From positions 62,001 through 126,000 of the forward strand of contig NZ_CP044130.1 of NCBI RefSeq assembly GCF_009617995.1: a stretch of DNA of 64,000 nucleotides. Direction: 5' to 3'. This DNA comes from Halomicrobium sp. LC1Hm. GTDB taxonomy: Archaea; Halobacteriota; Halobacteria; Halobacteriales; Haloarculaceae. Below the pieces are notes generated by a model. That model worked only from the letters and a program-made list of their open reading frames with translations, made no database searches and was not told the origin of the DNA. Made by a program: the position numbers and the translations under genes. Shown one piece after another: positions 1 through 64,000 of this stretch; the stretch's first letter is position 1, and the number at the start of each line of letters is the position of its first letter.

Positions 1-23
1 AGTCCCCCTTCGAGACTGCGTCT

Positions 24-1078
24 ATGCCCCTGAGACGACAGTTTATGACGGCACTCGGTGGAACAGGACGGCGATCGCCCTCGGATCGAAGACGATCGCT
101 GCACAGGAGGATAACGACGACACGGGTCTCCCGGAAGAGTTCCCGGAGCCCGAGGAGATCAGTACCACCAAACCGCCGTCGGTCCCGGAGGCGTTCCCGA
201 CGGTCTCGACGGACGGCCACTTCACCCCGCTGTCGGATCCCGGGGAAGTCTCGCTCGTCGACGGGGAGACGCCGACGAGTTACGACCTCCGGGGAGACTG
301 GAGTGAGTTCGGCGACGCCGACGAGATCCTGGTTTACGTCCACGGGTTTGTCGATAGCGTCCCGCATCTCTGGGGACGGTACCAGACCGACCAGGTCCGG
401 ACCGGCCTCAGGGATGCGGGGTATATCGATGCCTTTAGTATCACATTCACCTGGGACTCTGACGTTGGCTGGACCGACGCGAACGAGATCGCCGAGCGGA
501 ACGCACTCAAGTTCGGCCAGTGGATCCGAGACCTCCGCCAGTCGGACGACCGGCCGATACGGATCATCGCCCACTCGATGGGCGCGCGGGTCACCTGCTC
601 GCTGCTGGAAGAACTCCGTCTGGACGTGACCCAGTTCCACTCCTCGCAGGAAGACCACCACACGCCCGAAGAGGGCGTCGTCGATTCGGTGGCTCTGCTG
701 GGCGGGGCGATCGACAACGATGCCGTCCAACTGAACCGGCGCTGGGGCGAGGCAATCGAGTACTCGGCGGGGGAGCTGTACAACTACTACTCGGACAACG
801 ACGCCGTGCTCGGACAGGGGTACTACGCGATCGACCAGACCGATGCGGTCGGGCACACCGGTATCGCCAACCCATCGGAGGGCCCGAAGAACTACGCCGA
901 CCGAGACGTCACCGACGACGTTCAGGCCCACGGCGACTACGACGACGCCGACAACGAGGTCGGTGTGCTCGACGATGTCGTCGAGGACTTCTCGTGTCCG
1001 AACGGCTCCCCCCGCGGATCGGGACGACGTGACGGTTGTCCGGCAGGCGGTTCGGGGCGGTCTGACGCTCGCGATTAG
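24..1078 (+). pseudogene. Tat-exported alpha/beta hydrolase, frameshifted
   Basis: An ATG at 24 opens a twin-arginine leader (MPLRRQFMTALGG). The rest of the leader (AIALGSKTIAAQ) and all the hydrolase sequence lie in a different frame, so one base is missing or two are extra at about 63-71. The mature part has an oxyanion-type YVHGF near 330 and a nucleophile elbow IAHSMGA near 568-588, the signature of the lipase/esterase alpha/beta fold. The elbow has Ala where GxSxG usually has Gly. The frame runs to a stop at 1078. The last 25 or so residues look compositionally different, and a second frame slip near 1010 is possible. It is either a recent pseudogene or an assembly error. Substrate unknown. 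Confidence 0.7.
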
Positions 1079-1244
1079 GGAAGGAACGTGAGATGAGAGA
1101 GTGTCTCCAGCAGTTGTAACGGAAATACCCGCCTCAGTGAGAAGGAAGATCGAATCGATGAATTTTTTGAGCGTGTGCGAAGGCTCGCTCCAGCGATAGA
1201 TCACGACGGCGAAGCAGCCAAACGTCCCGTCGACGGGGCGGCTC

Positions 1245-1324
1245 ATACTGACAGCTGTAACTTCGTGAAGATCTTCGCCACCCCGGGGTGGCGAAATCGG
1301 TCACAGATGTACAGCCGGTAGTAT
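1245..1324. repeat. 80-bp palindromic dispersed element, copy 1
   Basis: A nearly symmetric 80-bp sequence centred on CCCCGGGG (1281-1288). By hand count 28 of 40 positions pair between the two arms, and the central 10 bp of each arm pair perfectly. The outer ends are ATAC/GTAT. A second 80-bp copy lies at 8886-8965 with the same length and centre. It could act as a bidirectional transcription stop or be a REP/MITE-like repeat. Confidence 0.8.
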
Positions 1325-1485
1325 CACCACCGGACCGCCTTCCAACGAGCCGAGCGGCGACTCCAGACGCGTCGCCACCGATGGGTCAGGAACAGCAGAA
1401 ACGTGCTCCCAGTCTTCGGCCGGCACGACGCCCCGGCGATACACGACCATTCGACGAATCTAGACCTCTGAATAAATGAGGTAAA

Positions 1486-1494
1486 TTATAAATA
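1486..1494 (+). promoter_or_regulatory. TATA box of the ABC importer operon
   Basis: TTATAAATA in an AT-rich patch, 35-43 bp upstream of the ATG at 1529. That spacing fits an archaeal TATA box and a very short leader. Confidence 0.6.
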
Positions 1495-1528
1495 GGGGAC
1501 GTACTATGCCCATGACAGGGTTTGACCC

Positions 1529-2866
1529 ATGACGGATTTAGATCACTCCACGCTCAGCAGACGTTCGCTCGTGAAAGCGCTCGGTGTCGGCGCGACCGTC
1601 GGTCTCGCCGGCTGTTCCGGTGATGGCGGTAGTCAGGGAACCGACGACGGCGACGCCACCAGTGACAGCACCACCGATTCCGGCTCCACGGAGAGCAGCT
1701 CCGGCGACGTGACGACCCTCACCGCTGCGAGCTGGGGAGAAGGGCTAGAACGGGAGATCATCACAGAGATCCTGAACAACTACGAGCAGTCGACTGATGG
1801 CGTCGAGGTCGACTACCAGAACACGCCAAACGAACAGTACTCTCAGAACCTCCAGACACAGTTCGCCGGTGGTGAGGAGCCAGACGTTTTCTACCTGATC
1901 TCCGACGAAGCGCCGACGTTCATGCGCAACGGCGCTCTTCTGGATATCGGGTCTCGGTTGCAGGACGCCGAGAACTACGACTTCGACGACATTCTCGACA
2001 ATCTGCTCGAACCGTTCACCTACGAGGGAACAGTCTTCGGCATCCCGAAGGACTTCACACCGGTCGGCCTCTTCTACAATACGAACCACCTCGACGCGGC
2101 CGGTGTCTCCGCTCCCGAGACCTGGAGCGAGCTCCGGAACGCCCTCGAAGCGATCGACGAGGAAACCGACGTGGACTTCCCGATGGCCGTCGGGAGCCAG
2201 CCCCGGAACACACTGATGCAGCTCATCTGGCAGAACGGCGGGAACGTGCTCTCAGAGGACGGGAGCGAGGCCGTCATCGGTTCACAGGAAGCCATCGAGG
2301 CCATGCAGTTCCTCAACGATCTGGTCGAAGACGACCTCGCTGGCATCTACGGCAGCGACCTGGACGCGACGTGGGCTCCGCCCGCGATGGGCCCGGGCAC
2401 GATCAGCATGGCAATGACCGGCGCGTGGTCGGTGTCCACGCTCGAACAGGACTACGCCGACGTTTACGAGGCGACGGGTGTCGGCATGCCTGTCCCGGAG
2501 GGCGGCCAGGACGCGACCATCTCGTTCACCACTGCGTGGGCAGCCTCCGGAAACACGGAAGCCCCTCAGGCTTCGGTCGATATGATCCAGGCACTCACCG
2601 ACGAGGAGGGCATGTGGGAGTGGGTCAGCACTGGGACCGCGCTCCCGTCCCGTGAGTCGCTGCTGAACCGCGACTTCTACGACGATCGACCGCTGCTCTC
2701 CGGGCTCGGTGACCTCGCGCAGGTCGCCCGTCCGATGGTGTTCGGCCCCCAGACATCGACGGTTCTCGACACCATCATGAACGAGGCGGAAGCCGTACTG
2801 GCCGGTAGCAAAGATCCCGAAACCGCCATGACCGACGCCGAGCGTCAGATCAACGAAGAGCTCTAG
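1529..2866 (+). CDS. ABC transporter substrate-binding lipoprotein (family 1)
   Basis: A 445-residue extracellular solute-binding protein. The N-terminus has a Tat motif (SRRSLVKALG) followed by a lipobox LAGC near residue 29, so it should be exported folded and lipid-anchored. An acidic Ser/Thr/Gly-rich linker precedes the binding domain (from about residue 55), whose pattern, including the FYNTNHLDAAGV segment, is typical of family-1 sugar-binding proteins. It is followed after 2 bp by the ATPase and then two permeases, so it provides substrate recognition for a CUT1-type importer. Family membership suggests a sugar, oligosaccharide or glycerol-phosphate; the actual substrate cannot be read from the sequence. 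Confidence 0.92.
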   Translation: MTDLDHSTLSRRSLVKALGVGATVGLAGCSGDGGSQGTDDGDATSDSTTDSGSTESSSGDVTTLTAASWGEGLEREIITEILNNYEQSTDGVEVDYQNTPNEQYSQNLQTQFAGGEEPDVFYLISDEAPTFMRNGALLDIGSRLQDAENYDFDDILDNLLEPFTYEGTVFGIPKDFTPVGLFYNTNHLDAAGVSAPETWSELRNALEAIDEETDVDFPMAVGSQPRNTLMQLIWQNGGNVLSEDGSEAVIGSQEAIEAMQFLNDLVEDDLAGIYGSDLDATWAPPAMGPGTISMAMTGAWSVSTLEQDYADVYEATGVGMPVPEGGQDATISFTTAWAASGNTEAPQASVDMIQALTDEEGMWEWVSTGTALPSRESLLNRDFYDDRPLLSGLGDLAQVARPMVFGPQTSTVLDTIMNEAEAVLAGSKDPETAMTDAERQINEEL

Positions 2867-2868
2867 CG

Positions 2869-4065
2869 ATGGCACGAACGACGATCGACGACGTGACCAA
2901 GCGGTTCGACAGCGGCGACGAGGACGTGGTGGCGGTCGACGACCTGTCGCTCGATATCCGAGACGGCGAATTCCTCGTGCTCGTTGGCCCGTCGGGCTGT
3001 GGCAAATCGACGACGCTTCGGACCATCGCCGGCCTGGAGACCGTTAGCGAGGGTGAGATCCGTATCGATGGGCGAGACGTGACCGACGTCAAGCCCAAAG
3101 ACCGGGACATCGCGATGGTGTTCCAGAACTACGCCCTCTACCCACAGAAGACGGTCGCGGGGAACATGCGGTTCGGCCTGGAGATGACGACCGACCTCGG
3201 CGACGAAGAGATTTCCACCCGTGTCGAGGACGCGGCCGAACTGCTCGATATCACAGAGCTGCTCGAACGTCGCCCGCGAGCCCTCTCCGGCGGGCAACAG
3301 CAGCGCGTCGCCCTCGGGCGAGCGATCGTCCGTAACCCGGCAGTGTTCCTGATGGACGAGCCCCTGTCGAACCTCGACGCAAAGCTCCGGACGCAGATGC
3401 GGACCGAACTCCAGGAGCTACACGATCAGCTCGAGGCGACGACCGTCTACGTCACCCACGACCAGACCGAGGCGATGACGATGGGCGATCGGATCGCGGT
3501 GCTTGAATCGGGCGAACTCCAGCAGGTGGGGACGCCGATGGAAATGTACTACGAGCCGGCCAACGAGTTCGTCGCGACGTTTATCGGCTCCCCGTCGATG
3601 AACGTCCTACAGGCCGAGTTCGACGGTGAGGCGCTCCAGCTTCCCGGCTTCACGTACGAGCTGACCGACGAACAGCGCGACACACTGGCGAGTGATCTCA
3701 CCGGAGAATCGGTGTCGCTCGGTATCCGACCGGAAGACGTCGTCCTGGCCAACGAGGCGGGGCCACGAACCACGGAGTTCACCGCCGGCATCGTCGAACC
3801 GATGGGAAGCGAGAACGTGCTCCACCTCCGCCACGAGATGGGCGAGATCATCGCCACGATCGCGGGCGGCCAACGGGTTCGCGACGGCGACCGCGTCCGC
3901 GTCTCCCTTCCCGCCGACCACGTCCACGCCTTCGACGGCGCGACCGGCGAAGCGATCTTCAACCGGACCCGGACCGAGGAGACCGCTGCGGGCGTCATCG
4001 GCTCGTCGTCCGGGTCGGGCGGGGACACCCTCGCAGACGGATCCGGCGACGGTGATCGGCCGTGA
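2869..4065 (+). CDS. ABC transporter ATP-binding protein (MalK/UgpC type)
   Basis: A 398-residue ATPase with Walker A GPSGCGKST, Q-loop QNYALYP, signature LSGGQQQR and Walker B FLMDEPLSNLDAK, then a C-terminal regulatory region (from about residue 235) as in MalK/MsmX/UgpC proteins. It energises the importer formed with the two downstream permeases. Compared with bacterial relatives it has an extra Gly/Ser/Asp-rich tail of about 25 residues. Its stop codon overlaps the GTG start of the first permease by 4 bp, indicating translational coupling. Confidence 0.93.
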   Translation: MARTTIDDVTKRFDSGDEDVVAVDDLSLDIRDGEFLVLVGPSGCGKSTTLRTIAGLETVSEGEIRIDGRDVTDVKPKDRDIAMVFQNYALYPQKTVAGNMRFGLEMTTDLGDEEISTRVEDAAELLDITELLERRPRALSGGQQQRVALGRAIVRNPAVFLMDEPLSNLDAKLRTQMRTELQELHDQLEATTVYVTHDQTEAMTMGDRIAVLESGELQQVGTPMEMYYEPANEFVATFIGSPSMNVLQAEFDGEALQLPGFTYELTDEQRDTLASDLTGESVSLGIRPEDVVLANEAGPRTTEFTAGIVEPMGSENVLHLRHEMGEIIATIAGGQRVRDGDRVRVSLPADHVHAFDGATGEAIFNRTRTEETAAGVIGSSSGSGGDTLADGSGDGDRP

Positions 4066-5087
4066 GCACGCCGTCGGAGTCCGTCCGGTCGTCGGCCCGC
4101 CGCGTCGGCTCGAGACTCCGGTCGGTCGCAAATCGTGTCACCGATCGTCCCACCGAGGAGAACAACCTCGCCGGCTTCCTCTTCGTCATCCCCAACGTCG
4201 TCGCGTTCTCGGTGTTCCTGCTCGGCCCGATCCTGTACGCGTTCTTCCTCTCCTTCCAGGAGTGGAACCTGTTTCTCGGGACCGGACAGCCCGCCTGGAC
4301 CGAGATATTCGGCATCAGGCTCCCGGTGGCAAACTTCGTCGAAACACTCAAGCCGTTCCCCTGGGAGAACAACTGGGCGGCGCTGCAGAGTCCGTCGTAC
4401 AACCTCTGGTGGTTCGCCGTCCGGAACACGGTGCTGTACACCGCGGTCGTCGTGCCAGTCCAGATCATCGGTGGGTTCCTCGTGGCGCTCGCACTCGACA
4501 GCCGCATCCGGGGCAAGAAGGTGTTCCGTGCCGCCTACTTCCTCCCGGTGATGCTGTCCGCCGCGGCCAGTGGCGTCATCTGGCGCTGGGTGCTCTCTGA
4601 GAACGGCGTCATCAACGAGTTCCTCCGACCGCTGGGACTCGCCTACGGCTGGGCGAACAGCCCCGACACCGCGTTGGGTGCCCTCATGATGATCGGGCTC
4701 TGGGGCGGTATCGGATTCAACATGATCCTCTATCTCGCCGGCCTGCAGAACATCCCCGACGAACTGTACGAGGCCGCTCGAATCGACGGCGCGGACGGCC
4801 TCGAACGCATCCGTCACGTGACGTGGCCGAACCTGCGCAACACGCACTTCTTCGTCACGGTACTGGCCATCATCGGCACCTTCCAGGTGTTCGGGATCGC
4901 CCTGGCGTTCGCCGAAGGGGGACCGGCCCGTGCCACGACGACGGTGGTCGTCCTCATCTACGAGACGGCGTTCGTCCAGAGTAGCTTCGGCCGCGCGACC
5001 GCGATGGCGTTCTTCCTGTTCGCCGTCGTGTTCGTGTTCAGCTACTACCGCTATCAGATCGAGCAACAGGAGGAGGTCGCATACTGA
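4062..5087 (+). CDS. ABC sugar permease, MalF/UgpA type
   Basis: A 341-residue membrane protein beginning with GTG, which overlaps the ATPase stop. The N-terminal 35 residues are cytoplasmic and basic. The first membrane helix (about 39-61) precedes a periplasm-facing loop, and the remaining helices end in a conserved EAA loop (ELYEAARIDGADGLERIRHV), where the ATPase docks. Order and size match the first permease of CUT1 importers. It overlaps the next permease by 1 bp. Confidence 0.92.
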   Translation: MSTPSESVRSSARRVGSRLRSVANRVTDRPTEENNLAGFLFVIPNVVAFSVFLLGPILYAFFLSFQEWNLFLGTGQPAWTEIFGIRLPVANFVETLKPFPWENNWAALQSPSYNLWWFAVRNTVLYTAVVVPVQIIGGFLVALALDSRIRGKKVFRAAYFLPVMLSAAASGVIWRWVLSENGVINEFLRPLGLAYGWANSPDTALGALMMIGLWGGIGFNMILYLAGLQNIPDELYEAARIDGADGLERIRHVTWPNLRNTHFFVTVLAIIGTFQVFGIALAFAEGGPARATTTVVVLIYETAFVQSSFGRATAMAFFLFAVVFVFSYYRYQIEQQEEVAY

Positions 5088-5947
5088 TGCCCAAATCGAG
5101 CTACGACTATCCCGGATACGAACGGTCGGGCGTTCGCTACTGGTCCAAGACGACGCTACTGTACGGCACGGTCACCCTCGGCGCGCTGCTGTGGTCGCTG
5201 CCGTTCTGGTGGATGCTCTCGACCGCGCTGAGCGGCGACCCGACGGCTGGTGGCGTGTCGTTTATCCCCCAGCAACCGACGCTCGGGAACTTCGAGGAAC
5301 TGTTCGCGACCCAGCCGGTCGGCCGGTGGTTCTTCAACACACTGGTGTTCGCGGGCAGCGTCACCGCGTTCAACCTCGTGTTCGACAGCCTCGCCGGCTA
5401 CGCGCTGGCAAAGATCGAGTTCGCCGGCCGCGAGAAGCTGTTCCTGCTGTTCGTCGCGACGATCATGGTGCCGGCGATGGTGACGCTGATCCCCGTGTAC
5501 ATCCTCCTGTCGAACCTCGGGTGGGTGAACACCTACCAGGGGCTGATCGCCCCCATGATCGCGAATCCACTCGGGATCTTCCTGCTGCGCCAGCACTTCA
5601 TGAATCTCCCCTCTGCGCTGGGTGACGCAGCGAAGATCGACGGCTGCAACGAGTTCCAGACCTTCTACAAGGTGTACCTCCCGCTCGCCAAACCCGCACT
5701 GGCGACGCTGGGGATCTACACCTTCGTGACGACCTGGAAGAACTTCGAGTGGCCGCTGATCATCGCGAGCGACAAGTCGATGTACACGCTCCCGGTGGCC
5801 CTGTTCTCGGTGCGTAATCAGTACTTCACCGAGTGGGGACTGGTGATGGCTGCGGCGGCCGTCATCGTCATCCCGGTCATCGTCGTCTTCATGTCCGCCC
5901 AGCGGTACTTCATCCGCGGAATGACTCTGAGCGGCATGAAGGGGTAA
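5087..5947 (+). CDS. ABC sugar permease, MalG/UgpE type
   Basis: A 286-residue inner permease with about six membrane helices and an EAA loop (LGDAAKIDGCNEFQTFYKVY), the second half of the translocation pore. It starts at the ATG within TGATG, overlapping the previous stop by 1 bp, and is the last gene of the operon. It ends 3 bp before the stop of a convergent gene. Confidence 0.92.
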   Translation: MPKSSYDYPGYERSGVRYWSKTTLLYGTVTLGALLWSLPFWWMLSTALSGDPTAGGVSFIPQQPTLGNFEELFATQPVGRWFFNTLVFAGSVTAFNLVFDSLAGYALAKIEFAGREKLFLLFVATIMVPAMVTLIPVYILLSNLGWVNTYQGLIAPMIANPLGIFLLRQHFMNLPSALGDAAKIDGCNEFQTFYKVYLPLAKPALATLGIYTFVTTWKNFEWPLIIASDKSMYTLPVALFSVRNQYFTEWGLVMAAAAVIVIPVIVVFMSAQRYFIRGMTLSGMKG

Positions 5948-5950
5948 CCG

Positions 5951-6625
5951 TCACGACTCGAGTCCCGTCGACGGGGTGACGGCGGCCGCGCCGTCGCCCG
6001 CCACGGCCTCAAACGACACAACTTCCCCGACCCCGGCCACGCCAAAGACCAGTACGGGAGCCAGCAGCGGCACGACACTGGCCAGAAAGAGGAGCGTCGC
6101 GAGAGCGACCAGCCAGAGAACCGTGTACGAGAGGGAAGCCGTGAGCGATCCCCCGGCCATTCGCAACGCGTCCACCGCTGCCGGCACTGGTGACGTCCGC
6201 GCACGGTAGCTTCCGACACGAAGCGTCAGAGCCAGTACGCCGACGACGCCGTACGCACCGACGAGTGAGAGCAACAAGAGATCGCCGCGCTCCTGAGACG
6301 TCCCGACGACGTAGTAGAACGCCGTCACTCCACTGACGGCGAGTATGAGAAGGCTGAACGGAAGTCCAGTACGGAGGTTCCGCCGAAGCGACCGGACGAA
6401 CAGGCGAGCGCGTTCCCGCTCGCTGGGTGGTGCGCCAGTGTCGCGACGTGTAACGACTGTCGTCAACACCTCGACGGCGGCCAGCACCGCCGGGCCAACG
6501 GTCAGGAGCGGGAGCGAGGCCAGCGCCGCGAGGAGACTCGTGACGACGACCGTGACGACTTCCGCGTACAGGACGCGGACCGTCGTCGTCACCGTCGTCG
6601 TCGGACTCGGCAAGTGTTCTGACAT
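5951..6625 (-). CDS. Membrane protein, possibly YesL/DUF624-like
   Basis: A 224-residue membrane protein with about five to six hydrophobic segments separated by a basic loop (RARLFVRSLRRNLRTG). The small size, a Pro-rich first hydrophobic hairpin and a position next to a CUT1 importer resemble the YesL/DUF624 family often found beside sugar importers. That match is by general pattern and context, not by a diagnostic motif. It is convergent with the permease gene, so it has its own promoter. Confidence 0.5.
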   Translation of the reverse strand: MSEHLPSPTTTVTTTVRVLYAEVVTVVVTSLLAALASLPLLTVGPAVLAAVEVLTTVVTRRDTGAPPSERERARLFVRSLRRNLRTGLPFSLLILAVSGVTAFYYVVGTSQERGDLLLLSLVGAYGVVGVLALTLRVGSYRARTSPVPAAVDALRMAGGSLTASLSYTVLWLVALATLLFLASVVPLLAPVLVFGVAGVGEVVSFEAVAGDGAAAVTPSTGLES

Positions 6626-6940
6626 CCGTTCGCTCGATGGCGGGCAACCAGCATAAAGCGGACGGTCGACGGAACGGCCCTGATGCCAGCCGGGTCAGTT
6701 GGAGCCGGCAGGAGCGGCGACACCGCGAACAAGATGAGAGTGTAGGCATTTTTCCTAATGTGTATTTACTAATGCCCTTTATGTTTCAAAATAAGTATTA
6801 TACTTTCATTATTGGCCCCTTTCTAGGTGTATTTCGGTATTGGCTACCAGATTTTGCCTTCAAGCACCAAAATGGTGCTTTAGATGCCGAAATCACCACC
6901 AGATTATTCCCACAGCCATCTTATACGCTGAACAGGCGCA
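6626..6940. other. Low-GC non-coding stretch
   Basis: From about 6735 to 6925 base composition shifts abruptly to AT-rich, with runs such as AAAATAAGTATTATAC, unlike the flanking genome. No credible gene is present. It abuts the hairpin-ended remnant that follows, so it is probably imported DNA. Confidence 0.5.
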
Positions 6941-6943
6941 ATA

Positions 6944-7538
6944 CCACGGCGTTCACGCCGTGGATACGCGCCGTCACTTGGGGAACGTATCCACGTTCGA
7001 CAGCACTCTGAGTTTCAGAATACTGGTGTTTAAGCGACAGGAAACCCGATCAGTAGGTAGGAATCGGTCGGAACGGAGCGGATTCCGACCCGTCCTTCGG
7101 AGGTGGCCTGTCCACCCACATGCAATGAGACAGTATCCGAAAGGGGAGTCGGTGAACGCACATTCCAGCAGAGTGTGTCTGTGCCGACTGCTCAAAGCGA
7201 GTCAGAAGGTACCCCCGACTCTGCTGACGCCTACTGGCGTCCCTGTGGCAAAAACAACACCGGGACGCCATATACGGTCGAGGATAGGGGTAACGGCCAC
7301 TTGGCATGGCCAGCAGTCCACCAGTCCGACACTGTGGGACTACCCGTGCCCGAAAGGACTGGGAGTCCGGTGATTGGACGACAGACCTGAAACTCCCACC
7401 GCTCGGGATTCCTCCGCGTTCACGCGGAGGAGGATGTCAATCACACACTCCCGTGCTACCCAGATGTAACACGACACAACGTTGCGTCCCGGCCATACGG
7501 TGACATCCTCCGCGCCGTAAACGGCGCGGCTTCCCTGC
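6944..7538. mobile_element. IS200/IS605-like remnant with hairpin ends
   Basis: Three perfect 8-bp-stem, 4-nt-loop hairpins lie here: CCACGGCG-TTCA-CGCCGTGG (6944-6963), CCTCCGCG-TTCA-CGCGGAGG (7411-7430) and CCGCGCCG-TAAA-CGGCGCGG (7510-7529). The second is followed by AGGATGTCAA, the usual right-end form of haloarchaeal IS1341/IS605-type elements. The third is followed on the minus strand by the same GAGGATGTCA, so two right ends face each other. No intact TnpA or TnpB can be read between them. A ~490-bp element bounded by hairpins 1 and 2 resembles the non-autonomous palindrome-associated elements known in haloarchaea. Confidence 0.55.
7340..7440 (+). ncRNA. Possible omega/sot RNA remnant at IS right end
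   Basis: In haloarchaeal IS1341-type elements the last 100-150 nt before the right-end hairpin encode a TnpB-associated guide RNA (sotRNA/omegaRNA). The hairpin plus GGATGTCAA end is present here, but no tnpB is readable upstream, so this is at best a relic or a trans-acting copy. Low confidence. Confidence 0.2.
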
Positions 7539-7560
7539 ATGGGAATACCGGTTAACTACC

Positions 7561-8166
7561 GACAGTGGGTTCCGACCCGACCTCGCCGAGCGCGACGGGC
7601 TCCGGCTCCAGCTCGTCGAGTACATGCCCGAGCTCGCCGGCCATCCCGAGTGGGCGATCGACATCGACCGCGTCCACGGCTGGTTGGAGGACCGCGCCGA
7701 CTGCGTCGAGACCCGCGAGATGCACGATCGGCGGCGGTACCACGTGCAGTCACCGGACTCCGAGAGCACGGGTGTGGTCGAGATCGTCGATCCCATAGAG
7801 AACCCGCAGTTCTGTGCGAACTGTCATCGCATCCGCGTGACCCACGACGGTCGGCTGCGGGGCTGTCTCAACCGACGTGACGATCACGAATCGATCCGGG
7901 GCATGTCTCGGGCCGAGATCCGCGAGGCGTTCGTCGAAACGGTGAGCAACCGCGTCCCGTACTACGGAGAGTACCTCGTCGAGGAAGATGGCGACTGGGT
8001 GCGCAACGAAAGATACGTCGAGACGACTGCTGCAATCGGTTCTCAGATTGACACTATCGGCCGTCACTGTTTCGAAAATTTAGAGCAGCGAGATCGCGAG
8101 CTGCGAACCGACAGACGGCGACGGTATCAGACACGTCAACGTCACCCGTTCGTTCTCAGTGAGTGA
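7561..8166 (+). pseudogene. moaA: moaA 3' fragment (GTP 3',8-cyclase C-terminus)
   Basis: The readable frame begins abruptly at about 7561 ([18 protein letters not shown]), 23 bp after the IS-like end. It continues through the MoaA C-terminal half: LVEYMPE, then [19 protein letters not shown] carrying the second [4Fe-4S] cluster cysteines. The radical-SAM half with its CxxxCxxC is absent, so the fragment cannot make cyclic pyranopterin. The natural end is probably near the [15 protein letters not shown] segment (about 8020). The residues after that to 8166 look like read-through. A start at 7624 would give 180 residues. Confidence 0.75.
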
Positions 8167-8217
8167 GAACCAGCCGGGTTCGTATACCTGCGTTGGCTGT
8201 AGATACACCTATTGGAT

Positions 8218-8886
8218 ATGCAAGGTACCACGACAAAACAGCGAGACGACGGACGGGATCTCTATGTCGCTTTCGATATTAGACCCGTGCTCGACAGTGA
8301 CTGTCCACTCGACGAGTTCGAAGACGCCGACGGCGACGTCGTCGAGGTACGACAGCAGTTACTACACGACCAGTGTCAGACCGAGATGACGATTCAGTCG
8401 GAGGAAGCTCCCGCGTCTCCGGGTTGCGAGGAGGCGGACATCGTTCACTCGGCGAGTGAGGTCGACGGAGCCTGTTTCTGTGCTGTCTTCGGTGCGTTCG
8501 ACTGTATCCCGGAGATCGTCGACGTCACCGAGGAGTCGGTCCGCGTCGAGACGTATCTGCCCGACAGGAACCGGCTCACCGAGTTGGTCGAGTCGTTGAG
8601 GGACGTAACGAGTGAGTTGCATCTGCGACAGCTGAAACGAATCGACACGGGGACGGACGAGACGAGCGGACAGACCGTCACACTCGCTCTCGACGACGTT
8701 ACGGAAAAGCAGCGTGAGGCCGTTACGCGGGCCGTCGCCGCCGGCTACTACGCGACGCCACGCGAAACGTCGCTGGAAGAGCTGGCCGACGATCTCGACA
8801 TCTCGAAGTCGGCGTGCTCGCAGCGTTTGAACGCCGTAGAGTCGACGCTTACCGTCGGCGCATTTGCGAACGCGACCACCAACTAA
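8218..8886 (+). CDS. Bat/DmsR-type HTH regulator of the dms-like operon
   Basis: A 222-residue protein (an in-frame TTG lies two codons upstream of the ATG at 8218). The N-terminal half is a haloarchaeal sensor-like region with several cysteines (DQCQTE, SPGCEE, GACFC, FDCIP) that might bind metal or a redox cofactor. The C-terminal 65 residues are a bacterio-opsin-activator HTH: LDDVTEKQREAVTRAVAAGY followed by LEELADDLDISKSACSQRL. Position immediately upstream of a molybdo-reductase operon matches DmsR of haloarchaeal DMSO/TMAO reductase loci, so it probably activates that operon under low oxygen. The assignment combines domain and context. Confidence 0.75.
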   Translation: MQGTTTKQRDDGRDLYVAFDIRPVLDSDCPLDEFEDADGDVVEVRQQLLHDQCQTEMTIQSEEAPASPGCEEADIVHSASEVDGACFCAVFGAFDCIPEIVDVTEESVRVETYLPDRNRLTELVESLRDVTSELHLRQLKRIDTGTDETSGQTVTLALDDVTEKQREAVTRAVAAGYYATPRETSLEELADDLDISKSACSQRLNAVESTLTVGAFANATTN

Positions 8887-8965
8887 TACGGCCGGCTGTA
8901 CGTCTGTGAAGAATTTCGCGACCCCGGGGTGGCGAAAATCCTCACGAAGTGACAGCCGGCAGTAT
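8886..8965. repeat. 80-bp palindromic dispersed element, copy 2
   Basis: Same size and CCCCGGGG centre (8922-8929) as 1245-1324. By hand count 31 of 40 positions pair between arms. It begins at the last base of the regulator gene's stop codon, consistent with a transcription-termination role or a tolerated insertion site. Confidence 0.8.
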
Positions 8966-9130
8966 AAGGATTGCACCGGTCGAGCGACGACGACCAACAT
9001 CGCCAAGCCTTCGTTTGTGACGTATTTCGGCAGTCCGAGGCGACGAGTTCTATCAAACGGCGAGAGTGATCTCGGCGGCCGACGAGACGCGACACGTGCC
9101 GCTCGACGATGATGTCGACATCCGACCCCA

Positions 9131-9137
9131 TTTAAAT
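9131..9137 (+). promoter_or_regulatory. Probable TATA box of the dms-like operon
   Basis: TTTAAAT about 55 bp upstream of the ATG at 9192, inside an AT-rich island of an otherwise GC-rich intergenic region. It would give a leader of about 30 nt. Confidence 0.45.
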
Positions 9138-9191
9138 CACTTCATAATTCACAAGAAGGGATATCGACGGGAGCGGGCGATATTGAAACGT

Positions 9192-9431
9192 ATGACAAAA
9201 GAATCGCAACCAGCCCACGAGCCGATACCAGAGTGGGACGAGGTTGCCGACGAGATCCTCGACGGGTGTGGATACGACCCGGATCTCGGGAAGCGGATGG
9301 CCGAAGACGCCATCAAGATCACGAACGGTGAGCTAACCGAGGAGGAGTTCCACGAGAAGTATCACGAGGAGGTCAAAGCAGAGTTCGGAACAGACGAGCG
9401 GCCCACGAAACCGGAGGGATTCGATGACTGA
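9192..9431 (+). CDS. Small acidic protein preceding the molybdo-reductase
   Basis: A 79-residue protein (MTKESQPAHEPIPEWDEV...) with no signal peptide and two predicted helices. I chose the ATG at 9192 because it follows the TATA box and the upstream extension is basic and unlike the rest. It overlaps the catalytic subunit by 8 bp (ATGACTGA), so the two are translationally coupled. Haloarchaeal dms operons carry a short gene (dmsE) at this position; whether this is the same family is not established. It may serve in assembly or maturation of the reductase. Confidence 0.6.
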   Translation: MTKESQPAHEPIPEWDEVADEILDGCGYDPDLGKRMAEDAIKITNGELTEEEFHEKYHEEVKAEFGTDERPTKPEGFDD

Positions 9432-11922
9432 CGGCGAGTTCACGGCCTCTCGCCGAGACGTTCTGAAGAGCGGTGCCGTCGCCGCGGTCGGGCTCGGCGG
9501 CGCGGACAGCGTCCTCTCGACGCTCCAGCCCGCCGACGACTCTGGAGAAGCCGCCAACCAGGTCACCAGTTTCCTCGGTGAGGACAAGGTCTTCAACACC
9601 GCGTGTTCCCCGAACTGTCGGGGGAAGTGTTCCCTGCGAGCGTTCGTTCGGGATGGACGGATAAAGAAAGTCCAGCCCAACGTTCCCGAAGACGAGCGGT
9701 ACAAGCGCGGCTGCATGCTGGGGCTCACCCACACGCAGCGCGTCTACAACGCGACGCGCCTGAAGTACCCCATGAAGCGCGTGAGTTGGTCGCCAGACGA
9801 CCCGCAGCCGGCTGGGCGCGGCGAAGAAGCGCAGTTCGAACGGATCAGCTGGGGGGAGGCACTGGATTACATCGCCGACCAGATGGAGACGGTCCGGGAA
9901 GAGTACCAGCCAGAAAGCGTCTACTTCGAGACCGGATCGGGCGATTACGGACTCAGTGGGTCGATGCAGGGGCAGTTGTCCGCCCTCTTTGGCGGCACCC
10001 AGATGTCCTGGTCGATCGACATCAACACCGGGCGAGGTTTCAGGCGGGTGACCGGGGCTGGCTGGTTCAACGCGGAGACGAACTTCGGGGAGGACTGGGA
10101 GAACGCCAACACCGTGATCGTCTGGGGCTCAGACATCTTCGCCAGTAACCTCCAGCAAGACGCCTCGATCCTCCTGGACGCCATCGAGAGCGGAGCCAAG
10201 CTCGTCGTCGTCGATCCAGTGTACACCGGCACGGCGTCGAAAGCCGATCTCTGGCTACCGGTCCGACCGGGGAAAGATCCACACGTCGCGATGGCGATGA
10301 TCCAGACGGTCCTCGACGAGGAACTGTACGACGCCGAGTTCCTCCGGAAGCGGACGCTCGCACCGGCGTTGGTCCGAGAAGACGACGGGAAGCTGCTGAA
10401 GACGGCAGACGTCTTCGAAGACGGTGACGAAGAGACGCCGGTCGCACTCGATGCAGCGACCGACGAACCGGTGGCCCTCGAACCGGAGACTTACGGCGAG
10501 TACAAGCTGTTCGGAGAGTACACCGTCGACGGCGTCGAGACACACACCGGCCTGACGGCGCTCGAACGCGAAGCGTCGGAGTACGAGCCCGAAGCGGTAG
10601 CCGATACGGCGGGCCTGCAGGCCGAGGACATCAGAACGGCAGTGCGCTGGCTCGCAACTCGCGGTCCCGGTGGTATCGCCTCGGGCTACGGCGTCGACCG
10701 CTACAAGTACGGACACGTCTTCGGGCAGGCCTACGCCACGCTGCTGAGCCTGACTGGTGATTTCGGCCGTCACGGGAACATTCACGCCTCACATCCCAGC
10801 GGCAGTGGCTACGACAGCGGTGGCTTCTTTGCCGCGGGTGAGGACGCCCCGGGAACGTCGTCGCTCCCCCAGTCGAAGATCATTACCGCGATGGAGAGCG
10901 GTGACCCGTACCAGATCAAGATGATGTACAGCCAGGCGTCGAACTTCCTCGCGAACCAGCTGCCCAACCGCCAGCGGTGGCTCGACGCCGCAGAGAACCT
11001 CGACCTCATCGCGGTTGCCGACATGCACCACACGCCGTCGGTACAGCACGCCGACATCGTCCTCCCGGCCTCACACTGGTTTACCCGCGAGGACATAATC
11101 AGCGGTAGTAATCACCCCCACGTGAACTACCGCGAACCGGCCCACGATCCGCTGTGGGAAGCGAAAGACGACTGGTGGATCATCAACCAGTTGGCCGATC
11201 GGCTCGGCTACGGTGACGAGTTCGTCTCGGACAAGAGCGAGGCGATCGAGCAGATCATCGCCAACGACGACCGAATCGACTACGACAGGCTCGTCGAACA
11301 GGGTTCCGTACACATCGACGACGACCCCGTCCTCTACAAGGGAGCGTTCAACACGCCGTCCGGTCGGCTCGAAATATACGACGAGGACGCACCGACGGAG
11401 ACGGGAGCCGACGTAGGAGAACCGGTCTCGCTGGAAGTCCCCGTCCCACTCGAGAGCCGCACCGACGACGACTGGGAGAACGCCGACGAGTATCCGCTCA
11501 CGTTCATGCAAAAACACTCCAAGTGGCGGATTCACTCGCAGTACGAGTACCAGCCCTGGGTGCGGGAGATCAACGACCAGCCCCAGCTCGACATCAACCC
11601 GAAGACCGCGAAGCAACGCGGTATCGAGGACGGGGACTACGTTCGAGTGTACAACGACCGTGGCGAGATGGTCGTCAAGGCAAAGTACAACAACGGGATT
11701 CGCCCGGAGATGGTCAACACCGATCAGGGGTGGTGGGTCCGGGACTTCGTGCGGGGCCACCACAACGACCTGACCCACATGGACATCAGCGACGCGACGG
11801 GGAACTTCGCGTTCTACGACACGCGCGTGGAGGTCGAACCGGCTCCGGAGGACCTCGACACGAGCAAGTACACTGCAAACAATCCCCGCGGCTCGAACGC
11901 CGACGCCGCAGGGGGTGACTGA
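9424..11922 (+). CDS. DMSO-reductase-family molybdopterin catalytic subunit
   Basis: An 832-residue oxidoreductase with a Tat leader (SRRDVLKSG, residues 9-17). The N-terminal [4Fe-4S] site uses Cys61, Cys65, Cys69 and Cys97 (CSPNCRGKC...C), followed by the bis-MGD-binding domains typical of DmsA/PsrA/TtrA enzymes. NTGRGF and VWGSDIFASN segments lie in the cofactor region. It should act on the outer face of the membrane, reducing an external acceptor with electrons from the FeS and NrfD subunits downstream. DMSO or TMAO is the likely acceptor from operon resemblance to haloarchaeal dms, but thiosulfate, polysulfide or oxyanions cannot be excluded by sequence alone. Confidence 0.88.
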   Translation: MTDGEFTASRRDVLKSGAVAAVGLGGADSVLSTLQPADDSGEAANQVTSFLGEDKVFNTACSPNCRGKCSLRAFVRDGRIKKVQPNVPEDERYKRGCMLGLTHTQRVYNATRLKYPMKRVSWSPDDPQPAGRGEEAQFERISWGEALDYIADQMETVREEYQPESVYFETGSGDYGLSGSMQGQLSALFGGTQMSWSIDINTGRGFRRVTGAGWFNAETNFGEDWENANTVIVWGSDIFASNLQQDASILLDAIESGAKLVVVDPVYTGTASKADLWLPVRPGKDPHVAMAMIQTVLDEELYDAEFLRKRTLAPALVREDDGKLLKTADVFEDGDEETPVALDAATDEPVALEPETYGEYKLFGEYTVDGVETHTGLTALEREASEYEPEAVADTAGLQAEDIRTAVRWLATRGPGGIASGYGVDRYKYGHVFGQAYATLLSLTGDFGRHGNIHASHPSGSGYDSGGFFAAGEDAPGTSSLPQSKIITAMESGDPYQIKMMYSQASNFLANQLPNRQRWLDAAENLDLIAVADMHHTPSVQHADIVLPASHWFTREDIISGSNHPHVNYREPAHDPLWEAKDDWWIINQLADRLGYGDEFVSDKSEAIEQIIANDDRIDYDRLVEQGSVHIDDDPVLYKGAFNTPSGRLEIYDEDAPTETGADVGEPVSLEVPVPLESRTDDDWENADEYPLTFMQKHSKWRIHSQYEYQPWVREINDQPQLDINPKTAKQRGIEDGDYVRVYNDRGEMVVKAKYNNGIRPEMVNTDQGWWVRDFVRGHHNDLTHMDISDATGNFAFYDTRVEVEPAPEDLDTSKYTANNPRGSNADAAGGD

Positions 11923-11924
11923 CC

Positions 11925-12698
11925 ATGACCAACTACGGACTCGTCATCGATCAAGAGCGGTGTATCGGGTGCCAGACGTGCGCCGTGACGTGTAAGCAAG
12001 AGAACAACGTCCCGATGGGACAGTTCTGGAACAGAGTGCTGACCGTCGGCGGCGACCACATCGACACGCCGGAGGGGTCGTACCCCGAGGACGGCGAGAG
12101 CGGGGACCTCGACATGCAGTACCAGCCGACGGCCTGTCAGCACTGCGAGAACGCACCCTGCGTGAAGGTCTGTCCGGTCAACGCGACGTACAAGCGCGAG
12201 GACGGGATCGTGGAGATCGACTACGACAAGTGCATCGGGTGCCGGTACTGCATGGCCGCGTGTCCCTACAACGCCCGGGTCTTCAACTGGGACGAGCCAC
12301 AGCACCGCCCCGAAGAGGGGACCGGAGACGTCGAAGAACGGCCCCAGGGCGTCGTCGAGAAGTGTACGTTCTGTAGCCACCGCGTCGAAGAGGGACTCGA
12401 CCCCGCGTGCGCGGTGAACTGTCCCGCAGACGCCCGGATATTCGGCGATCTCGACGACGAAACCAGCACGGTATCGAAGTACGTGAACGAGTACAACACC
12501 GAGCAGTTGCTCGACGAGAAGGGGACCGACCCCAACACCTACTACGTGCAAGGCGAGATGACGCCGGGTCGGACGTGGACGAGCGACAAACTCGAGTCGG
12601 AACTCGACGAACAGCCGACGGCCGAGGAGGCCGGCGACCCCGACAGCGAGAAGTCGATGCAAGGAGCCACTGCCGACCCAGTGTGGGGTGACGACTGA
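11925..12698 (+). CDS. Four-cluster ferredoxin subunit (DmsB/NrfC/PsrB type)
   Basis: A 257-residue protein with four [4Fe-4S] motifs: CIGCQTCAVTC near 13, CQHCENAPCVKVC near 72, CIGCRYCMAAC near 104, and CTFCSHRVEEGLDPAC...C near 148. It transfers electrons between the membrane NrfD subunit and the catalytic subunit and is probably carried across the membrane with the Tat-exported partner. The acidic C-terminal extension (from about 195) is typical of halophilic members. It starts 2 bp after the catalytic gene and overlaps the next gene by 1 bp. Confidence 0.9.
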   Translation: MTNYGLVIDQERCIGCQTCAVTCKQENNVPMGQFWNRVLTVGGDHIDTPEGSYPEDGESGDLDMQYQPTACQHCENAPCVKVCPVNATYKREDGIVEIDYDKCIGCRYCMAACPYNARVFNWDEPQHRPEEGTGDVEERPQGVVEKCTFCSHRVEEGLDPACAVNCPADARIFGDLDDETSTVSKYVNEYNTEQLLDEKGTDPNTYYVQGEMTPGRTWTSDKLESELDEQPTAEEAGDPDSEKSMQGATADPVWGDD

Positions 12699-14026
12699 TG
12701 AGTGGTGAAGTGACCGAGAGATCGGCGACGTCGACGGCCCGCAGCCCCGTGTTGTCCTCGTTCGGGGTCGTTTCGAAGGTCTGGCTCGGCCTCCTGGGCG
12801 TGCTCCTGGTCGCCGGACTCGGAGCGTGGGCGTACCAGCTCCAGCAGGGGCTGGTCGTGACCGGGATGCGGAACGTGTTCTCTTGGGGGCTGTACATCAT
12901 GCTGTTCGTGATGTTCGTCGGGCTGTCGGCGGGCGGACTCATCATCTCGAGCGCGCCGAAGTTCTTCCACTCGGACCGATACGAGGGGTTCGCGCGGCTC
13001 GGTGTGCTCGTGAGTCTGGCCTGTATCATCGTCGCGGGACTGCTCATCCTGCCCGACATCGGCCGCCCAGAGCGGCTGTATCAGTTCTTCACGTCGCCGG
13101 ACTTTCGTTCGCCGATGGTCTGGGACTTCGGGATCGTCGTCCTGTACGGCGTGTTGAACGTCTGGTACCTCTGGTTGCTCACCCGGCGAGACCTCGCCGC
13201 CCGCGGATCGCGACTGGCCTTCGGGGCCGAGGACACGCAGGCCGGCCGGGATCGGGACCGGAAGCTGCTGTTCTGGACCGCCGCGGTCGCGTTGCCGACG
13301 GCGGTGATGCTCCACTCCGTGACCGGCTGGATCTTCGCGACGCAGGTCGGCCGCGGTGATTGGTTCAGCCCGCTGGTCGCACCGGTGTTCATCGCCAAGG
13401 CGCTCGTCTCCGGCCTGGGGCTCTTGCTCGTGGTCTCGATACTGGCAGACCGCTACACGGGCTTCGACGCCGATCGGGACGAGCTGACGAGTCTGGGGAA
13501 GATGCTGGGTATCTTCCTGGCGTTTCACGTCGTCTACCTCCTGGCTGCCGAGCGCCTGCCACACGCGTGGGCAGACCACTTCGGCTTCTGGGCGATCACC
13601 AGCGAGTTCCTCATCGGAGACTCGGTCTACTTCTGGCTCTGGACCGGCGTCGGCGGGGCGCTGCCGCTGGTGCTGTTGGCGACACCGCAACTCAGGAAGC
13701 GACTGTCCGTGATATTCGTCGCGGGCGTACTCGCCGTGTTCGGCACCCTGTTCGAAGGGGTTCGGCTGGTGTTTACCGGCTACGAGAGCGTGAACATCGA
13801 CGCCGCGCCGGGCATCTCGCTGGGCGGCGAGTACGCAGGTGTCACGACGGATATCTGGGCCACGACGGGGGCGTACACGCCGACGGTGATCGAGCTGGTG
13901 GTGACCGCAGGTATCGTCGCATTCGGCGCACTGATCGTCACCGTCGGGCTCCGATTCGTCCCGCTCCAGCGACGGACCGAACAGGAGAGATACGCCCCAG
14001 ACGGCGGAGGTGGCGGGTGTGACTGA
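12698..14026 (+). CDS. NrfD/PsrC-type membrane quinol-oxidising subunit
   Basis: A 442-residue polytopic protein with eight or more hydrophobic helices, including a Gly-rich SAGGLIIS in the second and conserved WGLYIMLFV. Architecture and position match NrfD/PsrC anchors that take electrons from menaquinol. Start ATG overlaps the preceding stop by 1 bp. The last residues overlap the chaperone gene. Confidence 0.88.
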   Translation: MSGEVTERSATSTARSPVLSSFGVVSKVWLGLLGVLLVAGLGAWAYQLQQGLVVTGMRNVFSWGLYIMLFVMFVGLSAGGLIISSAPKFFHSDRYEGFARLGVLVSLACIIVAGLLILPDIGRPERLYQFFTSPDFRSPMVWDFGIVVLYGVLNVWYLWLLTRRDLAARGSRLAFGAEDTQAGRDRDRKLLFWTAAVALPTAVMLHSVTGWIFATQVGRGDWFSPLVAPVFIAKALVSGLGLLLVVSILADRYTGFDADRDELTSLGKMLGIFLAFHVVYLLAAERLPHAWADHFGFWAITSEFLIGDSVYFWLWTGVGGALPLVLLATPQLRKRLSVIFVAGVLAVFGTLFEGVRLVFTGYESVNIDAAPGISLGGEYAGVTTDIWATTGAYTPTVIELVVTAGIVAFGALIVTVGLRFVPLQRRTEQERYAPDGGGGGCD

Positions 14027-14588
14027 CGACACCGCGACGGCGGTCGACGACGCGACGGGAGAGACGAGACTGCCGACGGCCGACACGCTGGGCACCCTGG
14101 CGGTGTGCTGGCGCGAGCCGTCAGAGGAACTGCGTACCGCCGTCGAGTCGGATGCGATCGCGTGGCTCGACGAGAGCGAGGCAGCCGTCGATCTGGACGA
14201 GCTGCGTGTCGAGTACACGCGACTGTTCATCGGCCCCGGCCCCGAACAGTGTCCGCCCTACGAGAGCGTCTATCGCGACGGCGACCACGACGACGAGCAG
14301 AACGTCGGTCCGGTGTACGGGCCGGCGACACAGGCGGTTGCGCGCTGGTACGCCGAGTACGGACTGGAGTTGCGAGACTCGAGATCGGCACCTCCGGACC
14401 ACATCGCGACGGAACTCGAATTCGCCGCCTACCTCGCCGCCACCGAGGACGACGACACGCTGGAGCAGTTCCTCGACGAACACCCGCGCACGTGGATCGA
14501 ACCGTTCGCAGCGCGACTCCGGGAGAACGATCCGGGGCCGTTCTACCGGGCGGTGATCGAGCGAACGATCGAAGTCCTCACTCGGTGA
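14019..14588 (+). CDS. TorD/DmsD-family redox-enzyme maturation chaperone
   Basis: A 189-residue helical protein, beginning at GTG 14019 (another GTG at 14010 would add three residues). It has the family signatures CPPYESVYR near 80 and PPDHIATELEFAAYL near 125. TorD-family proteins bind the Tat leader and immature catalytic subunit until molybdopterin is inserted. It overlaps the membrane-subunit gene by 8 bp and closes the operon. A following stretch to 14740 shows no gene. Confidence 0.85.
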   Translation: MTDDTATAVDDATGETRLPTADTLGTLAVCWREPSEELRTAVESDAIAWLDESEAAVDLDELRVEYTRLFIGPGPEQCPPYESVYRDGDHDDEQNVGPVYGPATQAVARWYAEYGLELRDSRSAPPDHIATELEFAAYLAATEDDDTLEQFLDEHPRTWIEPFAARLRENDPGPFYRAVIERTIEVLTR

Positions 14589-14747
14589 TCGCGCCAGTAG
14601 CGCACTGTCGATGTCACCCTCCGCGACGGACGACGGCGTCCCTCGCAGGGTCGGTCCACGAGTCGACCAGTTCGCGTGCCGTGCAAAGAGTTGTCGGGCC
14701 GCCGTCTCTGAGACGACCGACCTCCCGTGATAGCCACTTGCACGCAC

Positions 14748-14755
14748 ATTTATGC
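14748..14755 (+). promoter_or_regulatory. TATA-like box before the coiled-coil gene
   Basis: ATTTATGC about 25-30 bp before the ATG at 14779, the spacing expected for a leaderless haloarchaeal transcript. Confidence 0.4.
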
Positions 14756-14778
14756 ACCTGTGACCAAAGATAGCAACT

Positions 14779-15447
14779 ATGTTTGCTACCGTGAAGTCGT
14801 GGTTCGGCTCACTGTTTAGCGACAGTGACGACGGCCACCTGCTCGATCGTCCGAAAGAAGACCATCAGGTCAAACGTCAGGAGGCCAAACGGAAGCTCGA
14901 CGAGCTCAAGAGTCGGCGAGAAGAGCTGAAAGAAGCGCTCGAAGGCAAGCGCTCGAAATACGAGTCGGCGAAGGAAGCCGGTAACGAAGAGCAAGCACAG
15001 GACTTCCTTCGCGACGCAGAAGAGATCAAAGAGGAGCTCGAAACCGTAAGAGGGCGTATCGACGAGACGAGCAAACAGCGGAACCTGGCCTCGAACCTGG
15101 CGAACATCAAGGAGATCGGCGAGAGCCGGGGCGACGACTACTGGAGCCAGCTCCGGGAGATGGATCAGAGCGAACTGGTCCGGTTGTTCCAGCAAGAGGA
15201 GATGAAAAACGAGGAGCTACACGAGGTGCTCGGTCAGACGGATACGCTCTCTTCGAACACCCTGGATTCGTTCAGTGAGGGCGCGAGCCAGCTCCACACT
15301 GGCTCTGAACTCGAAGAAGAGTGGAGCGACGACACCCCCGAGACCGACGAAGAAATGGGCGAAGAGCCCACAGCAGTGGGGGACATCGAAACGGAATCGG
15401 ACACACTGAGCGAAGACGGCGACGACGAGACCGTCGAGTTTTCGTAG
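14779..15447 (+). CDS. Coiled-coil protein, possible ESCRT-III/PspA-like subunit 1
   Basis: A 222-residue, almost wholly helical protein. It opens with a short amphipathic hydrophobic segment (MFATVKSWFGSLF), then a strongly charged helical hairpin of about residues 30-110 (KRKLDELKSRREELKEAL... AEEIKEELETVRGRIDE). A helical stretch follows around 125-150, and the C-terminal tail from about 170 is very acidic. Amphipathic N-terminus, basic-first helices and acidic C-terminus at 200-240 residues is the layout of ESCRT-III/PspA/Vipp1 proteins. I see no diagnostic sequence signature, so the link rests on layout plus the Vps4-like ATPase two genes downstream. Confidence 0.45.
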   Translation: MFATVKSWFGSLFSDSDDGHLLDRPKEDHQVKRQEAKRKLDELKSRREELKEALEGKRSKYESAKEAGNEEQAQDFLRDAEEIKEELETVRGRIDETSKQRNLASNLANIKEIGESRGDDYWSQLREMDQSELVRLFQQEEMKNEELHEVLGQTDTLSSNTLDSFSEGASQLHTGSELEEEWSDDTPETDEEMGEEPTAVGDIETESDTLSEDGDDETVEFS

Positions 15448-15526
15448 CGGTTTTCTCCGATATGGAGATCCAGTAGAATGGGTTTAGTGCCAAAGTTTTA
15501 TTATGGTGCCTACCATGTACTCGTAT

Positions 15527-16147
15527 ATGGTTCAGTTCAGAGACTGGATACCAGGTAGCTGGGGCGGAAGTTCGAACGAGCTCATGGAGAAAGACGCCGA
15601 CGAACTCGACCTCGAAGCGCGGACCTTCGAAACTCAGATCGAGCTGAAAGAACAGGAGCTCGAACGGCTGGATCACCAGTTCGAGCAACTGGTCGAGAAG
15701 GGGCGGAAGGTCGCCGGACCTAAAAAAGAGCGACTGAAGCGAAAGGCCAAGCAGCTCAAGCGGGACTACGAGAACAAGGAAGCCGCGTGGCAGGAGATGC
15801 TGGAAGAGTACACCACCCTGCTGGCTGCCAAAAACGCCAAAGAACGGCTCGAAGAGCAGCCCCAGTCCTCGCTCCGAGATATGAGCGAGGAGGACGTACA
15901 GGCGTTCATGAAGGACATCGTTCGAGAGATCGAGAAGCGCAACAAGGACACGGAGTGGATCCAGCGCAAGGGAGACCAGCTCAACCGGACCCTCACCAGC
16001 GTCTCGCAGGACTTCGGGGCGACGATGGAGGAGTCGGAGATCGACACGCTGTTCCAGGACACCAACGAAGACCCGGTCTCGCTGAGCGAGCTCACGAAGG
16101 AAGAAGACGAGAGTGAGGACATCTTCAACGAGGAGCTGGGTCGCTAA
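15527..16147 (+). CDS. Coiled-coil protein, possible ESCRT-III/PspA-like subunit 2
   Basis: A 206-residue helical protein. Three in-frame ATGs exist (15503, 15515, 15527). I prefer 15527 because a TATA-like TTTATTATG lies just 30 bp before it. The N-terminus has a Trp-containing short segment (MVQFRDWIPGSWGG), then a long charged helical region (about 25-115) with a very basic middle (KKERLKRKAKQLKRD), a second helical region (about 125-165), and an acidic tail ending DIFNEELGR. Its layout parallels the previous protein. It is followed after 38 bp by the MIT-AAA ATPase, whose MIT-like domain could bind the acidic C-terminal tail. Function is inferred from layout and context. Confidence 0.45.
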   Translation: MVQFRDWIPGSWGGSSNELMEKDADELDLEARTFETQIELKEQELERLDHQFEQLVEKGRKVAGPKKERLKRKAKQLKRDYENKEAAWQEMLEEYTTLLAAKNAKERLEEQPQSSLRDMSEEDVQAFMKDIVREIEKRNKDTEWIQRKGDQLNRTLTSVSQDFGATMEESEIDTLFQDTNEDPVSLSELTKEEDESEDIFNEELGR

Positions 16148-16185
16148 CGCGCTCGCCGCGTTCCCGTCACACTAATTTTGTAACT

Positions 16186-17424
16186 ATGGATCTCGGACAG
16201 TACAAAGAGGACATCCTACAGGAACAGTACGAGGAGTACCTCAAGAAGGGGAAGTCACACCTCGATCAGGAGAACCACGAGAAGGCCGCGAAGGCGTTCT
16301 CACAGTCTCTCGATCGGTTGGAAGAGCTCGAAGCGATCCGGGAGACGACGTATCCGGATCGCAAAGAGCAACTGGAGTCGTCGATCTCGAAGCTAAAGAG
16401 CGGCGAGTCCCTCTCCGAAGAGGACATCGGCGAGGACCGCGGCGGCGAGGCCGAGGACGCCGAACAGCCGGAGTCGGACTTTCGTGAGCAAGTCGAATCG
16501 TTCATCTCCCAGACGGAGGTCACGTGGGACGACATCGGGGGCCTCGACGAGGTCAAAGGCGAGTTGAAGCGGACGATCACGCTGGGGGGCATCGACGACA
16601 AGCCCGACGCCGTCGCCGCGACCGATCGGGTCCTCCTGTTCGGCCCGCCGGGAACCGGGAAGACGCTGCTGGCGTCTGCGGTCGCTGGCTCGCTCGACGC
16701 GACGTTCTTCGACGTCAAGCTCGGCGGGCTGCTCTCGAAGTACTTCGGCGAGACGAGCAAGCAGATCACCGCACTGTTCGATCTCGCCGAGGAGATGAGT
16801 CCGAGCATCGTCTTCCTCGACGAGATCGACGCGCTGACACAGTCCCGCGAGTCCGACCTAGACGAGACGTCTCGGCGCGTGTTGAACACGCTGCTGTCGG
16901 AGCTGGACGGAATCGACAAGAACGACGATAGTTTCGTGATGGTTTTGGGCTCAACAAACACCCCTTGGGATCTCGATCAGGCGATCCGTCGTCGCTTCCC
17001 GCGACGGGTGCTGATCCCGCTGCCCGACGTGGGCGCGGCCGAGGAGATCGTCGCGATCAACACCGTCGAAGGCGGGATTACCTTCGAGGGAGAGCCCTCG
17101 GCGTTCCAGCTGTCAGACACCGGGCGAAGCGTCGACACACCAGTCGAGGCGATCGCCAGCGAGTGTATCCACCGCGATTTCACCGGCAGTGACGTGGAGG
17201 CGGTGTGTCGGGCCGCCGTCAACGCCATGATCAACCGGTCGAACACGGGACTGGCGTCCGTCGCCGACCGCGGCTTCGACGCCGTCAGGGAGTACGACCT
17301 CTCGGTCGACGCCGTCCGGCCACAGGACGTGCGGGAGGCGTTCGAACGCACCTCGGCCTCGCTCTCAGAGGAAAGCGTGCGGCGCTTCGACGAGTGGGAC
17401 CGAGAGTTTGGCTCCGGCGCATAA
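16186..17424 (+). CDS. AAA ATPase with MIT-like N-terminus (Vps4-like)
   Basis: A 412-residue protein. Residues 5-70 form a predicted three-helix unit (YEEYLKKGKSHLDQENHEKA...) resembling MIT/TPR-like domains. A charged linker (71-108) leads to the VTWDDIGGLDEVK entry motif (112-124) shared by Vps4, katanin and Cdc48. The single AAA module has Walker A GPPGTGKT (153-160), Walker B IVFLDEIDAL (208-217), sensor-1 STNTP (256-260) and arginine-finger region RRRFPRR (268-274). One AAA domain plus an N-terminal MIT is the Vps4 layout. It should remodel filaments or complexes, most simply those of the two coiled-coil proteins encoded just upstream. A CDC48/proteasome-type role remains an alternative. 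Confidence 0.8.
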   Translation: MDLGQYKEDILQEQYEEYLKKGKSHLDQENHEKAAKAFSQSLDRLEELEAIRETTYPDRKEQLESSISKLKSGESLSEEDIGEDRGGEAEDAEQPESDFREQVESFISQTEVTWDDIGGLDEVKGELKRTITLGGIDDKPDAVAATDRVLLFGPPGTGKTLLASAVAGSLDATFFDVKLGGLLSKYFGETSKQITALFDLAEEMSPSIVFLDEIDALTQSRESDLDETSRRVLNTLLSELDGIDKNDDSFVMVLGSTNTPWDLDQAIRRRFPRRVLIPLPDVGAAEEIVAINTVEGGITFEGEPSAFQLSDTGRSVDTPVEAIASECIHRDFTGSDVEAVCRAAVNAMINRSNTGLASVADRGFDAVREYDLSVDAVRPQDVREAFERTSASLSEESVRRFDEWDREFGSGA

Positions 17425-17508
17425 GAGGACGGTGGCGTGATCCGTGGACGCCGCTCGCTATCGAGAGCGGTGCGAAAGCGAACAGGCGTGACGACCCCGA
17501 GATGGGCC

Positions 17509-18165
17509 TTACGAGCTGAGGAAGTAGTTGCGAGCCCGTTTGGTTGCACTGGAGACTTTCTGGACGGCCTCGGTCGGTAGCTCGTCGCTTCTCGTGTTCT
17601 CGACGTTTTCGAAGGCCGTCTCCACGTCGGCGAGGATGTTGCGGTACCGCTCGTCGGAGATCGAGGCCTCGTGCATCATCGCTTTGAGTTCGCGCAGTTC
17701 GCTCTTGACCTCGTTGGTCGACCGAACGTCGCAGATCTTGAGCACGAGGTCGGCCTTGTACGGGATCGGACGATCGTCCCCACGAGACTGCTCGACCTCG
17801 ACTTCGAGTGCCGTACTGTAGCCGATCTGTACCGTGCAGTCGCCGGTGATCAGCGAGGGGTCACCGTTGGAGAGATCGATCTCGCCGAAGGCGTTTTGCT
17901 GTACCGTCTCGCTGCTCGACCCCGCGTCCTGGACGTACAGCTGGCTGTCCTCCTTGTAGAACTCGATGTATCCGGGCTCGCCGTCGTCGTCGAACTCGCG
18001 GGACACGGAGATGTCGTGGACGCCCAGCGAGGTGACGGACCCGTCCTTGTCGGCGACGACCGCTTCCCCGCGCTCGGGGACGCGATAGACGCGTACAGCC
18101 GACTCGTCTGTGACGGAGAGAGTCGCCGTCGACTCGGGATCGGCCGCACGGATGGTTGCACGCAT
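17509..18165 (-). CDS. FHA-like domain protein with helical C-terminus
   Basis: A 218-residue cytoplasmic protein. Residues 1-130 are beta-rich, with the order of elements seen in FHA phosphothreonine-binding domains: [12 protein letters not shown], then an [16 protein letters not shown] segment in place of D.gS.NGT..N, then [13 protein letters not shown] and CTVQIGYS. Residues 145-218 are helical ([20 protein letters not shown]...). It is convergent with the Vps4-like gene and divergent from the ferredoxin-kinase gene. A phosphopeptide reader next to a Thr kinase is a common pairing, so it may read phosphorylation by that kinase. The FHA call is by pattern and degenerate in places. Confidence 0.5.
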
Positions 18166-18278
18166 ACCAGGTAGTTAGCAACCGGTCAATTCAATCTTAC
18201 GAGTCGAGCGCGAACCGACGAATCAGCCCCGAAAACACCCGAAAAGGATTAATGAGGATCAGCCAGACAGAGAAGACA

Positions 18279-20297
18279 ATGAGCGATCGGAAACTGCCCG
18301 ATGTCGAAGCGGTCACCAGTCCCCCGCGTCGGTCGTTGCGATACGAGCACATCGAGACCAGCGACGAGCCGATCGGGCGAGGGGGACAGGCCGTCGTGTA
18401 CGAGGGACGGGTCACCGACGAGGAGCCACCGGACAGAATCGCACTCAAGGAGCCACCCCGAGCCGGGACGCTCACCGGCGACGCGATCGAACGGTTTCTC
18501 AGCGAAGCCCAGCGCTGGGAGACGGTCGACGGTCGAGAACGGAACAAGCAGCGCTGGACGGAGTCGGAACACATCGTCGGCGTCGTCGACACCGGCGACC
18601 GGCTGCCGTGGATCGCCATCGAGTACATGGGCGGTGGCACGCTCGCCGATCGCCTCGACGCGAGCGACGGCGGACTGGGACTGCCCCACGCGCTCTGGAT
18701 CGGCGAATGTCTCTGCCGGGGCCTGGCCGTCGCCCACGCCTACGGGATCGTCCACCTCGATCTCAAACCGGCGAACGTCCTCTTTCGCGAGACGGTCGCC
18801 GGGACGTGGGACCTCCCCAAGATCGGCGACTGGGGGCTGTCTCGGGTCCTCTCGGAGCAGACCGGAACGATGGACGGACTGTCGGTTGCCTACGCCGCGC
18901 CCGAACAGTTCGAGTCCGACGAGTTCGGCGATCCCGACACGCTGACGGACGTGTATCAGGCCGGTGCGATCGTCTACGCGCTGCTCACCGGCGAACCGCC
19001 TTACACCGGGAGTCAGACCGGCATCATGCACGACATCGTCTACGGAGACCCGCCGACGCCGCCCAGCGAGTACCGTGACGACGTGACCGAGGCCATCGAC
19101 GCGGTCGTGCTGACGGCGCTAGAGACCGAGAAGCGGTCGCGATACGAGAGCGTCCAGTTGTTCGAGCGGGCGCTACACGCCGTCCGGAGCGGTGGGCGGC
19201 TGCCGACGATCATCGCAGAACGGGTCGAGGACGCAGGTGGAGCCCCCGATAGGGAAAGGAGACGGGCAGACCAGTCCGGCGGATCCGAGAGCGACCGGGA
19301 CGAACAGACGAGCGAATCGGGGCGTGACCACCACGAGGAATCAGACACGACGGCACAGCGGTACACGACGACGGTGCTCGCAGTCGTCGACGAGCTCACC
19401 GACAGCGGGGAGCGGACGGTGTCCAGCGAGACGGTAGCAGAGCACGTCGAGGGCGGACGACAGTCGGTGCTGGATCGGCTCGACGAACTCAAGCAGGCGA
19501 ACCTGGTCGAATACACCTCCGACGGCCCCTCCGGCTACCGGCCGACGCGGCGCGGGGTCGAGCGCGCGAAGACGATCGAAGTCGACGTGTCGAGGACGGA
19601 CCAGAGTGGGGAGAGCGACGGTCGTGAGACCGGCGGGTCTCAGCACAGAGCGTCGAGCGTCGGTGTCGAAGCCGTCTACGAGGCGATCAGGGAGCGATCG
19701 CGGCGCGGAACCACGCCAGTTTCGAGCGTCGAGCTGAGCCGAGATCTCGACGCGAGCCGCGGGGCCGTCCTCGACGCGCTCGACGATCTGAAAGACGACG
19801 GCCGCGTGGCGTATCGCTCGGACCCAAACGGCGGCTACCACCGCACGGGCTCGCGGAGTTCGGTCGAGCGATCGAGCGACCGGGGTTCGACGGTGTCGTC
19901 CTCGCGGACGGCGACCGTCGAGTACCTGAACGACGAAGTCGTCGCAGATCGGGGGTGGGACCCGCGAGGCGGACGGGCGTTCACGCGGGCGGCCGCGAGC
20001 GACCTCCCGCCGGAGGACTACGGGACGATCGAGGTCGAGCGTGACGAGTACGTCCTCGAAGCCGCCGAGGCGGCGGGGCTCGATTGGCCCTTCTCCTGTC
20101 GTGCCGGGGCGTGTACGAACTGCGCGGCCGTCGTCGTCGAAGGCGAGATCGACATGGAGATGCAGCAGATCCTCGCCGACGAGGAGGTCGAACAGGAGGA
20201 CATGGTCCTGACCTGCATCGGGACGCCCGCGTCGGACCACGTCAAGCTCCTGTACAACGTCAAGCACAGAGACCGGCTCCAGAACAGAGTGATCTGA
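18279..20297 (+). CDS. Ser/Thr kinase fused to two winged helices and a [2Fe-2S] ferredoxin
   Basis: A 672-residue cytoplasmic fusion; the ATG at 18279 is preferred over upstream in-frame ATGs at 18156 and 18252. Kinase (about 28-302): glycine loop [15 protein letters not shown] lysine near 57, catalytic [11 protein letters not shown] (159-169), DWG for DFG (184-186), AAPEQF (206-211). Two winged-helix-like units follow (about 355-435 and 465-535), each ending in a GY wing. Residues 545-672 are a complete halophilic plant-type ferredoxin: starts [11 protein letters not shown], ligands CRAGACTNC plus a later LTC, ends LQNRVI, including the acidic insertion typical of haloarchaeal ferredoxins. 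The kinase may therefore be redox-gated, or phosphorylation may control an electron carrier. No frameshift is needed to join the parts. Confidence 0.9.
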
Positions 20298-20463
20298 GAG
20301 CGGCGACGCTCGGGTGGCACCGACTCGGACTGGCCGGCAGGAGTTATATGCGTTCCGGGCGACGGTGATCCATACCGTTGGCTATACTCGTTTCGAGCGG
20401 GACGACTCTCGTGATATCGAATCGCTTTACAGGTGGACAGACGCCAGTATCGGGAGGAACACG

Positions 20464-21708
20464 ATGCTCGGAATCCTGACCGTCGTCGGTATCGGCGTCG
20501 CCGTGTTCGTGGGGTTCAACATCGGCGGCTCGTCGACGGGAGTGGCGTTCGGCCCGGCGGTCGGCTCACGCCTCGTCCGGAAGACGACAGCGGGAGCCCT
20601 GTTCGTCGCGTTTGGCTTCCTGGGTGCCTGGACGGTCGGGCGAAACGTCATCGCGACGATGAGCAGCAGTATCGTCCCGGCAGCCCAGTTCACGCCCGTC
20701 GCGAGCGTCGCAGTGCTGTTCTTCACGGGCGCGTCGCTGTTGATCTCGAATCTCTACGGCGTCCCGGCCTCGACCTCGATGACGGCCGTCGGCGCGATCG
20801 TCGGGCTGGGTCTGGCCTCTGGCACCCTCAACCAGGCGCTCATGTTCGTGATCGTCTCGGCGTGGATCGTCGCGCCGCTTTTGTGCTTCGTCATCGGCGT
20901 CGTCGTCGGACGGTACGTCTATCCGTACCTCGACCGCTACGTCGCGTTCACGAAGTTCGACCTCCACTTCGTCCAGCTCGACCGATCGGGGACGATCCCG
21001 CGTCCGTATCTGAACGTGAACGCGTCGCTACAGGACATCGTCGGCTCGCTGCTGGTGATCGTGATCGCCTGCTACATGGCGTTCTCGGCGGGCGCGTCGA
21101 ACGCGGCCAACGCCGTGGCCCCGCTGGTCGGGGAAGGTGGCTCGCTCACCGTCAACCAGGGCGTCTTGCTCGCGGTGGCGGCCTTCGGGCTGGGCAGTTT
21201 CACCATCGCTCGGCGGACCCTGGAGACGGTCGGCGACGACATCACGGAGCTGCCGATTCTCGCGTCGCTGATCGTCTCCGTGGTCGGTGCCTCGGTGATT
21301 ACGGTGCTGTCTTACTTCGGGATTCCCGCGAGTCTCGCGGTCAGCACGACCTCGACGATCATCGGACTGGGCTGGGGCCGGGCGAGTCGAGCCGCGACGC
21401 TGACGGAGTTGGCGACGCCGACCCCCGAGCGTCCGGATCTGGAGGTCGCGACGGGCGCGCTGGTCACCTCACGCGCCGAGGAGGCACCCGCCGGTCCGAC
21501 CATCGGAGATATCGCCCGCGAGGAAGAGCCCGCAGAGAAGCCCACAGACATGCCGGACGTGCCAGACGTGGGCGCGGAGGGGCCGGCGGATCTCGACGAG
21601 CGGAGCCTCTTCGATCCGGGCGCGGCGAAGCGGATCGTGACGATGTGGCTGTTGACGCCGTCGCTGGCGATCGCCGCCTCGTATCCGGTCTTCGCGTTCC
21701 TGCTGTGA
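20464..21708 (+). CDS. PiT-family inorganic phosphate transporter
   Basis: A 414-residue membrane protein from the ATG at 20464. It has the two inverted PiT signatures: FNIGGSSTGVAFGPAVGSR near the N-terminus, in place of GxNDxxN, and MAFSAGASNAANAVAPLVG near residue 205. GVPASTSMT and GIPASLAVSTT are the paired re-entrant segments. A hydrophilic acidic loop of about 90 residues (305-395) precedes the last membrane helix. It should take up phosphate with a cation. The Asp of the first signature is missing (NIGGSS), seen in some archaeal homologues, so activity or ion specificity may differ. Confidence 0.85.
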   Translation: MLGILTVVGIGVAVFVGFNIGGSSTGVAFGPAVGSRLVRKTTAGALFVAFGFLGAWTVGRNVIATMSSSIVPAAQFTPVASVAVLFFTGASLLISNLYGVPASTSMTAVGAIVGLGLASGTLNQALMFVIVSAWIVAPLLCFVIGVVVGRYVYPYLDRYVAFTKFDLHFVQLDRSGTIPRPYLNVNASLQDIVGSLLVIVIACYMAFSAGASNAANAVAPLVGEGGSLTVNQGVLLAVAAFGLGSFTIARRTLETVGDDITELPILASLIVSVVGASVITVLSYFGIPASLAVSTTSTIIGLGWGRASRAATLTELATPTPERPDLEVATGALVTSRAEEAPAGPTIGDIAREEEPAEKPTDMPDVPDVGAEGPADLDERSLFDPGAAKRIVTMWLLTPSLAIAASYPVFAFLL

Positions 21709-21742
21709 CCGGTACGCAGCGGTGAGATTCCAGGACGGGAGA

Positions 21743-24700
21743 TTACTCCCGGTCGTCCAGCTCGGAGAGACACGTCCGGAGGTCGTCGGCCACCTCGCCG
21801 TCGGCCCGCGCTGCCCGACGTTCGAGTCGCTCGCGGTGGGCAGCGAGTGACCCCGGATCGATCGCCGCGAGCGCGGCGAGGTCCTCGCCGGCCCGCTCTC
21901 TCGCCCAGCGGTCCGAGTCCGACAGCGCCGCGAGCAGAGTCGCCACCGCTCGCGAGCGGACCGTCGCGTGCCGCGTCGCCAGTCGCCCGAGCAGCCAGAC
22001 GGCGAGCCGGCGACGCGCTGGCCCGCCGCGTTCGTACCGGACGACCATCGCGGTGGCTACCGTCTCGGGCGTGCGTTCGGCGTGGCCCAGCAGGTCGAGG
22101 ACCGCGTCGGCGATCGCCGCCTGCGTTTTCGGTTCCCGGCCGGTCTGTCCCAGCAGGTGACCGATCGCCTCGTCGGCCGGGAGCACCGCGGTGGTTCCCA
22201 GCGTCGAGAGCGCCTCGATCGCGTTGACCCGCACCTCCCAGTTGTGGGCCTCACAGGCGTCGAGCAGCGTCGCGACGCCGCGGCGGTGCAGTCGCTCGTC
22301 GTCGCTCAGCGGGAGGAGCCGGGTGAGCGACGCGAAGACGGCCTCGTAGCGGTGGAGGTTCACCGACTGGGAGAGCAGTGCCGCCAGAACGTCGTCGCGG
22401 TCGGCGGGCGAGAGGGCCGTCGCGACGTGCTCGAACGAACGCGTCCGGGTGGGCTCGTCGGCGAGGACGAGAAACTGCGCGATCACCGTCGGGTCGAGGG
22501 CCGGTTTCGTCGGCTCATCCGGCCACGATTCGAGGATCGTCTCGTAGGACGAGTCCCCGCCCAGCCCCGCCGCTCGCGCGGTCACCGTCGCCAGTCCGTC
22601 CGTGGTGAGGCTGTCCCGCGGGAGATCGTAGTGCGGGGACGCCGCCGCGGGCGAGGTGAGAAAGTCGACGGTCTCGGCCAGCGCCCACCCGAACGACGCT
22701 GTCGCCGTGTGGTTGGCCCGCGCACAGGTGGCGACGACGCGAAAGAGCCAATACGTCGACAGCGGGCTGGTCGTGATATCCTGGAAGTTGGTGACGATCT
22801 CGTCGTCGTACTCCTCGTGGAGGCGCTCGCCGACGGCGTTTAGCTGTCCGTGGACGGTGCCGGGCGTGTCCTCGGCGGCGGCGACGAGCAGGCGACCGGC
22901 CGCCCGGGTGACACACGGCGGCGTCTCGGAGACGAGCGCAGTGAGTGGCCAGCACCGCGAGCCGTCCTGACATTCCTCGTCTCGGGCGCGCACGAGCGAG
23001 TCGAGCGTCACCGCGTCGTGGGTCCAGAGCATCGACACCACGGGGAAGAGTGCGGGCCAGGTCACGCGATCAGCCCCGATGCGATCACACAGCGTGTCGG
23101 CGACGGGTGCGAGCGCCTCGGGATCGGCGTGTCCGATGCGGGCGAGTCCGCCGGCCGCGGAGCGCCTGACGCCGCGTTCGCGTGCCCGCAGGTGGGTCGT
23201 CAGTTCCGCGACCACGCGGTCGGTGACCGACGGCTCGGTCGCGCCACAGCGGCCCAGCGCGTGACAGGCCGCGACCGCGACGTACCGCGGTCCGTCGACC
23301 GCGTCGACGAGGGCGTCGACGAGCGACGGCGTGACGGAGAGCGCGTCCCCGACCAGCGCGGCGGCCGTGTGTGCGGCCTGGGCGCGAACGGCACCGGACG
23401 GATCTCGCAGTCGCTCGATCACCACGGCCGCGAGCGCCGCCGACTCGTCTCCGCCGCGGACACGCAACGCGGACAGCGCAACGTCTCGGACGCCGGGCGA
23501 CGGCGCGGCGGCGTACTGACAGAGCAGCGGGGCGACGCGCTCGGCCGGCGGTACCGACGAGCGGGCTCGCCCGCCCGGCTGATCTGGACGGGGCGCGAGC
23601 GTCGACAGCGCGCCCAGAACGGCGGTCGGCGCGGCCGTCTCGGAGAGGGCGACGGAGCTCGCGAGGAGGTGCTGGCGAACGGCCGGGCGCAGCGACGGGT
23701 CGCGTGCGGCGATCGAGACCAGCCGCTCACAGGCGCGTCGACAGCGAGCGCGAGCGGTCGAGGCGAGACGGGACGCGATCTCGGCGACCGTGTCCGTCGT
23801 CGCCGCGCTCGGATCGACCGGGTCCGGTCGATCGGTGGCCGCCTCGCCGTCCAGCAGCCCACGGGCGGCATCCCTGACGGCGGGGTGGGGATGGCGACGC
23901 CAGGCGTCGGTGCCAGGGAGTGTGTCGGCGCGTCCCATCGTGTCCAGCAGCGACGCCGTCAGCTCGCCGTCGTCGGTCCAGAAGCGGTCGGCGAGCCAGT
24001 CCCGTGCCGGGACGGTCTGGGGAGCGTGCTCGGCCAGCGCCGCCGGCCACGCCGTCTGGCTGGCCCGTTCACGAGAGCGAGCGCCGTCGGGGAACGGCGA
24101 CCACCCGGTTCGACACCGAAGCGAGAGCCGCGGGTGGGCCGTGACGAGAGCCGCCAGCCGTTCGGCCCGCGGAGTCGAGAGGGACTCTGCGGGCGGATAC
24201 GAGCAGAGGATCTCGGCGACGACGACCGGGTCGTGATCGACCAGCAGGGAGAGACACGCGAGCAGCGGCGTCTCCTCGCGCCGCTCGGCCAGCGAGTGCA
24301 GGCGGTCGCGCGCCCGTCGCTGCACCGCTTCGTCGCCGCCGAGAAAGAGCGCCGTCGAGAGCCACGCGAGCAGCGGCGGGGAGACCGACGCCGATCGAAC
24401 GACAGCCTCGATACGGCGAACCGTCTCCGGGGCGAGTCGCCCGCCCTCGGCGACGGCGGTCGCGAGTGTCTCCGCGACGCTCACGTCACCCTCCTCGGAG
24501 AGGAACTCGACCAGCGTGGGGGCGGCGTCGGTGACGGCCCGTGGCGTGGCCTCGGCCAGTCGCTGGAGCGGGCTGGACTCGGGCTCCGAGTCGACGATGT
24601 CGAGGCCGTCGCCGTCGTCCTCGGCGTCACGACGCTCGCGGAGGACGCGACACTGCACGGCGACCGGTCCCAGACGATCCCGAGCGTCCGTCTGCCCGGT

Positions 24701-26212
24701 CGCGACGAGCACCGCCACGGCCCGCGGCCGCACCGCGGGATCGTAGGCGGCGACGGGCCAGGCAATTTGGCCGAGGACCGGAGACAGAGCCGGGGTGTCC
24801 TCGGCGAGTCGCTCGAACACCGACAGCACGCGCCGCCGGACGTGCTCGTCCTCGTCGGCGAGCAGCGACTGCAGGATGCCGACGGCCGCGAGTCGATGGC
24901 TGTCGGCGTGACAGGCGATCGTCTCGCAGATCGAGAGGCCGGCGTGTCGGAGCCCGCTGTCCTCGGCGTCCCGCAGAGTGCGTGCGACCTGGAGGTGCCG
25001 GTCGCGGTCGACGACGCCGACGAGTGCCGATCCCAGTTCCTCGATCGGGTCGGGAACGCCCAGCCCACCGTGGGGCGAGAGCTGGAACCACACGAGCACG
25101 TCGACGAGATACCGCGCCGTCTCCGGGTGGTCCGAACGCAGTGCGCGGGCGGCCGCCAGGAGCGCGTCGACGGCGGCCCCGGCGACGTCGTCGTCCCCGT
25201 CAGTCAATCGCCCCACTGCGTAGCGCAGGAACCGGTCGCGGTCGAACGCCGACGGCTCGAACGTGTCCGCGATCGCGTCGAGGGCCGCGATCCGGACCCG
25301 CCGGTCGTCGTCCGCCGTCGCGGTCAGGAACAGCGCCGAGTACGTCTCCGCGAAGCGGGGCTCGTGTCGCGCCACCTGCCCCAGCGTCTCGACGGCCGCC
25401 GCTCGGACCGCCGGGTCCGAGTCGGTCCCACGGGCGGCGACGCGGTCCAGAAACGGCTCGACGCGGGCCGGCGCTGGGACGCCGGTGTCGAACTTCGCCC
25501 CGCGGCCAGCGGTGTCGCCGAGGGTCTCGACGGCGGCGGCCCGAACCTCGGGAGACGGGTGATCGAGCAGCGACGCGACCGTGTCCAGTCCCGCGAGGTG
25601 GTCGGGCAGGAACTGCCCGATCCGGCCGAGCGTCCCGAGGGCCTCACAGACGGTGGCCGGGTCCTCACTGTCCAGATCCCAGACGAGGCCGGCGACGAGC
25701 GGACGGAGCATGGCCGGTTCGCTCGCCGCGATCCGCACGACCGCCCAGGCGGCCTCGACCCGGTGTTCCGAGTAGTCGTTCGCGGTCAGCGCGACCAACG
25801 GCCCCAGCAGTGGCTTCACCACGCCGGGAGCCGCCGTCCCGATATCGCCCAGCAGCGCCGAGAGCGCGGCGTGGTCGATGGCGGAGTCGTCGGGATGTGC
25901 GAGCGGTCGGCGGAACGTCCCGACCAGCGGCGTGAACGCGCGCGGTCGGTCACAGCCGAGGTCGCCAAGCACCGCCAGTTCGGCCCGCGTCGGGATCGCA
26001 CCCGGCCCGATCGAGGACTCGACCGCGTCGAAAATCTCGGTCGCCCGCTCGGGCTGCGAGTCGGCGGCCGCCGTGAGTGCCGCGAGTGTGGCGCGTCGCC
26101 GCCCGATCGTCGCCGCGTCCAGCGCCGGGAGCGCGCGGTCGATCACGGTCTCGCCAGAGACGCGCCCGGTCTCGAACCCGACGCGGAGCGCCCGCGGCGT
26201 CCGGTCGGACAC
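21743..26212 (-). CDS. Giant HEAT-repeat scaffold protein
   Basis: A 1489-residue protein starting with GTG at 26212, 2 bp after the vWA gene stop. The whole length is made of helical hairpins of HEAT/Armadillo type, for example DPAVRAAAVETLGQVARHEP and SPEVRAAAVETLGDTAG in the N-terminal third, with similar units to the C-terminus (DSDRWARERAGEDLAALAAI). No catalytic motif, signal peptide or membrane segment is visible. Such solenoids bind proteins, so it may be a substrate adaptor or platform for the MoxR-vWA pair encoded immediately upstream in the same apparent operon. Confidence 0.8.
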   Translation of the reverse strand: MSDRTPRALRVGFETGRVSGETVIDRALPALDAATIGRRRATLAALTAAADSQPERATEIFDAVESSIGPGAIPTRAELAVLGDLGCDRPRAFTPLVGTFRRPLAHPDDSAIDHAALSALLGDIGTAAPGVVKPLLGPLVALTANDYSEHRVEAAWAVVRIAASEPAMLRPLVAGLVWDLDSEDPATVCEALGTLGRIGQFLPDHLAGLDTVASLLDHPSPEVRAAAVETLGDTAGRGAKFDTGVPAPARVEPFLDRVAARGTDSDPAVRAAAVETLGQVARHEPRFAETYSALFLTATADDDRRVRIAALDAIADTFEPSAFDRDRFLRYAVGRLTDGDDDVAGAAVDALLAAARALRSDHPETARYLVDVLVWFQLSPHGGLGVPDPIEELGSALVGVVDRDRHLQVARTLRDAEDSGLRHAGLSICETIACHADSHRLAAVGILQSLLADEDEHVRRRVLSVFERLAEDTPALSPVLGQIAWPVAAYDPAVRPRAVAVLVATGQTDARDRLGPVAVQCRVLRERRDAEDDGDGLDIVDSEPESSPLQRLAEATPRAVTDAAPTLVEFLSEEGDVSVAETLATAVAEGGRLAPETVRRIEAVVRSASVSPPLLAWLSTALFLGGDEAVQRRARDRLHSLAERREETPLLACLSLLVDHDPVVVAEILCSYPPAESLSTPRAERLAALVTAHPRLSLRCRTGWSPFPDGARSRERASQTAWPAALAEHAPQTVPARDWLADRFWTDDGELTASLLDTMGRADTLPGTDAWRRHPHPAVRDAARGLLDGEAATDRPDPVDPSAATTDTVAEIASRLASTARARCRRACERLVSIAARDPSLRPAVRQHLLASSVALSETAAPTAVLGALSTLAPRPDQPGGRARSSVPPAERVAPLLCQYAAAPSPGVRDVALSALRVRGGDESAALAAVVIERLRDPSGAVRAQAAHTAAALVGDALSVTPSLVDALVDAVDGPRYVAVAACHALGRCGATEPSVTDRVVAELTTHLRARERGVRRSAAGGLARIGHADPEALAPVADTLCDRIGADRVTWPALFPVVSMLWTHDAVTLDSLVRARDEECQDGSRCWPLTALVSETPPCVTRAAGRLLVAAAEDTPGTVHGQLNAVGERLHEEYDDEIVTNFQDITTSPLSTYWLFRVVATCARANHTATASFGWALAETVDFLTSPAAASPHYDLPRDSLTTDGLATVTARAAGLGGDSSYETILESWPDEPTKPALDPTVIAQFLVLADEPTRTRSFEHVATALSPADRDDVLAALLSQSVNLHRYEAVFASLTRLLPLSDDERLHRRGVATLLDACEAHNWEVRVNAIEALSTLGTTAVLPADEAIGHLLGQTGREPKTQAAIADAVLDLLGHAERTPETVATAMVVRYERGGPARRRLAVWLLGRLATRHATVRSRAVATLLAALSDSDRWARERAGEDLAALAAIDPGSLAAHRERLERRAARADGEVADDLRTCLSELDDRE

Positions 26213-26214
26213 GG

Positions 26215-28116
26215 TCAGGCCTCCGTCGAGAACAGCGCCCTGACGAGGCGCTGGATCGTTCGTGCGAGGGTGTCCGTCTCCGCGTGGACGATGCGGTCGA
26301 AGTACTCCGTGTGGGTGCCCGGTTCCGACCCGATGTAGACGCCGAACACCGGGACGGTACAGGCCGCCAGTTGAGACCGGTAACGGTCGGGGTGGTCGGG
26401 CTCGCCGTCGGTCACGACGACGACAAACGGGTGAGACCCCTGCCCGTCGTCGAGGCGCTCACGGGCGACGGCGACGGCCGTCGAGAGCGGCGTCCCCCAG
26501 TCTGCGCGTTCGGTCATCAGGCGATCGACGTGCTCGGACGGGCGACCCCCGAAGGGGAGTTCCAGGCACGGGTACCCCTCCCAGATCGACAGCACGGACG
26601 CGTCGACCCCGACCGCGAACAGCGCGTGGACGAGCTGGGCCGTCGCGGTCTCGGCCGTCCGGATCGGTTCGCCGTCCATCGATCCCGACCGGTCCAGCAC
26701 GACCAGACAGGAGTAGTCTTTGGCCGTCCCGGACTCCCGGCGGGTGAAGACCCGCTGGGTCCCGTGGCTCGCGTCGACGAGTCGTCGCCCGTCGAGTCGG
26801 CCGGTGCGATGGCCGGGCGCGTCTCTGGGACGGCGCTCTCGACGAAGCTGCGTCGAGAGGTCCCGCTGGAGCTGCTTCGAACGCCCGACCGCGTCGTCCC
26901 AGCGGTCGCGGTCGCCACCGTCCTCGGCGGGGTCGACGACGATCACTTCTTCGAGGGCCGTCGACTCGTCGTCGACGACGGCGAGCAGTTCGCGAGCCTC
27001 GCGTTCGAGGGGCGACCGGCCCGAGCCCGCCCGGTTCGACTGGGCGCGCACGCGCTGTCGCCGGACTCGTCTGACCGTGTCGGCCTCGACGCTGCCCGGC
27101 GGCCGACGGTCCCCGTCTCGATCGGCGACGCGTCCCGCATCGTTGGCCTCAGAGGCAGAGCGCCCGTCGGCAGAGCTGTCTCCGGCGACGTGGGCGCTGG
27201 CTGCACCGTCGTCTGGCAGCTGGTCGGCCGCGTCGGCGGTCCACCCGGCGCGGGCCCGCGCGTCGCTGGGCCGGACCGGCGCGGTCTGGAGCCGGCCGTT
27301 CTGTCGCGGCGGGAGCCCCGCGAGGGTGTCTCTGGCGGTCTCGAAGAACTCGGAGGCCCGCTCGACCCGTCGGGTGCCGTCGGGCTCGGAAAGCACGTCC
27401 GCGACGAACTCGTCCATCGCCGGGACGAGCTCGCGGACCGCCTCCCGCTGGCCGTCGTAGACGACGCGCCGGTCGTCGTCCGGGTCGACGATGGCGGCGA
27501 AGCGACCGCTATCGACGAAGCCACGGTCCAGCAGTCCCACGGCCAGGGCTTCGAAGACGGTGTAGGACTGGACCGGCTCGCCGTCGACGGTCGCGAGGTC
27601 GAACAGCTCGACGTACGCGCGGTGTCGCTCGTCGGCCCGCGAGACGAGCACGTCGTTGAGGACGAGAAAGTCGTCGCTGACGCTGAACTCGTTGGCGATC
27701 TGGGTCTCGACGACGCCGTCCTCGGCGGTGTTGTACACCATCCGAAACAGGTCGCGCCAGCGCCCGTCGACACGCTCTAAACGGTCGCCGAACCGGTCGA
27801 AATCGGAGTAGTAGACGTGGCCCAGTTCGTGGAACAGAAAGGCGACCTGGATCGAGCGATCCCACAGCCCCGGCGGCAGCGCCGTGCCGGGCTGCTCGTA
27901 TTTCTCCGTCGGCAGCACGATCTCGTAGGCGTCCGGACTGCCCTCGGCCGGCCGAGCGAACGCTCGCTGCTCGTCGAAGGCGATCGAGATCGTCGTCTCC
28001 CTGTCCGTACACAGCGACGCGAGCCGTTCGAGCTCTCGGCGGCGCTCGCTGGACGCTCGCTCGGGCGTCGAGAGCGCGGCCAGATCCGCCGCCTCGGTCT
28101 GTGCTGTCAGTCGCAT
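26215..28116 (-). CDS. vWA-domain protein with HELGH metallopeptidase-like N-terminus
   Basis: A 633-residue protein. Residues 85-200 hold an HExxH motif (HELGH, 96-100) followed by YYSDFDRFGDRL and a downstream ENxxxxE-like EDGVVETQIAN, a pattern seen in CobT/vWA proteins that bind zinc or keep a dead peptidase fold. A disordered Arg/Ala-rich middle (about 280-460) leads to a vWA domain (467-633) with an intact MIDAS: DRSGSM (475-480), a Thr in WGTPLS and VTDGEPD. It directly abuts the MoxR ATPase gene (1 bp). MoxR-vWA pairs act as metal-insertion or complex-remodelling chaperones, the vWA partner recognising the client. Client unknown. Confidence 0.85.
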   Translation of the reverse strand: MRLTAQTEAADLAALSTPERASSERRRELERLASLCTDRETTISIAFDEQRAFARPAEGSPDAYEIVLPTEKYEQPGTALPPGLWDRSIQVAFLFHELGHVYYSDFDRFGDRLERVDGRWRDLFRMVYNTAEDGVVETQIANEFSVSDDFLVLNDVLVSRADERHRAYVELFDLATVDGEPVQSYTVFEALAVGLLDRGFVDSGRFAAIVDPDDDRRVVYDGQREAVRELVPAMDEFVADVLSEPDGTRRVERASEFFETARDTLAGLPPRQNGRLQTAPVRPSDARARAGWTADAADQLPDDGAASAHVAGDSSADGRSASEANDAGRVADRDGDRRPPGSVEADTVRRVRRQRVRAQSNRAGSGRSPLEREARELLAVVDDESTALEEVIVVDPAEDGGDRDRWDDAVGRSKQLQRDLSTQLRRERRPRDAPGHRTGRLDGRRLVDASHGTQRVFTRRESGTAKDYSCLVVLDRSGSMDGEPIRTAETATAQLVHALFAVGVDASVLSIWEGYPCLELPFGGRPSEHVDRLMTERADWGTPLSTAVAVARERLDDGQGSHPFVVVVTDGEPDHPDRYRSQLAACTVPVFGVYIGSEPGTHTEYFDRIVHAETDTLARTIQRLVRALFSTEA

Positions 28117-29052
28117 CTACAGTCGTTTGTCGATGAGCGTCCGGACCAGCGACTCGTCGTACTCGTCGACGCGCGCGACGAGTTCGCTCCTGGCCGCCTC
28201 CCCGACGGTCATGAAGTCGTCTTCGACGAACCGGGCGATCCGAACGAGTTCCCGGGTCGTGACCGGCGTCGACAGCTCGCCGTCGACGTACGCCTCCCGG
28301 AGTCGGCTCGCGAACGACACCAGGTCCCGGATCTGTGCTTCTTTTCCCCTGTCGAGGTCCGTCCGGTCGAAGACGAGTTCGACCTCGACCGATTCCGGGA
28401 GATAGGAGAGTTTGACGTGGCGAAACCGGTCCTCGAAGGCGTCGTTCAGCTCGTAGGTCCCCTGATAGCCGGGGTTCGAGGTCGCGACGACGCGAAACTC
28501 CTCGTGTGGGACGATCTGCTCGCCGGTCTGTGGGATCGTCAGCGACCGGGTCGCGCGCTGTTCCATCACGGCGTTGAGAGCGGCGACGGTGTTGGCGTCG
28601 GCGGCGTTGATCTCGTCGAGCAAGAGGACCGCCCCCTCCCTGACCGCGCGAGTGAGCGGCCCGTCGATCCACTCCGTGACCGTCTCGCCGCCGTCGCCGC
28701 TCACGAGGTGGAGGTGGCCAAGCAGGTCCTCGCGGTACGTCGTCTCCGACAGCGTCACGCGGTACAGCGGCCGGTTGGTCATCGCACAGACGTACCGCGT
28801 GAGAAAGCTCTTGCCCACGCCGGGCGGGCCCTTGAGGACGACGTTCATCCCCAGTTCCAGCGCCCGCGTGACGATCTCGACGTCGGTCCGATCGCCCTCG
28901 ATCTGGCGGTGGTGGTAGTCGTCTCGCCCAACGCCCGGCACCTTCTCGTGGCCGACGTCTTCGAGCACCGAGAGTTCGCTGAAGGTCTCGTCCGTCCGGG
29001 AGCCGACGGTACGACCGTCGGCGTCCGACTCGGCCGCCGTCTCCGGGCTCAT
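28117..29052 (-). CDS. MoxR/CbbQ-family AAA+ ATPase
   Basis: A 311-residue ATPase. Walker A GPPGVGKS (75-82), Walker B VLLLDEI (142-148), sensor-1 ATSNPGYQG (190-198) with an arginine in EDRFRHV, and a C-terminal helical lid. The HLHL insert before the EWIDGPLTRAVREG segment is characteristic of MoxR/NorQ/CbbQ ATPases. It stands first in a tight run with the vWA and HEAT genes, with no intergenic space, and lies 174 bp downstream of the kinase-propeller gene in the same direction. Confidence 0.9.
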   Translation of the reverse strand: MSPETAAESDADGRTVGSRTDETFSELSVLEDVGHEKVPGVGRDDYHHRQIEGDRTDVEIVTRALELGMNVVLKGPPGVGKSFLTRYVCAMTNRPLYRVTLSETTYREDLLGHLHLVSGDGGETVTEWIDGPLTRAVREGAVLLLDEINAADANTVAALNAVMEQRATRSLTIPQTGEQIVPHEEFRVVATSNPGYQGTYELNDAFEDRFRHVKLSYLPESVEVELVFDRTDLDRGKEAQIRDLVSFASRLREAYVDGELSTPVTTRELVRIARFVEDDFMTVGEAARSELVARVDEYDESLVRTLIDKRL

Positions 29053-29226
29053 AGACGCCGAGCGACTCCCTTCGACGCGGCGGTGGTGTTGCGATCGTGC
29101 GACGGCACGGACGGCGTTGGTGAAAAGACCACGTTGGGTGCCACGTTCCGGTTCGACTACTAAATGCTTTGTTCCGGGGTGTGATCGACACCCATCCGGG
29201 AGGGACTGTGCGGTCCCGACGCGAAG

Positions 29227-31797
29227 TCAAGACTGTTCGGCGAGTGCGTAGAGAGTCCCCTCACGCGTCGCGGCGAAGAGGTGCCCGTCGACGGGGACGG
29301 GCGAACAGGCGACCGGCGCGTCGATGGCCTGTCGCCACTGCTCGCGGCCAGTCGCGCCGTCGAACGCGACGACCGTACCGTCACCGAGGCCCGTGTACAC
29401 GGTCCCGTCCGCGATCGCCGGGGTCGTGTCGGTTCCGAGGCGGCTCGTCGATCCGTCGAACCCGTAGGAAACGACCTGTTCGCGGCTGTAGATCTCGATG
29501 CCTCTGACCTCGGCGTCCGTCACGTAGTAGGCCGTCCCCTCGGCGACGGCTGGCAGCGACCGCACCCCACGGGCGAGCGTGTCCGAGACCGTCTCCCGCC
29601 GGAGATCGACCAGCGTGTCGCCGATCAGGACCGTCCCGGAGTTGTGGGGTGCGACGATCGGCGTTCGGATGCGTCCTCGTCCGCTCAGGTCGACGCTGGC
29701 TTGCTCGGAGCCGCCCTTGGTGAGGACGTGGACGACGCCGTTGTCGTCGCCCACCAGCAAGCGCCGCCGGCCGTACTGGGTCACCGGCACGCGGATGCCC
29801 GGCGTCGTCTCCACGGTCCACATCTCGTTGCCGGTCTCGGTGTGAATCGCCCTGACAGCGCCGGAGCGAGACGTGACGACGACGCGGTCGTTCGTCACCA
29901 CGGGCGGCGCGTAGATCCCGCTCCCGGTGTCGGAGGCCCAGCGCTCGGTGCCGTCTTCGCGGTCGATCGCGTACACGTGCGCGTCCTTGCTGGCCACGTA
30001 GAGCGTGTCTCCAGCCACCGCTGGCGCGGCGACAACGGCGTTCTCCGTCTCGAAGTGCCACCGTTTCTCCCCGGTTCGCGCGTCGAGTGCGAACACCAGC
30101 CCGTTCGTGGTGCCGGCGTAGACGACACCGCTCGCGACGACCGGCGGCGCTTCGAGCTCGCTTCCGATCTCCGACTCCCAGACCACGTCCGGCGAGTCGT
30201 CGGGCCCCTGCTGGTCCGGCGTGTGGAACGTCCGTCCTCGATCGTAGCCAAATCGCGGCCAGCTGCCGCGTATCGATCGGTCGCTGGCGGTCGCCGACGA
30301 CGATTCGAACGCAGCCCGGGCGTCAGAGCGTCGGGTGGCGTCGGACTCGCCAGCCTCTGCCGCGTCGGCCTGGTCGAGTTCGTCGACCGGCACTACCTGC
30401 GAGATATCACTCGCCGTCGGATCGGATCCCTCGTAGCGAAGTGCGACCGCGTCACCGGTCTGGAGGGTCGCCTCGATACCGCTGAGGTAGAACACGCCGT
30501 CGTTGGCGAGGTCGGTCTCGACGGCCGCCTTGCTGTCGCCGGTCGTGTCGACGACGACGCCCTCGCCGAACGTCTCGCTGTCGCCCACGGCGGGCGGGTC
30601 CGCGTCGCTCCCGACGGGCTGGACCTCGATGATGTCGCTCGCTCCCGGATCGTCTCCCTCGTAGTAGAGCGAGACCCGTTGGGTGGGTTCGAGATCGTGG
30701 TCGGTATCGCTCAGATAGAAGGTCCCGTCGTCTGCCAGTTCGGTCCTGATCGCCGCTGCCCCGCGGGCAGTGGTATCGAGGACCACGCCAGTGCCGACGC
30801 CGACGCCGTTCCAGTCGGCCGTCTGCGTCGTCTCCGAACGGGAGTCAGGTCGGGTCTGGGCGGTCGGGTTCGGCTCCGGGTCGTCGGAACGGTCGTCGTC
30901 TCGCCCGATCGAACGCAGGTCGTTCCGGACCTGCAGCATCGCCTCGTAGCGGTCGTCGGGGTCCTTTGCCAGCATCGTCAGGAGAACGTCGTCCAGCGCC
31001 GACGGCAGCGCGGGTCGACGCTCGCTGGGCGGGACGGGATCGTTCTGCAGGATGCCTGTGATCAGTGCCGCTTCGGGAGCAGACTCGGGACCGTCGACGA
31101 ACGGGTGTGTCCCCGTGAACAGTTCGTACAGGACGATTCCCAGCTGGAACTGGTCGGTGAGCTGGTCGGTCGACTCGTTGTGGGCCTGTTCGGGCGCGAC
31201 GTACTGTGGGGTGGTGACGCCGACGCTGTCGGAGTGGTTCAGGAGCGTCCGGGCGAGCTCCCAGTCGGCGATCTTGGGCACGTCCCACTGTTCTCCTGGC
31301 GTCTCCCGAAAGAGGATATTCTCGGGCTTCAGATCGTGGTGGATCAGGCCGCCGCCGTCGTGGTGTGCGTACCAGACGGCGTCGGCGAGTCGCTGGGCGA
31401 CCCAGAGCTTGCCCTCGACGGAGCGCTCCTCCGTGTACTCTCCGAGGTCCCCGCCGTCCATGTACTCCATCGCGACCCACGGCACGTCGGCGTTGTGGTG
31501 GAGCCACGGCAGCGGGCTCTCGCCCCAGTCGACGACGCCGACGATGTGAGGGTGGTCGGCGAGCTGGGCCCATCGCTTGCCCTCCCGTCGAAACGAATCG
31601 AACACGTCCCCGCCCAGGGTCCCGTGGGTCGCCGGGTGTTTGACTGCGATCGGATCGTCCGATCCGACCCCGATCCGGTGGACGACCGTCGTGGGAGTTC
31701 GGCCGATCACCGCCTCGTGATCGAACGAGTCGGGCGACAGCGACCGCCGACTCGGACTCTCGACGGTCGAAGGGTCCGGTTCCCGTGAGTCACGCAT
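29227..31797 (-). CDS. Ser/Thr kinase with tandem beta modules and C-terminal PQQ propeller
   Basis: An 856-residue protein, no signal peptide. Kinase (about 25-295): lysine in IAVKHP (near 53), HHDLKPENILF (153-163), DWE (178-180) where DFG is expected, APEQ (201-204). The glycine loop reads IGRTPTTVVHR and lacks the second and third glycines. Two tandem modules of about 65 residues (about 331-395 and 410-471) share VVLDTT...FYLSDT...YYEGDDP-like order. From about 520 to the end, PQQ-type propeller blades recur (VYAGTTNGLVFALDARTGEKRW, LYVASKDAHVYAIDREDG). The propeller may bind ligand or proteins to control the kinase. Divergent from the HEAT-kinase gene. Confidence 0.88.
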   Translation of the reverse strand: MRDSREPDPSTVESPSRRSLSPDSFDHEAVIGRTPTTVVHRIGVGSDDPIAVKHPATHGTLGGDVFDSFRREGKRWAQLADHPHIVGVVDWGESPLPWLHHNADVPWVAMEYMDGGDLGEYTEERSVEGKLWVAQRLADAVWYAHHDGGGLIHHDLKPENILFRETPGEQWDVPKIADWELARTLLNHSDSVGVTTPQYVAPEQAHNESTDQLTDQFQLGIVLYELFTGTHPFVDGPESAPEAALITGILQNDPVPPSERRPALPSALDDVLLTMLAKDPDDRYEAMLQVRNDLRSIGRDDDRSDDPEPNPTAQTRPDSRSETTQTADWNGVGVGTGVVLDTTARGAAAIRTELADDGTFYLSDTDHDLEPTQRVSLYYEGDDPGASDIIEVQPVGSDADPPAVGDSETFGEGVVVDTTGDSKAAVETDLANDGVFYLSGIEATLQTGDAVALRYEGSDPTASDISQVVPVDELDQADAAEAGESDATRRSDARAAFESSSATASDRSIRGSWPRFGYDRGRTFHTPDQQGPDDSPDVVWESEIGSELEAPPVVASGVVYAGTTNGLVFALDARTGEKRWHFETENAVVAAPAVAGDTLYVASKDAHVYAIDREDGTERWASDTGSGIYAPPVVTNDRVVVTSRSGAVRAIHTETGNEMWTVETTPGIRVPVTQYGRRRLLVGDDNGVVHVLTKGGSEQASVDLSGRGRIRTPIVAPHNSGTVLIGDTLVDLRRETVSDTLARGVRSLPAVAEGTAYYVTDAEVRGIEIYSREQVVSYGFDGSTSRLGTDTTPAIADGTVYTGLGDGTVVAFDGATGREQWRQAIDAPVACSPVPVDGHLFAATREGTLYALAEQS

Positions 31798-31934
31798 CTG
31801 CAGGTCGTTGGACCGGGAGTGGCTTCAACGTACTGACCGAGCGGAACGTGACCGAGGAGTATCCGTATTCGCTCCGATTCGAGACGTGTTCTAGTGGGAA
31901 GATAATTTGAACTGGAAGTCCTACGCCGAGAGGA

Positions 31935-34805
31935 GTGATGGACACCGACGAGGATTCGACTCGTGAGATCGACAGTCTGCGGCGTGACGCCGATGCCGCT
32001 CCGGCCCGGGTAGATCTCGACGCGGCCGGTCGGTTTCTCGATAGCAACCAGCCCGAGAACCGCCAGACAGCGACCTACGTGTTCAAGCAGGTCGCCAAAT
32101 CGGACGCACGGCGAGTGAGCGGCTATCTCGACAGTCTCGAACCGCGTCTCGACGATTCGAACGGCAAGACGCGAAACTTCACGCTGTTCGCGTTCAGCGA
32201 GGTCGTCGAAGTCGCCCCCCAGCGGGTGAACGACTATCTCGACGCGATCGAGCCACGGCTCGGCGACGAGAGCGAAAATACGCGAAATCTCGCGACCTAC
32301 GTCTTCAAGGAGGTCGCCCAGGAGGACCCCCGGCAGGTGATCGACTCGCTTGGCGCAGTCGAACCACGACTCGACGACGCCGAGCAGTCGACACGGAACT
32401 TCGCGGTCTCGCTGTTCAGCGAAGTGGTCGAAGTCGACCCCCGGCGAGTGAGTGACTATCTGGACGCGATCGAACCGCGACTCGGCGACGAAAGCGAGAG
32501 CACGCGAAATCTCGCGACCTACGTCTTCGGAGAGGTCGCTAGGGAAGAGCCCCGACAGGTGATCGACTATCTGGACACGATCGAGCCACGACTCGACGAT
32601 GCCAAACGATCCACGCGGAACTTCGCGACCACCGCGTTCAGCGAAGTCGTCGAAGTCGCCCCCCGACCAGTGAGTCGTTATCTGGGCGCGCTCGAACCAC
32701 GACTCGACGACGAGAGCGAGAACACGAGACACCTCGCGGCCTACGTCTTCAAGGAGGTCGCCAAGGAGAAGCCGCGGCACATGAGCGGCTATCTCGACGC
32801 GCTCGAAGACTGCCTCAACGATCGGGAAGAGAAGACGAGGAACTTCGCAACGTACGTCTTCAAGCAAGTCATCAAAAAGGAGCCACGCCTCGCGTATGAC
32901 TATCTCGACGCGCTCGAAGCCCGTCTCGACGATCAGGGCCAAGAGACGAGAAACTTCGCAGCCTACGTCTTCAAGGAAGTCTCCAAGGAAGATCCACGGC
33001 TGACGATCGACTATCTCGACGCGCTCGAAGATCGCCTCGATGACGGAAGCCAAAGGACGAGAAACTTCGCAACCTACGTCTTCAAGCAAGTCGCCAACGA
33101 GAAACCGAACCAGGTGCTCGACTATCTCGACGCGCTCGAAGACCGCCTCGACGATGCGAGTGGGAATACGCGGAACTTCGCGACCACCGCGTTCGGCGAA
33201 GCCGTCGAGGTTGCCCCCCAGCGAGTGAGTGGTCATATAGACGCGCTCGAACCACGGCTCGACGACGAGAGCGAGAATACGCGAAACCTCGCGGCCTACG
33301 TCTTCGGAGAGGTCTCCAAGGAAGAGCCCCGGCAGACAATCGGCTACTTAGACGCACTCGTACCACGGCTCGACGACCCCAAACGAGCGACGCGAAACTT
33401 CGCGACCACGCCATTCAGAGAGGGCGTCGAGGTCGCCCCCCAGCGAGTGAGTGGCTATCTGGACGCGCTCGAACCACGGCTCGACGACGAGAGTGAGAAC
33501 ACGCGGAATCTCGCGACCTACGTGTTCACCGAAGTGGCCAAAGAAGAGCCCCGGCAGGTGATCGACTATCTGGACGCGATCGAACCCCGACTCGACGATC
33601 CGAAGCGATCGACACGAGAATTCGCCGCCTCCACGTTCGCAACCGTATCCGAAGAAGATCCGTCACAGGTCGTCGACTACCTCCCGTCGATCGTCCCACT
33701 GCTGGCAGACGGGAACGACACCGTCGAGGACTGCGCAGGATCCTGCTTCGCCCAGGTCGCCAGACACGATCCCGAACCGTTGCGAGACCTGATCCGCTCT
33801 TCCGAGTCGAAGCAGTTCGGAGAGGCGGCGGTCGAGCGAGTAGCAGCAATTCTGGCTGCAAACACGTCACAAGACGACGAGGACGACATCGCAGAGTCGA
33901 CACAAGACGGCGAGGACCACATCGCAGAGTCGAGCCACGTCGACGAACACGTCGACAAACGGCGACCGGCAGACATCCCAGGTGCGCCAGAAGCGGAGAT
34001 CGCCCTCGACGAGATCGAAGAGGAACGGACGATCGGACAGGGAGGCAACGCCGACGTGGTGGAAGCGTCGGTTCCGGGGACGGTGGACACGTCGATCGCG
34101 ATCAAGAGACCGCGGATGTCGGGGACGGTTCACGGCGAGACGATCGAGCGGCTGCTCGACGAAGCCGAGCGGTGGGAGAGGCTGGACGGACACGACCACA
34201 TCGTCGGCGTCGTCGACTGGGGGGCGAGCCCGGTCCCGTGGATCGGAATGGAGTTCATGGACGGCGGACACCTCGGCGAACGGGCCGGGGAGATGAGTCT
34301 GGCCCAGAAGCTCTGGACCGCGCTCGCAGTCACGAAAGGCGTTCGCCACGCCCACAAACACGGCGTCGCTCACCTCGATCTCAAGCCCGAGAACGTCCTC
34401 TTTCGGACGGTCGAAGACGCCTGGGACGTGCCGAAAGTAGCGGACTGGGGACTCTCGAAGCAGTTGCTCGAACACTCCCAGAGCGTCCAGGGACTCACGC
34501 CACAGTACGCCGCACCGGAGCAGTTCGACGACGACTACGGGACCAGCGATCACAGCACGGACATCTATCAGCTCGGCGCGGTCTTCTACGAGCTGTTCAC
34601 CGGACAGCCGCCGTTCGACGGGAATCCATCGAAGGCGATGTACCAGATCCTGGAGAGTGAGCCGACGCCGCCCAGCGAGATTGCAGCGGTCCCACCACGC
34701 GTCGACGAGATCCTGTTGACGGCACTGTCCAAATCGAAGGCCCAGCGGTACGACGATATTCTCTACCTTCGGGACGCTCTACAGGAAGCGTGTGAAGACC
34801 TGTAG
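31935..34805 (+). CDS. HEAT-repeat Ser/Thr kinase (fifteen 37-residue repeats)
   Basis: A 956-residue fusion. Residues 42-596 are fifteen consecutive 37-residue helical hairpins with consensus RNFATYVFKEVAKEEP then YLDALEPRLDDESENT, followed by a decaying sixteenth. An acidic hinge with short repeats (DDEDDIAESTQDGED..., about 635-675) leads to the kinase (689-956): IGQGGNADV, AIKRP, HLDLKPENVLF (815-825), DWG (838-840), AAPEQF. Repeats are unusually uniform, which suggests recent duplication or strong selection on spacing. The curved solenoid may sense a partner protein or clamp kinase substrates. It is divergent from the propeller-kinase gene across 137 bp, so the two may share control. Confidence 0.9.
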   Translation: MMDTDEDSTREIDSLRRDADAAPARVDLDAAGRFLDSNQPENRQTATYVFKQVAKSDARRVSGYLDSLEPRLDDSNGKTRNFTLFAFSEVVEVAPQRVNDYLDAIEPRLGDESENTRNLATYVFKEVAQEDPRQVIDSLGAVEPRLDDAEQSTRNFAVSLFSEVVEVDPRRVSDYLDAIEPRLGDESESTRNLATYVFGEVAREEPRQVIDYLDTIEPRLDDAKRSTRNFATTAFSEVVEVAPRPVSRYLGALEPRLDDESENTRHLAAYVFKEVAKEKPRHMSGYLDALEDCLNDREEKTRNFATYVFKQVIKKEPRLAYDYLDALEARLDDQGQETRNFAAYVFKEVSKEDPRLTIDYLDALEDRLDDGSQRTRNFATYVFKQVANEKPNQVLDYLDALEDRLDDASGNTRNFATTAFGEAVEVAPQRVSGHIDALEPRLDDESENTRNLAAYVFGEVSKEEPRQTIGYLDALVPRLDDPKRATRNFATTPFREGVEVAPQRVSGYLDALEPRLDDESENTRNLATYVFTEVAKEEPRQVIDYLDAIEPRLDDPKRSTREFAASTFATVSEEDPSQVVDYLPSIVPLLADGNDTVEDCAGSCFAQVARHDPEPLRDLIRSSESKQFGEAAVERVAAILAANTSQDDEDDIAESTQDGEDHIAESSHVDEHVDKRRPADIPGAPEAEIALDEIEEERTIGQGGNADVVEASVPGTVDTSIAIKRPRMSGTVHGETIERLLDEAERWERLDGHDHIVGVVDWGASPVPWIGMEFMDGGHLGERAGEMSLAQKLWTALAVTKGVRHAHKHGVAHLDLKPENVLFRTVEDAWDVPKVADWGLSKQLLEHSQSVQGLTPQYAAPEQFDDDYGTSDHSTDIYQLGAVFYELFTGQPPFDGNPSKAMYQILESEPTPPSEIAAVPPRVDEILLTALSKSKAQRYDDILYLRDALQEACEDL
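32058..33722 (+). repeat. In-frame 111-bp tandem repeats inside the HEAT kinase
   Basis: Fifteen units of 111 bp encode the 37-residue HEAT hairpins. Units alternate between two sub-types (RNLATYVF.EVA and RNFATT.F.E.VEV), so the ancestral duplication was probably of a two-unit 222-bp block. Several blocks still share long identical DNA runs. Confidence 0.85.
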
Positions 34806-35071
34806 CCGTCGATCGTTTCCTGTAGCCGCCGATCATTTGGACCACTCGAAGTGGAGGGGAATGCGGGACGGTAACGGCACGTAAGGAAGACGTGAGAGAG
34901 AGCAACACGAAAAGAAGACAGAAGAACGTCGGGAGAGAGCGTAACAGGATAACGAGAGAGCATAGCGAGAGGAAGAGGAAAAAGACAACAAAATACAGAG
35001 GGCGAGTTGTTCGGTCGGTGCTGTGGTGAGGAGAAGCGCGAGTGGGTGGATGAGTGGAAGTGGGTGAGTGA
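34806..35071. other. Purine-rich non-coding flank of the origin
   Basis: The plus strand is strongly purine-biased (GA-rich runs such as GAGAGAGCAACACGAAAAGAAG) from about 34860 to 35170. No gene is seen. It lies on the left of the AT-rich unwinding region, opposite a pyrimidine-rich stretch at 35460-35600. Confidence 0.5.
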
Positions 35072-35100
35072 ACCCCCTCACCCCGTGTGCGATATGAAAT
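35072..35100 (-). promoter_or_regulatory. Origin recognition box, left boundary, inverted
   Basis: On the minus strand reads TTTCATATCGCACACGGGGT followed by a G-rich run. It is the only box of the family in this orientation and sits on the far side of the AT-rich region from the four right-hand boxes. Confidence 0.75.
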
Positions 35101-35169
35101 CGGTGAGAGAGTGGGGTGGGGTGTTAGCGAGAGCGGGCGAGTTGAGACGGAAAACGCCAGATATTGGCG

Positions 35170-35400
35170 TTTTCAGCAGAGAGAAGATCTAATAAGACAG
35201 AATAGAAAAGAAGCTATTATATGAGAAAGACTTATTAATAAGTGTATGCAACCATAGCCGTACTGCAAGTTAAAGATAGAAATATAGTAAATATCTCATT
35301 ATTATTAGGTAGCTTAGGCTAGATAGTTTAGACGATCTAGATAGGATCTAGATAGAATCTATCGATCACCAATTACCTCTAGATACACTTCTCCACATCT
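35170..35400. other. AT-rich probable DNA unwinding element
   Basis: A long low-GC run with ATATAGTAAATATCTCATTA and three overlapping CTAGATA words (near 35336-35362). It is the lowest-GC patch between the inverted and direct origin boxes, so it is the likely melting site. Confidence 0.7.
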
Positions 35401-35477
35401 CAGCCACGGATTTTCGACTGTTCCGACGATATCTGTCGCCGACTCTGACTGGAGGGGGACTCTCTCTCTCTTTGCCA

Positions 35478-35506
35478 ATTTCATCTCGCACACGGGGTGT
35501 GGGGGT
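35478..35506 (+). promoter_or_regulatory. Origin recognition box R1
   Basis: TTTCATCTCGCACACGGGGT followed by GTGGGGGT. Best match to the family, with the extended G-string. Confidence 0.75.
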
Positions 35507-35676
35507 CACTCTTCACTTTCTTTTCCCTTCTTTCACCCACCTCTTCTTTCCTCTTCTCCTCTTTCCCCCACCTCTTCCCCGCTTTTCCTCTTGTTGGCGG
35601 GAAAAGGGTGACAACAATCCGTATCACTCCACAGCGTTCGGACTTCGGGACAGTTTACCAGTCTGTCCTCCGTTCC

Positions 35677-35705
35677 GATTCACTTCGCACACGGGGTGTG
35701 GGGGC
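35677..35705 (+). promoter_or_regulatory. Origin recognition box R2
   Basis: TTCACTTCGCACACGGGGTG followed by TGGGGG. Differs from R1 at the two variable positions only. Confidence 0.75.
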
Positions 35706-35765
35706 GACGGCTCTCGACTGCTGTCGTGATTCGACTCTCTACCAGTACCTTCCCCGTTCGTCTGC

Positions 35766-35794
35766 ATTTCATTTCGCACACGGGGTGTGTGGGT
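35766..35794 (+). promoter_or_regulatory. Origin recognition box R3
   Basis: TTTCATTTCGCACACGGGGT followed by GTGTGGGT. Confidence 0.75.
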
Positions 35795-35880
35795 CCACAT
35801 GTCGTCCGGTCTGGACGCAATCCGAACTCGCTAGAACGGTGTTCCCTCATCTTCACAGTCGTCGTGGTGCCCGGATTTTT

Positions 35881-35909
35881 GTTTCATCTCGCACATGGGC
35901 CCGTGCCCC
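35881..35909 (+). promoter_or_regulatory. Degenerate origin recognition box R4
   Basis: TTTCATCTCGCACATGGGCC: core kept, G-string altered. It lies about 170 bp before the orc1 start and could also serve in autoregulation. Confidence 0.5.
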
Positions 35910-36071
35910 ATCATATGTGTCTCTGAATACGTCCGTATTTGACTTTGCCCACGGTATCTCCCATCTCTCTTTTCTCGCAGACATCAGCGACTCTATACGG
36001 TATATTCGCCATATTTAATCTCGCAGGCGGTTCCAAATCTTTATCTGCGAAGTGGGTTATATCACGGTATC

Positions 36072-37415
36072 ATGGGCGACGGCGACGACCAGCAGTCACT
36101 GTCCCAGTCTATCAAGGGACGACTTCAGGAGGGCGTGCAGGACTCCGTTTTCAGGGACAAGGGTCTCCTCGATCCGGATGCCGTTATCGACGAGGACCGC
36201 ATCGTCGGTCGCGACGACCAGCTCGAAGACATCATTACGTATCTCCGGCCGGCGCTGCAGGGCAACCGCCCGCCGAATATGCTGCTCTACGGCCCGTCCG
36301 GGACCGGCAAGTCCCTGATCATCAACGCCGTCTGCCAGCAGGTGCTCGAACTGGCAAACAGCCAGGACATCGACTTCGGCGTCGTCGAAATCAACTGCCA
36401 GACGCTCAAGTCACACGATCGAGCCGTCTACCAACTCGTGGAAAACGCCGCGGCGAAAGCGGGCGTCGAGGTCGGCGTCCCACAGAGCGGAGTCTCCACG
36501 AGCCAGAAGCTCAACCGCTTCTACGATATTCTGAGCGAACACTTCGAGTCGGTCATCATCATCCTCGATGAGGTCGACCTGCTCGTCGGTCGCCAGCGGG
36601 ATCCAAACGACGAACCGGCGTACTCGAAACTCCTGTATCAGCTGTCTCGGGCCTCCCAGCTGGGCCGGATCGACCAGCACGTCTCGGTCGCCGCCCTCAC
36701 GAACGATCCGCGCTTCATGGAGGAACTCGACGGCCGTGCCGAGAGCTCGTTCAACCCCCAGGACGTAGTGTTTTCCGACTACGACGCCAATCAGCTACAG
36801 GCGATCCTGGAACGTCGACGCGACGCGTTCCAGGAGGGAGTCCTCGAAGACGGGATCATCCCGCTCAGTGCTGCCTTCGCGGCACAGGATCACGGCGACG
36901 CGCGGAAGGCGATCGACCTGTTCCGGACGGCAGGCGAGATCGCGGATCGTGCCGGCGACGACACGGTCCACGAACAGCACGTTCGCGACGCACAGGAGGA
37001 GGCCGAACGCGACCGGACGCTGACCCAGATGCAGGGCCTCTCCTCGCAGAAGAAGCTCTCGCTGTACGCGACGGCGATCGTCCCGGTGTACTCGAACCGA
37101 AACATCAACGCCGTCCCGAGTACGGTCGCCTACCGCGTCTATCAGTACCTCACGGAGCTTCTGGACACGGACGAGAAGTCTCGGGACTCCTACCTCCGGT
37201 ACATGGGCGAGGCCGAGACCTACAACTTCGTCACCTCGGAGAAGCGAGGCCGTGGCTACGGCAGCGGCGTCCACAAAGAGTACACGTTCGTCGACGACCC
37301 AGAGGTCGTCGCCGAAACGCTACGCTCGGACATCCGACTCGAAGAGGTCGAGCAGGACGAGTCACTGATCAAGTCCGTCGTCAACGCTCAGATCGAGGAC
37401 TTCTTCGAGGGGTGA
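36072..37415 (+). CDS. orc1: Orc1/Cdc6 replication initiator
   Basis: A 447-residue initiator. Walker A GPSGTGKS near 76-83, Walker B IIILDEVDLL near 163, sensor-1 ALTND near 208, and a C-terminal winged helix (about 330-430) that binds origin boxes. The N-terminal FRDKGLLDPDAVIDEDRIVGRDDQ segment is typical of haloarchaeal Orc1/Cdc6 paralogues. It is flanked on both sides by boxes sharing TCGCACACGGGG, so it is very probably their cognate initiator. AT-rich TATTCGCCATATTTAATC upstream (about 36002-36020) supplies a promoter. Confidence 0.95.
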   Translation: MGDGDDQQSLSQSIKGRLQEGVQDSVFRDKGLLDPDAVIDEDRIVGRDDQLEDIITYLRPALQGNRPPNMLLYGPSGTGKSLIINAVCQQVLELANSQDIDFGVVEINCQTLKSHDRAVYQLVENAAAKAGVEVGVPQSGVSTSQKLNRFYDILSEHFESVIIILDEVDLLVGRQRDPNDEPAYSKLLYQLSRASQLGRIDQHVSVAALTNDPRFMEELDGRAESSFNPQDVVFSDYDANQLQAILERRRDAFQEGVLEDGIIPLSAAFAAQDHGDARKAIDLFRTAGEIADRAGDDTVHEQHVRDAQEEAERDRTLTQMQGLSSQKKLSLYATAIVPVYSNRNINAVPSTVAYRVYQYLTELLDTDEKSRDSYLRYMGEAETYNFVTSEKRGRGYGSGVHKEYTFVDDPEVVAETLRSDIRLEEVEQDESLIKSVVNAQIEDFFEG

Positions 37416-37487
37416 GGCCGCGTGACTTCTGATGCCCTCTGACCCAGCTCGCATACGCCGGACGATCTCTCTCGCTCGCACTGACAG

Positions 37488-37598
37488 TTTCATCTCGCAC
37501 ACGGGGTGGTCATCTCGCAGACGGTGTGGTGCCGATCTCCCGATCGATCATTTCGCAGACGGGGAGCGCCCAAGTCATTTCGCACACGGGGTGGGTGT
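37488..37598 (+). promoter_or_regulatory. Downstream cluster of four origin-like boxes
   Basis: Direct copies start at 37488 (TTTCATCTCGCACACGGGGT), 37509 (TCATCTCGCAGACGGTGTGG), 37546 (TCATTTCGCAGACGGGGA) and 37574 (TCATTTCGCACACGGGGTGG). All lie in the plus orientation in 110 bp just after the orc1 stop. The 37509 and 37546 copies carry CAGACGG for CACACGG. Confidence 0.7.
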
Positions 37599-37636
37599 GT
37601 ACCACTCACTGGCGGCGGCACGGCTCCGGAGCGAAC

Positions 37637-37722
37637 CTATAGTAACCATTGAAACTCAATGCACACTAGATCGCACGACGGCAGTACGATCGGTGTGTAA
37701 ATCGCTTCAATTGTTACTATAT
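37637..37722. mobile_element. 86-bp MITE-like palindrome
   Basis: The 17-bp ends (CTATAGTAACCATTGAA at 37637-37653 and TTCAATTGTTACTATAT at 37706-37722) pair at 15 of 17 positions; inner CACACTAGATCG and CGATCGGTGTG also pair. It is AT-rich relative to its surroundings and has no coding capacity. The ends look like those of haloarchaeal insertion sequences, so it is probably a non-autonomous element inserted between origin boxes. Confidence 0.6.
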
Positions 37723-37733
37723 CACGGCACATC

Positions 37734-37841
37734 GTTTCACTTCGCACACGGGGATACCCCCACTCTCCGCGTGATTCATCTCGCACACGGGGGGTGGTGC
37801 TCCGGACACGACCCGAGAATCACTTCGCACACGGGGTGTGT
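37734..37841 (+). promoter_or_regulatory. Second downstream cluster of origin-like boxes
   Basis: Three direct boxes: 37734 (TTTCACTTCGCACACGGGGA), 37773 (TTCATCTCGCACACGGGGGG) and 37817 (TCACTTCGCACACGGGGTGT). Together with the preceding cluster, at least seven copies lie on the far side of orc1. Confidence 0.7.
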
Positions 37842-37875
37842 CTCCCTCCCCAGCCACTGTCGTCTCGGACGACGA

Positions 37876-38010
37876 CTACGCCGGATCGACGGGACCTTCG
37901 TACTGCGAACGGATCTGCTCGCCGTCGCGCCACTGCCAGTAGTAGTAGCGGTTGTCGTTGATCTCCTTGGCCGTGATCGTCACCTTCGACGGGACGCCGT
38001 CGGGAGGTTC
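37876..38010 (-). pseudogene. C-terminal fragment of a small DUF6788-like protein
   Basis: Minus strand codes DGVPSKVTITAKEINDNR then YYYWQWRDGEQIRSQYEGP and a stop at 37876-37878. The YYYWQWR...YEGP pattern resembles small haloarchaeal proteins found on mobile elements. Its upstream part is in another frame, continuous with the TnpB-like fragment, so there is a frameshift or junction near 37990-38010. Confidence 0.4.
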
Positions 38011-38300
38011 TCGGGTCCGTCCTCCCGTTTGTGGGCTCTGTCGGCGTGCTCGCCGTCGCCGTCGTCGGCCCCATCCAGACGATCGTTCTGGTGGGCCCGA
38101 TACGTCTCGTCGACGTACTCGTCGTAGTAGTTCTCACAGTCCCAGACGCTCTTGCCGGCGAAGAACTGCTGCCGACGCGCATACGTCAGCTGGTTCCAGA
38201 GGCTCGCTGACGCATCGAGGAGCCGACGAAGCACGGCCTCGTCTTGTTCCGACTGCGGGACGACCTCGAGGAGTTGGTCCGTCTCACCGCTCTGACTCAC
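37980..38300 (-). pseudogene. TnpB N-terminal fragment (IS200/IS605 family)
   Basis: A GTG at 38300 begins a frame with LLDASASLWNQLTYARRQQF and SVWDCENYYDEYVDETYR, the N-terminal region of haloarchaeal TnpB. Homology stops after about 65 residues, replaced by a DDGDGEHADRAHKRED linker. The RuvC acidic residues and zinc finger are missing, so it cannot act as a nuclease. The start overlaps the end of the small gene upstream. Confidence 0.6.
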
Positions 38301-38460
38301 CCCACATCCGCGGCACGTAGCCGAGGTGTTCGATGTCGTCTGCGTAGTCCCAAAGGAGTCCGATGAGGACGATTTCCGGAACACCGTTCTCGGCCTGTTC
38401 GACTAGCCACACCTCCAGTTCGACTTCGGCCGTTTCGATCTCGTTCAGTTCGACCGACAT
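38284..38460 (-). CDS. Small acidic protein of 58 residues
   Basis: The ATG at 38460 gives MSVELNEIETAEVELEVWLV... ending YVPRMWGESER. It is acidic and compact with a predicted helix (EIVLIGLLWDYADDIEHLGY). It overlaps the GTG start of the TnpB fragment by about 15 bp, so the two were probably one transcript. Family unknown; likely an accessory gene of the mobile element. Confidence 0.45.
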   Translation of the reverse strand: MSVELNEIETAEVELEVWLVEQAENGVPEIVLIGLLWDYADDIEHLGYVPRMWGESER

Positions 38461-38836
38461 CGATCATCGCGTCTCCGGCTGTCGGTACATCTGTCGCTGC
38501 TGATGGTGTTGCATCTCGAATCACCTGTGCTGTACAGGCACGACCGAACGCGCCTGCACTCTTTGCAGGCGCTCAAAAACCAATACGGTGCTTCCATTCT
38601 CATAGGGAAGATCTATTTAACGGATACCCATATTAACAGAAGATATGACACCAATTCGCAGGCGGCTTTTCCGGAGTCGGTTGCTCTCCTTCTCTTGGTA
38701 TTCGTCTTTTTATTGGATATTGTATTCCAGATTATTCAGCAAGTTTTGGAATGAATAACAGTACGATAGACCGAGCGACAGAAGACGGTCGTTCAGGAGC
38801 CACCAGAAGTATTCTAGACCAATCAGCTATACCGAA
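38461..38836. other. Intergenic region with a strong hairpin
   Basis: Contains GCGCCTGCA-CTCTT-TGCAGGCGC (38550-38572), a perfect 9-bp-stem hairpin. It could be the left-end hairpin of the IS200/IS605 remnant or a terminator. The rest is AT-rich, and I see no convincing gene; a frame from 38503 of 83 codons with a hydrophobic end is doubtful. Confidence 0.45.
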
Positions 38837-41200
38837 TTATTGCTGTGTGTCCCTACTGACAGCGCTGGTGCCACGAATTTCATTGATAGTGCTCTCGATT
38901 TCCTGCAACAGTCGCTCTCGGCTCTCTTCATCGTTTTTACAGAGCTCTCTGAATTGGTCATCCAACTTGCTCAATTGCCCATCCGAAAGCTCTCGTGGAT
39001 CGATCACTGGGACCGACTCTAACTGACCGATTTCGAGCTTTTCGAGGCCGTAGTAATTATCGCTGTGCTTGCTGAGCTCTTTCTCGACGAACGTGCTATT
39101 GAGATAAGCCAAGAGCCCATTCACGTGTGACTGGTCACAATCGAATTTCAAGCTCACCTGATGGATATTGTTCAGTGTTCGAAACTTACCATCGTTTCTA
39201 AAAAATCTGAATCCATCTCGATTCATATATCTGCCCAAAATCTGTGCGGGCTCTTGGCACTCCACTTTGAACCACGGCGATCTTTTAGAGCAAAGGTATC
39301 CGTCGGTAACTCCCTCTTTTTCGCCCTTCCTGAGATACTTGAGGACGACCTCTGATTCGATTTCTTCTCTACTTATCGAATCTCCACTCGCCGTTCGGCA
39401 GTACAGAAGCCAGACATCTTCTTCGTCCTTTCGCCATTGGTACCAGTCCTCATCTGTTACGGCGAATCCAGAGATTTGTTTAGGTGACCTGATAATTCTC
39501 TTTCTGTACTCCTTGGGAATCGGATATTCCTCAAGCGTCTCCTTCGAAAGACAAAAGAAATCGTTTTTACCGGTCGCTATTCCCCTGTTGATCGTCGCTA
39601 TCGAGCCAAACTCGACGAGTTCTGGGTGACTTTCGACTTCGGTTTCGCTGAAATACTGTGACCATCGTTCTGATGGTGAGAGTAATTCTTGAGCGAACTC
39701 GGTCGCGAATTCGACTTCCGAATACTTACTTAGTGAATCTGTTGAGAGGAAATCGTGTGCGTCGACGACATCGGGCCACTGGCTGACCCGTACGAATCGC
39801 GTATGCTTGTCTCGAGATGGTTCGCCTTGGGTCAAAAAGAATATGCACGGTTTCGCCCGAATTTCCGGGAAGACGTCTGTTTCTTCCTCTAATTGGATGA
39901 TGCCGTCAATCCCGAATTCGTTCAGGAGATATTTTTTCAGCGGTGTGCCAAACTTCGCATCCAAGATTCGGGAGGGGATGAGGAACGCCAATTTACCGCC
40001 CGATGTGACAAATTCCCCGGCGTGTGCGAGGAAGTAGCCGTACAGCGGTGTCGTCCCGCTAAGGTCGTACCCAGTCTCTCGGGAAACGATTTCGTTAATA
40101 TCGCATTTCGTTCGATTCTCGATGGATTGATGTCGCGAGTATGGCGGATTCGCGATCACGCCATCGAACCGTTCCCGTTCGTAGCTCTCGTTTTCGTACG
40201 TAAGAGGACTATACTGAATGAAGCCTTGACACCGAAGTTGCGGGCTCTCGTTCCCGTCTAGCAGCTTCAACGAAATAGACGCCATCGATATCGCTATCGG
40301 GTCTGTGTCGACCCCAACGATCTGACGTAGTGGAGAGTCAACCCCTGCACTACGCTTTGCGGCCAGAACTTGTGCGGTCAATTGACCTGCTCCGATACCC
40401 GGGTCCAGGATCTTCGAGCGAGGATCCGAATTTGCCCAGGATGCCATACATCGTGCGACGGAGGTGGGTGTTGCGAACTGTCCCATCTCGCGACGGGCCT
40501 CTTGGGATACGATGTTCTCGTACGAATTTGCCAGCACGCTCGCAGGATTCTCTGCCGAGTTCAACGGGGTCCGCAGTGCGAGAAGTACACTATCCATCTC
40601 CTCGGAGAGGTGGCTCGACAGATGGTCGATAGGAAGTGGTTGCAGCCCCTCGTCACCGGTTACTTCGTACGCATTGTCGAAGGTCGCATTCCAATCGTTG
40701 TCGAGGTCCAGCTCGACCAGGTCAGCATCGGTTGTGGAGTGAAGTGTATAGAGGGCTGCGCGGAGAAATCGCCGATACAAAGCTAGCCGGAGTGCGAATC
40801 GATGTGTGTCTGCCTCGTCTGGAACCCCTCGGTCCGATAGCCACTTCTCTACTGTGGGAATGTCGCGGGTCAGGCCGGACTGGCCGACCAAATCCTCAGT
40901 AAATCGGAACGCGATATCGGATAATATTCGAGAAATTGTCTCGTCATCACACGGGAGTTCGGGCTCTGAAAGCTCAGGGCTGACATCCCAATCGAATGTA
41001 CTACCGATCTCGTCACTAGTCATCACCCCGATTTCCTCTAATCTGTGCAGCTTGTCCAGCGCCGTCCGGCGTGTACATCCTAAGGAAGCTTCGACTGTTT
41101 TCGCCGTAGTTCGCTCCGAAGTACTGATGACCGCAAATACTTGCCCAAGAGAATACTGAGTTGTATAGATCCCAGAATCAGAGTCACGAGAATCCGACAT
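38837..41200 (-). CDS. N6-adenine DNA methyltransferase with N-terminal winged helix
   Basis: A 787-residue protein. Residues 15-65 look like a winged helix (ERTTAKTVEASLGCTRRTAL). The catalytic domain has motif I ILDPGIGAGQLTA near 265 and motif IV ANPPY near 353, followed by a TaqI/Eco57I-like arrangement (YGYFLAHAGEFVTSGGKLAFLIPSR). The C-terminal third resembles a target-recognition region (IINRGIATGKNDFF, KYLRKGEKEGV). No PD-(D/E)XK motif is visible, so it is not an obvious type IIG enzyme and no nuclease gene adjoins. It is an orphan or defence-associated methylase. Codon use is lower in GC than in the flanks, suggesting transfer. Confidence 0.85.
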   Translation of the reverse strand: MSDSRDSDSGIYTTQYSLGQVFAVISTSERTTAKTVEASLGCTRRTALDKLHRLEEIGVMTSDEIGSTFDWDVSPELSEPELPCDDETISRILSDIAFRFTEDLVGQSGLTRDIPTVEKWLSDRGVPDEADTHRFALRLALYRRFLRAALYTLHSTTDADLVELDLDNDWNATFDNAYEVTGDEGLQPLPIDHLSSHLSEEMDSVLLALRTPLNSAENPASVLANSYENIVSQEARREMGQFATPTSVARCMASWANSDPRSKILDPGIGAGQLTAQVLAAKRSAGVDSPLRQIVGVDTDPIAISMASISLKLLDGNESPQLRCQGFIQYSPLTYENESYERERFDGVIANPPYSRHQSIENRTKCDINEIVSRETGYDLSGTTPLYGYFLAHAGEFVTSGGKLAFLIPSRILDAKFGTPLKKYLLNEFGIDGIIQLEEETDVFPEIRAKPCIFFLTQGEPSRDKHTRFVRVSQWPDVVDAHDFLSTDSLSKYSEVEFATEFAQELLSPSERWSQYFSETEVESHPELVEFGSIATINRGIATGKNDFFCLSKETLEEYPIPKEYRKRIIRSPKQISGFAVTDEDWYQWRKDEEDVWLLYCRTASGDSISREEIESEVVLKYLRKGEKEGVTDGYLCSKRSPWFKVECQEPAQILGRYMNRDGFRFFRNDGKFRTLNNIHQVSLKFDCDQSHVNGLLAYLNSTFVEKELSKHSDNYYGLEKLEIGQLESVPVIDPRELSDGQLSKLDDQFRELCKNDEESRERLLQEIESTINEIRGTSAVSRDTQQ

Positions 41201-41392
41201 ATATCGTCCATTTCAAGCCCTTGTAATGGTACTTTCGGTACCTATCTAAAACTCTCATCCAGAGCATATGGCGATGTCTTCATGTTGGGATTTGGTTTAC
41301 CTGTGAATTGGTGCTGGATTTTTTGTAGACTACCATCAGAGAATGGGCAGCTGGGCGCCTATGCGAGACGATGATTTCCCTCTGAGAAGTAG

Positions 41393-42136
41393 CTAGACAT
41401 CGAGTATCTTCTGCCAGTGGGGGTTGTGATGCAGAGCATACCAGAAGCCTTGGAGATCGTCGCGTCTAGACTTCGCGTCCGGTACCATTGTCCGAACGAG
41501 TTTCCAAAATCTCTCGTTGTGAGTTGCTTCGAGAAGATGAGCAACCTCGTGGGCGACCAAATACCTGAGGTGAGCGAACGGTAAGAATGCACAACGGATA
41601 TTGAAATTCAGTGTGTCGCCCCCAGAGCAGCTCGCCCATTTCGTTCGCTGAGATCTGATCGCGAGCGTCTCGTAGCTTACTTGCAGTCGGTCGCAAAACG
41701 GGCTCGCGATAGTCTTGACTGCTTCCCGAAGAGCTTGACGTAGAGATTCATGGAGAAGACCCATTGCCGCCTGGGCACCCGGTGCACGTACGGACACGCG
41801 TTCCGAGTCGACGTCGATACGTTTTGAACCGCTCTGAATATCGAGCGTGTAGGACTTCCCCCAGAGAGTAAACGCCTCTTCGACATTCCCGTACCGATGC
41901 TGAATGTCCCTTCGCCGCTGTCGCTGATCCTCGAGTTCAGACCGAATCCAACCCGTCTCCTCGTTGATGAGTGGGGGTCCCGATTGACCTGGTGGAACGA
42001 TGATTCTGACCGTCCCATCGGGTGCGATTTCGAGCCGCGGATGCTGGATATCCCGTTCGCTGACCGTATAATCGATTTGGTCACCAGATGGCAGCGTTAG
42101 TGAACCCCCTCTCGTGCTCACGGTGAGGAATATCAC
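41393..42136 (-). CDS. YgjP/DUF45-like zinc metallopeptidase
   Basis: A 247-residue protein. The core SQRTKWASC, then LNFNIRCAFLPFAHLRYLVAH and HEVAHLLEATHNERFWKLV gives the HExxH...H zinc site of the YgjP/SprT-like metallopeptidases. Such genes are often neighbours of restriction-modification loci. It is transcribed in the same direction as the methyltransferase 192 bp downstream and is divergent from the GHKL gene across 40 bp. Confidence 0.85.
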   Translation of the reverse strand: MIFLTVSTRGGSLTLPSGDQIDYTVSERDIQHPRLEIAPDGTVRIIVPPGQSGPPLINEETGWIRSELEDQRQRRRDIQHRYGNVEEAFTLWGKSYTLDIQSGSKRIDVDSERVSVRAPGAQAAMGLLHESLRQALREAVKTIASPFCDRLQVSYETLAIRSQRTKWASCSGGDTLNFNIRCAFLPFAHLRYLVAHEVAHLLEATHNERFWKLVRTMVPDAKSRRDDLQGFWYALHHNPHWQKILDV

Positions 42137-42176
42137 TCCCCGACCCTTTTAACATTGCCAACTAACAAGTGTAGCA

Positions 42177-44543
42177 ATGGCCGAACCATCTGAACAGCGA
42201 CTTACATTTACTATCGACAGTCGCCTCCTCGAAGAGATCGGAGAGAACTTAGTCACGAGGAATCACGTGGCTGTTGGCGAACTGGTCAAGAATTCCTACG
42301 ATGCTGATGCGACCGAGGTCCTACTGCAATTCGACGATGTGGCTGCTTCAGATACTTCTGATAGTGAAATTGCGGTTATCGACGACGGATCGGGGATGAC
42401 GCTCGAAGAGGTTCGTGACGATTTTATGCGGATTGCGACCACCAACAAACTGCGAAACCCGACCTCAGAGAAATTTGGTCGTGAGAAAGTTGGGGACAAA
42501 GGAATCGGCCGATTTGCCTGCCGACGACTTGCGGACCAACTGGAGATAGAGACAACTGCGAAACTGGATGATGGCGGATACCAGCGCACGACCCTCGATA
42601 TTGACTGGCGTGATTACGAATCCGACCAAGAAATAGAAGACGTTACCTTCCCTGTGACGGTTCGTGAAATACCGGAAGCAGAAGCCGATTCTATTTCCAC
42701 GGGGACCAGACTCCGATTGTACAATCTCCAGGAGTCGTGGTCAGAGCGTGATTTCAATACGCTCCGCCGAAACATGGCTACGCTCTCAGTAGTGCAGGAG
42801 GCAGACCGAGGTAACCCGTTTGAACCTGATCCGGGGTTCGAGATTCGATTTGATGCGCCGGAGTTCGATCTGGGTGAGGGCACTCTTTCGGAGCAAATTC
42901 ACGATGCGTCGTGGGGCTGTCTCGAAGGGGAGATCCGGAGAGACGGAACCGTTTCTCTCGACCTCGATGCAAAGCTGATTGGAGAACAGTCGTATTCATT
43001 CTCTCACAGCAATCCGGGATTAGCGGGAACGACATTCAAAATCTCGTATCTCCCCTTAGATACGAAGGAACACTATCGAGACTCTCAAACGTTGAATATC
43101 ACGGATGCGCGTGACATTTCGGACGATAACAGTGGCGTGAGGGTGTACAAGGGGGGATTCCGAGTGTTCTCGTACGGTGGACCGGACGATGACTGGCTGA
43201 ACATCGACCAAGCGAAGACGACCCACGCTGGGAGGAGTCCCGACGATACGTTCGAAGATCTCCAAGGTGAATTAGATCTACATACGGATTACGATCGAGT
43301 GATGCTTTCTGGGCCAAGTAACCGAAACTTGGTCGGGGAAGTAATGATTGATTCTGATGCAGAATTGACAATGGCCTCGAATCGGGAAGATTTCCGAGAG
43401 GACGAGTTATTAGATGATCTCCGTGAACTCCTCCGGCTAAGTATTCAGTGGATGACCCTCCAATGGAGTCACTACAAGGCGGTTAAATCTCACCAGGAGT
43501 TGAAGGAGCAAACAGAGGAGTTCATCGAGGCGACCGGCGGCGGGAGCGGAACTGAGCCCGACAGTAGTAGTGACACCGAATCTATCGACGACGATACCAG
43601 CTCAGCAGGTTCTGTGTCCTCGAGTAGTGACACCGATGAACCGGTTGATGATGCAATTGATCTGATCGAAGGCGTCGCCGATACGGCGACACGTACTGTA
43701 CCCGAAGAGGATCGTGATGTGTCCGACGAGGCCGTCGACGCAGCGACACGGGTGATTAAGCAAACTATCGATCAGAAAGAACAAGAAATTGACTTCTTCC
43801 GATCCGCTTTCTCTGTAAATCAGGTTGTATTCTCCTTTTCCCACGAACTTCGCTCGATGGTTGGCGAGCTCAGCACGAACGCTGGTCAAATTGAAGCTGC
43901 GATGGACGATATCCCAGACGAACATCGGGAGGATTTCGAAGGTACTGTTGAGAACCTTCGGGAGATGGAAGATCGGTTCAAATCCCAGATGGAACTGTTC
44001 GGCCTCTTCATGGAAACTGGGGACAAGACCGAAGCCACGGATGTGAAGGTTAGCGATGTGGTTGACAAGGTCACGGAAGCAACTGAATATATCGCTCAAT
44101 ATTACAGTGTAGATGTTACTACCGACGTCCCCGACCTCTTGCGTTCGCCGCCAATGTTCGAATCGGAACTGTATTCTATCGTGATAAATCTAGTCACAAA
44201 TAGCATCAAGGCAGTTGGATCGGTGAGTTCAGGCGAGAGTCGAATCCTCGTTGAAGGAACGAAAATAGAGGATGGAATGAGATTACGTGTATACGACACT
44301 GGTGTCGGCTTGCCAGAAGATGAGGCCGAGCAGGCATTCCAACCGCTCGTTTCCGACCCTGCAAACAATTTATACGACGATCTATCGGAGGAAATGCCCG
44401 AAGGGCTATCCGACCAATTAGGCCGAGGTACCGGTCTTGGCCTGAGTATTGTCCGGAATATCGCAGAAAAGTACGATGGCCATGCGAAATTCGTCGAGAC
44501 TGAGGATTGGACGACGTGTGTCGAGGTGGTTCTGAATGAATGA
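42177..44543 (+). CDS. Dual-GHKL ATPase: Hsp90/MORC-like plus histidine-kinase module
   Basis: A 788-residue cytoplasmic protein with two Bergerat-fold ATPase units. The N-terminal one has ELVKNSYDADAT (N box, near 36-47), VIDDGSGM (near 71) and GDKGIGRFACRRLAD (G2-like), as in Hsp90/MORC/MutL proteins. A Ser/Asp-rich linker (about 445-500) precedes a histidine-kinase half with an H-box (FSFSHELRSMVGE, near 555), N box NLVTNSIKAVG and DTGVGLPEDEAEQAF then GRGTGLGLSIV. It has no membrane helix. It overlaps the receiver-domain gene by 8 bp. Probably the sensor or energy module of a conflict or stress system. GC is lower than flanks. Confidence 0.85.
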   Translation: MAEPSEQRLTFTIDSRLLEEIGENLVTRNHVAVGELVKNSYDADATEVLLQFDDVAASDTSDSEIAVIDDGSGMTLEEVRDDFMRIATTNKLRNPTSEKFGREKVGDKGIGRFACRRLADQLEIETTAKLDDGGYQRTTLDIDWRDYESDQEIEDVTFPVTVREIPEAEADSISTGTRLRLYNLQESWSERDFNTLRRNMATLSVVQEADRGNPFEPDPGFEIRFDAPEFDLGEGTLSEQIHDASWGCLEGEIRRDGTVSLDLDAKLIGEQSYSFSHSNPGLAGTTFKISYLPLDTKEHYRDSQTLNITDARDISDDNSGVRVYKGGFRVFSYGGPDDDWLNIDQAKTTHAGRSPDDTFEDLQGELDLHTDYDRVMLSGPSNRNLVGEVMIDSDAELTMASNREDFREDELLDDLRELLRLSIQWMTLQWSHYKAVKSHQELKEQTEEFIEATGGGSGTEPDSSSDTESIDDDTSSAGSVSSSSDTDEPVDDAIDLIEGVADTATRTVPEEDRDVSDEAVDAATRVIKQTIDQKEQEIDFFRSAFSVNQVVFSFSHELRSMVGELSTNAGQIEAAMDDIPDEHREDFEGTVENLREMEDRFKSQMELFGLFMETGDKTEATDVKVSDVVDKVTEATEYIAQYYSVDVTTDVPDLLRSPPMFESELYSIVINLVTNSIKAVGSVSSGESRILVEGTKIEDGMRLRVYDTGVGLPEDEAEQAFQPLVSDPANNLYDDLSEEMPEGLSDQLGRGTGLGLSIVRNIAEKYDGHAKFVETEDWTTCVEVVLNE

Positions 44544-45558
44544 CTACGATGTTTGGTGGATCGACGACAGTGAAGATCGACGTGTGGCTTCCGACGCGTT
44601 AGAAGATAATTCTGATGACCTTACAGTTACATTTGACAAACCTGGCGTTGCCCTCGATATATTAACAGATAAATCTAAGCCAGTCGAGTATGATCTCGTA
44701 CTAATCGACTGGAAACTTCAGGACCATAGTGAATTTCGTGGGAAGGGGCTCACGATGATGGGGCGGGTCCGTGAGGAAATGCCGGCCGTCCCCATCTACG
44801 GATTCAGTGATGCGGTAGATGAATTACGGGCAACTGCAGGGGATCACCAATTCGATGCTACGTACGATGCGTCGCAACTCAAATCTGAGGACGGGGCAAC
44901 GAACGTAGAGAAAGACCTGGAATCCTACGAGTCAATCAGACACGTTGAGGGCGCTGGGCTCGAACCTCTGCTCGAAACATTGGGGGCGCCAAAGGATGCT
45001 TACGAAGACCTGAAGAGTGTGATACCACGTGAATACGCGAATGGCATCCAAGCTGAAGGTGAAGGAAGCGTCCGTGAATTTGCGTATTGGGTTCGAAACC
45101 GGTTCGTAGAGACACCCGGACCAGTTTTGGACAATACGTGGTGGGCTACGAAAATCGGGCTCGAAAAGGAAGCGCTGGAAAACCACGTCGATGAACTGAC
45201 TGACGTCGTCGATAAACCAGTACTCTACGATGGGGTATTTGACCACCGGTGCGACAGACGTTGGTGGACTTCCCAGGCGATCAGTTCGGTCGTTGCTCTT
45301 GCTAAAGACCACGGTGAACACATAAATGAGCTAACGATGGTTGGTAAGGATATATTGGGAGAATCAGAGGGCCTATCCTACTGCCGGGTCTGTGAACTTC
45401 GTGAATCGTCGGAACAGATCGGCGGCAGACCCGATATTCTCGCGGCAGGCAGGGAAGGAGAAGACGCAGACCACCCCGTTCATCTCGGATGTAGCCATAT
45501 CCATCATACACGGGAGGGTGCGTTTGAAGATTATCGTGTAGCCGATATGCTCGAATAA
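44536..45558 (+). CDS. Receiver-domain protein with large unknown C-terminus
   Basis: A 340-residue protein. Residues 1-125 follow a REC fold: acidic pair DD (11-12), phospho-acceptor Asp in LVLIDWKL (near 58), and GFSD in place of the usual Thr/Ser-bearing segment. Residues 150-340 match no family I recognise. They contain an RHVEGAGLEPLLETLG region, a conserved-looking WVRNRF...WW segment and a C-terminal Cys/His set (CRVC...HLGCSHIHH) that could bind zinc. It is probably the phosphotransfer partner of the overlapping dual-GHKL protein, with the C-terminus as output. Confidence 0.7.
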   Translation: MNDYDVWWIDDSEDRRVASDALEDNSDDLTVTFDKPGVALDILTDKSKPVEYDLVLIDWKLQDHSEFRGKGLTMMGRVREEMPAVPIYGFSDAVDELRATAGDHQFDATYDASQLKSEDGATNVEKDLESYESIRHVEGAGLEPLLETLGAPKDAYEDLKSVIPREYANGIQAEGEGSVREFAYWVRNRFVETPGPVLDNTWWATKIGLEKEALENHVDELTDVVDKPVLYDGVFDHRCDRRWWTSQAISSVVALAKDHGEHINELTMVGKDILGESEGLSYCRVCELRESSEQIGGRPDILAAGREGEDADHPVHLGCSHIHHTREGAFEDYRVADMLE

Positions 45559-46367
45559 TGCCTCCGGTGCCATCTGCTGACGGCCTTTTGCCCGACCCAG
45601 AAGAGCTGCATGCTCATTTGTTAACACAGTTTGAATTCCTAAAGGGCCGGAATAGTACACTTAGCCGGCATAGCGACGAATTCGATCAAATATACTCTGA
45701 TTTAGAAACATCTGATCCGAGCAATTGGAGTTTAGATATCACCCCCAATTGGGCTATCCCGTTAGAACTCCCCGATTTTATCGTTGAAACAAGACCTAGC
45801 CGGGATTTTGCGATTGAAAATGGATGGGCTATCGTTGGGGGAAATATTGATGTTTCCGATGGCAAATATACGGACTACGCGTTCCATCTAAGTTTTCTCG
45901 CGAGTAAAGAAGAGGAGGTCAGAGGTGAACCCTCCAACGGCCCTTGCTGCTGGAGGGCGGAAGAACAAGACTGGGATTACAGAGTTGCGAAGCAGTATCA
46001 TTTCGACATCGACCCAGGACGGAATCGGAACGAACCGAAACCTGTCGCCCACTTCCAATCGCAAGGCAGTTTCGAACAGGCTCGACTGCCTCCCGGACTT
46101 CGACACCAAGATATTCATTACTGCTCGACACCGTTAGACAAGCCCCGACTGGCCCATCCGCCGATGGACCCCATCCTCCTACTGCAGATAGTTTCGGAAC
46201 AATACGGGGGCCCCGCGTCGATGTTCTCTGAACACTGGGATCCGATGGTTGTAAGGGCCGAGTCAACGCTCTGGTCGGGGTACTATAGTGGTGTTTCAGA
46301 GCATCTCGGAGACGACGATCGGTCGGCTCCATGTAATATCCTCATTTCGAATGACCGGATCGATTAA
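45558..46367 (+). CDS. Unknown protein, third gene of the GHKL operon
   Basis: A 269-residue protein. Start overlaps the receiver gene by 1 bp (TAATG), so it belongs to the same unit. I recognise no family. Visible features: HFDIDPGRNRNEPKPVAHFQ in the middle (the pattern HFD...HFQ could be a substrate site), a Pro-rich RLAHPPMDPILLLQIVSEQY, two cysteines in GPCCW, and no signal or membrane segment. It may be the effector of the three-gene system. Base composition is AT-richer than the flanks. Confidence 0.65.
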   Translation: MPPVPSADGLLPDPEELHAHLLTQFEFLKGRNSTLSRHSDEFDQIYSDLETSDPSNWSLDITPNWAIPLELPDFIVETRPSRDFAIENGWAIVGGNIDVSDGKYTDYAFHLSFLASKEEEVRGEPSNGPCCWRAEEQDWDYRVAKQYHFDIDPGRNRNEPKPVAHFQSQGSFEQARLPPGLRHQDIHYCSTPLDKPRLAHPPMDPILLLQIVSEQYGGPASMFSEHWDPMVVRAESTLWSGYYSGVSEHLGDDDRSAPCNILISNDRID

Positions 46368-46510
46368 CTAGCCAAACCCTCATTTAGGTCGGAAGTTCAA
46401 GACTGAAAATAGGATCTGCACTCGAAGCGATTCTGGACGGATAGTTCTGGTACAGGTTCGTCCGGCCGGGGGCAAATTTATTTAATAGAAATCAAACGTA
46501 TAGATAACTA

Positions 46511-47068
46511 ATGGTGGTATACCTAATTGCAGATACTCATTTAAACGATCCATACCTATTGGACAAATCACCTCGGGAGTTCAGCGATATCTCCGAAATG
46601 AACGAGGTGATCGTTCGAAATTGGCACGACACCGTTAGCGACAGTGACCAGGTATTGTTCGGGGGTGATCTTGCACATTCCGAAATCACCAAACAAAGGT
46701 TCTACGATTGGGTGTACGAATTAAAGAATCTCCAATGTCTCTTGCGTGGGAATCACGACCCATACGAACGCTCAGAACTGGCTGATGCCAACCTCCCCAT
46801 CGTTGAGTCCGAGAAGTTCTCCTACAGCGGCTTCGACTTCTACTGCTGTCACAAATATTCCGGCGTTCCCGATGACTTCGATGGTTGGATTATCCATGGC
46901 CATCATCACCACAAACGACCTTTCTTGGATGCTGATAATAACCGAATCAATATCTCGATCGATGTACTTGGCTACGAACCAGTTTCGATCGATGAAGTAG
47001 TCGACTATATTGAACAAGGAGATATGCTCCAAGAACGTCCTACAACACAAACTGATTATTCCGCCTAA
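46511..47068 (+). CDS. Calcineurin-like metallophosphoesterase
   Basis: A 185-residue enzyme with the full motif set: IADTHLND (DxH), FGGDLAHS (GD), LRGNHDPY (GNHD), CCHKYSG and HGHHHHKRP (GHxH). It should hydrolyse phosphoesters at a dinuclear metal centre. Substrate unknown; close relatives include nucleotide and RNA/DNA phosphodiesterases. It has its own AT-rich promoter (TTTATTTAATAG about 30 bp upstream). It lies at the end of the lower-GC island and may be the terminal nuclease or phosphatase of it. Confidence 0.88.
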   Translation: MVVYLIADTHLNDPYLLDKSPREFSDISEMNEVIVRNWHDTVSDSDQVLFGGDLAHSEITKQRFYDWVYELKNLQCLLRGNHDPYERSELADANLPIVESEKFSYSGFDFYCCHKYSGVPDDFDGWIIHGHHHHKRPFLDADNNRINISIDVLGYEPVSIDEVVDYIEQGDMLQERPTTQTDYSA

Positions 47069-47132
47069 CGAGACGTCGAGCGGCCGAGGGCTTTTCGAGT
47101 GTCCTCTTCCACCGAATCAGACTAGCACTCAG

Positions 47133-47604
47133 TCAGCTGTCGTCGGCGACCAGGTCCTCGATGAACCGGAACCCGTTCACGAACGTCACCGAGTCACCGT
47201 AGCCCTCACTCGCGAGCCGGCTGCGATATCGGTCGTGTAGATGTACACCTCGGTAGCCGTCCCCGCACTGAGATGCTGGGCAGCGAGGCGGCGAGGGCAG
47301 CGTCGGCAGGGCGGTCGTCGCCGTTCGCGATGTACCGCTGGACGCCGTCCATCATCCGCGAGACAACCGGCTCAGAGAACTCCAGCGGTGCCGCAACCGT
47401 CGCCCACCCCTCGTCGATCGCAGCGTCGACGGGCGGGTTTTCGACATCTGGATCGTCGACGGTCAGCTCCTCGCACACCAGTTCGAGGAGGACGAAGGTG
47501 TCGTCGTTCCGGCGAGCGAATCGCCGAACAGCCTTGTACCGGCTGTCCGACGGCTGTCCCATCGCGACGAACAGGCCGGTGTCGGCGATGTGGAGCGCGC
47601 TCAC
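47133..47604 (-). pseudogene. PIN-domain toxin, disrupted by two frameshifts
   Basis: Frame 1 from the ATG at 47604 gives HIADTGLFVAM (first PIN acid), ELVCEEL and DDRPADAALAA (late acids). After about 47285 the sequence continues in a second frame as QHLSAGTATEVYIYTTDIA, and after about 47215 in a third as ASEGYGDSVTFVNGFRFIED, stopping at 47133-47135. The pieces make one ~155-residue PIN protein. The ATG overlaps the stop of the upstream regulator by 4 bp, the usual antitoxin-toxin coupling. Either an inactivated toxin or sequencing errors. Confidence 0.75.
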
Positions 47605-48200
47605 GCGTCGTCAGCCGCGTCGCCGTCGTCGATATCCAACTCGTCGAGTCCCGCCCCTGACTCCTCGATGTCGTAGTGCTCGCGGACGACGGGCCGGAGT
47701 GCCTGGAGGATCATCTCCGCAGCCAGCGGCGAGATGTCGAGATCCTCCGCCATCAGCCGGTGGGTCACTTCCCCACGCTCCCGAGCGACGGCGTAGGTGA
47801 GCGCGGTCGCGAGGCCGGCGACGCCGTGGCGGTCGATGTACGTGTCGATGTCGGCGTCCGTCTCGCGGCGGCCGACGGCGTCGATGAGCGCCGGCGTGAT
47901 CGTGTACTCGCGGTCGCCCGCGGCGGTCGTTACAGTCAGGTCGATCGCCCGGGCGGTATACTTGCGTGGCTGCCCGTCGTCGGTGATGTCGACGACGCCG
48001 GCGTCGACGAGCCGGTTGACGTAGCTGTAGGCCGTCCCCTGGGCGAATTCGAGGTCGTCCATCACGTCCTGGACGGTCGCCTCGCCCTCCCGAGCGAGGT
48101 ACGCGTACAGCTGGGCGAGCTGTGGCTCTTCGAGGAGGTCCACGACCGAGAGAAAGTCTTGGACGATGTCGCCGTCGGCGCGGTTTGCAGTGTGTGCCAC
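47601..48200 (-). CDS. Winged-helix antitoxin-like regulator (partner of PIN gene)
   Basis: A 199-residue protein. Residues 20-75 form a winged helix (LAQLYAYLAREGEATVQDVM... GTAYSYVNRLVDAGVV) with a wing DDGQPRKYTA. The C-terminal half is helical (GVAGLATALTYAVARERGE). Gene order and 4-bp overlap with the PIN gene mark it as the antitoxin or autorepressor of a type II-like pair. A direct repeat just upstream is a probable operator. Confidence 0.7.
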   Translation of the reverse strand: MAHTANRADGDIVQDFLSVVDLLEEPQLAQLYAYLAREGEATVQDVMDDLEFAQGTAYSYVNRLVDAGVVDITDDGQPRKYTARAIDLTVTTAAGDREYTITPALIDAVGRRETDADIDTYIDRHGVAGLATALTYAVARERGEVTHRLMAEDLDISPLAAEMILQALRPVVREHYDIEESGAGLDELDIDDGDAADDA

Positions 48201-48213
48201 GGGGAGGTCCTTG

Positions 48214-48227
48214 TTTACAGTTTACAG
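48214..48227. promoter_or_regulatory. Direct-repeat operator upstream of PIN/antitoxin pair
   Basis: TTTACAG occurs twice in direct contact (48214-48220, 48221-48227), followed by AT-rich sequence, 14-27 bp upstream of the regulator start. Probable autoregulation site. Confidence 0.4.
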
Positions 48228-48344
48228 TGAATCAGTAAAAGATGTTTGGGGTGACTCTGCTGGCATCGCGTATCGCGACCAGTCGAGAATCAACTGGTAC
48301 AGGAAGTGCTGACAATATGATGGCTACCACGACGGGAGGGGTTC

Positions 48345-48686
48345 TCAGACGGAAATGTAGCCGATCAACTGGTTCGCCACGTCTTCGATGCGCTCGTCGG
48401 CAAGCGAGGTGAGATACTGGTCGACATGCGTAGCACTGGTGAGCGTCGCGATTGACCACGGGAGAACGTGGCTTCGTTCCCCGAGTGGGTCACCCTCGTA
48501 GTCGTCGTCTCGGAGCGTGATCGACTCCTCGTGATAGGTCTGCGTGGAGATGAGGGCCGTGATGAGTTGCACGCCGTGGTTCGGGAATTGGGGCGCTCCC
48601 AACACAAGCATCGGGCGCCCTTTCTCCGAGAGCGGGTCACTCGCCCAGACGATGTCACCACGTTCCAGATCTTCGAACGCCGTCAC
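48345..48686 (-). CDS. PemK/MazF-like toxin
   Basis: A 113-residue protein with the MazF fold pattern: ERGDIVWASDPLSEKGRPMLVL, then NHGVQLITALISTQTYHEES and SHVLPWSIATL. MazF-family members cut RNA; whether this one does is not shown. It overlaps the upstream winged-helix gene by 4 bp (ATGA), so the pair is co-translated. Confidence 0.75.
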   Translation of the reverse strand: MTAFEDLERGDIVWASDPLSEKGRPMLVLGAPQFPNHGVQLITALISTQTYHEESITLRDDDYEGDPLGERSHVLPWSIATLTSATHVDQYLTSLADERIEDVANQLIGYISV

Positions 48687-49036
48687 TGCACGTCCTCCGT
48701 CTCGTCAGTCTGGAGGTCCTCGAGCCGCTCCTCACCATACTGGTCATCCGCTGTCTCGTGGTGACGGTGGAGTCGGTAGGCAGCCTGGAGCCGTTCCTCA
48801 TCGTCCGTGATCGCCCAGTATGGGCGTTTGTGTCGCACCAGGCCGCGTTCCTTCAAGCGTGATAGGATCGCGCTGACAGCGTCGGTCTCCAGTCCAAGCC
48901 GATCGGCAATCGTCGCCGCCTTCCACGCCCGGTCGTCATGCTCGTCGAGGAACAGCACGATCCGCTCGGTGTCGTTTCGCTCCGCAAACTCGTCGGCGTC
49001 CTCGAACTCCTCGATATCGATGGTGCCACTCGACAT
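48683..49036 (-). CDS. Winged-helix antitoxin partner of PemK-like toxin
   Basis: A 117-residue acidic protein. Residues 22-80 form a winged helix (ERIVLFLDEHDDRAWKAATI, LSRLKERGLVRHKRPYWAI); the tail is acidic (LQTDETEDVQ). It likely neutralises the PemK-like product and represses the operon through the upstream direct repeats. Confidence 0.7.
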   Translation of the reverse strand: MSSGTIDIEEFEDADEFAERNDTERIVLFLDEHDDRAWKAATIADRLGLETDAVSAILSRLKERGLVRHKRPYWAITDDEERLQAAYRLHRHHETADDQYGEERLEDLQTDETEDVQ

Positions 49037-49042
49037 AGATCA

Positions 49043-49079
49043 CTGTTTGGAATGTTGGAACATAGCTGTTTGGTATGTT
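49043..49079. promoter_or_regulatory. Paired 14-bp operator before PemK/antitoxin operon
   Basis: CTGTTTGGAATGTT (49043-49056) and CTGTTTGGTATGTT (49066-49079), 13 of 14 identical with starts 23 bp apart, immediately upstream of the start at 49036. Spacing near two helical turns suggests cooperative binding by a dimeric regulator. Confidence 0.55.
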
Positions 49080-49124
49080 TTTTACTTGGATGATTGGTTT
49101 CTGTACTGGGGGATTGGGATGGGG

Positions 49125-49460
49125 TCACTCCGTCGGCGTCGCGACGAGATGCTCCTCGAGGTCGCGCGTCCAGTACGTCGCGAGTCCGCCCGGACTACAG
49201 TGGGCGCACTGCTGTATCGGGCCTTCCAGGTGCCCCAGTTCGACCCGGAATCTCGTGAGCGCTGCGAGCGTGTCGACGACCAGTCCACAGCCGTCACAGG
49301 CGACGTGATCGCGCTCGTCGGGATCCGGCCGCGTCTGAATTGCACAGTCGACACAGATCGGGTGGGTAACCCGCTCGTCCTGTCCCCAGGTGTGCGCTTT
49401 GCCAGTCTCGGTACCGGGCGGCGCGTCGCAAAACGCACAGCCGACGAGCGTCTGCTGCAT
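49125..49460 (-). CDS. Small zinc-ribbon protein
   Basis: A 111-residue protein from the ATG at 49460, whose TGATG overlaps the upstream stop. Four CxxC-like pairs are present: CAFC near 8, CVDC near 38, CDGC near 56 and CAHC near 84, with GTETGKAHTW between. Typical of small haloarchaeal zinc proteins on accessory elements. Function unknown; nucleic-acid binding is plausible. Confidence 0.65.
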   Translation of the reverse strand: MQQTLVGCAFCDAPPGTETGKAHTWGQDERVTHPICVDCAIQTRPDPDERDHVACDGCGLVVDTLAALTRFRVELGHLEGPIQQCAHCSPGGLATYWTRDLEEHLVATPTE

Positions 49461-49879
49461 CACTCGCCCTCCGTGTCGGCGTCGCGGCCGGTCGTCCACC
49501 CACGATGGAAGACGGCCAGTTGCGTCGTCGAGTCGAACGTGGTGCCGCTCGGCTCGTGAACCAGAACGCGACCCGCTGGAACTAAAGTAACGACGTCCCT
49601 GTCGACGAGGTCGCTGACCAGGCGCTGAGCTGTCGCGTCGTCGACATCCGCCGACCCCGACTGTGTCGACGCCGACCCGCGGAGTGTCGTGACGGGTGCC
49701 ACAGAAAACCGTGAATCGGCGTCAACTCTCGTGGCCGTCTTGCTCAATACGTGGGCGGTGACTGGAATGGGTGCCTGATAACGACGGGGCGCACAAACTC
49801 GACGTACCGAGATGCGCTGCGGGCCATCAAAGAGCGCCGGGCGGAGTTCCACCAGCGGTGTCGGTGGATCGTCGGACAT
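49460..49879 (-). CDS. Unknown 139-residue protein
   Basis: Starts MSDDPPTPLVEL. It has a possible winged-helix region (about 75-110: DVDDATAQRLVSDLVDRDVV then VPAGRVLVHE). Coupled to the zinc-ribbon gene by a 1-bp stop/start overlap. No family recognised. Confidence 0.55.
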   Translation of the reverse strand: MSDDPPTPLVELRPALFDGPQRISVRRVCAPRRYQAPIPVTAHVLSKTATRVDADSRFSVAPVTTLRGSASTQSGSADVDDATAQRLVSDLVDRDVVTLVPAGRVLVHEPSGTTFDSTTQLAVFHRGWTTGRDADTEGE

Positions 49880-49930
49880 CAGTTCTACAAGAGCAAAGAT
49901 TGATTATTCGAGTAACCGAAATATTACCCG

Positions 49931-51952
49931 ATGGAAAACCGTCTTCGGTGGCGCTTTGAGACCGAACACAATACGTTTCGGTCGTCACCAACGGTAGTCG
50001 ACGGGACTGTCTACATCGGGAGTGACGGAGCTGGATACCTCGAGAATAGCAACGGTCTTGTCCACGCGTTGGCCGCCAGCGATGGTACGGAACAGTGGCG
50101 ATTTCAGACACAAGCCGGGGTGCTGGCCTCGCCAACGGTTGTTGAGTGGACCGTATTCGTCGGAGATGGGGACGGAACCGTCTACGCGCTGGATGCCAAT
50201 GGCGGCACTGAACAGTGGCAGTTCCAGACACATGACACGGTGAGGTCGTCACCCACGGTCGCTGATGGAACCGTCTTCGTGGGAAGTGACGACGGGAAAT
50301 TGTATGCCCTGCACGCCGAAACCGGCGAGGAGCAGTGGCAAGCGCATATTATCTTCGACGGCTGGTCGTCCCCAGTTGTCGTCGATGATACTGTCTTCGT
50401 TGGAACCGACAACGAATCAAGGTATTCTTCCCATGTCTACGCGCTGGATGCGGAGACGGGAGAGCGTCGATGGGTGTTCGATTCAAGACGTTCGATCAGG
50501 TCTTCACCGACGGTGGTCGATGATACGGTCATCTTTTCAGTCACCAACGGCACACTATCTGCTCTGTCTATCGACACCGGGGAAGAACGGTGGATTTCCA
50601 ATATCGGTTTTAATTGTAGGTCATCACCGACAGTTGCAAACGGCGTCGTTTTCGTCGGCAGTCACGACGAGCACGTGTACGCAGTGTCTGCAGACGACGG
50701 TACCGAGCGGTGGCGCTTCGAGACCGATGATTCGGTGCTCTCGTCACCAACGGTGGCTGATGGAGTCGTTTTTGTCGGTAGTCGCGACGAGCACGTGTAC
50801 GCTGTGTCTGCGGACGACGGCACCGAGCAGTGGCGCTTCGAGACGAACCACTCAGTGTGGTCGTCCCCAACTGTGGTTGACGGGACCGTTTTTGTCGGCA
50901 GTGATTCGGTCTATGCTCTAGAAGCGGATATCGAAGGAACGAGCGAGGGATCGCGGGTCCGACTTGGTGCTCTCGGTCACCACGACCGCACGGGCCACGG
51001 CGACGAACCGCAGCACCGGGAGGAACAGCGGTCGCACCCTGGGAAGAATCGAGAGCGCCTTCAGCAAACTACTGAAACCGCTGCGCCGCTCCGGATCCCA
51101 CACTCAGCCCCCCCGGAGACAGTCCCGGAACCGCCCCAGATTGATCTCACTGTCGAAGAGATCAGTATCGGGGATCAAATCGGTACAGGTGGAAATGCGG
51201 ACGTGTTCCACGGCTCCGCGGAAGCACTGGAAGAGACTGTCGACCTCGCAATCAAGCGGCCCCGTTTTCCGCGCGGGCAGACGGTTGATCCGAGGCCGCT
51301 GTTAGAGGAGGCCAACACGTGGCAACGCCTTGATGATCACGACCATATCGTCACTGTCGTCGACTATGGAACCAATGACGGCCTCCCCTGGATCGCGATG
51401 GAGTATATGGATGGTGGTCACCTCGGCGAGCGAGCTGGCACGATGGAGATCCAACAGGCGCTGTGGACGGCGATCTCCATTACGAACGGTGTCTATCATG
51501 CTCACCAGTTGGGGGTGGTCCACTGTGACCTCTCTCCTGAGAACATCTTGTTCTGCGAGATCGACGACGCCTGGGACGCTCCGAAGATTGCGGACTGGGG
51601 TCTGGCCAAGCGACTCTTAGAACAGTCACGAAGCCGCGATGAGATGACCGTCGAGTACGCTGCTCCCGAGCAGTTCCACTCCGACGAGTCGACTGGAAAA
51701 CACACGGATATCTACCAACTGGGTGCGGTCCTCTACGAATTGTTCACGGGTCGTCGGCCATTTGAAGGAGACATTTATACGGTGATCGACCGAATTAAAA
51801 ACGAGAATCCAGTGCCCCCCAGTACTGTCGCCGACATTCCCACAGCACTCGATGCTCCCCTGCTCCAGGCGTTAGAAAAATCCAGAGACGATCGGTACGA
51901 CGACATAATCTATCTCCGTGATGAACTCGAAACCATCGCCTCCTGGAATTGA
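49931..51952 (+). CDS. PQQ-propeller Ser/Thr kinase
   Basis: A 673-residue protein with no signal peptide. Residues 1-320 are about seven PQQ-like blades (RSSPTVVDGTVYIGSD, VYALDANGGTEQWQFQ). A basic linker (about 330-400) leads to the kinase (411-673): IGTGGNADVFHG, AIKRP, DWG (145 residues into the kinase), AAPEQF. The catalytic loop reads HCDLSPENILF (531-541), with Ser in place of the near-universal Lys, which may weaken catalysis. The domain order is the reverse of the 29227-31797 kinase. GC is lower than in the other kinase genes, so it may have been acquired or be evolving differently. Confidence 0.88.
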   Translation: MENRLRWRFETEHNTFRSSPTVVDGTVYIGSDGAGYLENSNGLVHALAASDGTEQWRFQTQAGVLASPTVVEWTVFVGDGDGTVYALDANGGTEQWQFQTHDTVRSSPTVADGTVFVGSDDGKLYALHAETGEEQWQAHIIFDGWSSPVVVDDTVFVGTDNESRYSSHVYALDAETGERRWVFDSRRSIRSSPTVVDDTVIFSVTNGTLSALSIDTGEERWISNIGFNCRSSPTVANGVVFVGSHDEHVYAVSADDGTERWRFETDDSVLSSPTVADGVVFVGSRDEHVYAVSADDGTEQWRFETNHSVWSSPTVVDGTVFVGSDSVYALEADIEGTSEGSRVRLGALGHHDRTGHGDEPQHREEQRSHPGKNRERLQQTTETAAPLRIPHSAPPETVPEPPQIDLTVEEISIGDQIGTGGNADVFHGSAEALEETVDLAIKRPRFPRGQTVDPRPLLEEANTWQRLDDHDHIVTVVDYGTNDGLPWIAMEYMDGGHLGERAGTMEIQQALWTAISITNGVYHAHQLGVVHCDLSPENILFCEIDDAWDAPKIADWGLAKRLLEQSRSRDEMTVEYAAPEQFHSDESTGKHTDIYQLGAVLYELFTGRRPFEGDIYTVIDRIKNENPVPPSTVADIPTALDAPLLQALEKSRDDRYDDIIYLRDELETIASWN

Positions 51953-52129
51953 ACTAGCGATTCTCCGAGCGATCCTGACTCGTCGGGATAAGGCAGTACA
52001 AAAGGCGGATGCCGCTCACGCTGTCGTGCGCTGCCACGCCTTTTGGCGTGTACGAGCACCAGCGTTTCTAGTTCGGACACCAGAACGTCTCGTGTTCTAA
52101 GGACACCAACAAACAGCCAGGGCAGACAG

Positions 52130-52675
52130 TCAGTCCGGTCGCGGGTCGCGATAGCCGATGACGGCGACGTCGTCGATGAACAGGACGCCCTTCATGAAGT
52201 CGAGCTTGGTCAGGCTGTGCTGGTACAGGTTATGCCGACCCAGGTAGTTTACTGGCACCACCAGAGAGCCGAACTCGATCTTTGGCCGGCTGTCCTTCTG
52301 GGTGCGATACCCCTTCTGGAACTTGAGGAGGTCGTCGCTGACGTTCTTCCGCTCGCTCTTCTCGACCTCGATGGCGATGCGGGCGTCGGCGTCGTAGAGG
52401 TCGACGCTGTAGTGAAACCCCTGATGCGACCAGAGCTTGCAGTTCGGGTTGTAGCCGCCGGCGGCGTCCCCTTCGTACTCGTACTGCGAGAGCCCGTCGG
52501 CGATCGTGGCATCGAAGCCGCCGACCTCCATGTGTTTCGTCGAACCGTCGAAGACGCTTGCTGGGACGGCCTCGACGGCTTCCCGAATCGACGCCAGCGC
52601 ATCGTCCGGAAATACCTCGGACGAGGTTTGGGTGCGGCGCTCGCTCAGTTTGGTGACCTCCTCGACGACGACCAT
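52130..52675 (-). CDS. PD-(D/E)XK nuclease-like protein beside the CRISPR array
   Basis: A 181-residue protein from the ATG at 52675; an earlier ATG would add a Pro/Ser-rich, unlikely extension. The core SVDLYDADARIAIEVEKSER gives D-x(n)-ExEK, the metal-site pattern of BglII/BamHI-like restriction nucleases. It is followed by FQKGYRTQKDSRPKIEFGSL. The N-terminus has EVGGFDATIADGLSQYEYEGD. It is a candidate restriction-type nuclease, with no methylase adjacent. It lies upstream of the array on the opposite strand and does not resemble any Cas protein. Confidence 0.55.
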   Translation of the reverse strand: MVVVEEVTKLSERRTQTSSEVFPDDALASIREAVEAVPASVFDGSTKHMEVGGFDATIADGLSQYEYEGDAAGGYNPNCKLWSHQGFHYSVDLYDADARIAIEVEKSERKNVSDDLLKFQKGYRTQKDSRPKIEFGSLVVPVNYLGRHNLYQHSLTKLDFMKGVLFIDDVAVIGYRDPRPD

Positions 52676-52805
52676 ACTCGCTCTCGACGAACAGTGGCCG
52701 GATAAAACCCGTCGCGACGGCCGTTCGAGCCCACCGGTCGCCAGGATACACTCACTCGAGGAGTCGGGCGGGGGTGGGGGCGAGGGAGTGGATCCATCCC
52801 CAGCG

Positions 52806-53029
52806 TTAACCAACACTGTATCGGTATCGGCCGAGAATGTTGGTTAAGACAATCGCACTGATCCCTCTGTCGGCGGTTTCTCGCCACGTCGACCGTGTCT
52901 CGCCTGCGTACTGGCCGGGGAGCACGCGTTTCCATCGACCCCCAGGGGGTTCGAGGGGTATCGAGGGTCGACGGAAACCATGAAGTGCAAACGGCAAATA
53001 GCGGTGTACACGTGGTCAAATCGGCCATG
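52806..53029 (+). promoter_or_regulatory. CRISPR leader region
   Basis: Non-coding DNA before the first repeat. It contains a perfect 10-bp inverted repeat TTAACCAACA...TGTTGGTTAA (52806-52815, 52838-52847) and a hairpin TTTCCATCGACCC...GGGTCGACGGAAA with 12 of 13 pairs (52932-52978). Repeat decay is at the far end of the array, which places the leader on this side. Confidence 0.6.
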
Positions 53030-56000
53030 GTTTCAGACGGACCCTTGTGGGATTGAAGCGGCAGGTGGTCGCCGGCACCGACGACAACGAGCAGGGTTTC
53101 AGACGGACCCTTGTGGGATTGAAGCCTGGGGCATGTCGTCGAGCTCGTCGATCGCGAGGACGTTTCAGACGGACCCTTGTGGGATTGAAGCGGTATTTGA
53201 CGTGGGCTGATGTAAAGGCCATCCTGTTTCAGACGGACCCTTGTGGGATTGAAGCGCCGCTCGGTGGTCACAGTCTGCCATAGGTGCTTGTTTCAGACGG
53301 ACCCTTGTGGGATTGAAGCGCGGCGGCCGCCGGGCGGAGTTAAACGACCAGAGCGTTTCAGACGGACCCTTGTGGGATTGAAGCTTGAGACTCCGAAGGC
53401 AAAACTCGACGTTACCTTTGGTTTCAGACGGACCCTTGTGGGATTGAAGCCAGGACTGGACCCACGACCCGGCAGGCACCATTTCGCGTTTCAGACGGAC
53501 CCTTGTGGGATTGAAGCTCGGTGTCGGGGTAGAACGTCACAAGCACGAAGTCCGTTTCAGACGGACCCTTGTGGGATTGAAGCCCGCCGTCGGAGTCGAG
53601 TAGGCGAGCCCGGCCCGGAGTTTCAGACGGACCCTTGTGGGATTGAAGCGGTGACCTGTCCACCGTCGGTCATCAGCGTGGTCTGGTTTCAGACGGACCC
53701 TTGTGGGATTGAAGCCGCGACGGCGTCGACGAGGACGAGTTGCGCGACTAGTTTCAGACGGACCCTTGTGGGATTGAAGCGGCCAGCGGCTGCGCGCCCG
53801 CGACAACGAACCGGTTTCAGACGGACCCTTGTGGGATTGAAGCTATCTCGGATGGATCGGGTTCGAGACGACAGCCGTGTTTCAGACGGACCCTTGTGGG
53901 ATTGAAGCCGTCCGCGCAAGGCGGCCGCGTGGTCCATGATTTCGTTTCAGACGGACCCTTGTGGGATTGAAGCAGTGTCGAATCTATCCACCGGGTCGCA
54001 AACGGCCAGTTTCAGACGGACCCTTGTGGGATTGAAGCGACCGCATCCACGAGGCCGAGAGTGTGCTGTACGTGGTTTCAGACGGACCCTTGTGGGATTG
54101 AAGCAACGGTTCCCCAGACCATGTACTTTCGGCCACTGAGTTTCAGACGGACCCTTGTGGGATTGAAGCCCGACACGGAGCGGGTTGGTGCCGTTACAGT
54201 ATACCGTTTCAGACGGACCCTTGTGGGATTGAAGCGCCTCCTGCTGGGCGCGAGTCTTCGCGTGTCCGCGGTTTCAGACGGACCCTTGTGGGATTGAAGC
54301 TCACGCCGTCCGTATCCCGTAGCATGACCCACGCGTTTCAGACGGACCCTTGTGGGATTGAAGCAAACACGGCCTGTACTCCGACGTGATCCGCGAGGAG
54401 GGTTTCAGACGGACCCTTGTGGGATTGAAGCGAGGTCGAGCGAGACGATGTCGATCAGGACCTGATCGGTTTCAGACGGACCCTTGTGGGATTGAAGCGT
54501 ACTCGCCGTCTTCGGTCAGGGCAATGTGCCGGTTTCAGACGGACCCTTGTGGGATTGAAGCCGGGCGTGGATTGCACTTGCACAAGAACACGAACCGAGT
54601 TTCAGACGGACCCTTGTGGGATTGAAGCTATCAGATCAACCCGAACTTTATGACCGAGATCGAGAGTTTCAGACGGACCCTTGTGGGATTGAAGCCGTCG
54701 GTGTCCGAGACGGAGATCGCCGCGGAGCTCGTTTCAGACGGACCCTTGTGGGATTGAAGCCAGCGGTGGGATACAGCAGCAGACCATCTTCGGTCCGGTT
54801 TCAGACGGACCCTTGTGGGATTGAAGCGTGATCCAGTGGGCTCGGAACCCGTCGATATACTCGTTTCAGACGGACCCTTGTGGGATTGAAGCGTGGTGCT
54901 GGGGTTCGGTGCGGTATTCGGCCTCGTGTTTCAGACGGACCCTTGTGGGATTGAAGCATTAGCGCCTCGGCCGCGACTTCGGCGGCGATGGTGTTTCAGA
55001 CGGACCCTTGTGGGATTGAAGCACTACGCGATGGACGTGTGGCAAGGGACGGACCCACGTTTCAGACGGACCCTTGTGGGATTGAAGCAGCCATCTACAT
55101 TAGGACAACATGACCTGCACCACCTTGTTTCAGACGGACCCTTGTGGGATTGAAGCAGCCGAGTCGCGGGTGTAGGACTGTAACCCGCTCATGGTTTCAG
55201 ACGGACCCTTGTGGGATTGAAGCGGTCCGTAGACACGGGTACTGACCAGGAGGACCAGTTTCAGACGGACCCTTGTGGGATTGAAGCCCTAACAATGCTC
55301 AGATCAACATCACCGGCGACAACGTTTCAGACGGACCCTTGTGGGATTGAAGCTGATTAGTCGGTAGTACGTCCGTTTGCGGTCCGGAGTTTCAGACGGA
55401 CCCTTGTGGGATTGAAGCCTGGGGCATCGTCATCAAGTCCACAGACCGATAGCGGTTTCAGACGGACCCTTGTGGGATTGAAGCGCCACCATCCAGTCGA
55501 CCGACGGCAACACGCTCGTGTTTCAGACGGACCCTTGTGGGATTGAAGCGATCCCGACGACGGCCGTCGGCACCTGAAAGACCGAGTTTCAGACGGACCC
55601 TTGTGGGATTGAAGCGTGATCCAGTGGGCTCGGAACCCGTCGATATACTGTTTCAGACGGACCCTTGTGGGATTGAAGCCGACACGGAGCGGGTTGGTGC
55701 CGTTACAGTATACCAGTTTCAGACGGACCCTTGTGGGATTGAAGCGCCCACCTGCTCGTCGAGATCGGCGGCGGCCGTCTCGTTTCAGACGGACCCTTGT
55801 GGGATTGAAGCGAGAACTTGCGCGATAGTGGCTAAGGCGTCGACATGTTTCAGACGGACCCTTGTGGGATTGAAGCCGAGCGAGGTAGATTGCCTTCGCG
55901 AGCTTCGTTGCGGGTTTCAGACGGACCCTTGTGGGATTGAAGCATCTGGTCGGTGCGCTCGTTTTCGTCCGTACACAGGTTTCAGACGGACCCTTGTGGG

Positions 56001-56993
56001 ATTGAAGCTCGTAGCGAGTACCCTCTGCCCCGGGGTCGTAGTTGAGTTTCAGACGGACCCTTGTGGGATTGAAGCTCGTAGCGAGTACCCTCTGCCCCGG
56101 GGTCGTAGTTGAGTTTCAGACGGACCCTTGTGGGATTGAAGCGACTCATAGTACCCGCTCCATGCAGTCGGCGCACAGGTTTCAGACGGACCCTTGTGGG
56201 ATTGAAGCTACCGCGACGCCGACTCGCACACGTCGACGCGACTGTTTCAGACGGACCCTTGTGGGATTGAAGCCAGCAGCGGGACGTGATCGGCCTCGGC
56301 CCTCCAGGTTTCAGACGGACCCTTGTGGGATTGAAGCGCTTACTTAAACGCCCGGAATCGTCTCGTCTGGCCCGTTTCAGACGGACCCTTGTGGGATTGA
56401 AGCAAGGCCTGTTACCCTTAGGGAAGATTGCGAGCCCGTTTCAGACGGACCCTTGTGGGATTGAAGCCGGTGGTGGTCCATGTGACAGCGCCGGTCCCGC
56501 GGCGGTTTCAGACGGACCCTTGTGGGATTGAAGCGTGGGCTACGTCACCGACACCGTGACATCTAACGGCGTTTCAGACGGACCCTTGTGGGATTGAAGC
56601 TATGAGATCATCACCTGGAAGGCAAAGCTCGGTCGTTTCAGACGGACCCTTGTGGGATTGAAGCAGCCAGTAATAGTCCTCAACGGAGAGATACTCCAGG
56701 TTTCAGACGGACCCTTGTGGGATTGAAGCCGAGAAGTACAGGAACGGATAGAGAAAGAGCGCGGGTTTCAGACGGACCCTTGTGGGATTGAAGCGCGAAC
56801 GTGAAGGGCGACGACGCGCCGGAGCGGACTGGTTTCAGACGGACCCTTGTGGGATTGAAGCAGTAGTCCATCCTGGATGCTGGCTGCTTGTTTGATAGGC
56901 TTCAGACGGATCCTTGTCGGAATGATGTCTCCGTCCGTTCGAGCGGCTGAGGCCATCGAACGGGCTTCAGGCCCACTCTCGTGGGATCGAAGC
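53030..56993 (+). CRISPR. CRISPR array, 59 intact plus 2 degenerate repeats
   Basis: Fifty-nine 30-bp repeats (start GTTTCAGACGG, end GGGATTGAAGC), first at 53030-53059, last intact at 56832-56861, separated by spacers of about 34-38 bp (58 by hand count). Two further repeats are degenerate: 56899-56928 and 56964-56993. The repeat class and the ATTGAAGC 3' handle match haloarchaeal type I-B systems, with crRNA read on the plus strand. Three pairs of related spacers are present. No cas genes occur in the window, so Cas proteins must be supplied from elsewhere. Confidence 0.97.
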
Positions 56994-59900
56994 TATCCGG
57001 TATCGTCTGGTGGCTTCCACAGGGCTTCCAGATCGTCCCGCAGATACCGGATCGATTCGTACCGATCCCGCTTTGCCGTCGCCAGCGCCGTGCGTACGAT
57101 CTCGTCGAGTTCGGGCGGCACGTCGTCACGGTAGGCACTCGGGGCTGGCGGTGGCCCGTCGTCGCGGACGATCCGCTTGCGGACGGCGAGGCGTCCGCCG
57201 CTCACGGGCGGCTCGCCGCGTAGCATCGCGTACAGCACAGCGCCGACCTGGTAGATGTCCGTGACCGGGTCCGGTTCGCCGAAGGCCTCGGCGTCGAACT
57301 GTTCGGGCGCGGCGAAGTGCCGGGAGAACCCCTCCATCGAGTCGGTTCGGTCCCGCAGCTTTCTCGCGAGGCCCCAGTCGGCGAGCTTCGGCAGGTCCCA
57401 GCGTGACGGTGCCGTTTCGGTGAAGAGGACGTTCCCCGGCTTGACGTCCAGGTGGGCGATCCCGTACTCGTGTGCGACTTCGAGCGCGCGGCAGAGACAC
57501 TGCGCGATCCACACGGCCTCTTCGACCGCCAGCCCGTCGGTGCCGTCGAGTCGATCGGCGAGATCGCCGCCGTCCATGTACTCCATGGCGATCCACGGGC
57601 GGGTGTCCCCGATGTCGACGACGCCGACGATGTACTCGTGGGAGCGCCACCGGCGGCTCTCTCGCTCGCGGTCGTCGACGGTCCGCCACGTCTGTGCCCG
57701 CTGGAGAAACGAACTGATCGCGTCGTACGTCAGGGTCCGCTCGCCGCGAGCCGGTTCTTTCAGCGCGATCCGGGCCGGCGACTCGATCGCGGGATGGGTC
57801 GTCTCGTACACGACCGCCTGGCCGCCGGTCCCAAGCGTCGCTCCGATCTCGAAGTCCTCGTAGCTCACCGACCGTCTCGGTGGGCTCGGGAACTGTTCGA
57901 CAGCCGGGGCGCGCGCGTCTCTGATCGCCTGATCGAGTGTAGCGCTCGACCGGTCGGGATCGGTCTGCTCCGTGGCCGCTGTGACACGCTCCGCTGGAGA
58001 ACCCGCGCTGACGACCACCTTCGCCTCCCGGCGCACCGCACCGTCGCGCTCGTATCCGATCTGCTGGACGGAGACGATTCGCCCCTCCGGAACGGAACTC
58101 TCGGTCGAGGAGACCACCCGATGGCGGTACGGGTCCGTTTCGGCCCCGCCGTCGGGATCGACGAGCACGAGTCCCGCCGCTTCGAGCCCGCGGTCGATCC
58201 GGTCGACCAGCCCTTCGAGGTCGTCGAACGCCGGCCCCGTCGACGCGTCCTCGTCGAGCAGTGCTCGCAGCGACTCCTCGACGGCCGCGAGTTCGTCGAC
58301 GAGCCGGTCGGCTCGCTGGCTCTCGCCGTCCTCGTCATGGCTGTCTGCTCTCTCCGCGTTCGTCCCGAGGATCGACTCGACGTTTCGGGCCGTCTTTTCG
58401 AGGTTGTCGCGGAGGTCCGCCACGTCGTTGTCGATCGATCGGCGACAGTAGAGGACGCCTCGGTGGAGCTGGTTGCGCACGTCGAGGGTCTCGTCGATCA
58501 GCGTCTCCAGCTCCCACGGGGCGCTCGTCTCCGAGTTGCCGTCGGCTGCCGTCGCCTCGTCCTCGTCCCGAGCGGCAACCAGTCGGGGCGCGGGCCGTTC
58601 CTGCTCGGACTGCCGTCTCGTTCCATCCTCCGGCGGTAGCTCCGTCGTCGGATCGATCGTGATCGATTCACTGCCGCCGTCGTGGTCTGCCTCGACGTTG
58701 ATCCACCGGTTCTCGTCGATACCCACCGTGACCTCGATCGCCGGTGTCCCAGCCGAGGCCGGTGGCACGTCGCTCAGGACGAACTCGGCGAGCAACTCGT
58801 TCCGTGTGGCGGTTTCGTGTTCGCCCTGGAACACGCGTATCGGCACCGCCGTCTGGTCGTCCACCGTCGTGGTGAACACCACTGACTCGACGGTCGGGAT
58901 GGTCTCGCCTCGCTCGACGATGCGCTCGAAATCACCGCCCTCGACCGCGATGCCCAGCGGCAGGGAGGTCACGTCCAGCAGCACCACGTCGTCGACCTCC
59001 CCCGAGAGGATGCCCGCCTGCACGGCCGTCCCGAGTGCGGTGACCTCGTCTTCGTTGACGCGTCTGGTCGTCTGCTGTCCGACCAGCGTCTCGATTCTGC
59101 TTCGAACCTGCGGGAGCCGGCTCGCGCCGCCGACGAGGAGGAGCTCGTCGATGTCGTCCGTCTCGTATCGACTATCGTTCAGGACTGCCCTGGTCGACTC
59201 GACGACGCGCTCGACGAGGGGCTCGGTCAGTGACTCGTAGGCGTCACGATCGAGTGTCGCGTTCAGATCCAGCGGACCGTCGTCCGTCGCCGTGACGTAG
59301 GGGACGTCGATCCGCGTCCGCTCGCGCGAGGCGAGTTCGATCTTCGCGGCCGCCGCTGCGTCGGCCAGCCGTCTGCGGGCCTGTGGGTCCTCGCGCAGAT
59401 CGATGCCGTGGTCCGCCTCGAACCGGTCGGCGAGGTGGTCGACGATCGCCGCGTCCCACTCTTCGCCTCCCAGCTCGTCGTCTCCGCCGTTGGCCACGAT
59501 CTCGTAGATGCCGTTCTCCACGTCCAGCAGCGAGACGCTCAGCGAGCCACCGCCGAGATCGCAGACCAGCACGGTCTGTTCTCCGTCGCTCCCGTAAGCG
59601 TATCCCATCACCGCGGCCGCCGCGTCGTCGATCGTCCGTTCGATCTCCAGCCCGGCGATCTCGCCGGCTCGCTCGATGCGTCTCCGCTGGCGAATCGACG
59701 CCACCGCGGGGACGGTGACGACCGCCTTCTCGACGGGCCGCCCGAGGGCGCTCTCGGCGTCAGAGCGAAACTTCTCGAAGAGCGATCCCGCCAGCTCCAC
59801 GGTCGAGTACTCTCGATCGCCCAACTCGACCGTGCTGCCCTCGCCGAGGAGGACGCGCTTGACCGACGTGACGGTCCGCTCCGGTCGGGAGACAGCTCGC

Positions 59901-60475
59901 TTCCGGGCCGCTTTGCCCACCAGCAGATTCCCGTCGTCGTCGACGGACAGCGCGGTGGGTGTCGCACGGTCCCCCTCGCTGTTGACGACGATTTCGGGCT
60001 CGCCGTCCACCGGCACTGCACAGACGCTGTCGGTCGTCCCCAGATCGACGCCGAGTATCACGTCGTTGGTCGGACCTGCGCCGGTCCTTCCTGCCGTCTC
60101 GACCGCGATGTCGTCGAACTCACGCTGTCCCTCTATCTGGAGTGTCGCGTCGCCGGTCGCGTCCTGGACCGAGACCCGCAGGGTCCCATCGCTGTCGACG
60201 GTGAACATGACTGCTATTTCCGGCACGCCCGCGGGAGCGGGTGCGAGGCCGGAGACCGTACACTCGCCGAGCAACTCGTTTTCCTCGACACGTTCATGCT
60301 CGCCCTGGAACACACGAATCTGGACCGTCTGCTGGTTGTCTTCGGCCGTCGTGAAGGTCTCCCTCGCCGACGCCGGCAGCGACTGCCCTCGGGAGAGCAA
60401 CTGCTCGCAGTGACCGCCATCGACTTCGATGCCGACGCCTGCGGCCAGCGTCGCTCCTGGCTGTGTCCCTCCCAT
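56993..60475 (-). CDS. Hsp70-GrpE-Ser/Thr kinase fusion
   Basis: An 1160-residue fusion in one frame. Residues 15-118: an isolated Hsp70 substrate-binding beta domain (QTVQIRVFQGEHERVEENEL). 138-490: complete DnaK-type ATPase (GVDLGTTDS 142-150, DLGGGSLSVSLL 306-317, LLLVGGASRLPQVR 446-459). 500-615: second beta domain (DVTSLPLGIA, RGETIPT). The lid is absent. 655-825: GrpE-like region, with a coiled-coil then the beta-wing DPYRHRVVSS, GRIVSVQQIGYE, REAKVVVS. 871-1155: kinase ([22 protein letters not shown] 1008-1018, DWG 1033-1035, AAPEQF). Probably a cytosolic chaperone-coupled kinase whose activity depends on client load. Confidence 0.9.
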   Translation of the reverse strand: MGGTQPGATLAAGVGIEVDGGHCEQLLSRGQSLPASARETFTTAEDNQQTVQIRVFQGEHERVEENELLGECTVSGLAPAPAGVPEIAVMFTVDSDGTLRVSVQDATGDATLQIEGQREFDDIAVETAGRTGAGPTNDVILGVDLGTTDSVCAVPVDGEPEIVVNSEGDRATPTALSVDDDGNLLVGKAARKRAVSRPERTVTSVKRVLLGEGSTVELGDREYSTVELAGSLFEKFRSDAESALGRPVEKAVVTVPAVASIRQRRRIERAGEIAGLEIERTIDDAAAAVMGYAYGSDGEQTVLVCDLGGGSLSVSLLDVENGIYEIVANGGDDELGGEEWDAAIVDHLADRFEADHGIDLREDPQARRRLADAAAAAKIELASRERTRIDVPYVTATDDGPLDLNATLDRDAYESLTEPLVERVVESTRAVLNDSRYETDDIDELLLVGGASRLPQVRSRIETLVGQQTTRRVNEDEVTALGTAVQAGILSGEVDDVVLLDVTSLPLGIAVEGGDFERIVERGETIPTVESVVFTTTVDDQTAVPIRVFQGEHETATRNELLAEFVLSDVPPASAGTPAIEVTVGIDENRWINVEADHDGGSESITIDPTTELPPEDGTRRQSEQERPAPRLVAARDEDEATAADGNSETSAPWELETLIDETLDVRNQLHRGVLYCRRSIDNDVADLRDNLEKTARNVESILGTNAERADSHDEDGESQRADRLVDELAAVEESLRALLDEDASTGPAFDDLEGLVDRIDRGLEAAGLVLVDPDGGAETDPYRHRVVSSTESSVPEGRIVSVQQIGYERDGAVRREAKVVVSAGSPAERVTAATEQTDPDRSSATLDQAIRDARAPAVEQFPSPPRRSVSYEDFEIGATLGTGGQAVVYETTHPAIESPARIALKEPARGERTLTYDAISSFLQRAQTWRTVDDRERESRRWRSHEYIVGVVDIGDTRPWIAMEYMDGGDLADRLDGTDGLAVEEAVWIAQCLCRALEVAHEYGIAHLDVKPGNVLFTETAPSRWDLPKLADWGLARKLRDRTDSMEGFSRHFAAPEQFDAEAFGEPDPVTDIYQVGAVLYAMLRGEPPVSGGRLAVRKRIVRDDGPPPAPSAYRDDVPPELDEIVRTALATAKRDRYESIRYLRDDLEALWKPPDDTG

Positions 60476-60542
60476 TCTGTTGTCTGCTTTCTCTGTCTCC
60501 TCTGAGATAGGTATTGGGGAGTGTCCCCGCGAGCCCGGCCGA

Positions 60543-61565
60543 TCAGGGCGCGCCGTCGAGGATGTCGGTCAGCTTTTCGGGCTCGATGTTCCGACCCGAG
60601 ATCGGGAACACGACCGTCGATCCCGCGAGTTCGTCCGCGCGCTGTCTCATCGCCGCCAGGCTCGTCGCACAGGCACCCTCGATGGGCACCCCCTCGTTTA
60701 CGAACAGATCGCGAACGCCTCGCCGGAGGGCCGCCTCGCTCACGAGCCGGAACTCGTCGAGTCGCTCGCGGAGGACCGTCGTCGTCAGCGCGAAGGGAAC
60801 CCGCGTCGCGACACCCTCGGCGAACGTCTCCATCCGATCGTGGGGTTCGAGCGTGTCCTCGGCCCAGGCGCGGCGCATCGCCGGTGCCGCCTCCGACTGG
60901 GCTCCGATCACGGTGGCGTCCGTGAGCGCGCCCACCGTCAGACAGTAGCCGGCGGCGCTGGATCCGCCACCGACGGGACAAAACAGATAGTCGAGATCCG
61001 GCAGCGTCTCGACGATTTCGAGGCCGGCGGTGCCGACTCCGGCGACGAGGCTCGGCTCGTTCGCGGAGTGGACGTATCGATAGCCCGCCTGCGCGGCCAG
61101 GGACTCGGCGTGCTCGCGGGCTTCGTCGAAGTCAGCACCGTGGAACTGTACGTCGGCACCGAGCCGTTCCATCGCGGTCACCTTCGCGGCGTTGGCCGCT
61201 TCGGGCACCACGATCGTCACCGGCACGTCGAACGCGCGGCCGGCGTAGGCGACCGACTGCCCGTGATTGCCGGTGCTCGCGGCGATCAGGCCCGACTCGC
61301 GGAACTCGTCGTCGAGGCGCGACGCGAGGGTGACGCCACCGCGGACCTTGAACGCCCCCGTCGGCAGGGTGTCCTCGCGCTTCAGGTACACGTCGGCGTC
61401 GAACTCGGCCGAGAGGGACTCGCTCCGGACGAGCGGCGTTCGCGGGAGGTGGTCGTCGACGACGGGACGGGTCTCGTACACGTCGGCGGTCGCTGGTGGG
61501 GTGAGATCGTGATACGGGAACACGGTCGTCGCATCGGGGGAGGGAACAGGGCTGTACTCGCTCAC
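60543..61565 (-). CDS. Threonine dehydratase-like PLP enzyme
   Basis: A 340-residue fold-type II PLP enzyme. Lys in PTGAFKVRGG (near 73) is the PLP lysine, STGNHGQSVAYAG near 97-109 the substrate loop, and CPVGGGSSAAG near 196 the phosphate-binding glycines. It lacks a C-terminal ACT-type regulatory domain, as in catabolic dehydratases. It should deaminate threonine or serine to 2-oxo acids. The Hsp70-GrpE-kinase gene starts 67 bp downstream in the same direction. Confidence 0.85.
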   Translation of the reverse strand: MSEYSPVPSPDATTVFPYHDLTPPATADVYETRPVVDDHLPRTPLVRSESLSAEFDADVYLKREDTLPTGAFKVRGGVTLASRLDDEFRESGLIAASTGNHGQSVAYAGRAFDVPVTIVVPEAANAAKVTAMERLGADVQFHGADFDEAREHAESLAAQAGYRYVHSANEPSLVAGVGTAGLEIVETLPDLDYLFCPVGGGSSAAGYCLTVGALTDATVIGAQSEAAPAMRRAWAEDTLEPHDRMETFAEGVATRVPFALTTTVLRERLDEFRLVSEAALRRGVRDLFVNEGVPIEGACATSLAAMRQRADELAGSTVVFPISGRNIEPEKLTDILDGAP

Positions 61566-61733
61566 GGGGGCCTGTTACAGGCGCTCGGAATTAACCTTTC
61601 ACATCGTCTGGCCGACCGTCCCAGCCGGCTGCCAGCGCGGTCGACGGTCGATCATACGGACCGTTGTCGCGATGTACCGGTGAGCATCGGCCCCGTCCCA
61701 GCGCTCACCGGGAAGCAACGACAACTGTCCGTC

Positions 61734-62291
61734 TCAGGTGAGGACGACGACGTTCCCCATCCCGCGGCGCTTGCGCTCGATGAGGTCCCGCGCTTCGAGG
61801 TTGTCCAGCGCTCGGCTGACGGTCGCCTTCGACACGTCGGTCTGCTCGACGATCTCGCTCTGTGGGAGCACGCCGTCGGCGTCGAGTACGGCCTCGTAGA
61901 CGATCCGCTCGTTGTTCGCGAGCCGGTCTGCCACTTCTTCCCACTCGCTGCGCCGGGCCGCCAGCAGTTCCGACGGCGCTGTCTGCTCGTCGTCGTCGGC
62001 TGGGCCGTCCGGCTCTGGGACCGGTCGGTCCGCTGGCGATGCAGGCTCGCCCCCAGTGAGGAGGACGGTCGCACTCGCGCCAGCGGCGAACGCCGCGATC
62101 GTGAGTGCGATCGCGCCGCCGGGGCGAAGCGACGGACCCAGCGTCCCGGCCCGCACGGTGGCGTCTCCCATCGCGACCGTGATCGACGGCGGCGTGACGA
62201 GGCGGACGGTCAGCGCGACCGTCACGGCCGTCGCGGCGACGAAGGTCCCGGCGGCGACGACCGTTCGTCGGTCGCGGTTCTCGCTGCTCAT
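61734..62291 (-). CDS. Membrane-anchored winged-helix regulator
   Basis: A 185-residue protein. Two hydrophobic segments (about 10-30 and 58-80) are followed by an acidic linker and a cytoplasmic winged helix (about 115-185: NERIVYEAVLDADGVLPQSE, SKATVSRALDNLEARDLIE). Similar membrane-tethered HTH proteins are common in haloarchaea. Its start overlaps the stop of the exported protein upstream by 4 bp, so the two form a pair: an outside part and an inside DNA-binding part. Confidence 0.75.
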   Translation of the reverse strand: MSSENRDRRTVVAAGTFVAATAVTVALTVRLVTPPSITVAMGDATVRAGTLGPSLRPGGAIALTIAAFAAGASATVLLTGGEPASPADRPVPEPDGPADDDEQTAPSELLAARRSEWEEVADRLANNERIVYEAVLDADGVLPQSEIVEQTDVSKATVSRALDNLEARDLIERKRRGMGNVVVLT

Positions 62292-62953
62292 CGTCCACGA
62301 GGGGACCCACTGGCCCCCTCTCTGAGTCGGACGAACGCGTCGACCGTCTCGTTTTCCAGATCGACGACGACGCTGTACCGCGTCGCTCGTTCGACCGGAT
62401 CGACGACCACCAGCGCCCGCCGGTCGCTGACTCGCCGTTCGGTTCGCTCGACGACGACGCCGTCGGATCGCTCCCGCAGGGCGAACGCGGAGTCGTTGGC
62501 CGGCGCGAGCTGCGTCCAGGCCGTCTGTGGATCCGCTCCCGCCACTGCGGCGGTGTCGCTTCGGACGGACTCGGGGATCGGTCGGATCGTGTACACCGCG
62601 CCGTCCGGCGTGGACTCGTCGGCGAACGCCCCGGTCGTCGTCACGATCTCTTTGGCACGCTCTCGGGTCGCGAGCGAGAGCTCGACCGGCTCACGCGGCG
62701 TCGTCGTCACGACGAGAGGACTCCCGCGACCGGAGATCTCGACCCGCTCGACGGTACGCAGATCCGCGACCACTGTCCGGTCGCGCTCGCCGCTCGTTTC
62801 GACGAGCTGTCCGTCGTCGATCGCAAACTCGTGTTCCGCGGGTGGCGTGACCGCCGCAGTGACGCCGGTCACGGTCGCGAACAGCGCGATACTGCCGCCG
62901 AGGACGCCGAGTGCGAGGACCAACACCACTCGGGACCGCACGACCGTCTTCAT
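62288..62953 (-). CDS. Exported single-pass protein paired with the regulator
   Basis: From the ATG at 62953 (MKTVVRSRVVLVLALGVLGG, a signal or anchor helix) it has 221 residues; a start at 62998 would add 15. The rest is a beta-rich extracellular domain (FAIDDGQLVETSGERDRTVV, YSVVVDLENETVDAFVRL). No family recognised. As the partner of the membrane HTH protein it may be a sensor or anti-regulator. Confidence 0.65.
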   Translation of the reverse strand: MKTVVRSRVVLVLALGVLGGSIALFATVTGVTAAVTPPAEHEFAIDDGQLVETSGERDRTVVADLRTVERVEISGRGSPLVVTTTPREPVELSLATRERAKEIVTTTGAFADESTPDGAVYTIRPIPESVRSDTAAVAGADPQTAWTQLAPANDSAFALRERSDGVVVERTERRVSDRRALVVVDPVERATRYSVVVDLENETVDAFVRLREGASGSPRGR

Positions 62954-63004
62954 GTCTTCCGAGACCGAACGTCCTCCCAAGAAGGTGCTGGTTTCCACTA
63001 GTTC

Positions 63005-63059
63005 GAAACGCCTGAAACGGGGCTGAAACGCGTTTCACGCCTGTTTCACGGCCGTTTCC
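63005..63059. promoter_or_regulatory. Palindromic GAAACG operator cluster
   Basis: GAAACG (63005), TGAAACG (63013), TGAAACG (63024), then mirrored CGTTTCA (63031), GTTTCA (63043) and CGTTTCC (63054). Symmetry is about 63030/63031. It lies about 50 bp upstream of the exported-protein gene and on the promoter side of the secreted-protein gene at 63246, so it may control both. Confidence 0.6.
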
Positions 63060-63245
63060 AACGGACGCTTACAAGCCCTTTCTGTCAACCCATGGGTGGC
63101 GCGATCGGGTCAGTCCCCTGCCGGCGGCCGTTCCCCGAGACGAACCCCGTCACACGCTCGCCCTTCACGAGCCGCTCGCGGGCTGGTCCGATCGCCACAT
63201 CAACACACATGACACGATCCAGTCCCCGCCAACGGAGTGGTACAG

Positions 63246-64000
63246 ATGCGACGTGAGTACCGGCTTGCAGCCTACGCGCTGGCCGTTTCGGCGCTCCTCC
63301 TGGCCGCCAGTGGCGCGGTCGTCGTCGCCGACGGCAGCGTGGCCGACTCGACAGACGAGTCGCCCGAACCGACGAACGACACCGTCACCTCGTCCGGCAC
63401 CTACACCGACGCCGACACGGAGACCGTCGACGTATCGGTCACCAACACCAGCGCAACGACGTTCTCAGTCAGTGAGGCCGGCCGAACGTGCAGCGGCGCG
63501 CTCCGGGTCGACGATCCGAACCGGACCCGGACCGACGTGCGCGTCGACGGCGTCACCGTCACGCTGATCGAGGCACACGGCGGCGAGGCCTTCGACGAGA
63601 TCGACCGCCAGCGATTCGCGGCGCTGGTCTGGGACGAGTTCTCGACCAGCGCCGGACTCGGCGAGTCCGAGCACGTCGAACTCCGGGTCAACCAGTACTA
63701 CGAGAGCGTCGACCGCGAGGAGCCGACCGACACTGTCGGCGTCCGCGCCAGCCCCGCCGACGGCTGTCTCCCGAGCGTCGCGGGGACGGTCTCGATCGAC
63801 AACGAGTCGGTCGACGTGCGCTCCGCACAGCCGGCGCTCGACGATCTCGACCTGACGGTTACGGACACGATCGGCGTCCTCGACGACGAGGAACGGACGC
63901 TGGTCGAACGACTCGTCGAGAACGACTCACAGGCCAGCTACACCGTCCAGCAGCGGTTCGACGATCCCAGCGCGCTGGCGGCGACCGTCGTCGAAGCGAC
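63246..64000 (+). CDS. Secreted protein, 3' end beyond the window
   Basis: The ATG at 63246 gives MRREYRLAAYALAVSALLLA, a Sec signal peptide, with likely cleavage near AASGA/VVVADG. The mature part is acidic, rich in Thr/Asp and has two cysteines (AGRTCSG and ADGCLPS). The frame is open to the end of the window (over 250 residues). No family recognised. Upstream of it is a probable TATA (CTTACAAG near 63067) and the GAAACG cluster. Confidence 0.7.
   Translation, partial: MRREYRLAAYALAVSALLLAASGAVVVADGSVADSTDESPEPTNDTVTSSGTYTDADTETVDVSVTNTSATTFSVSEAGRTCSGALRVDDPNRTRTDVRVDGVTVTLIEAHGGEAFDEIDRQRFAALVWDEFSTSAGLGESEHVELRVNQYYESVDREEPTDTVGVRASPADGCLPSVAGTVSIDNESVDVRSAQPALDDLDLTVTDTIGVLDDEERTLVERLVENDSQASYTVQQRFDDPSALAATVVEA

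Follow-up and report, generated by a model that had tools for sequence, protein, structure and literature searches.

A probable Halo_FHA-type ESCRT gene cluster with a Vps4-type ATPase in Halomicrobium sp. LC1Hm

Haloarchaeal systems of the ESCRT type were described in 2024 by Makarova et al. (PMC10936438). In the Halo_FHA clade of that paper, an FHA protein having a CdvA-like C-terminus accompanies ESCRT-III and Vps4; kinases, phosphatases, and two accessory proteins are present at some of the loci, and phosphorylated proteins are proposed to be the ESCRT cargo, i.e., the sorted client. The Main clade, according to the same paper, also contains Halobacteriales. An ESCRT-III-like protein of H. 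mukohataei served as a query in the study of Liu et al. from 2021 (PMC8281802). Because both reports precede this analysis, the cluster found in Halomicrobium sp. LC1Hm is a further member of a published kind. The original prediction for this DNA placed the established ESCRT/Cdv systems in Thermoproteota and Asgard archaea, with halophiles using FtsZ, and held that the locus may encode an independent membrane-remodelling or stress machine; a view of halophiles as lacking ESCRT is outdated by the loci published in 2024, and the idea of an independent machine gives way to the fit of the locus to the haloarchaeal ESCRT signature outlined there.

The window, i.e., the whole 64,000-nucleotide stretch of DNA that was analysed, corresponds to positions 62001–126000 of a 224-kb contig. 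Three ORFs lie on its plus strand exactly where a three-gene module had been predicted: cc1 (14779..15447), coding for an ESCRT-III-like protein of 222 aa, cc2 (15527..16147), coding for a second ESCRT-III-like protein, and a gene for a Vps4-type AAA ATPase of 412 aa (16186..17424), composed of an MIT-like head followed by a single AAA domain. The cc2 ORF opens at 15503, and its start is likely to be at 15527, the position at which RefSeq starts the H. mukohataei orthologue and on which the relatives of cc2 agree in their consensus. The block is syntenic with a part of plasmid pHmuk01 of H. mukohataei (93% DNA identity), while the H. katesii orthologues sit on a 2.96-Mb scaffold. The dN/dS values against H. 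mukohataei and H. katesii, 0.05–0.17 for all genes of the cluster, together with the synteny with pHmuk01, indicate that cc1, cc2, and the ATPase gene are genuine genes under purifying selection. The module is larger than originally predicted, as the FHA-like gene (17509..18165, minus strand) and the kinase gene (18156..20297, plus strand) located downstream also belong to it.

The ATPase carries the WDDIGGL motif, named in the original prediction as a Vps4-type entry motif, and GPPGTGKT; its MIT-like head spans approximately residues 5–80, the AAA domain is single (Pfam AAA, 2e-40), and the C-terminal helix ends with WDREFGSG. The CdvC (4e-43) and CDC48 (9e-48) models do not decide its affiliation, since neither score is near the curated cut-off. 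In a maximum likelihood tree it joins the Vps4s of other Halobacteriota (support 100/99) and is set apart from the double-AAA Cdc48 proteins of its own genome. Its relatives in other Halobacteriota, 33–41% identical to it, are encoded next to ESCRT-III-like pairs, kinases, and the two accessory proteins. Pfam MIT is matched by four of the eight ATPase relatives from which a profile of the MIT-like head was built, and the PDB matches of this profile covering most of the domain include 2w2u (0.0058), 4lcb CdvC (0.22), and 2v6y (0.61). The first of these, named p60 katanin in the database record, we take to be an archaeal Vps4 MIT domain. The N-terminal domain matches both MIT and TPR profiles, and its predicted MIT-like character is retained on the strength of weak matches to archaeal Vps4/CdvC MIT that cover the greater part of it. 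A TPR in place of the MIT head was rejected: most PDB matches are short TPR stretches (20–43 of the profile), and archaeal Vps4/CdvC MIT proteins are among the hits that span most of the domain. Katanin and spastin align with the whole length of the C-terminus, and the best 60 matches of its profile comprise Cdc48, katanin, and spastin and no Vps4; it supports placement within the AAA group, not with Vps4 specifically.

For cc1 and cc2, no significant function-informative match was obtained in Pfam, NCBIfam, or PDB sequences, and neither protein significantly matched Snf7 (Pfam) or solved ESCRT-III in direct sequence comparison. The Snf7 model also misses nine of ten ESCRT-III-like proteins encoded beside Vps4 in other Halobacteriota, and a search for the Snf7 family across haloarchaea returned mainly PspA and other coiled coils. 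The tandem ESCRT-III-like genes adjoining Vps4 in other Halobacteriota, with which cc1 and cc2 are collinear, served as the reference set. In hhalign comparisons with this set, the cc2 family reached 95.5% over 156 columns and the cc1 family 93.5% over 187 columns, the latter alignment taking in the post-hairpin segment and a tryptophan close to the tail. Control families gave near-zero scores with cc2, the seryl-tRNA synthetase hairpin scoring 0.3% with cc2 and 0.4% with the reference set; with cc1 it scored 93%, but over only 57 columns, and so the profile score of cc1 is less specific. Profiles of the reference set gave no significant match in the PDB (CdvB, E 0.1), and because of this weak link to solved ESCRT-III the identity of cc1 and cc2 is derived from locus context, fold, and profile taken together. 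These profile matches and the position of the ATPase in the tree bear out the earlier reading of the three genes as an ESCRT-III pair with a Vps4 bearing an MIT-like head.

AF2 models of both proteins display the helix order expected for ESCRT-III (hairpin alpha1–alpha2, then alpha3–alpha5). In cc1 the hairpin is formed by helices 26–66 and 70–117, followed by short helices up to residue 171 and an acidic tail; in cc2, whose model is of low confidence, the hairpin comprises helices 32–68 and 72–118. The final 60 residues are acidic, with a net charge of −24 in cc1 and −13 in cc2. Helical hairpins and acidic tails had both been predicted; the amphipathic N-termini predicted alongside them were not recovered, as the N-termini are hydrophobic, yet their amphipathicity does not exceed that of randomised orders of their own residues (p 0.74 and 0.79). 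The VIA structure list for cc1 is headed by two members of the ESCRT-III superfamily, Asgard ESCRT-IIIB with a Z of 11.1 and PspA with a Z of 10.7, and ESCRT-III/PspA/Vipp1 account for 18 of its first 50 rows, although a Z of 11 is below the level held safe for long helices. Fold searches with the low-confidence cc2 model yielded nothing more specific than generic helical bundles, CdvB2 standing at rank 31. A pattern search found no canonical MIM1 or MIM2 motifs in the tails of cc1 and cc2; these motifs are also missing in the ESCRT-III-like genes of other Halobacteriota, and an independent study did not find MIM2 in Euryarchaeota (PMC8970359).

PspA and Vipp1 share with cc1, judging by its structure list, the same helical hairpin core, but membership of cc1 and cc2 in this family was rejected in view of the lack of a match of either protein to the PspA_IM30 model, the poor profile match to haloarchaeal PspA (15%), and the presence of a true PspA, matching PspA_IM30, elsewhere in the genome. 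A second PspA-like gene, at G000:C1:974130-974809, is apparently split in two frames (PspA_IM30 2–113 and 115–217). It could also be argued that cc1 and cc2 are unrelated long coiled coils encoded next to an AAA unfoldase, e.g., of a disaggregase or a chromosome-associated complex, in keeping with the weak coiled-coil matches to SMC/Jet and seryl-tRNA synthetase and with the absence of a significant Snf7 match. This is improbable, since cc1 aligns with the ESCRT-III-like family over nearly its full length, the post-hairpin region included, while the seryl-tRNA synthetase match covers the hairpin only, and cc2-like genes stay beside MIT-AAA genes across genera, being kept upstream of them in the 18 aligned sequences.

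The FHA-like protein, with its helical C-terminus, resembles the published arCOG13166 and contains a conserved VSR...G..N...LG pattern; it does not match Pfam FHA, and its profile matches mostly FHA domains, at weak values (E 0.2–0.9). Used as an independent query against 391 haloarchaeal genomes, it was found in 20 of them. In the neighbourhood count, comprising 18 further loci and leaving out three Halomicrobium genomes, both cc2-like and MIT-AAA genes were recovered at 14 (at 13 the two genes share the stretch, while in the genome G132 they are on split contigs). The two accessory proteins known from archaeal ESCRT loci have homologues at most of these 18 loci as well, and on the replicon of the window these lie approximately 21 kb upstream, where they adjoin kinase and PP2C genes and a further pair of cc2-like genes. 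For arCOG08177, arCOG09748, and arCOG13166, the label was assigned from the published description. The two cc2-like paralogues form a tandem immediately upstream of the gene resembling arCOG08177 (L018 9968-10681 and 10755-11369), approximately 24 kb before the cluster.

The kinase gene, whose start is probably near 18279, codes for a Ser/Thr protein kinase fused to a winged helix and a 2Fe-2S ferredoxin (Pkinase 2e-23, HrcA_DNA-bdg 1.5e-6, Fer2 1e-13, and Frdxn_Halo 3.6e-53). In this fusion the ferredoxin is of the haloarchaeal type and of full length, and more than one winged helix is present; H. mukohataei has an intact ORF, but that of H. katesii is split between two frames (L064 12141-14182). 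Kinase fusions abound on the replicon (window 31911-34802 and 49916-51949; L018 3324-6143 and 6195-9032): kinases are joined to HEAT repeats or to a PQQ propeller, and in one protein the kinase precedes duplicated EF-Tu-type domains 2/3. Further downstream, a HEAT-repeat protein of 1489 aa is encoded on the minus strand (21743..26212; HEAT_2 3e-27, with PDS5 and Adaptin_N weaker). Synteny of the gene extends to both H. mukohataei and H. katesii; its product is a possible scaffold, and its membership in the module is uncertain. A gene for a vWA-domain protein (26218-28116) adjoins it.

The cluster resembles Halo_FHA of PMC10936438 in its occurrence in Halobacteria, the ESCRT-III genes upstream of vps4, the FHA-like partner, the Ser/Thr kinase and the phosphatase, and the arCOG08177- and arCOG09748-like proteins encoded on the replicon. 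It differs in that vps4 and the FHA-like gene converge and the accessory genes are some 21 kb away, with the two further ESCRT-III-like paralogues beside them. The Main euryarchaeal ESCRT (loci L122-L128) likewise has a tandem ESCRT-III-like pair, an MIT-Vps4, and kinases, and its ATPase is 33–41% identical to that of the window; however, no FHA-like gene was detected in the L122-L128 stretches, and cc1 and cc2 are strongly diverged. The cluster is provisionally assigned to Halo_FHA, not to Main, because of the FHA-like gene and because ATPases of the window's kind form a group of their own beside the others. With the Cdv system of TACK archaea (CdvA/CdvB/CdvC) it shares ESCRT-III and a Vps4 with an MIT head, but its ESCRT-III tails lack a canonical MIM and the host has FtsZ; no CdvA-type gene was seen in the neighbourhood.

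The form of the cluster with a Vps4-type ATPase was seen in three genera, Halomicrobium, Halarchaeum, and Halorubrum. Its distribution is patchy, most haloarchaea lacking it, and in H. mukohataei and Halarchaeum it is located on a plasmid; a scan of viral contigs found nothing. Both the patchiness and the plasmid location would suit a phage-defence or conflict module in which the AAA ATPase and the kinase sense infection and the coiled-coil proteins act as scaffolds or effectors, as would the matches of the kinase to the PD-T4-6 and mad6 models and of the ATPase to IetA. Such a role is nevertheless hardly likely and was set aside: the matches reflect kinase and AAA folds in general, the genes scanned include no partner of a named defence system, and the gene order and partners match archaeal ESCRT loci rather than defence. 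Also hardly likely is a cell-division machine like Cdv of Sulfolobus, since, even though division in TACK archaea is run by ESCRT-III and Vps4 (PMC7617429) and the C-terminus of the FHA family is described in PMC10936438 as CdvA-like, the genome contains five genes of the tubulin family (FtsZ/CetZ) and the cluster is missing from most haloarchaea and plasmid-borne in a close relative.

At other haloarchaeal loci with the same partners, ten MIT-AAA genes group in the tree with a Cdc48-branch protein, not with Vps4. The loci in question, L024, L025, L094-L096, L098, L100, L101, and L104-L107, carry cc2-like, FHA-like, and accessory genes, and ten of their MIT-AAA genes were included in the tree. 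Constraining all MIT-AAAs to one clade was rejected (AU p = 0.002), in a tree with long branches and a small outgroup and with the grouping named after the alignment had been seen. The association of this ATPase grouping with the same gene set suggests a replacement of the motor. Tentatively, two forms of the haloarchaeal module can be distinguished: a rarer one with a true Vps4, represented by the window, and a commoner one in which a Cdc48-branch AAA bearing its own MIT-like head would have replaced Vps4, with the ESCRT-III-like, FHA-like, arCOG08177-like, and arCOG09748-like genes kept. The grouping may coincide with one of the clades that Makarova et al. have already published.

The identity, order, and conservation of the genes, their homology to ESCRT-III and Vps4, and their co-occurrence with FHA-like and kinase genes are those described above. 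The cluster is probably the core of a Halo_FHA-type ESCRT, with cc1 and cc2 as the filament subunits, Vps4 as the motor, and the FHA-like protein and the kinase (with the PP2C encoded elsewhere on the replicon) as a phosphorylation switch. Filament assembly by cc1 and cc2 and its remodelling by Vps4 through the tails are modelled on established ESCRT biology (PMC7617429), and polymerisation, membrane action, MIT–tail binding, and recognition of a phosphorylated client are proposed by analogy. The FHA-like protein would recruit cc1 and cc2 once a phosphorylated client is present, and the two subunits would co-assemble at the cytoplasmic membrane. The MIT head of Vps4 would then grip their acidic C-terminal tails, and the subunits would be threaded through the pore of the Vps4 hexamer; this remodelling of the filament would make the membrane bend and either bud or reseal. 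As five tubulin-family genes and PspA are present, vesicle budding or membrane sorting is a more likely role than division or repair of the generic PspA type, and we infer a phosphorylation-controlled membrane remodelling or budding rather than division.

The cluster bears on the idea, put forward in PMC10936438, that phosphorylated proteins are the ESCRT cargo. If the replacement of the motor is confirmed, it would mean that the filament and the motor can evolve separately. Most work on archaeal ESCRT concerns Sulfolobus and Asgard archaea, yet haloarchaea are among the archaea easiest to image and manipulate; a compact ESCRT set that is linked to phosphorylation, partly plasmid-borne, and accompanied by FtsZ would make it possible to test the function of ESCRT freed from division.

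Follow-up and report, generated by a model that had tools for sequence, protein, structure and literature searches.

What defines the published MoxR-vWA ternary conflict systems is a VMAP, iSTAND, FtsH or propeller component, together with specific features of their MoxR and vWA proteins (PMC7159879). A MoxR-type ATPase beside a metallopeptidase-vWA protein is also borne by viruses, and the function of the viral pair is disputed, the candidates being cobalt chelation, virion assembly and peptide processing. It has been read as a cobalt chelation module (PMC8651126), and a jumbo-phage pair of MoxR and a metallopeptidase-vWA protein as chaperone plus peptide processing (PMC7824862). Here we analyse a haloarchaeal locus in which such a pair adjoins a giant HEAT-repeat protein. 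The closest known relatives of the pair are the CobS/CobT-like proteins of tailed haloviruses (HVTV-1 gp59/gp57, and those of HCTV-1 and HCTV-5).

The locus in Halomicrobium

The window, by which we mean the whole stretch of 64,000 nucleotides that was analysed, is C2:62001-126000, on the 223,917-bp contig C2 of a two-contig Halomicrobium genome. Most closely related to it are H. katesii DSM 19301 and pHmuk01, the 221,862-bp plasmid of H. mukohataei. The features of the locus are as follows (window coordinates, strand, Pfam matches in brackets).

18156-20297, +, fusion of Ser/Thr kinase, winged helices and haloarchaeal 2Fe-2S ferredoxin (Pkinase 2e-23; Frdxn_Halo 3.6e-53, above cut-off)
20314-21708, +, PiT-type phosphate transporter, convergent with the HEAT giant (PHO4 2.7e-50)
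21743-26212, -, giant HEAT-repeat protein, 1489 aa, GTG start, core gene 3 (HEAT_2 3e-27)
26215-28116, -, HELGH+vWA protein, 633 aa, core gene 2 (VWA_2 2e-7)
28117-29052, -, MoxR-type AAA+ ATPase, 311 aa, core gene 1 (AAA_5 1e-29)
29053-29226, -, kinase-PQQ/MoxR intergenic region with the conserved block CGGAACAAAnCATTT, candidate promoter of the trio
29227-31797, -, Ser/Thr protein kinase, linker and PQQ-type beta-propeller, 856 aa (Pkinase 7e-29; PQQ_2 1e-43)
31935-34805, +, HEAT array with C-terminal Ser/Thr kinase, 956 aa (HEAT_EZ 2e-38; Pkinase 3e-31)

The first-pass annotation of this DNA had described four co-directional genes, from kinase-PQQ to the HEAT giant, the last three spaced by 0-2 bp. 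All four open reading frames lie at that place and on that strand, with their domains confirmed by Pfam, and the measured spacing is 0 bp between MoxR and vWA, 2 bp between vWA and HEAT, and 174 bp between kinase-PQQ and MoxR. Its interval, 21743-31797, excludes two flanking genes, those for the kinase-wHTH-ferredoxin protein (18156-20297, +) and the HEAT-kinase protein (31935-34805, +), the latter divergent from kinase-PQQ. Three Halomicrobium species share the order kinase-ferredoxin / PiT / HEAT / vWA / MoxR / kinase-PQQ / HEAT-kinase. The HEAT-kinase protein is 91% identical in the two other Halomicrobium, and its kinase domain has 46% identity to the kinase domain adjoining a rearranged locus in Halobaculum (see below).

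Other features of the window were recorded in passing. A tight set at 42177-46367 (+) encodes a double GHKL-ATPase protein (788 aa), a receiver-like protein (340 aa, its likeness to response-regulator receivers judged by eye) and an unassigned 269-aa protein; an Eco57I-type methylase lies near it (38837-41200, -). At 49931-51952 (+) a PQQ propeller precedes a kinase domain, so that the order of the kinase-PQQ gene is reversed, and a 1160-aa ORF at 56993-60475 (-) combines HSP70, GrpE-like and Ser/Thr kinase parts in an unusual chaperone-kinase fusion. The homologue of the kinase-ferredoxin protein (18156-20297, +) is annotated merely as 'ferredoxin Fer' in the plasmid table of H. mukohataei. 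A CRISPR array at 53030-56861 (+) holds 59 repeats of GTTTCAGACGGACCCTTGTGGGATTGAAGC, with some spacers duplicated and no cas genes noted beside it.

The conserved unit, its distribution and its relatives

A search of 392 Halobacteriales genomes with MoxR (threshold E <= 1e-60) found ATPases of the trio type in nine, with 11 copies spread over seven genera and four families. All 11 neighbourhoods were inspected, and in each the MoxR gene stands beside genes for a vWA protein and a HEAT giant. The order is MoxR-vWA-HEAT in nine loci, with gaps or overlaps of a few bases, and HEAT-MoxR-vWA in two (copy a of genome G039 and the second copy of Natribaculum luteum). The trio order is kept in three species of Halomicrobium, in G378, G311 and G335, in Natribaculum (2), in Halorubrum BOL3-1 and in G039, where the giant of the HEAT-MoxR-vWA locus also carries a PQQ propeller. 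The plasmid collection PLSDB added the same MoxR-vWA-HEAT trio in Natribaculum longum, and its matches to the giant fall only in the five records that hold a close MoxR. Giants of the MoxR-vWA-HEAT type measure 1423-1516 aa and align collinearly across genera. A profile search of 195 genomes with the giant returned the same four that have the MoxR and no others; since three of these four belong to one genus, it is mainly the spread over seven genera that lends independent support.

Two further loci depart from this pattern. In Halobaculum saliterrae the parts are rearranged: a 1450-aa HEAT protein is encoded divergently from MoxR-vWA, and next to them are two kinases and one PQQ protein. Halolamina pelagica has a degenerate copy. 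Neighbouring genes vary between genera, with no shared client operon nearby.

The conserved unit is three genes (MoxR, HELGH+vWA and the HEAT giant), not four, and it is mobile, sparsely distributed and mostly plasmid-borne. The first-pass proposal, in which MoxR and vWA are a remodelling pair and share a compact transcription unit with the HEAT giant, is borne out at the level of sequence, and the unit is conserved far beyond the genus. Conservation of gene order, suggested in the same annotation as a check, holds for the trio across seven genera and for the kinase-inclusive order only in Halomicrobium. A four-gene operon conserved outside Halomicrobium was rejected as a candidate, as none was found in the flanks of the other trio loci.

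Two loci of the trio type stand side by side in members of two families, Natribaculum luteum (L042/L055) and G039 (L022/L023). In both, one is MoxR-vWA-HEAT and the other HEAT-MoxR-vWA, and the vWA tree groups the copies by type. Tubulin-like proteins are encoded near the trio in Natribaculum (L042:7816-10332) and Halorubrum (L043:1-2948).

By sequence comparison within Halomicrobium, the HEAT giant is the most divergent part of the trio. At its residues ~1-1190 the allele diverges from those of the other two species, and DNA identity in the giant is 78-84% in most blocks against ~95% in the backbone and neighbours. Two main stretches set the window apart from H. mukohataei: this part of HEAT, and the propeller half of the kinase gene with the intergenic region. 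MoxR and vWA have dN/dS values of 0.16-0.19 and the giant one of 0.34, but the dS of the giant is likewise twice as high (0.39 against 0.2), so that allele replacement explains part of the divergence, not selection alone. H. katesii is a mosaic, window-like at the start of MoxR and in the intergenic region and mukohataei-like in HEAT; the two variable parts are therefore not inherited as one allele, and propeller and HEAT as a single common allele was rejected.

The MoxR protein has Walker A GPPGVGKS and Walker B LLLDEIN. Its best-scoring models are of the CobS/GvpN type, far under their cut-offs; its profile matches the structures of CobS, NorQ, CbbQ and midasin, and among viral families it matches PHROG 249, 'porphyrin biosynthesis' (2.7e-55). 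The vWA protein, whose profile matches CobT and which matches PHROG 23795 (9e-70), consists of a zincin-like domain (residues ~20-265, with HELGH at 96-100 and NTAEDGVVE at 129-137), an acidic linker and a C-terminal vWA domain with intact MIDAS (DRSGS, GTPL, TDG). HExxH and DxSxS are present in all 10 vWA proteins, and H96, E97, H100, N129, E132, D133 and E137 are invariant over eight cellular and viral sequences.

Since the full-length vWA protein gave a model with pLDDT 42.5, the N-terminal domain was modelled alone, with viral rows added. The predicted model of the first 275 residues has pLDDT 82 and pTM 0.80. Foldseek found nothing for it in the PDB at E <= 0.001; in a VIA structural search zinc peptidases dominate the top rows, at Z of about 5-6 and at most 6.0 (below 8), and viral CobT-like N-domains match the model with E to 9e-15. 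We regard the domain as likely zincin-like, going by this model, and peptidase activity as possible from its motifs. In a related vWA protein outside the trio group (G045, L025:8974-10878) HExxH reads HAMAH, with the catalytic Glu lost and both His kept, so peptidase activity would not be universal in the wider family.

Haloviruses HVTV-1, HCTV-1 and HCTV-5 encode homologues of the vWA protein adjoining their own MoxR and similar over most of the protein, and HVTV-1 gp57 aligns over nearly its full length. Scans of viral contigs queried with a single vWA protein or MoxR returned no relatives; a scan with the vWA alignment returned five. The trees set the MoxR and vWA proteins of the trio apart from the virus sequence, as groups of their own, and indicate no direction of transfer. 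The pair has the general make-up of MoxR-vWA chaperones (a MoxR AAA+ protein adjoining a MIDAS-bearing vWA protein) and also the narrower one of the viral CobST-like pairs (MoxR beside an HExxH...NxxED...vWA protein of common descent). Judged by these sequence features, it is a member of the viral CobST-like family of MoxR and metallopeptidase-vWA proteins, extended by a fixed HEAT subunit.

A putative remodelling machine and the alternatives

The roles that we assign to the three subunits follow those of MoxR-vWA families (PMC7159879 section 8). By this analogy the trio would be one three-component, ATP-driven protein-remodelling machine, a reading to which we give a probability of about 0.6. 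MoxR would form an AAA+ ring, on which the vWA protein would dock by means of its MIDAS-bearing vWA domain, in the manner of CobS-CobT, NorQ-NorD and RavA-ViaA, while its zincin-like N-domain would cleave or grip the substrate. The HEAT solenoid, translationally coupled to the pair, would be the target-binding or scaffold subunit, in the slot taken by CobN/ChlH or VMAP in other systems, and ATP turnover would then remodel the client held by HEAT, release it or expose it to cleavage. In Halomicrobium (perhaps also in Halobaculum) nearby kinases may tune the trio, and elsewhere a small phosphoesterase accompanies it. Complex formation, remodelling and cleavage are all steps that we infer from the better-known families.

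With a mobile, sparsely occurring unit in which the HEAT giant has diverged most, the likeliest setting would be a conflict, either with viruses or with competing plasmids. A conflict role is nevertheless possible rather than probable. The sparse, mostly plasmid-borne distribution, the divergent third component and the virus relatives argue for it; against it, neither a toxin nor a nuclease effector domain turned up in the three proteins, and conflict systems usually have such a domain. An antiviral role in particular is faintly suggested. In the fullest version, the trio would stand for a class of ternary MoxR-vWA conflict systems peculiar to archaea and sharing ancestry with the tailed-virus chaperone/peptidase pair, in which a giant, allele-switching HEAT receptor selects targets, the zincin domain cleaves them, and plasmid-encoded kinases and the phosphoesterase are optional switches; we consider it unlikely.

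The trio could instead be a dedicated assembly chaperone that matures one complex, like RavA-ViaA, NorQ-NorD and CbbQ-CbbO, with the HEAT giant as adaptor and no conflict role. The solved structures closest to the MoxR profile (midasin, CbbQ, NorQ and CobS) are indeed assembly or activation factors, but genes around the trio change from genus to genus without a common client operon, and a unit found in 9 of 392 genomes, often on plasmids, fits such a task poorly. We rate this reading as rather unlikely.

The kinase bears on another reading, a four-gene operon under a phospho-switch: the kinase-propeller protein would respond to a signal by phosphorylating one of the trio proteins (MoxR, vWA or the HEAT giant). 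The kinase keeps its catalytic motifs (IAVK, HHDLKPEN, DWE), and its place in the gene order is kept in three Halomicrobium species. Around MoxR-vWA in Halobaculum lie two kinases, a PQQ protein and a HEAT giant; the G311 trio, with PQQ and kinase-like genes nearby, makes a weaker case. The HEAT-PQQ fusion of G039, directly upstream of MoxR-vWA, also fits a phospho-switch, as does a small metallophosphoesterase that five lineages (G311, G335, G039, Natribaculum and Halorubrum) encode within ~10 kb of the trio. The metallophosphoesterase family occurs in 9 of 59 relatives, at one or two copies per genome, and is thus rare enough that its clustering near the trio is unlikely to be chance; in Halomicrobium a close homologue is on the chromosome.

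Several results count against the switch and against the kinase as fourth member of the operon, a claim that is not borne out. Kinase-PQQ adjoins the trio only in Halomicrobium, across a 174-bp gap in which CGGAACAAAnCATTT, a 15-base block, is nearly constant in three species amid indels and is the probable promoter of the trio, to judge from this conservation (sigma-70 and terminator scans are uninformative for archaea). A kinase-profile scan found no kinase in the trio flanks of G378, G335 (whose contig starts ~850 bp upstream of MoxR), Natribaculum, Halorubrum and G039. The draft of H. katesii, in which sequence errors are possible, has an in-frame TGA in the kinase-PQQ gene (L034:7261-9825) and a frameshift in the kinase-ferredoxin gene (L034:18751-20795), with the trio intact. 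Moreover, 14 of the 16 kinase genes of the genome above the Pfam cut-off are on the 223,917-bp replicon and two on the 3.1-Mb contig, so that a kinase as neighbour is less informative and the kinase-operon reading is weakened. We hold the phospho-switched operon to be improbable. Kinase-PQQ is a genus-specific neighbour and may be an optional regulator, and control of the trio by phosphorylation is no more than hinted at by these neighbours.

Cobaltochelatase help, with the pair as CobS-CobT working with the CobN of the host as proposed for the viral homologues (PMC8651126), is very improbable. The haloviral homologues are annotated CobS/CobT, and the genome has a CobN. However, that CobN is encoded on the chromosome, outside the trio locus, and the linked giant is a HEAT protein; the NCBIfam CobS model gives MoxR 77.5 bits against a cut-off of 558.6, CobT_C stands at its own cut-off (21.0 bits against 21), the N-domain is zincin-like, and most haloarchaea are without the trio.

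That the pair was captured from a CobST-like cassette of tailed viruses and persists as neutral cargo of the plasmid, for which the near full-length similarity to haloviral proteins might speak, is scarcely credible given purifying selection (dN/dS ~0.16-0.19 for MoxR and vWA compared with the window), strict linkage to the HEAT giant and trees in which the trio is not nested inside viruses.

Comparison with known systems

A remodelling machine made of the trio would share with the MoxR-vWA ternary conflict systems (PMC7159879) the combination of MoxR, vWA and a fast-diverging third component; it differs in that this component is HEAT, with no VMAP, iSTAND or FtsH. Membership in the VMAP, iSTAND, FtsH or propeller systems was tested on their defining features and is not upheld. 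There is no VMAP upstream of MoxR among the Pfam matches of the scanned neighbours, that position being taken by kinase-PQQ in the window or by unrelated genes, and the MoxR motifs of VMAP systems, WxhapG and PsWRxa, are missing, with no tryptophan in the first 66 residues. No effector domain is fused C-terminal to vWA, which ends the protein. As for the propeller system, the vWA protein is without a C-terminal beta-propeller, the P-loop reads GPPGVGKS, not the GXXXTAKS frequent in that system, and the bpMoxR model scores 25.3 bits (cut-off 27). No iSTAND or FtsH gene adjoins the trio, whose neighbours in the window are kinase-PQQ and, beside the HEAT giant, PiT. The PADLOC model set has no model for the trio and gave only generic kinase matches and weak ATPase/HEAT matches; a literature search, mostly without subscription journals, found no description of a MoxR-vWA-HEAT set.

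The chelatases CobN-CobS-CobT and ChlH-ChlI-ChlD resemble the trio in having an ATPase, a MIDAS adaptor and a giant third subunit, but their giant is CobN/ChlH and that of the trio is HEAT. RavA-ViaA, NorQ-NorD and CbbQ-CbbO have in common with it the generic logic of MoxR and MIDAS adaptor; to our knowledge they are without a giant HEAT subunit and without a zincin domain. The jumbo-phage pair (PMC7824862), likened here by its description only, has the same architecture as the trio pair; unlike the trio it is phage-borne, with no HEAT giant described.

If the trio is antiviral, the logic of MoxR-vWA ternary conflict would extend to haloarchaea with a new recognition subunit. With its fixed HEAT partner and no linked CobN, a cellular trio also offers a way to probe the function of viral 'CobST'. 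It would be a compact, mobile archaeal machine of three components with a homologous pair in viruses: the haloviral pair and the trio both place a MoxR-type ATPase beside a HExxH and vWA/MIDAS protein with the same predicted N-domain fold, the former in a tailed-virus genome with no HEAT giant among the annotated surrounding genes, the latter with the giant HEAT subunit as its third component.

Follow-up and report, generated by a model that had tools for sequence, protein, structure and literature searches.

Fusion of Hsp70, GrpE and Ser/Thr kinase domains in a haloarchaeal protein, a plausible unfolded-protein sensor

The fusion gene and its recurrence

The DNA analysed here, a stretch of 64,000 nucleotides referred to as the window, covers positions 62001-126000 of a 224-kb replicon (C2) of Halomicrobium sp. 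LC1Hm, whose 3.33-Mb genome comprises two contigs. An orc1/cdc6 replication initiator gene at window positions 35943-37409 is consistent with an independent replicon. On the minus strand, an uninterrupted frame (P0001) runs from an ATG at 60475 to a stop at 56993 with no internal stop, in agreement with the single frame of 1160 codons read in the initial annotation. Hsp70, GrpE and Ser/Thr kinase parts had been assigned to this one polypeptide, and the Pfam profiles recovered all three: HSP70 (E=6.3e-166, split over three stretches), GrpE (aa 681-823, E=5.9e-10, 39.5 bits against a cutoff of 25.8), which had been predicted at about 655-825, and Pkinase (aa 876-1138, E=2.3e-25). The NCBIfam DnaK models scored at most 590 bits, under their cutoffs (648 for PRK00290), as expected of a diverged member. 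The domains are listed in Table 1. The lone beta substrate-binding domain at the N-terminus, SBDb1, is an extra domain not mentioned in the initial annotation; by eye, its pocket still has residues of the A429 and V436 type. A CRISPR array of 59 repeats of 30 nt (window 53030-56861; Rfam CRISPR-DR24) adjoins the 3' end of the gene, with a degenerate repeat at 56899, and no cas genes were noticed within the 64-kb window.

Table 1. Positions of the fusion gene, its domains and its upstream neighbour in the window
Feature	Position	Strand	Basis
Fusion gene, 1160 aa: SBDb1 - NBD - SBDb2 - GrpE module - Ser/Thr kinase	56993..60475	-	Pfam; orthologues of 1158-1159 aa
SBDb1 (aa 14-116), lone Hsp70 beta substrate-binding domain ahead of NBD	60128..60436	-	BLAST to DnaK SBDb, 43-54% identity; alignment
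Hsp70 NBD (aa 139-492)	59000..60061	-	Pfam; alignments
SBDb2 preceded by interdomain linker VLLDVT (aa 493-612); no alpha-helical lid	58640..58999	-	Alignments; competing HMMs
Low-conservation linker (aa 613-655)	58511..58639	-	Lowest identity of all segments, 36-70%; AF2 pLDDT ~25-28
GrpE module (aa 656-823)	58007..58510	-	Pfam GrpE; alignment; AF2 model; Foldseek
First helical hairpin (aa 654-710), kin to GrpE a2-a3 hairpin	58346..58516	-	hhalign; HMM against shuffles
Second helical hairpin (aa 717-766), at canonical GrpE a2-a3 position	58178..58327	-	hhalign; alignment
GrpE beta-wing (aa 770-823)	58007..58168	-	Invariant alignment columns; six strands in AF2 model
Hanks-type Ser/Thr kinase domain (aa 871-1154)	57014..57865	-	Pfam; motif reading
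Threonine/serine dehydratase gene, 67 bp upstream of fusion gene	60543..61565	-	Neighbour shared with H. mukohataei and H. katesii

Halomicrobium mukohataei DSM 12286 encodes the whole protein on its plasmid pHmuk01 (WP_012807418.1, 1158 aa, 89.6% identical), H. katesii encodes a version that is 80% identical, and the 2.4 kb upstream of the gene are 87-100% identical among the three. The public annotation of WP_012807418.1 is only 'nucleotide exchange factor GrpE', a label that hides its architecture. Because the whole protein recurs in these two species, the fusion is not a product of assembly. A frameshift, against which the initial annotation had warned, or an assembly artefact is ruled out, since the same unbroken build was found in independent assemblies, one of them a named plasmid record.

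A survey for the same domain order, proposed in the initial annotation, was carried out with the GrpE-module region, which was searched against groups of Halobacteria taken whole or as samples. The order NBD-SBD-GrpE-kinase was found in eight haloarchaeal genomes belonging to four genera and two families. The fused modules scored at least 117 bits and the stand-alone GrpEs at most 83 bits. The carriers are three genomes of the Halomicrobium group (G000, G059, G060), one of the same family (G120) and four of another family (G422, G332, G370 and G465), the last three being the g57 genomes. The domains are arranged as SBD-NBD-SBD-GrpE-kinase in Halomicrobium, as NBD-SBD-GrpE-kinase in G120 and as NBD-SBD-SBD-GrpE-kinase in G422 and the g57 genomes, so that two SBDb domains are present in seven of the eight fusions (in G332 and G465 the second SBD was read by eye). 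The Pfam GrpE score of G422 was just under the cutoff (24.9 against 25.8), and the module still aligns along its whole length. The 146 genomes of the window's own family were searched with a single query sequence, and the wider profile was applied to the class sample and three families only; distant members may therefore have been missed. The fusion was not found in two further families (0/125 and 0/28 genomes, with no positive control there), and no relatives of the protein were found in the viral contigs searched. Four other matches proved not to be fusions of this kind: in L050 and on a Natrinema plasmid, grpE and dnaK are separate genes, and the G111 (L064) and G381 (L077) loci encode propeller and HhH kinases.

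The rarity of the fusion and its degenerate NBD (see below) might suggest an accidental or decaying gene fusion, or an assembly artefact. Against this stand the recurrence of the same full-length frame in independent assemblies, the same order in four genera, and purifying selection, for dN/dS is below 0.65 in all folded domains and lowest in the kinase (0.09-0.19). Given the recurrence, we regard such an origin as refuted for practical purposes, its probability being negligible.

The Hsp70 and GrpE parts

Residues of the fused NBDs are given in E. coli numbering, assigned by motif. The alignment used for comparison contains stand-alone haloarchaeal DnaKs; its row L045 is a mis-read fragment, and L056 and L057 are themselves unusual Hsp70-GrpE fusions. 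Residues of the K70, E171, T199 and D201 type are established as needed for ATP hydrolysis in Hsc70/DnaK. At least one of K70, E171 and D201 is gone in all eight fused NBDs, and none is lost in the stand-alone DnaKs read there. The losses are E171D with D201S in Halomicrobium, D201S in G120 and G422, and K70V with E171 changed to A or S in G332, G370 and G465; wherever D201 is S, T199 is S or C. The nucleotide-contact residues D8, T11 (S in G422), D194, G196-G198 and G341 are retained. The window NBD combines retained phosphate and adenosine motifs with E171D, T199S, D201S, Y145V, N147S and D148I. The fused Hsp70 should thus bind ATP and probably hydrolyses it poorly or not at all. As the losses differ by lineage, they suggest that hydrolysis was relaxed repeatedly while binding was kept.

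The J-protein contacts Y145, N147 and D148 are gone in six of the eight fusions (Halomicrobium and g57), and in the window protein N170 and T173 are altered as well. Every fusion retains D393 of the linker, and all but one retain G32 in the loop that contacts GrpE. The protein's own chromosomal DnaK (C1:2029434-2031008) is about 51% identical to the fusion over the NBD and SBDb and has the nucleotide motifs and the VLLDVT linker in common with it; by comparison with this DnaK, the fusion has lost the hydrolysis and J-contact residues and the lid, and has gained an SBDb, the GrpE module and the kinase. Since a canonical grpE-dnaK pair is still present on the chromosome, ordinary chaperone work is covered.

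The absence of a lid, already claimed in the initial annotation, was confirmed by competing HMMs. The haloarchaeal DnaK-lid HMM failed on the helices after SBDb2 (5.6 bits, a score reached by 28 of 500 shuffles), and the GrpE-hairpin HMM matched the same helices with 16.1 bits (0/500 shuffles). The first hairpin was thereby rejected as a remnant of the DnaK lid, although the Pfam HSP70 alignment does run into its helix.

In the GrpE module, the beta-wing signature is conserved in the fused and stand-alone proteins alike. The long N-terminal coiled coil of GrpE is missing, and an extra a2-a3-like helical hairpin stands instead; helix 651-679 belongs to this first hairpin and is preceded by the low-confidence linker. 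Aligned with canonical GrpE hairpins by hhalign, the first and second hairpins gave E-values of 6.2e-9 and 1.2e-6, respectively. Under the GrpE-hairpin HMM the second Halomicrobium hairpin was weak alone (3 bits, against the score of the first given above), and the case for a duplication in Halomicrobium is therefore made by the alignment and by the relatives. In the g57 proteins the two hairpins scored 32-39 and 13-14 bits (0/500 shuffles). A match of one hairpin to the other was significant only in G332 and G370 (z 6.2 and 6.8; 0/2000 shuffles), the self-similarity within the window protein alone being not significant (191/2000 shuffles).

The AF2 model of the module (29 sequences; pLDDT 86.9, pTM 0.81) consists of four helices followed by six strands. 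When it was compared with the PDB by Foldseek, the top eleven matches were GrpE chains (best E=5.5e-5), followed chiefly by helical-bundle proteins with weak E-values. Owing to differences in the helical part and in its orientation, the TM-scores to GrpE are low (0.35-0.50). A chance coiled coil as the source of the GrpE similarity was ruled out by the Pfam, profile and fold searches. The module thus has the beta-wing signature and hairpin homology in common with GrpE (PF01025; PDB 1dkg, 4ani, 3a6m and 8gb3, the top fold matches); it differs in lacking the long coiled coil and in its doubled hairpin. Unlike in the canonical dimer, the four bundle helices and one beta-wing are all predicted to come from a single chain.

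In the DnaK-GrpE complex of Mycobacterium tuberculosis (Mtb), the NBD touches one protomer's beta-wing together with short helices from the two protomers, and the long GrpE helices touch NBD and SBD (PMC10803776). The fusion keeps the material for the beta-wing and short-helix contact and has lost the long-helix contact with NBD and SBD. The Mtb salt bridge between DnaK E236 and GrpE R169 is not retained in the window protein, which has D and Q instead. The module bears on the 1:2 asymmetry seen in cryo-EM of DnaK-GrpE (PMC10803776), for one chain appears to give the short helices of both protomers with a single beta-wing.

One chain holds all parts of the Hsp70 cycle except a J-protein, and the retention of D393 and G32 would suit a self-contained, active Hsp70 machine with a built-in exchange factor, regulated in cis by phosphorylation from its own kinase. 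We consider this very improbable, because K70, E171 or D201 is gone throughout, the J contacts are gone in most fusions, and neither a lid nor a GrpE coiled coil is present. With at least one hydrolysis residue lost in all eight, the J contacts in six and the SBD-contacting long GrpE helix gone, a normal cycle of hydrolysis and exchange is unlikely, and a sensor of the binding type is plausible.

The kinase domain, its siblings and the genomic setting

The claim that the kinase is complete held up: all Hanks motifs are present in the window protein, namely GTGGQAVV (Gly loop), IALKE (VAIK lysine), HLDVKPGN (HxD...N), DWG (DFG-type Asp) and APE, and they are intact in all eight fusions. The fused kinase domains do not form one clade. 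Those of Halomicrobium fall in one strongly supported group and those of G120, G422 and G370 in another, and a single clade was rejected (p-AU 1.4e-5), whereas monophyly of the NBDs was not (p 0.235, with long branches). Either the kinase was exchanged beneath a conserved Hsp70-GrpE half, or the fusion arose more than once.

Within the gene of H. katesii (L049), residues ~120-655 form a sharp-edged, divergent cassette of ~1.55 kb over the NBD, SBDb2 and the linker. Identity to H. mukohataei is 73-83% in the cassette, falling to 62% in the linker, against 94-99% for the flanks within the gene. With the window as reference, NBD and SBDb2 have a dS of 0.54-0.58, as against ~0.15 for SBDb1 and kinase. 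The Hsp70 core of H. katesii has thus been replaced as a cassette whose edges lie close to the domain borders.

Of the 16 kinase loci found by the search of the own genome, 14 were on the 224-kb replicon. The siblings carry PQQ propellers, HEAT repeats, a 2Fe-2S ferredoxin or EF1A domains 2-3 (two copies), and related kinases elsewhere carry EF1A domains 2-3, FtsZ, HhH arrays or blue-copper domains. The propeller, HEAT, ferredoxin, EF1A and FtsZ kinases share with the fusion the kinase family and the sensor-plus-kinase build, and differ in the sensor module. Kinases joined to EF1A/EF-Tu domains 2-3 without the GTPase domain were observed in the own genome (L082:8198-11137 (-), equal to C2:48198-51137) and in G422 (L076:9404-11221 (+)). 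In G332 a kinase is joined to a whole FtsZ (L079:8106-10085 (-); Tubulin 1.6e-32, FtsZ_C 3.4e-19), which by eye retains GGGTGTG and has an altered T7-loop N, and in G120 to two plastocyanin/azurin-type copper domains (L100:13006-15141 (+)). The kinase at window 18114-20291 (+) combines a winged-helix-like region with a C-terminal 2Fe-2S ferredoxin and is probably redox-sensing.

Within the window, MoxR-type AAA ATPase, vWA and HEAT-repeat genes stand in a row at 21749-29226, beside two kinases at 29233-34799; compared with the MoxR-vWA ternary conflict systems, these genes lie ~28 kb from the fusion gene and share no operon with it. An Eco57I-type DNA methylase gene is followed by a gene for a double HATPase_c protein and two further genes (38843-46361), possibly a defence cluster. 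The fusion gene of the g57 genomes stands alone on the chromosome among oxoacid:ferredoxin oxidoreductase- and geranylgeranyl-reductase-type genes (names by eye). By PADLOC, no known defence family matched beyond the generic kinase domain; the match to the defence kinases PD-T4-6 and MAD6 was confined to that domain, and MAD6 by NCBIfam scored 79.5 bits against a cutoff of 460.

DnaK and GrpE serve lambda replication, and a main and serious rival explanation, though on balance an unlikely one, is that the protein is an integrated decoy or guard: a non-working Hsp70-GrpE copy of a hijacked host hub, on which a viral factor would take the bait and the kinase would then shut the cell down. This would fit an NBD whose catalysis is lost by sequence while the fold is kept, the same-family kinases fused to other hubs (EF1A domains 2-3 on the own replicon and in G422, FtsZ in G332), and a replicon that holds most of the kinase loci together with a CRISPR array, a DNA methylase gene and a HATPase gene. 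The swapped Hsp70-core cassette of H. katesii is also what a fast-changing recognition part would predict. On the other side are the solitary, housekeeping-like chromosomal context in the three g57 genomes, the low dN/dS of every folded domain and the confinement of the defence-family matches to the generic kinase domain. In addition, the ferredoxin sibling retains its cysteines (by eye), and therefore looks like a working sensor.

A putative sensor kinase and its relation to known proteins

The initial annotation had interpreted the protein as a direct unfolded-protein sensor in which the binding or release of a client would set the kinase output. An unfolded-protein sensor is plausible, although the version of this mechanism that depends on an exchange cycle is weakened. 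The loss of hydrolysis residues in all eight genomes suggests that the Hsp70 part does not fold proteins but acts as a sensor, probably of misfolded proteins or of chaperone state. The explanation that we tentatively prefer, at just under an even chance, is that an ATP-binding, hydrolysis-impaired Hsp70/GrpE sensor drives the kinase, its ligand being most simply a non-native polypeptide. The N-terminal two thirds of the protein would then be a repurposed chaperone pair attached to a Hanks-type Ser/Thr kinase. The SBDb domains would bind exposed hydrophobic stretches of non-native protein, and the NBD and linker would change conformation without a cycle driven by a J-protein. The GrpE module, which grips the NBD in classical complexes, might read the open or closed state of the NBD and relay it to the adjoining kinase, which would then phosphorylate its targets.

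This sensor reading is favoured because the kinase motifs are intact throughout while the NBD has lost hydrolysis residues and retained nucleotide residues, because the propeller, HEAT and ferredoxin siblings are built as sensor plus kinase, because seven of the eight fusions have two SBDb domains, and because the Hsp70-GrpE part keeps its order though the kinase domains are not one clade. The housekeeping-like setting of the g57 gene favours a general stress sensor. Several points count against it. The full-length AF2 model was poor (pLDDT 53) and leaves an in-cis contact between the GrpE module and the NBD hypothetical; the Mtb salt-bridge pair is not retained; a built-in exchange factor on a poorly hydrolysing ATPase is a paradox; and the rarity of the fusion, together with its island location in some genomes, suits a conflict role equally.

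An intact kinase and two conserved SBDb domains would also be compatible with a kinase merely guided by chaperone domains, in which the SBDs recruit misfolded proteins or DnaK/DnaJ clients and a constitutive kinase marks them with no sensing; lid-less SBDs should bind and release fast, which counts in its favour. We find this improbable, since it leaves unexplained why an NBD and a GrpE module are kept in order, with the nucleotide motifs conserved, in all eight proteins. A broader proposal, possible if doubtful, is that a set of haloarchaeal kinases serves as surveillance baits, each with a covalently attached copy of a core machine (Hsp70-GrpE, FtsZ, EF1A domains 2-3, ferredoxin, blue-copper); overload or virus attack would change the bait, and the kinase would fire. 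The Hsp70 bait would be enzymatically inactive, as its sequence indicates, and the Hsp70-GrpE kinase would be the best developed member, with GrpE as a single-chain pseudo-dimer.

Sensor kinases are a known kind; a sensor made of Hsp70 and GrpE is not known. The statement of the initial annotation that no described protein has this order still stands, as no description of the architecture was found in the open full-text literature searched (subscription papers and preprints being outside this scope). Two-part fusions are already in the sequence data. A protein encoded on plasmid pYINM00001 of Streptomyces anulatus (WP_228183974.1; L053:3827-6172 (+)) likewise has a Hanks kinase and an Hsp70 NBD-SBDb in one chain, but its kinase comes first, it has no GrpE, and K70, E171, T199 and D201 are intact. 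Haloarchaeal Hsp70-GrpE fusions without a kinase (L056:3278-5182 (-) in G043; L057:3207-5171 (-) in G045) resemble the window protein in the order NBD-SBDb-GrpE and in a degenerate nucleotide site (T11A, GGG to GAA, D393S in these two), and differ from it in having a single GrpE hairpin and no N-terminal SBDb.

Hsp110 and Grp170 have an Hsp70 fold in which nucleotide binding outweighs hydrolysis; they also serve as exchange factors and have a large lid. By comparison, the haloarchaeal fusion is lid-less and joined to a GrpE-type module and a kinase. In PERK and IRE1 with BiP, the state of an Hsp70 is linked to kinase output with the Hsp70 in trans, whereas in the haloarchaeal protein it is a covalent part of the kinase. 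In prokaryotic conflict systems, HSP70/GrpE genes or kinases occur beside GTPases, outside a housekeeping context (Kaur et al. 2020, PMC7159879); those genes are separate and lie in mainly bacterial GAP1-N2 GTPase neighbourhoods, and the fusion is one haloarchaeal polypeptide.

The protein would be, to our knowledge, the first described kinase with a built-in chaperone and exchange factor. We know of almost no pathways in archaea that lead from folding state to phosphorylation. If the proposed reading is true, the fusion would offer a one-protein, genetically testable route from folding state, or from chaperone hijack, to phosphorylation in archaea.
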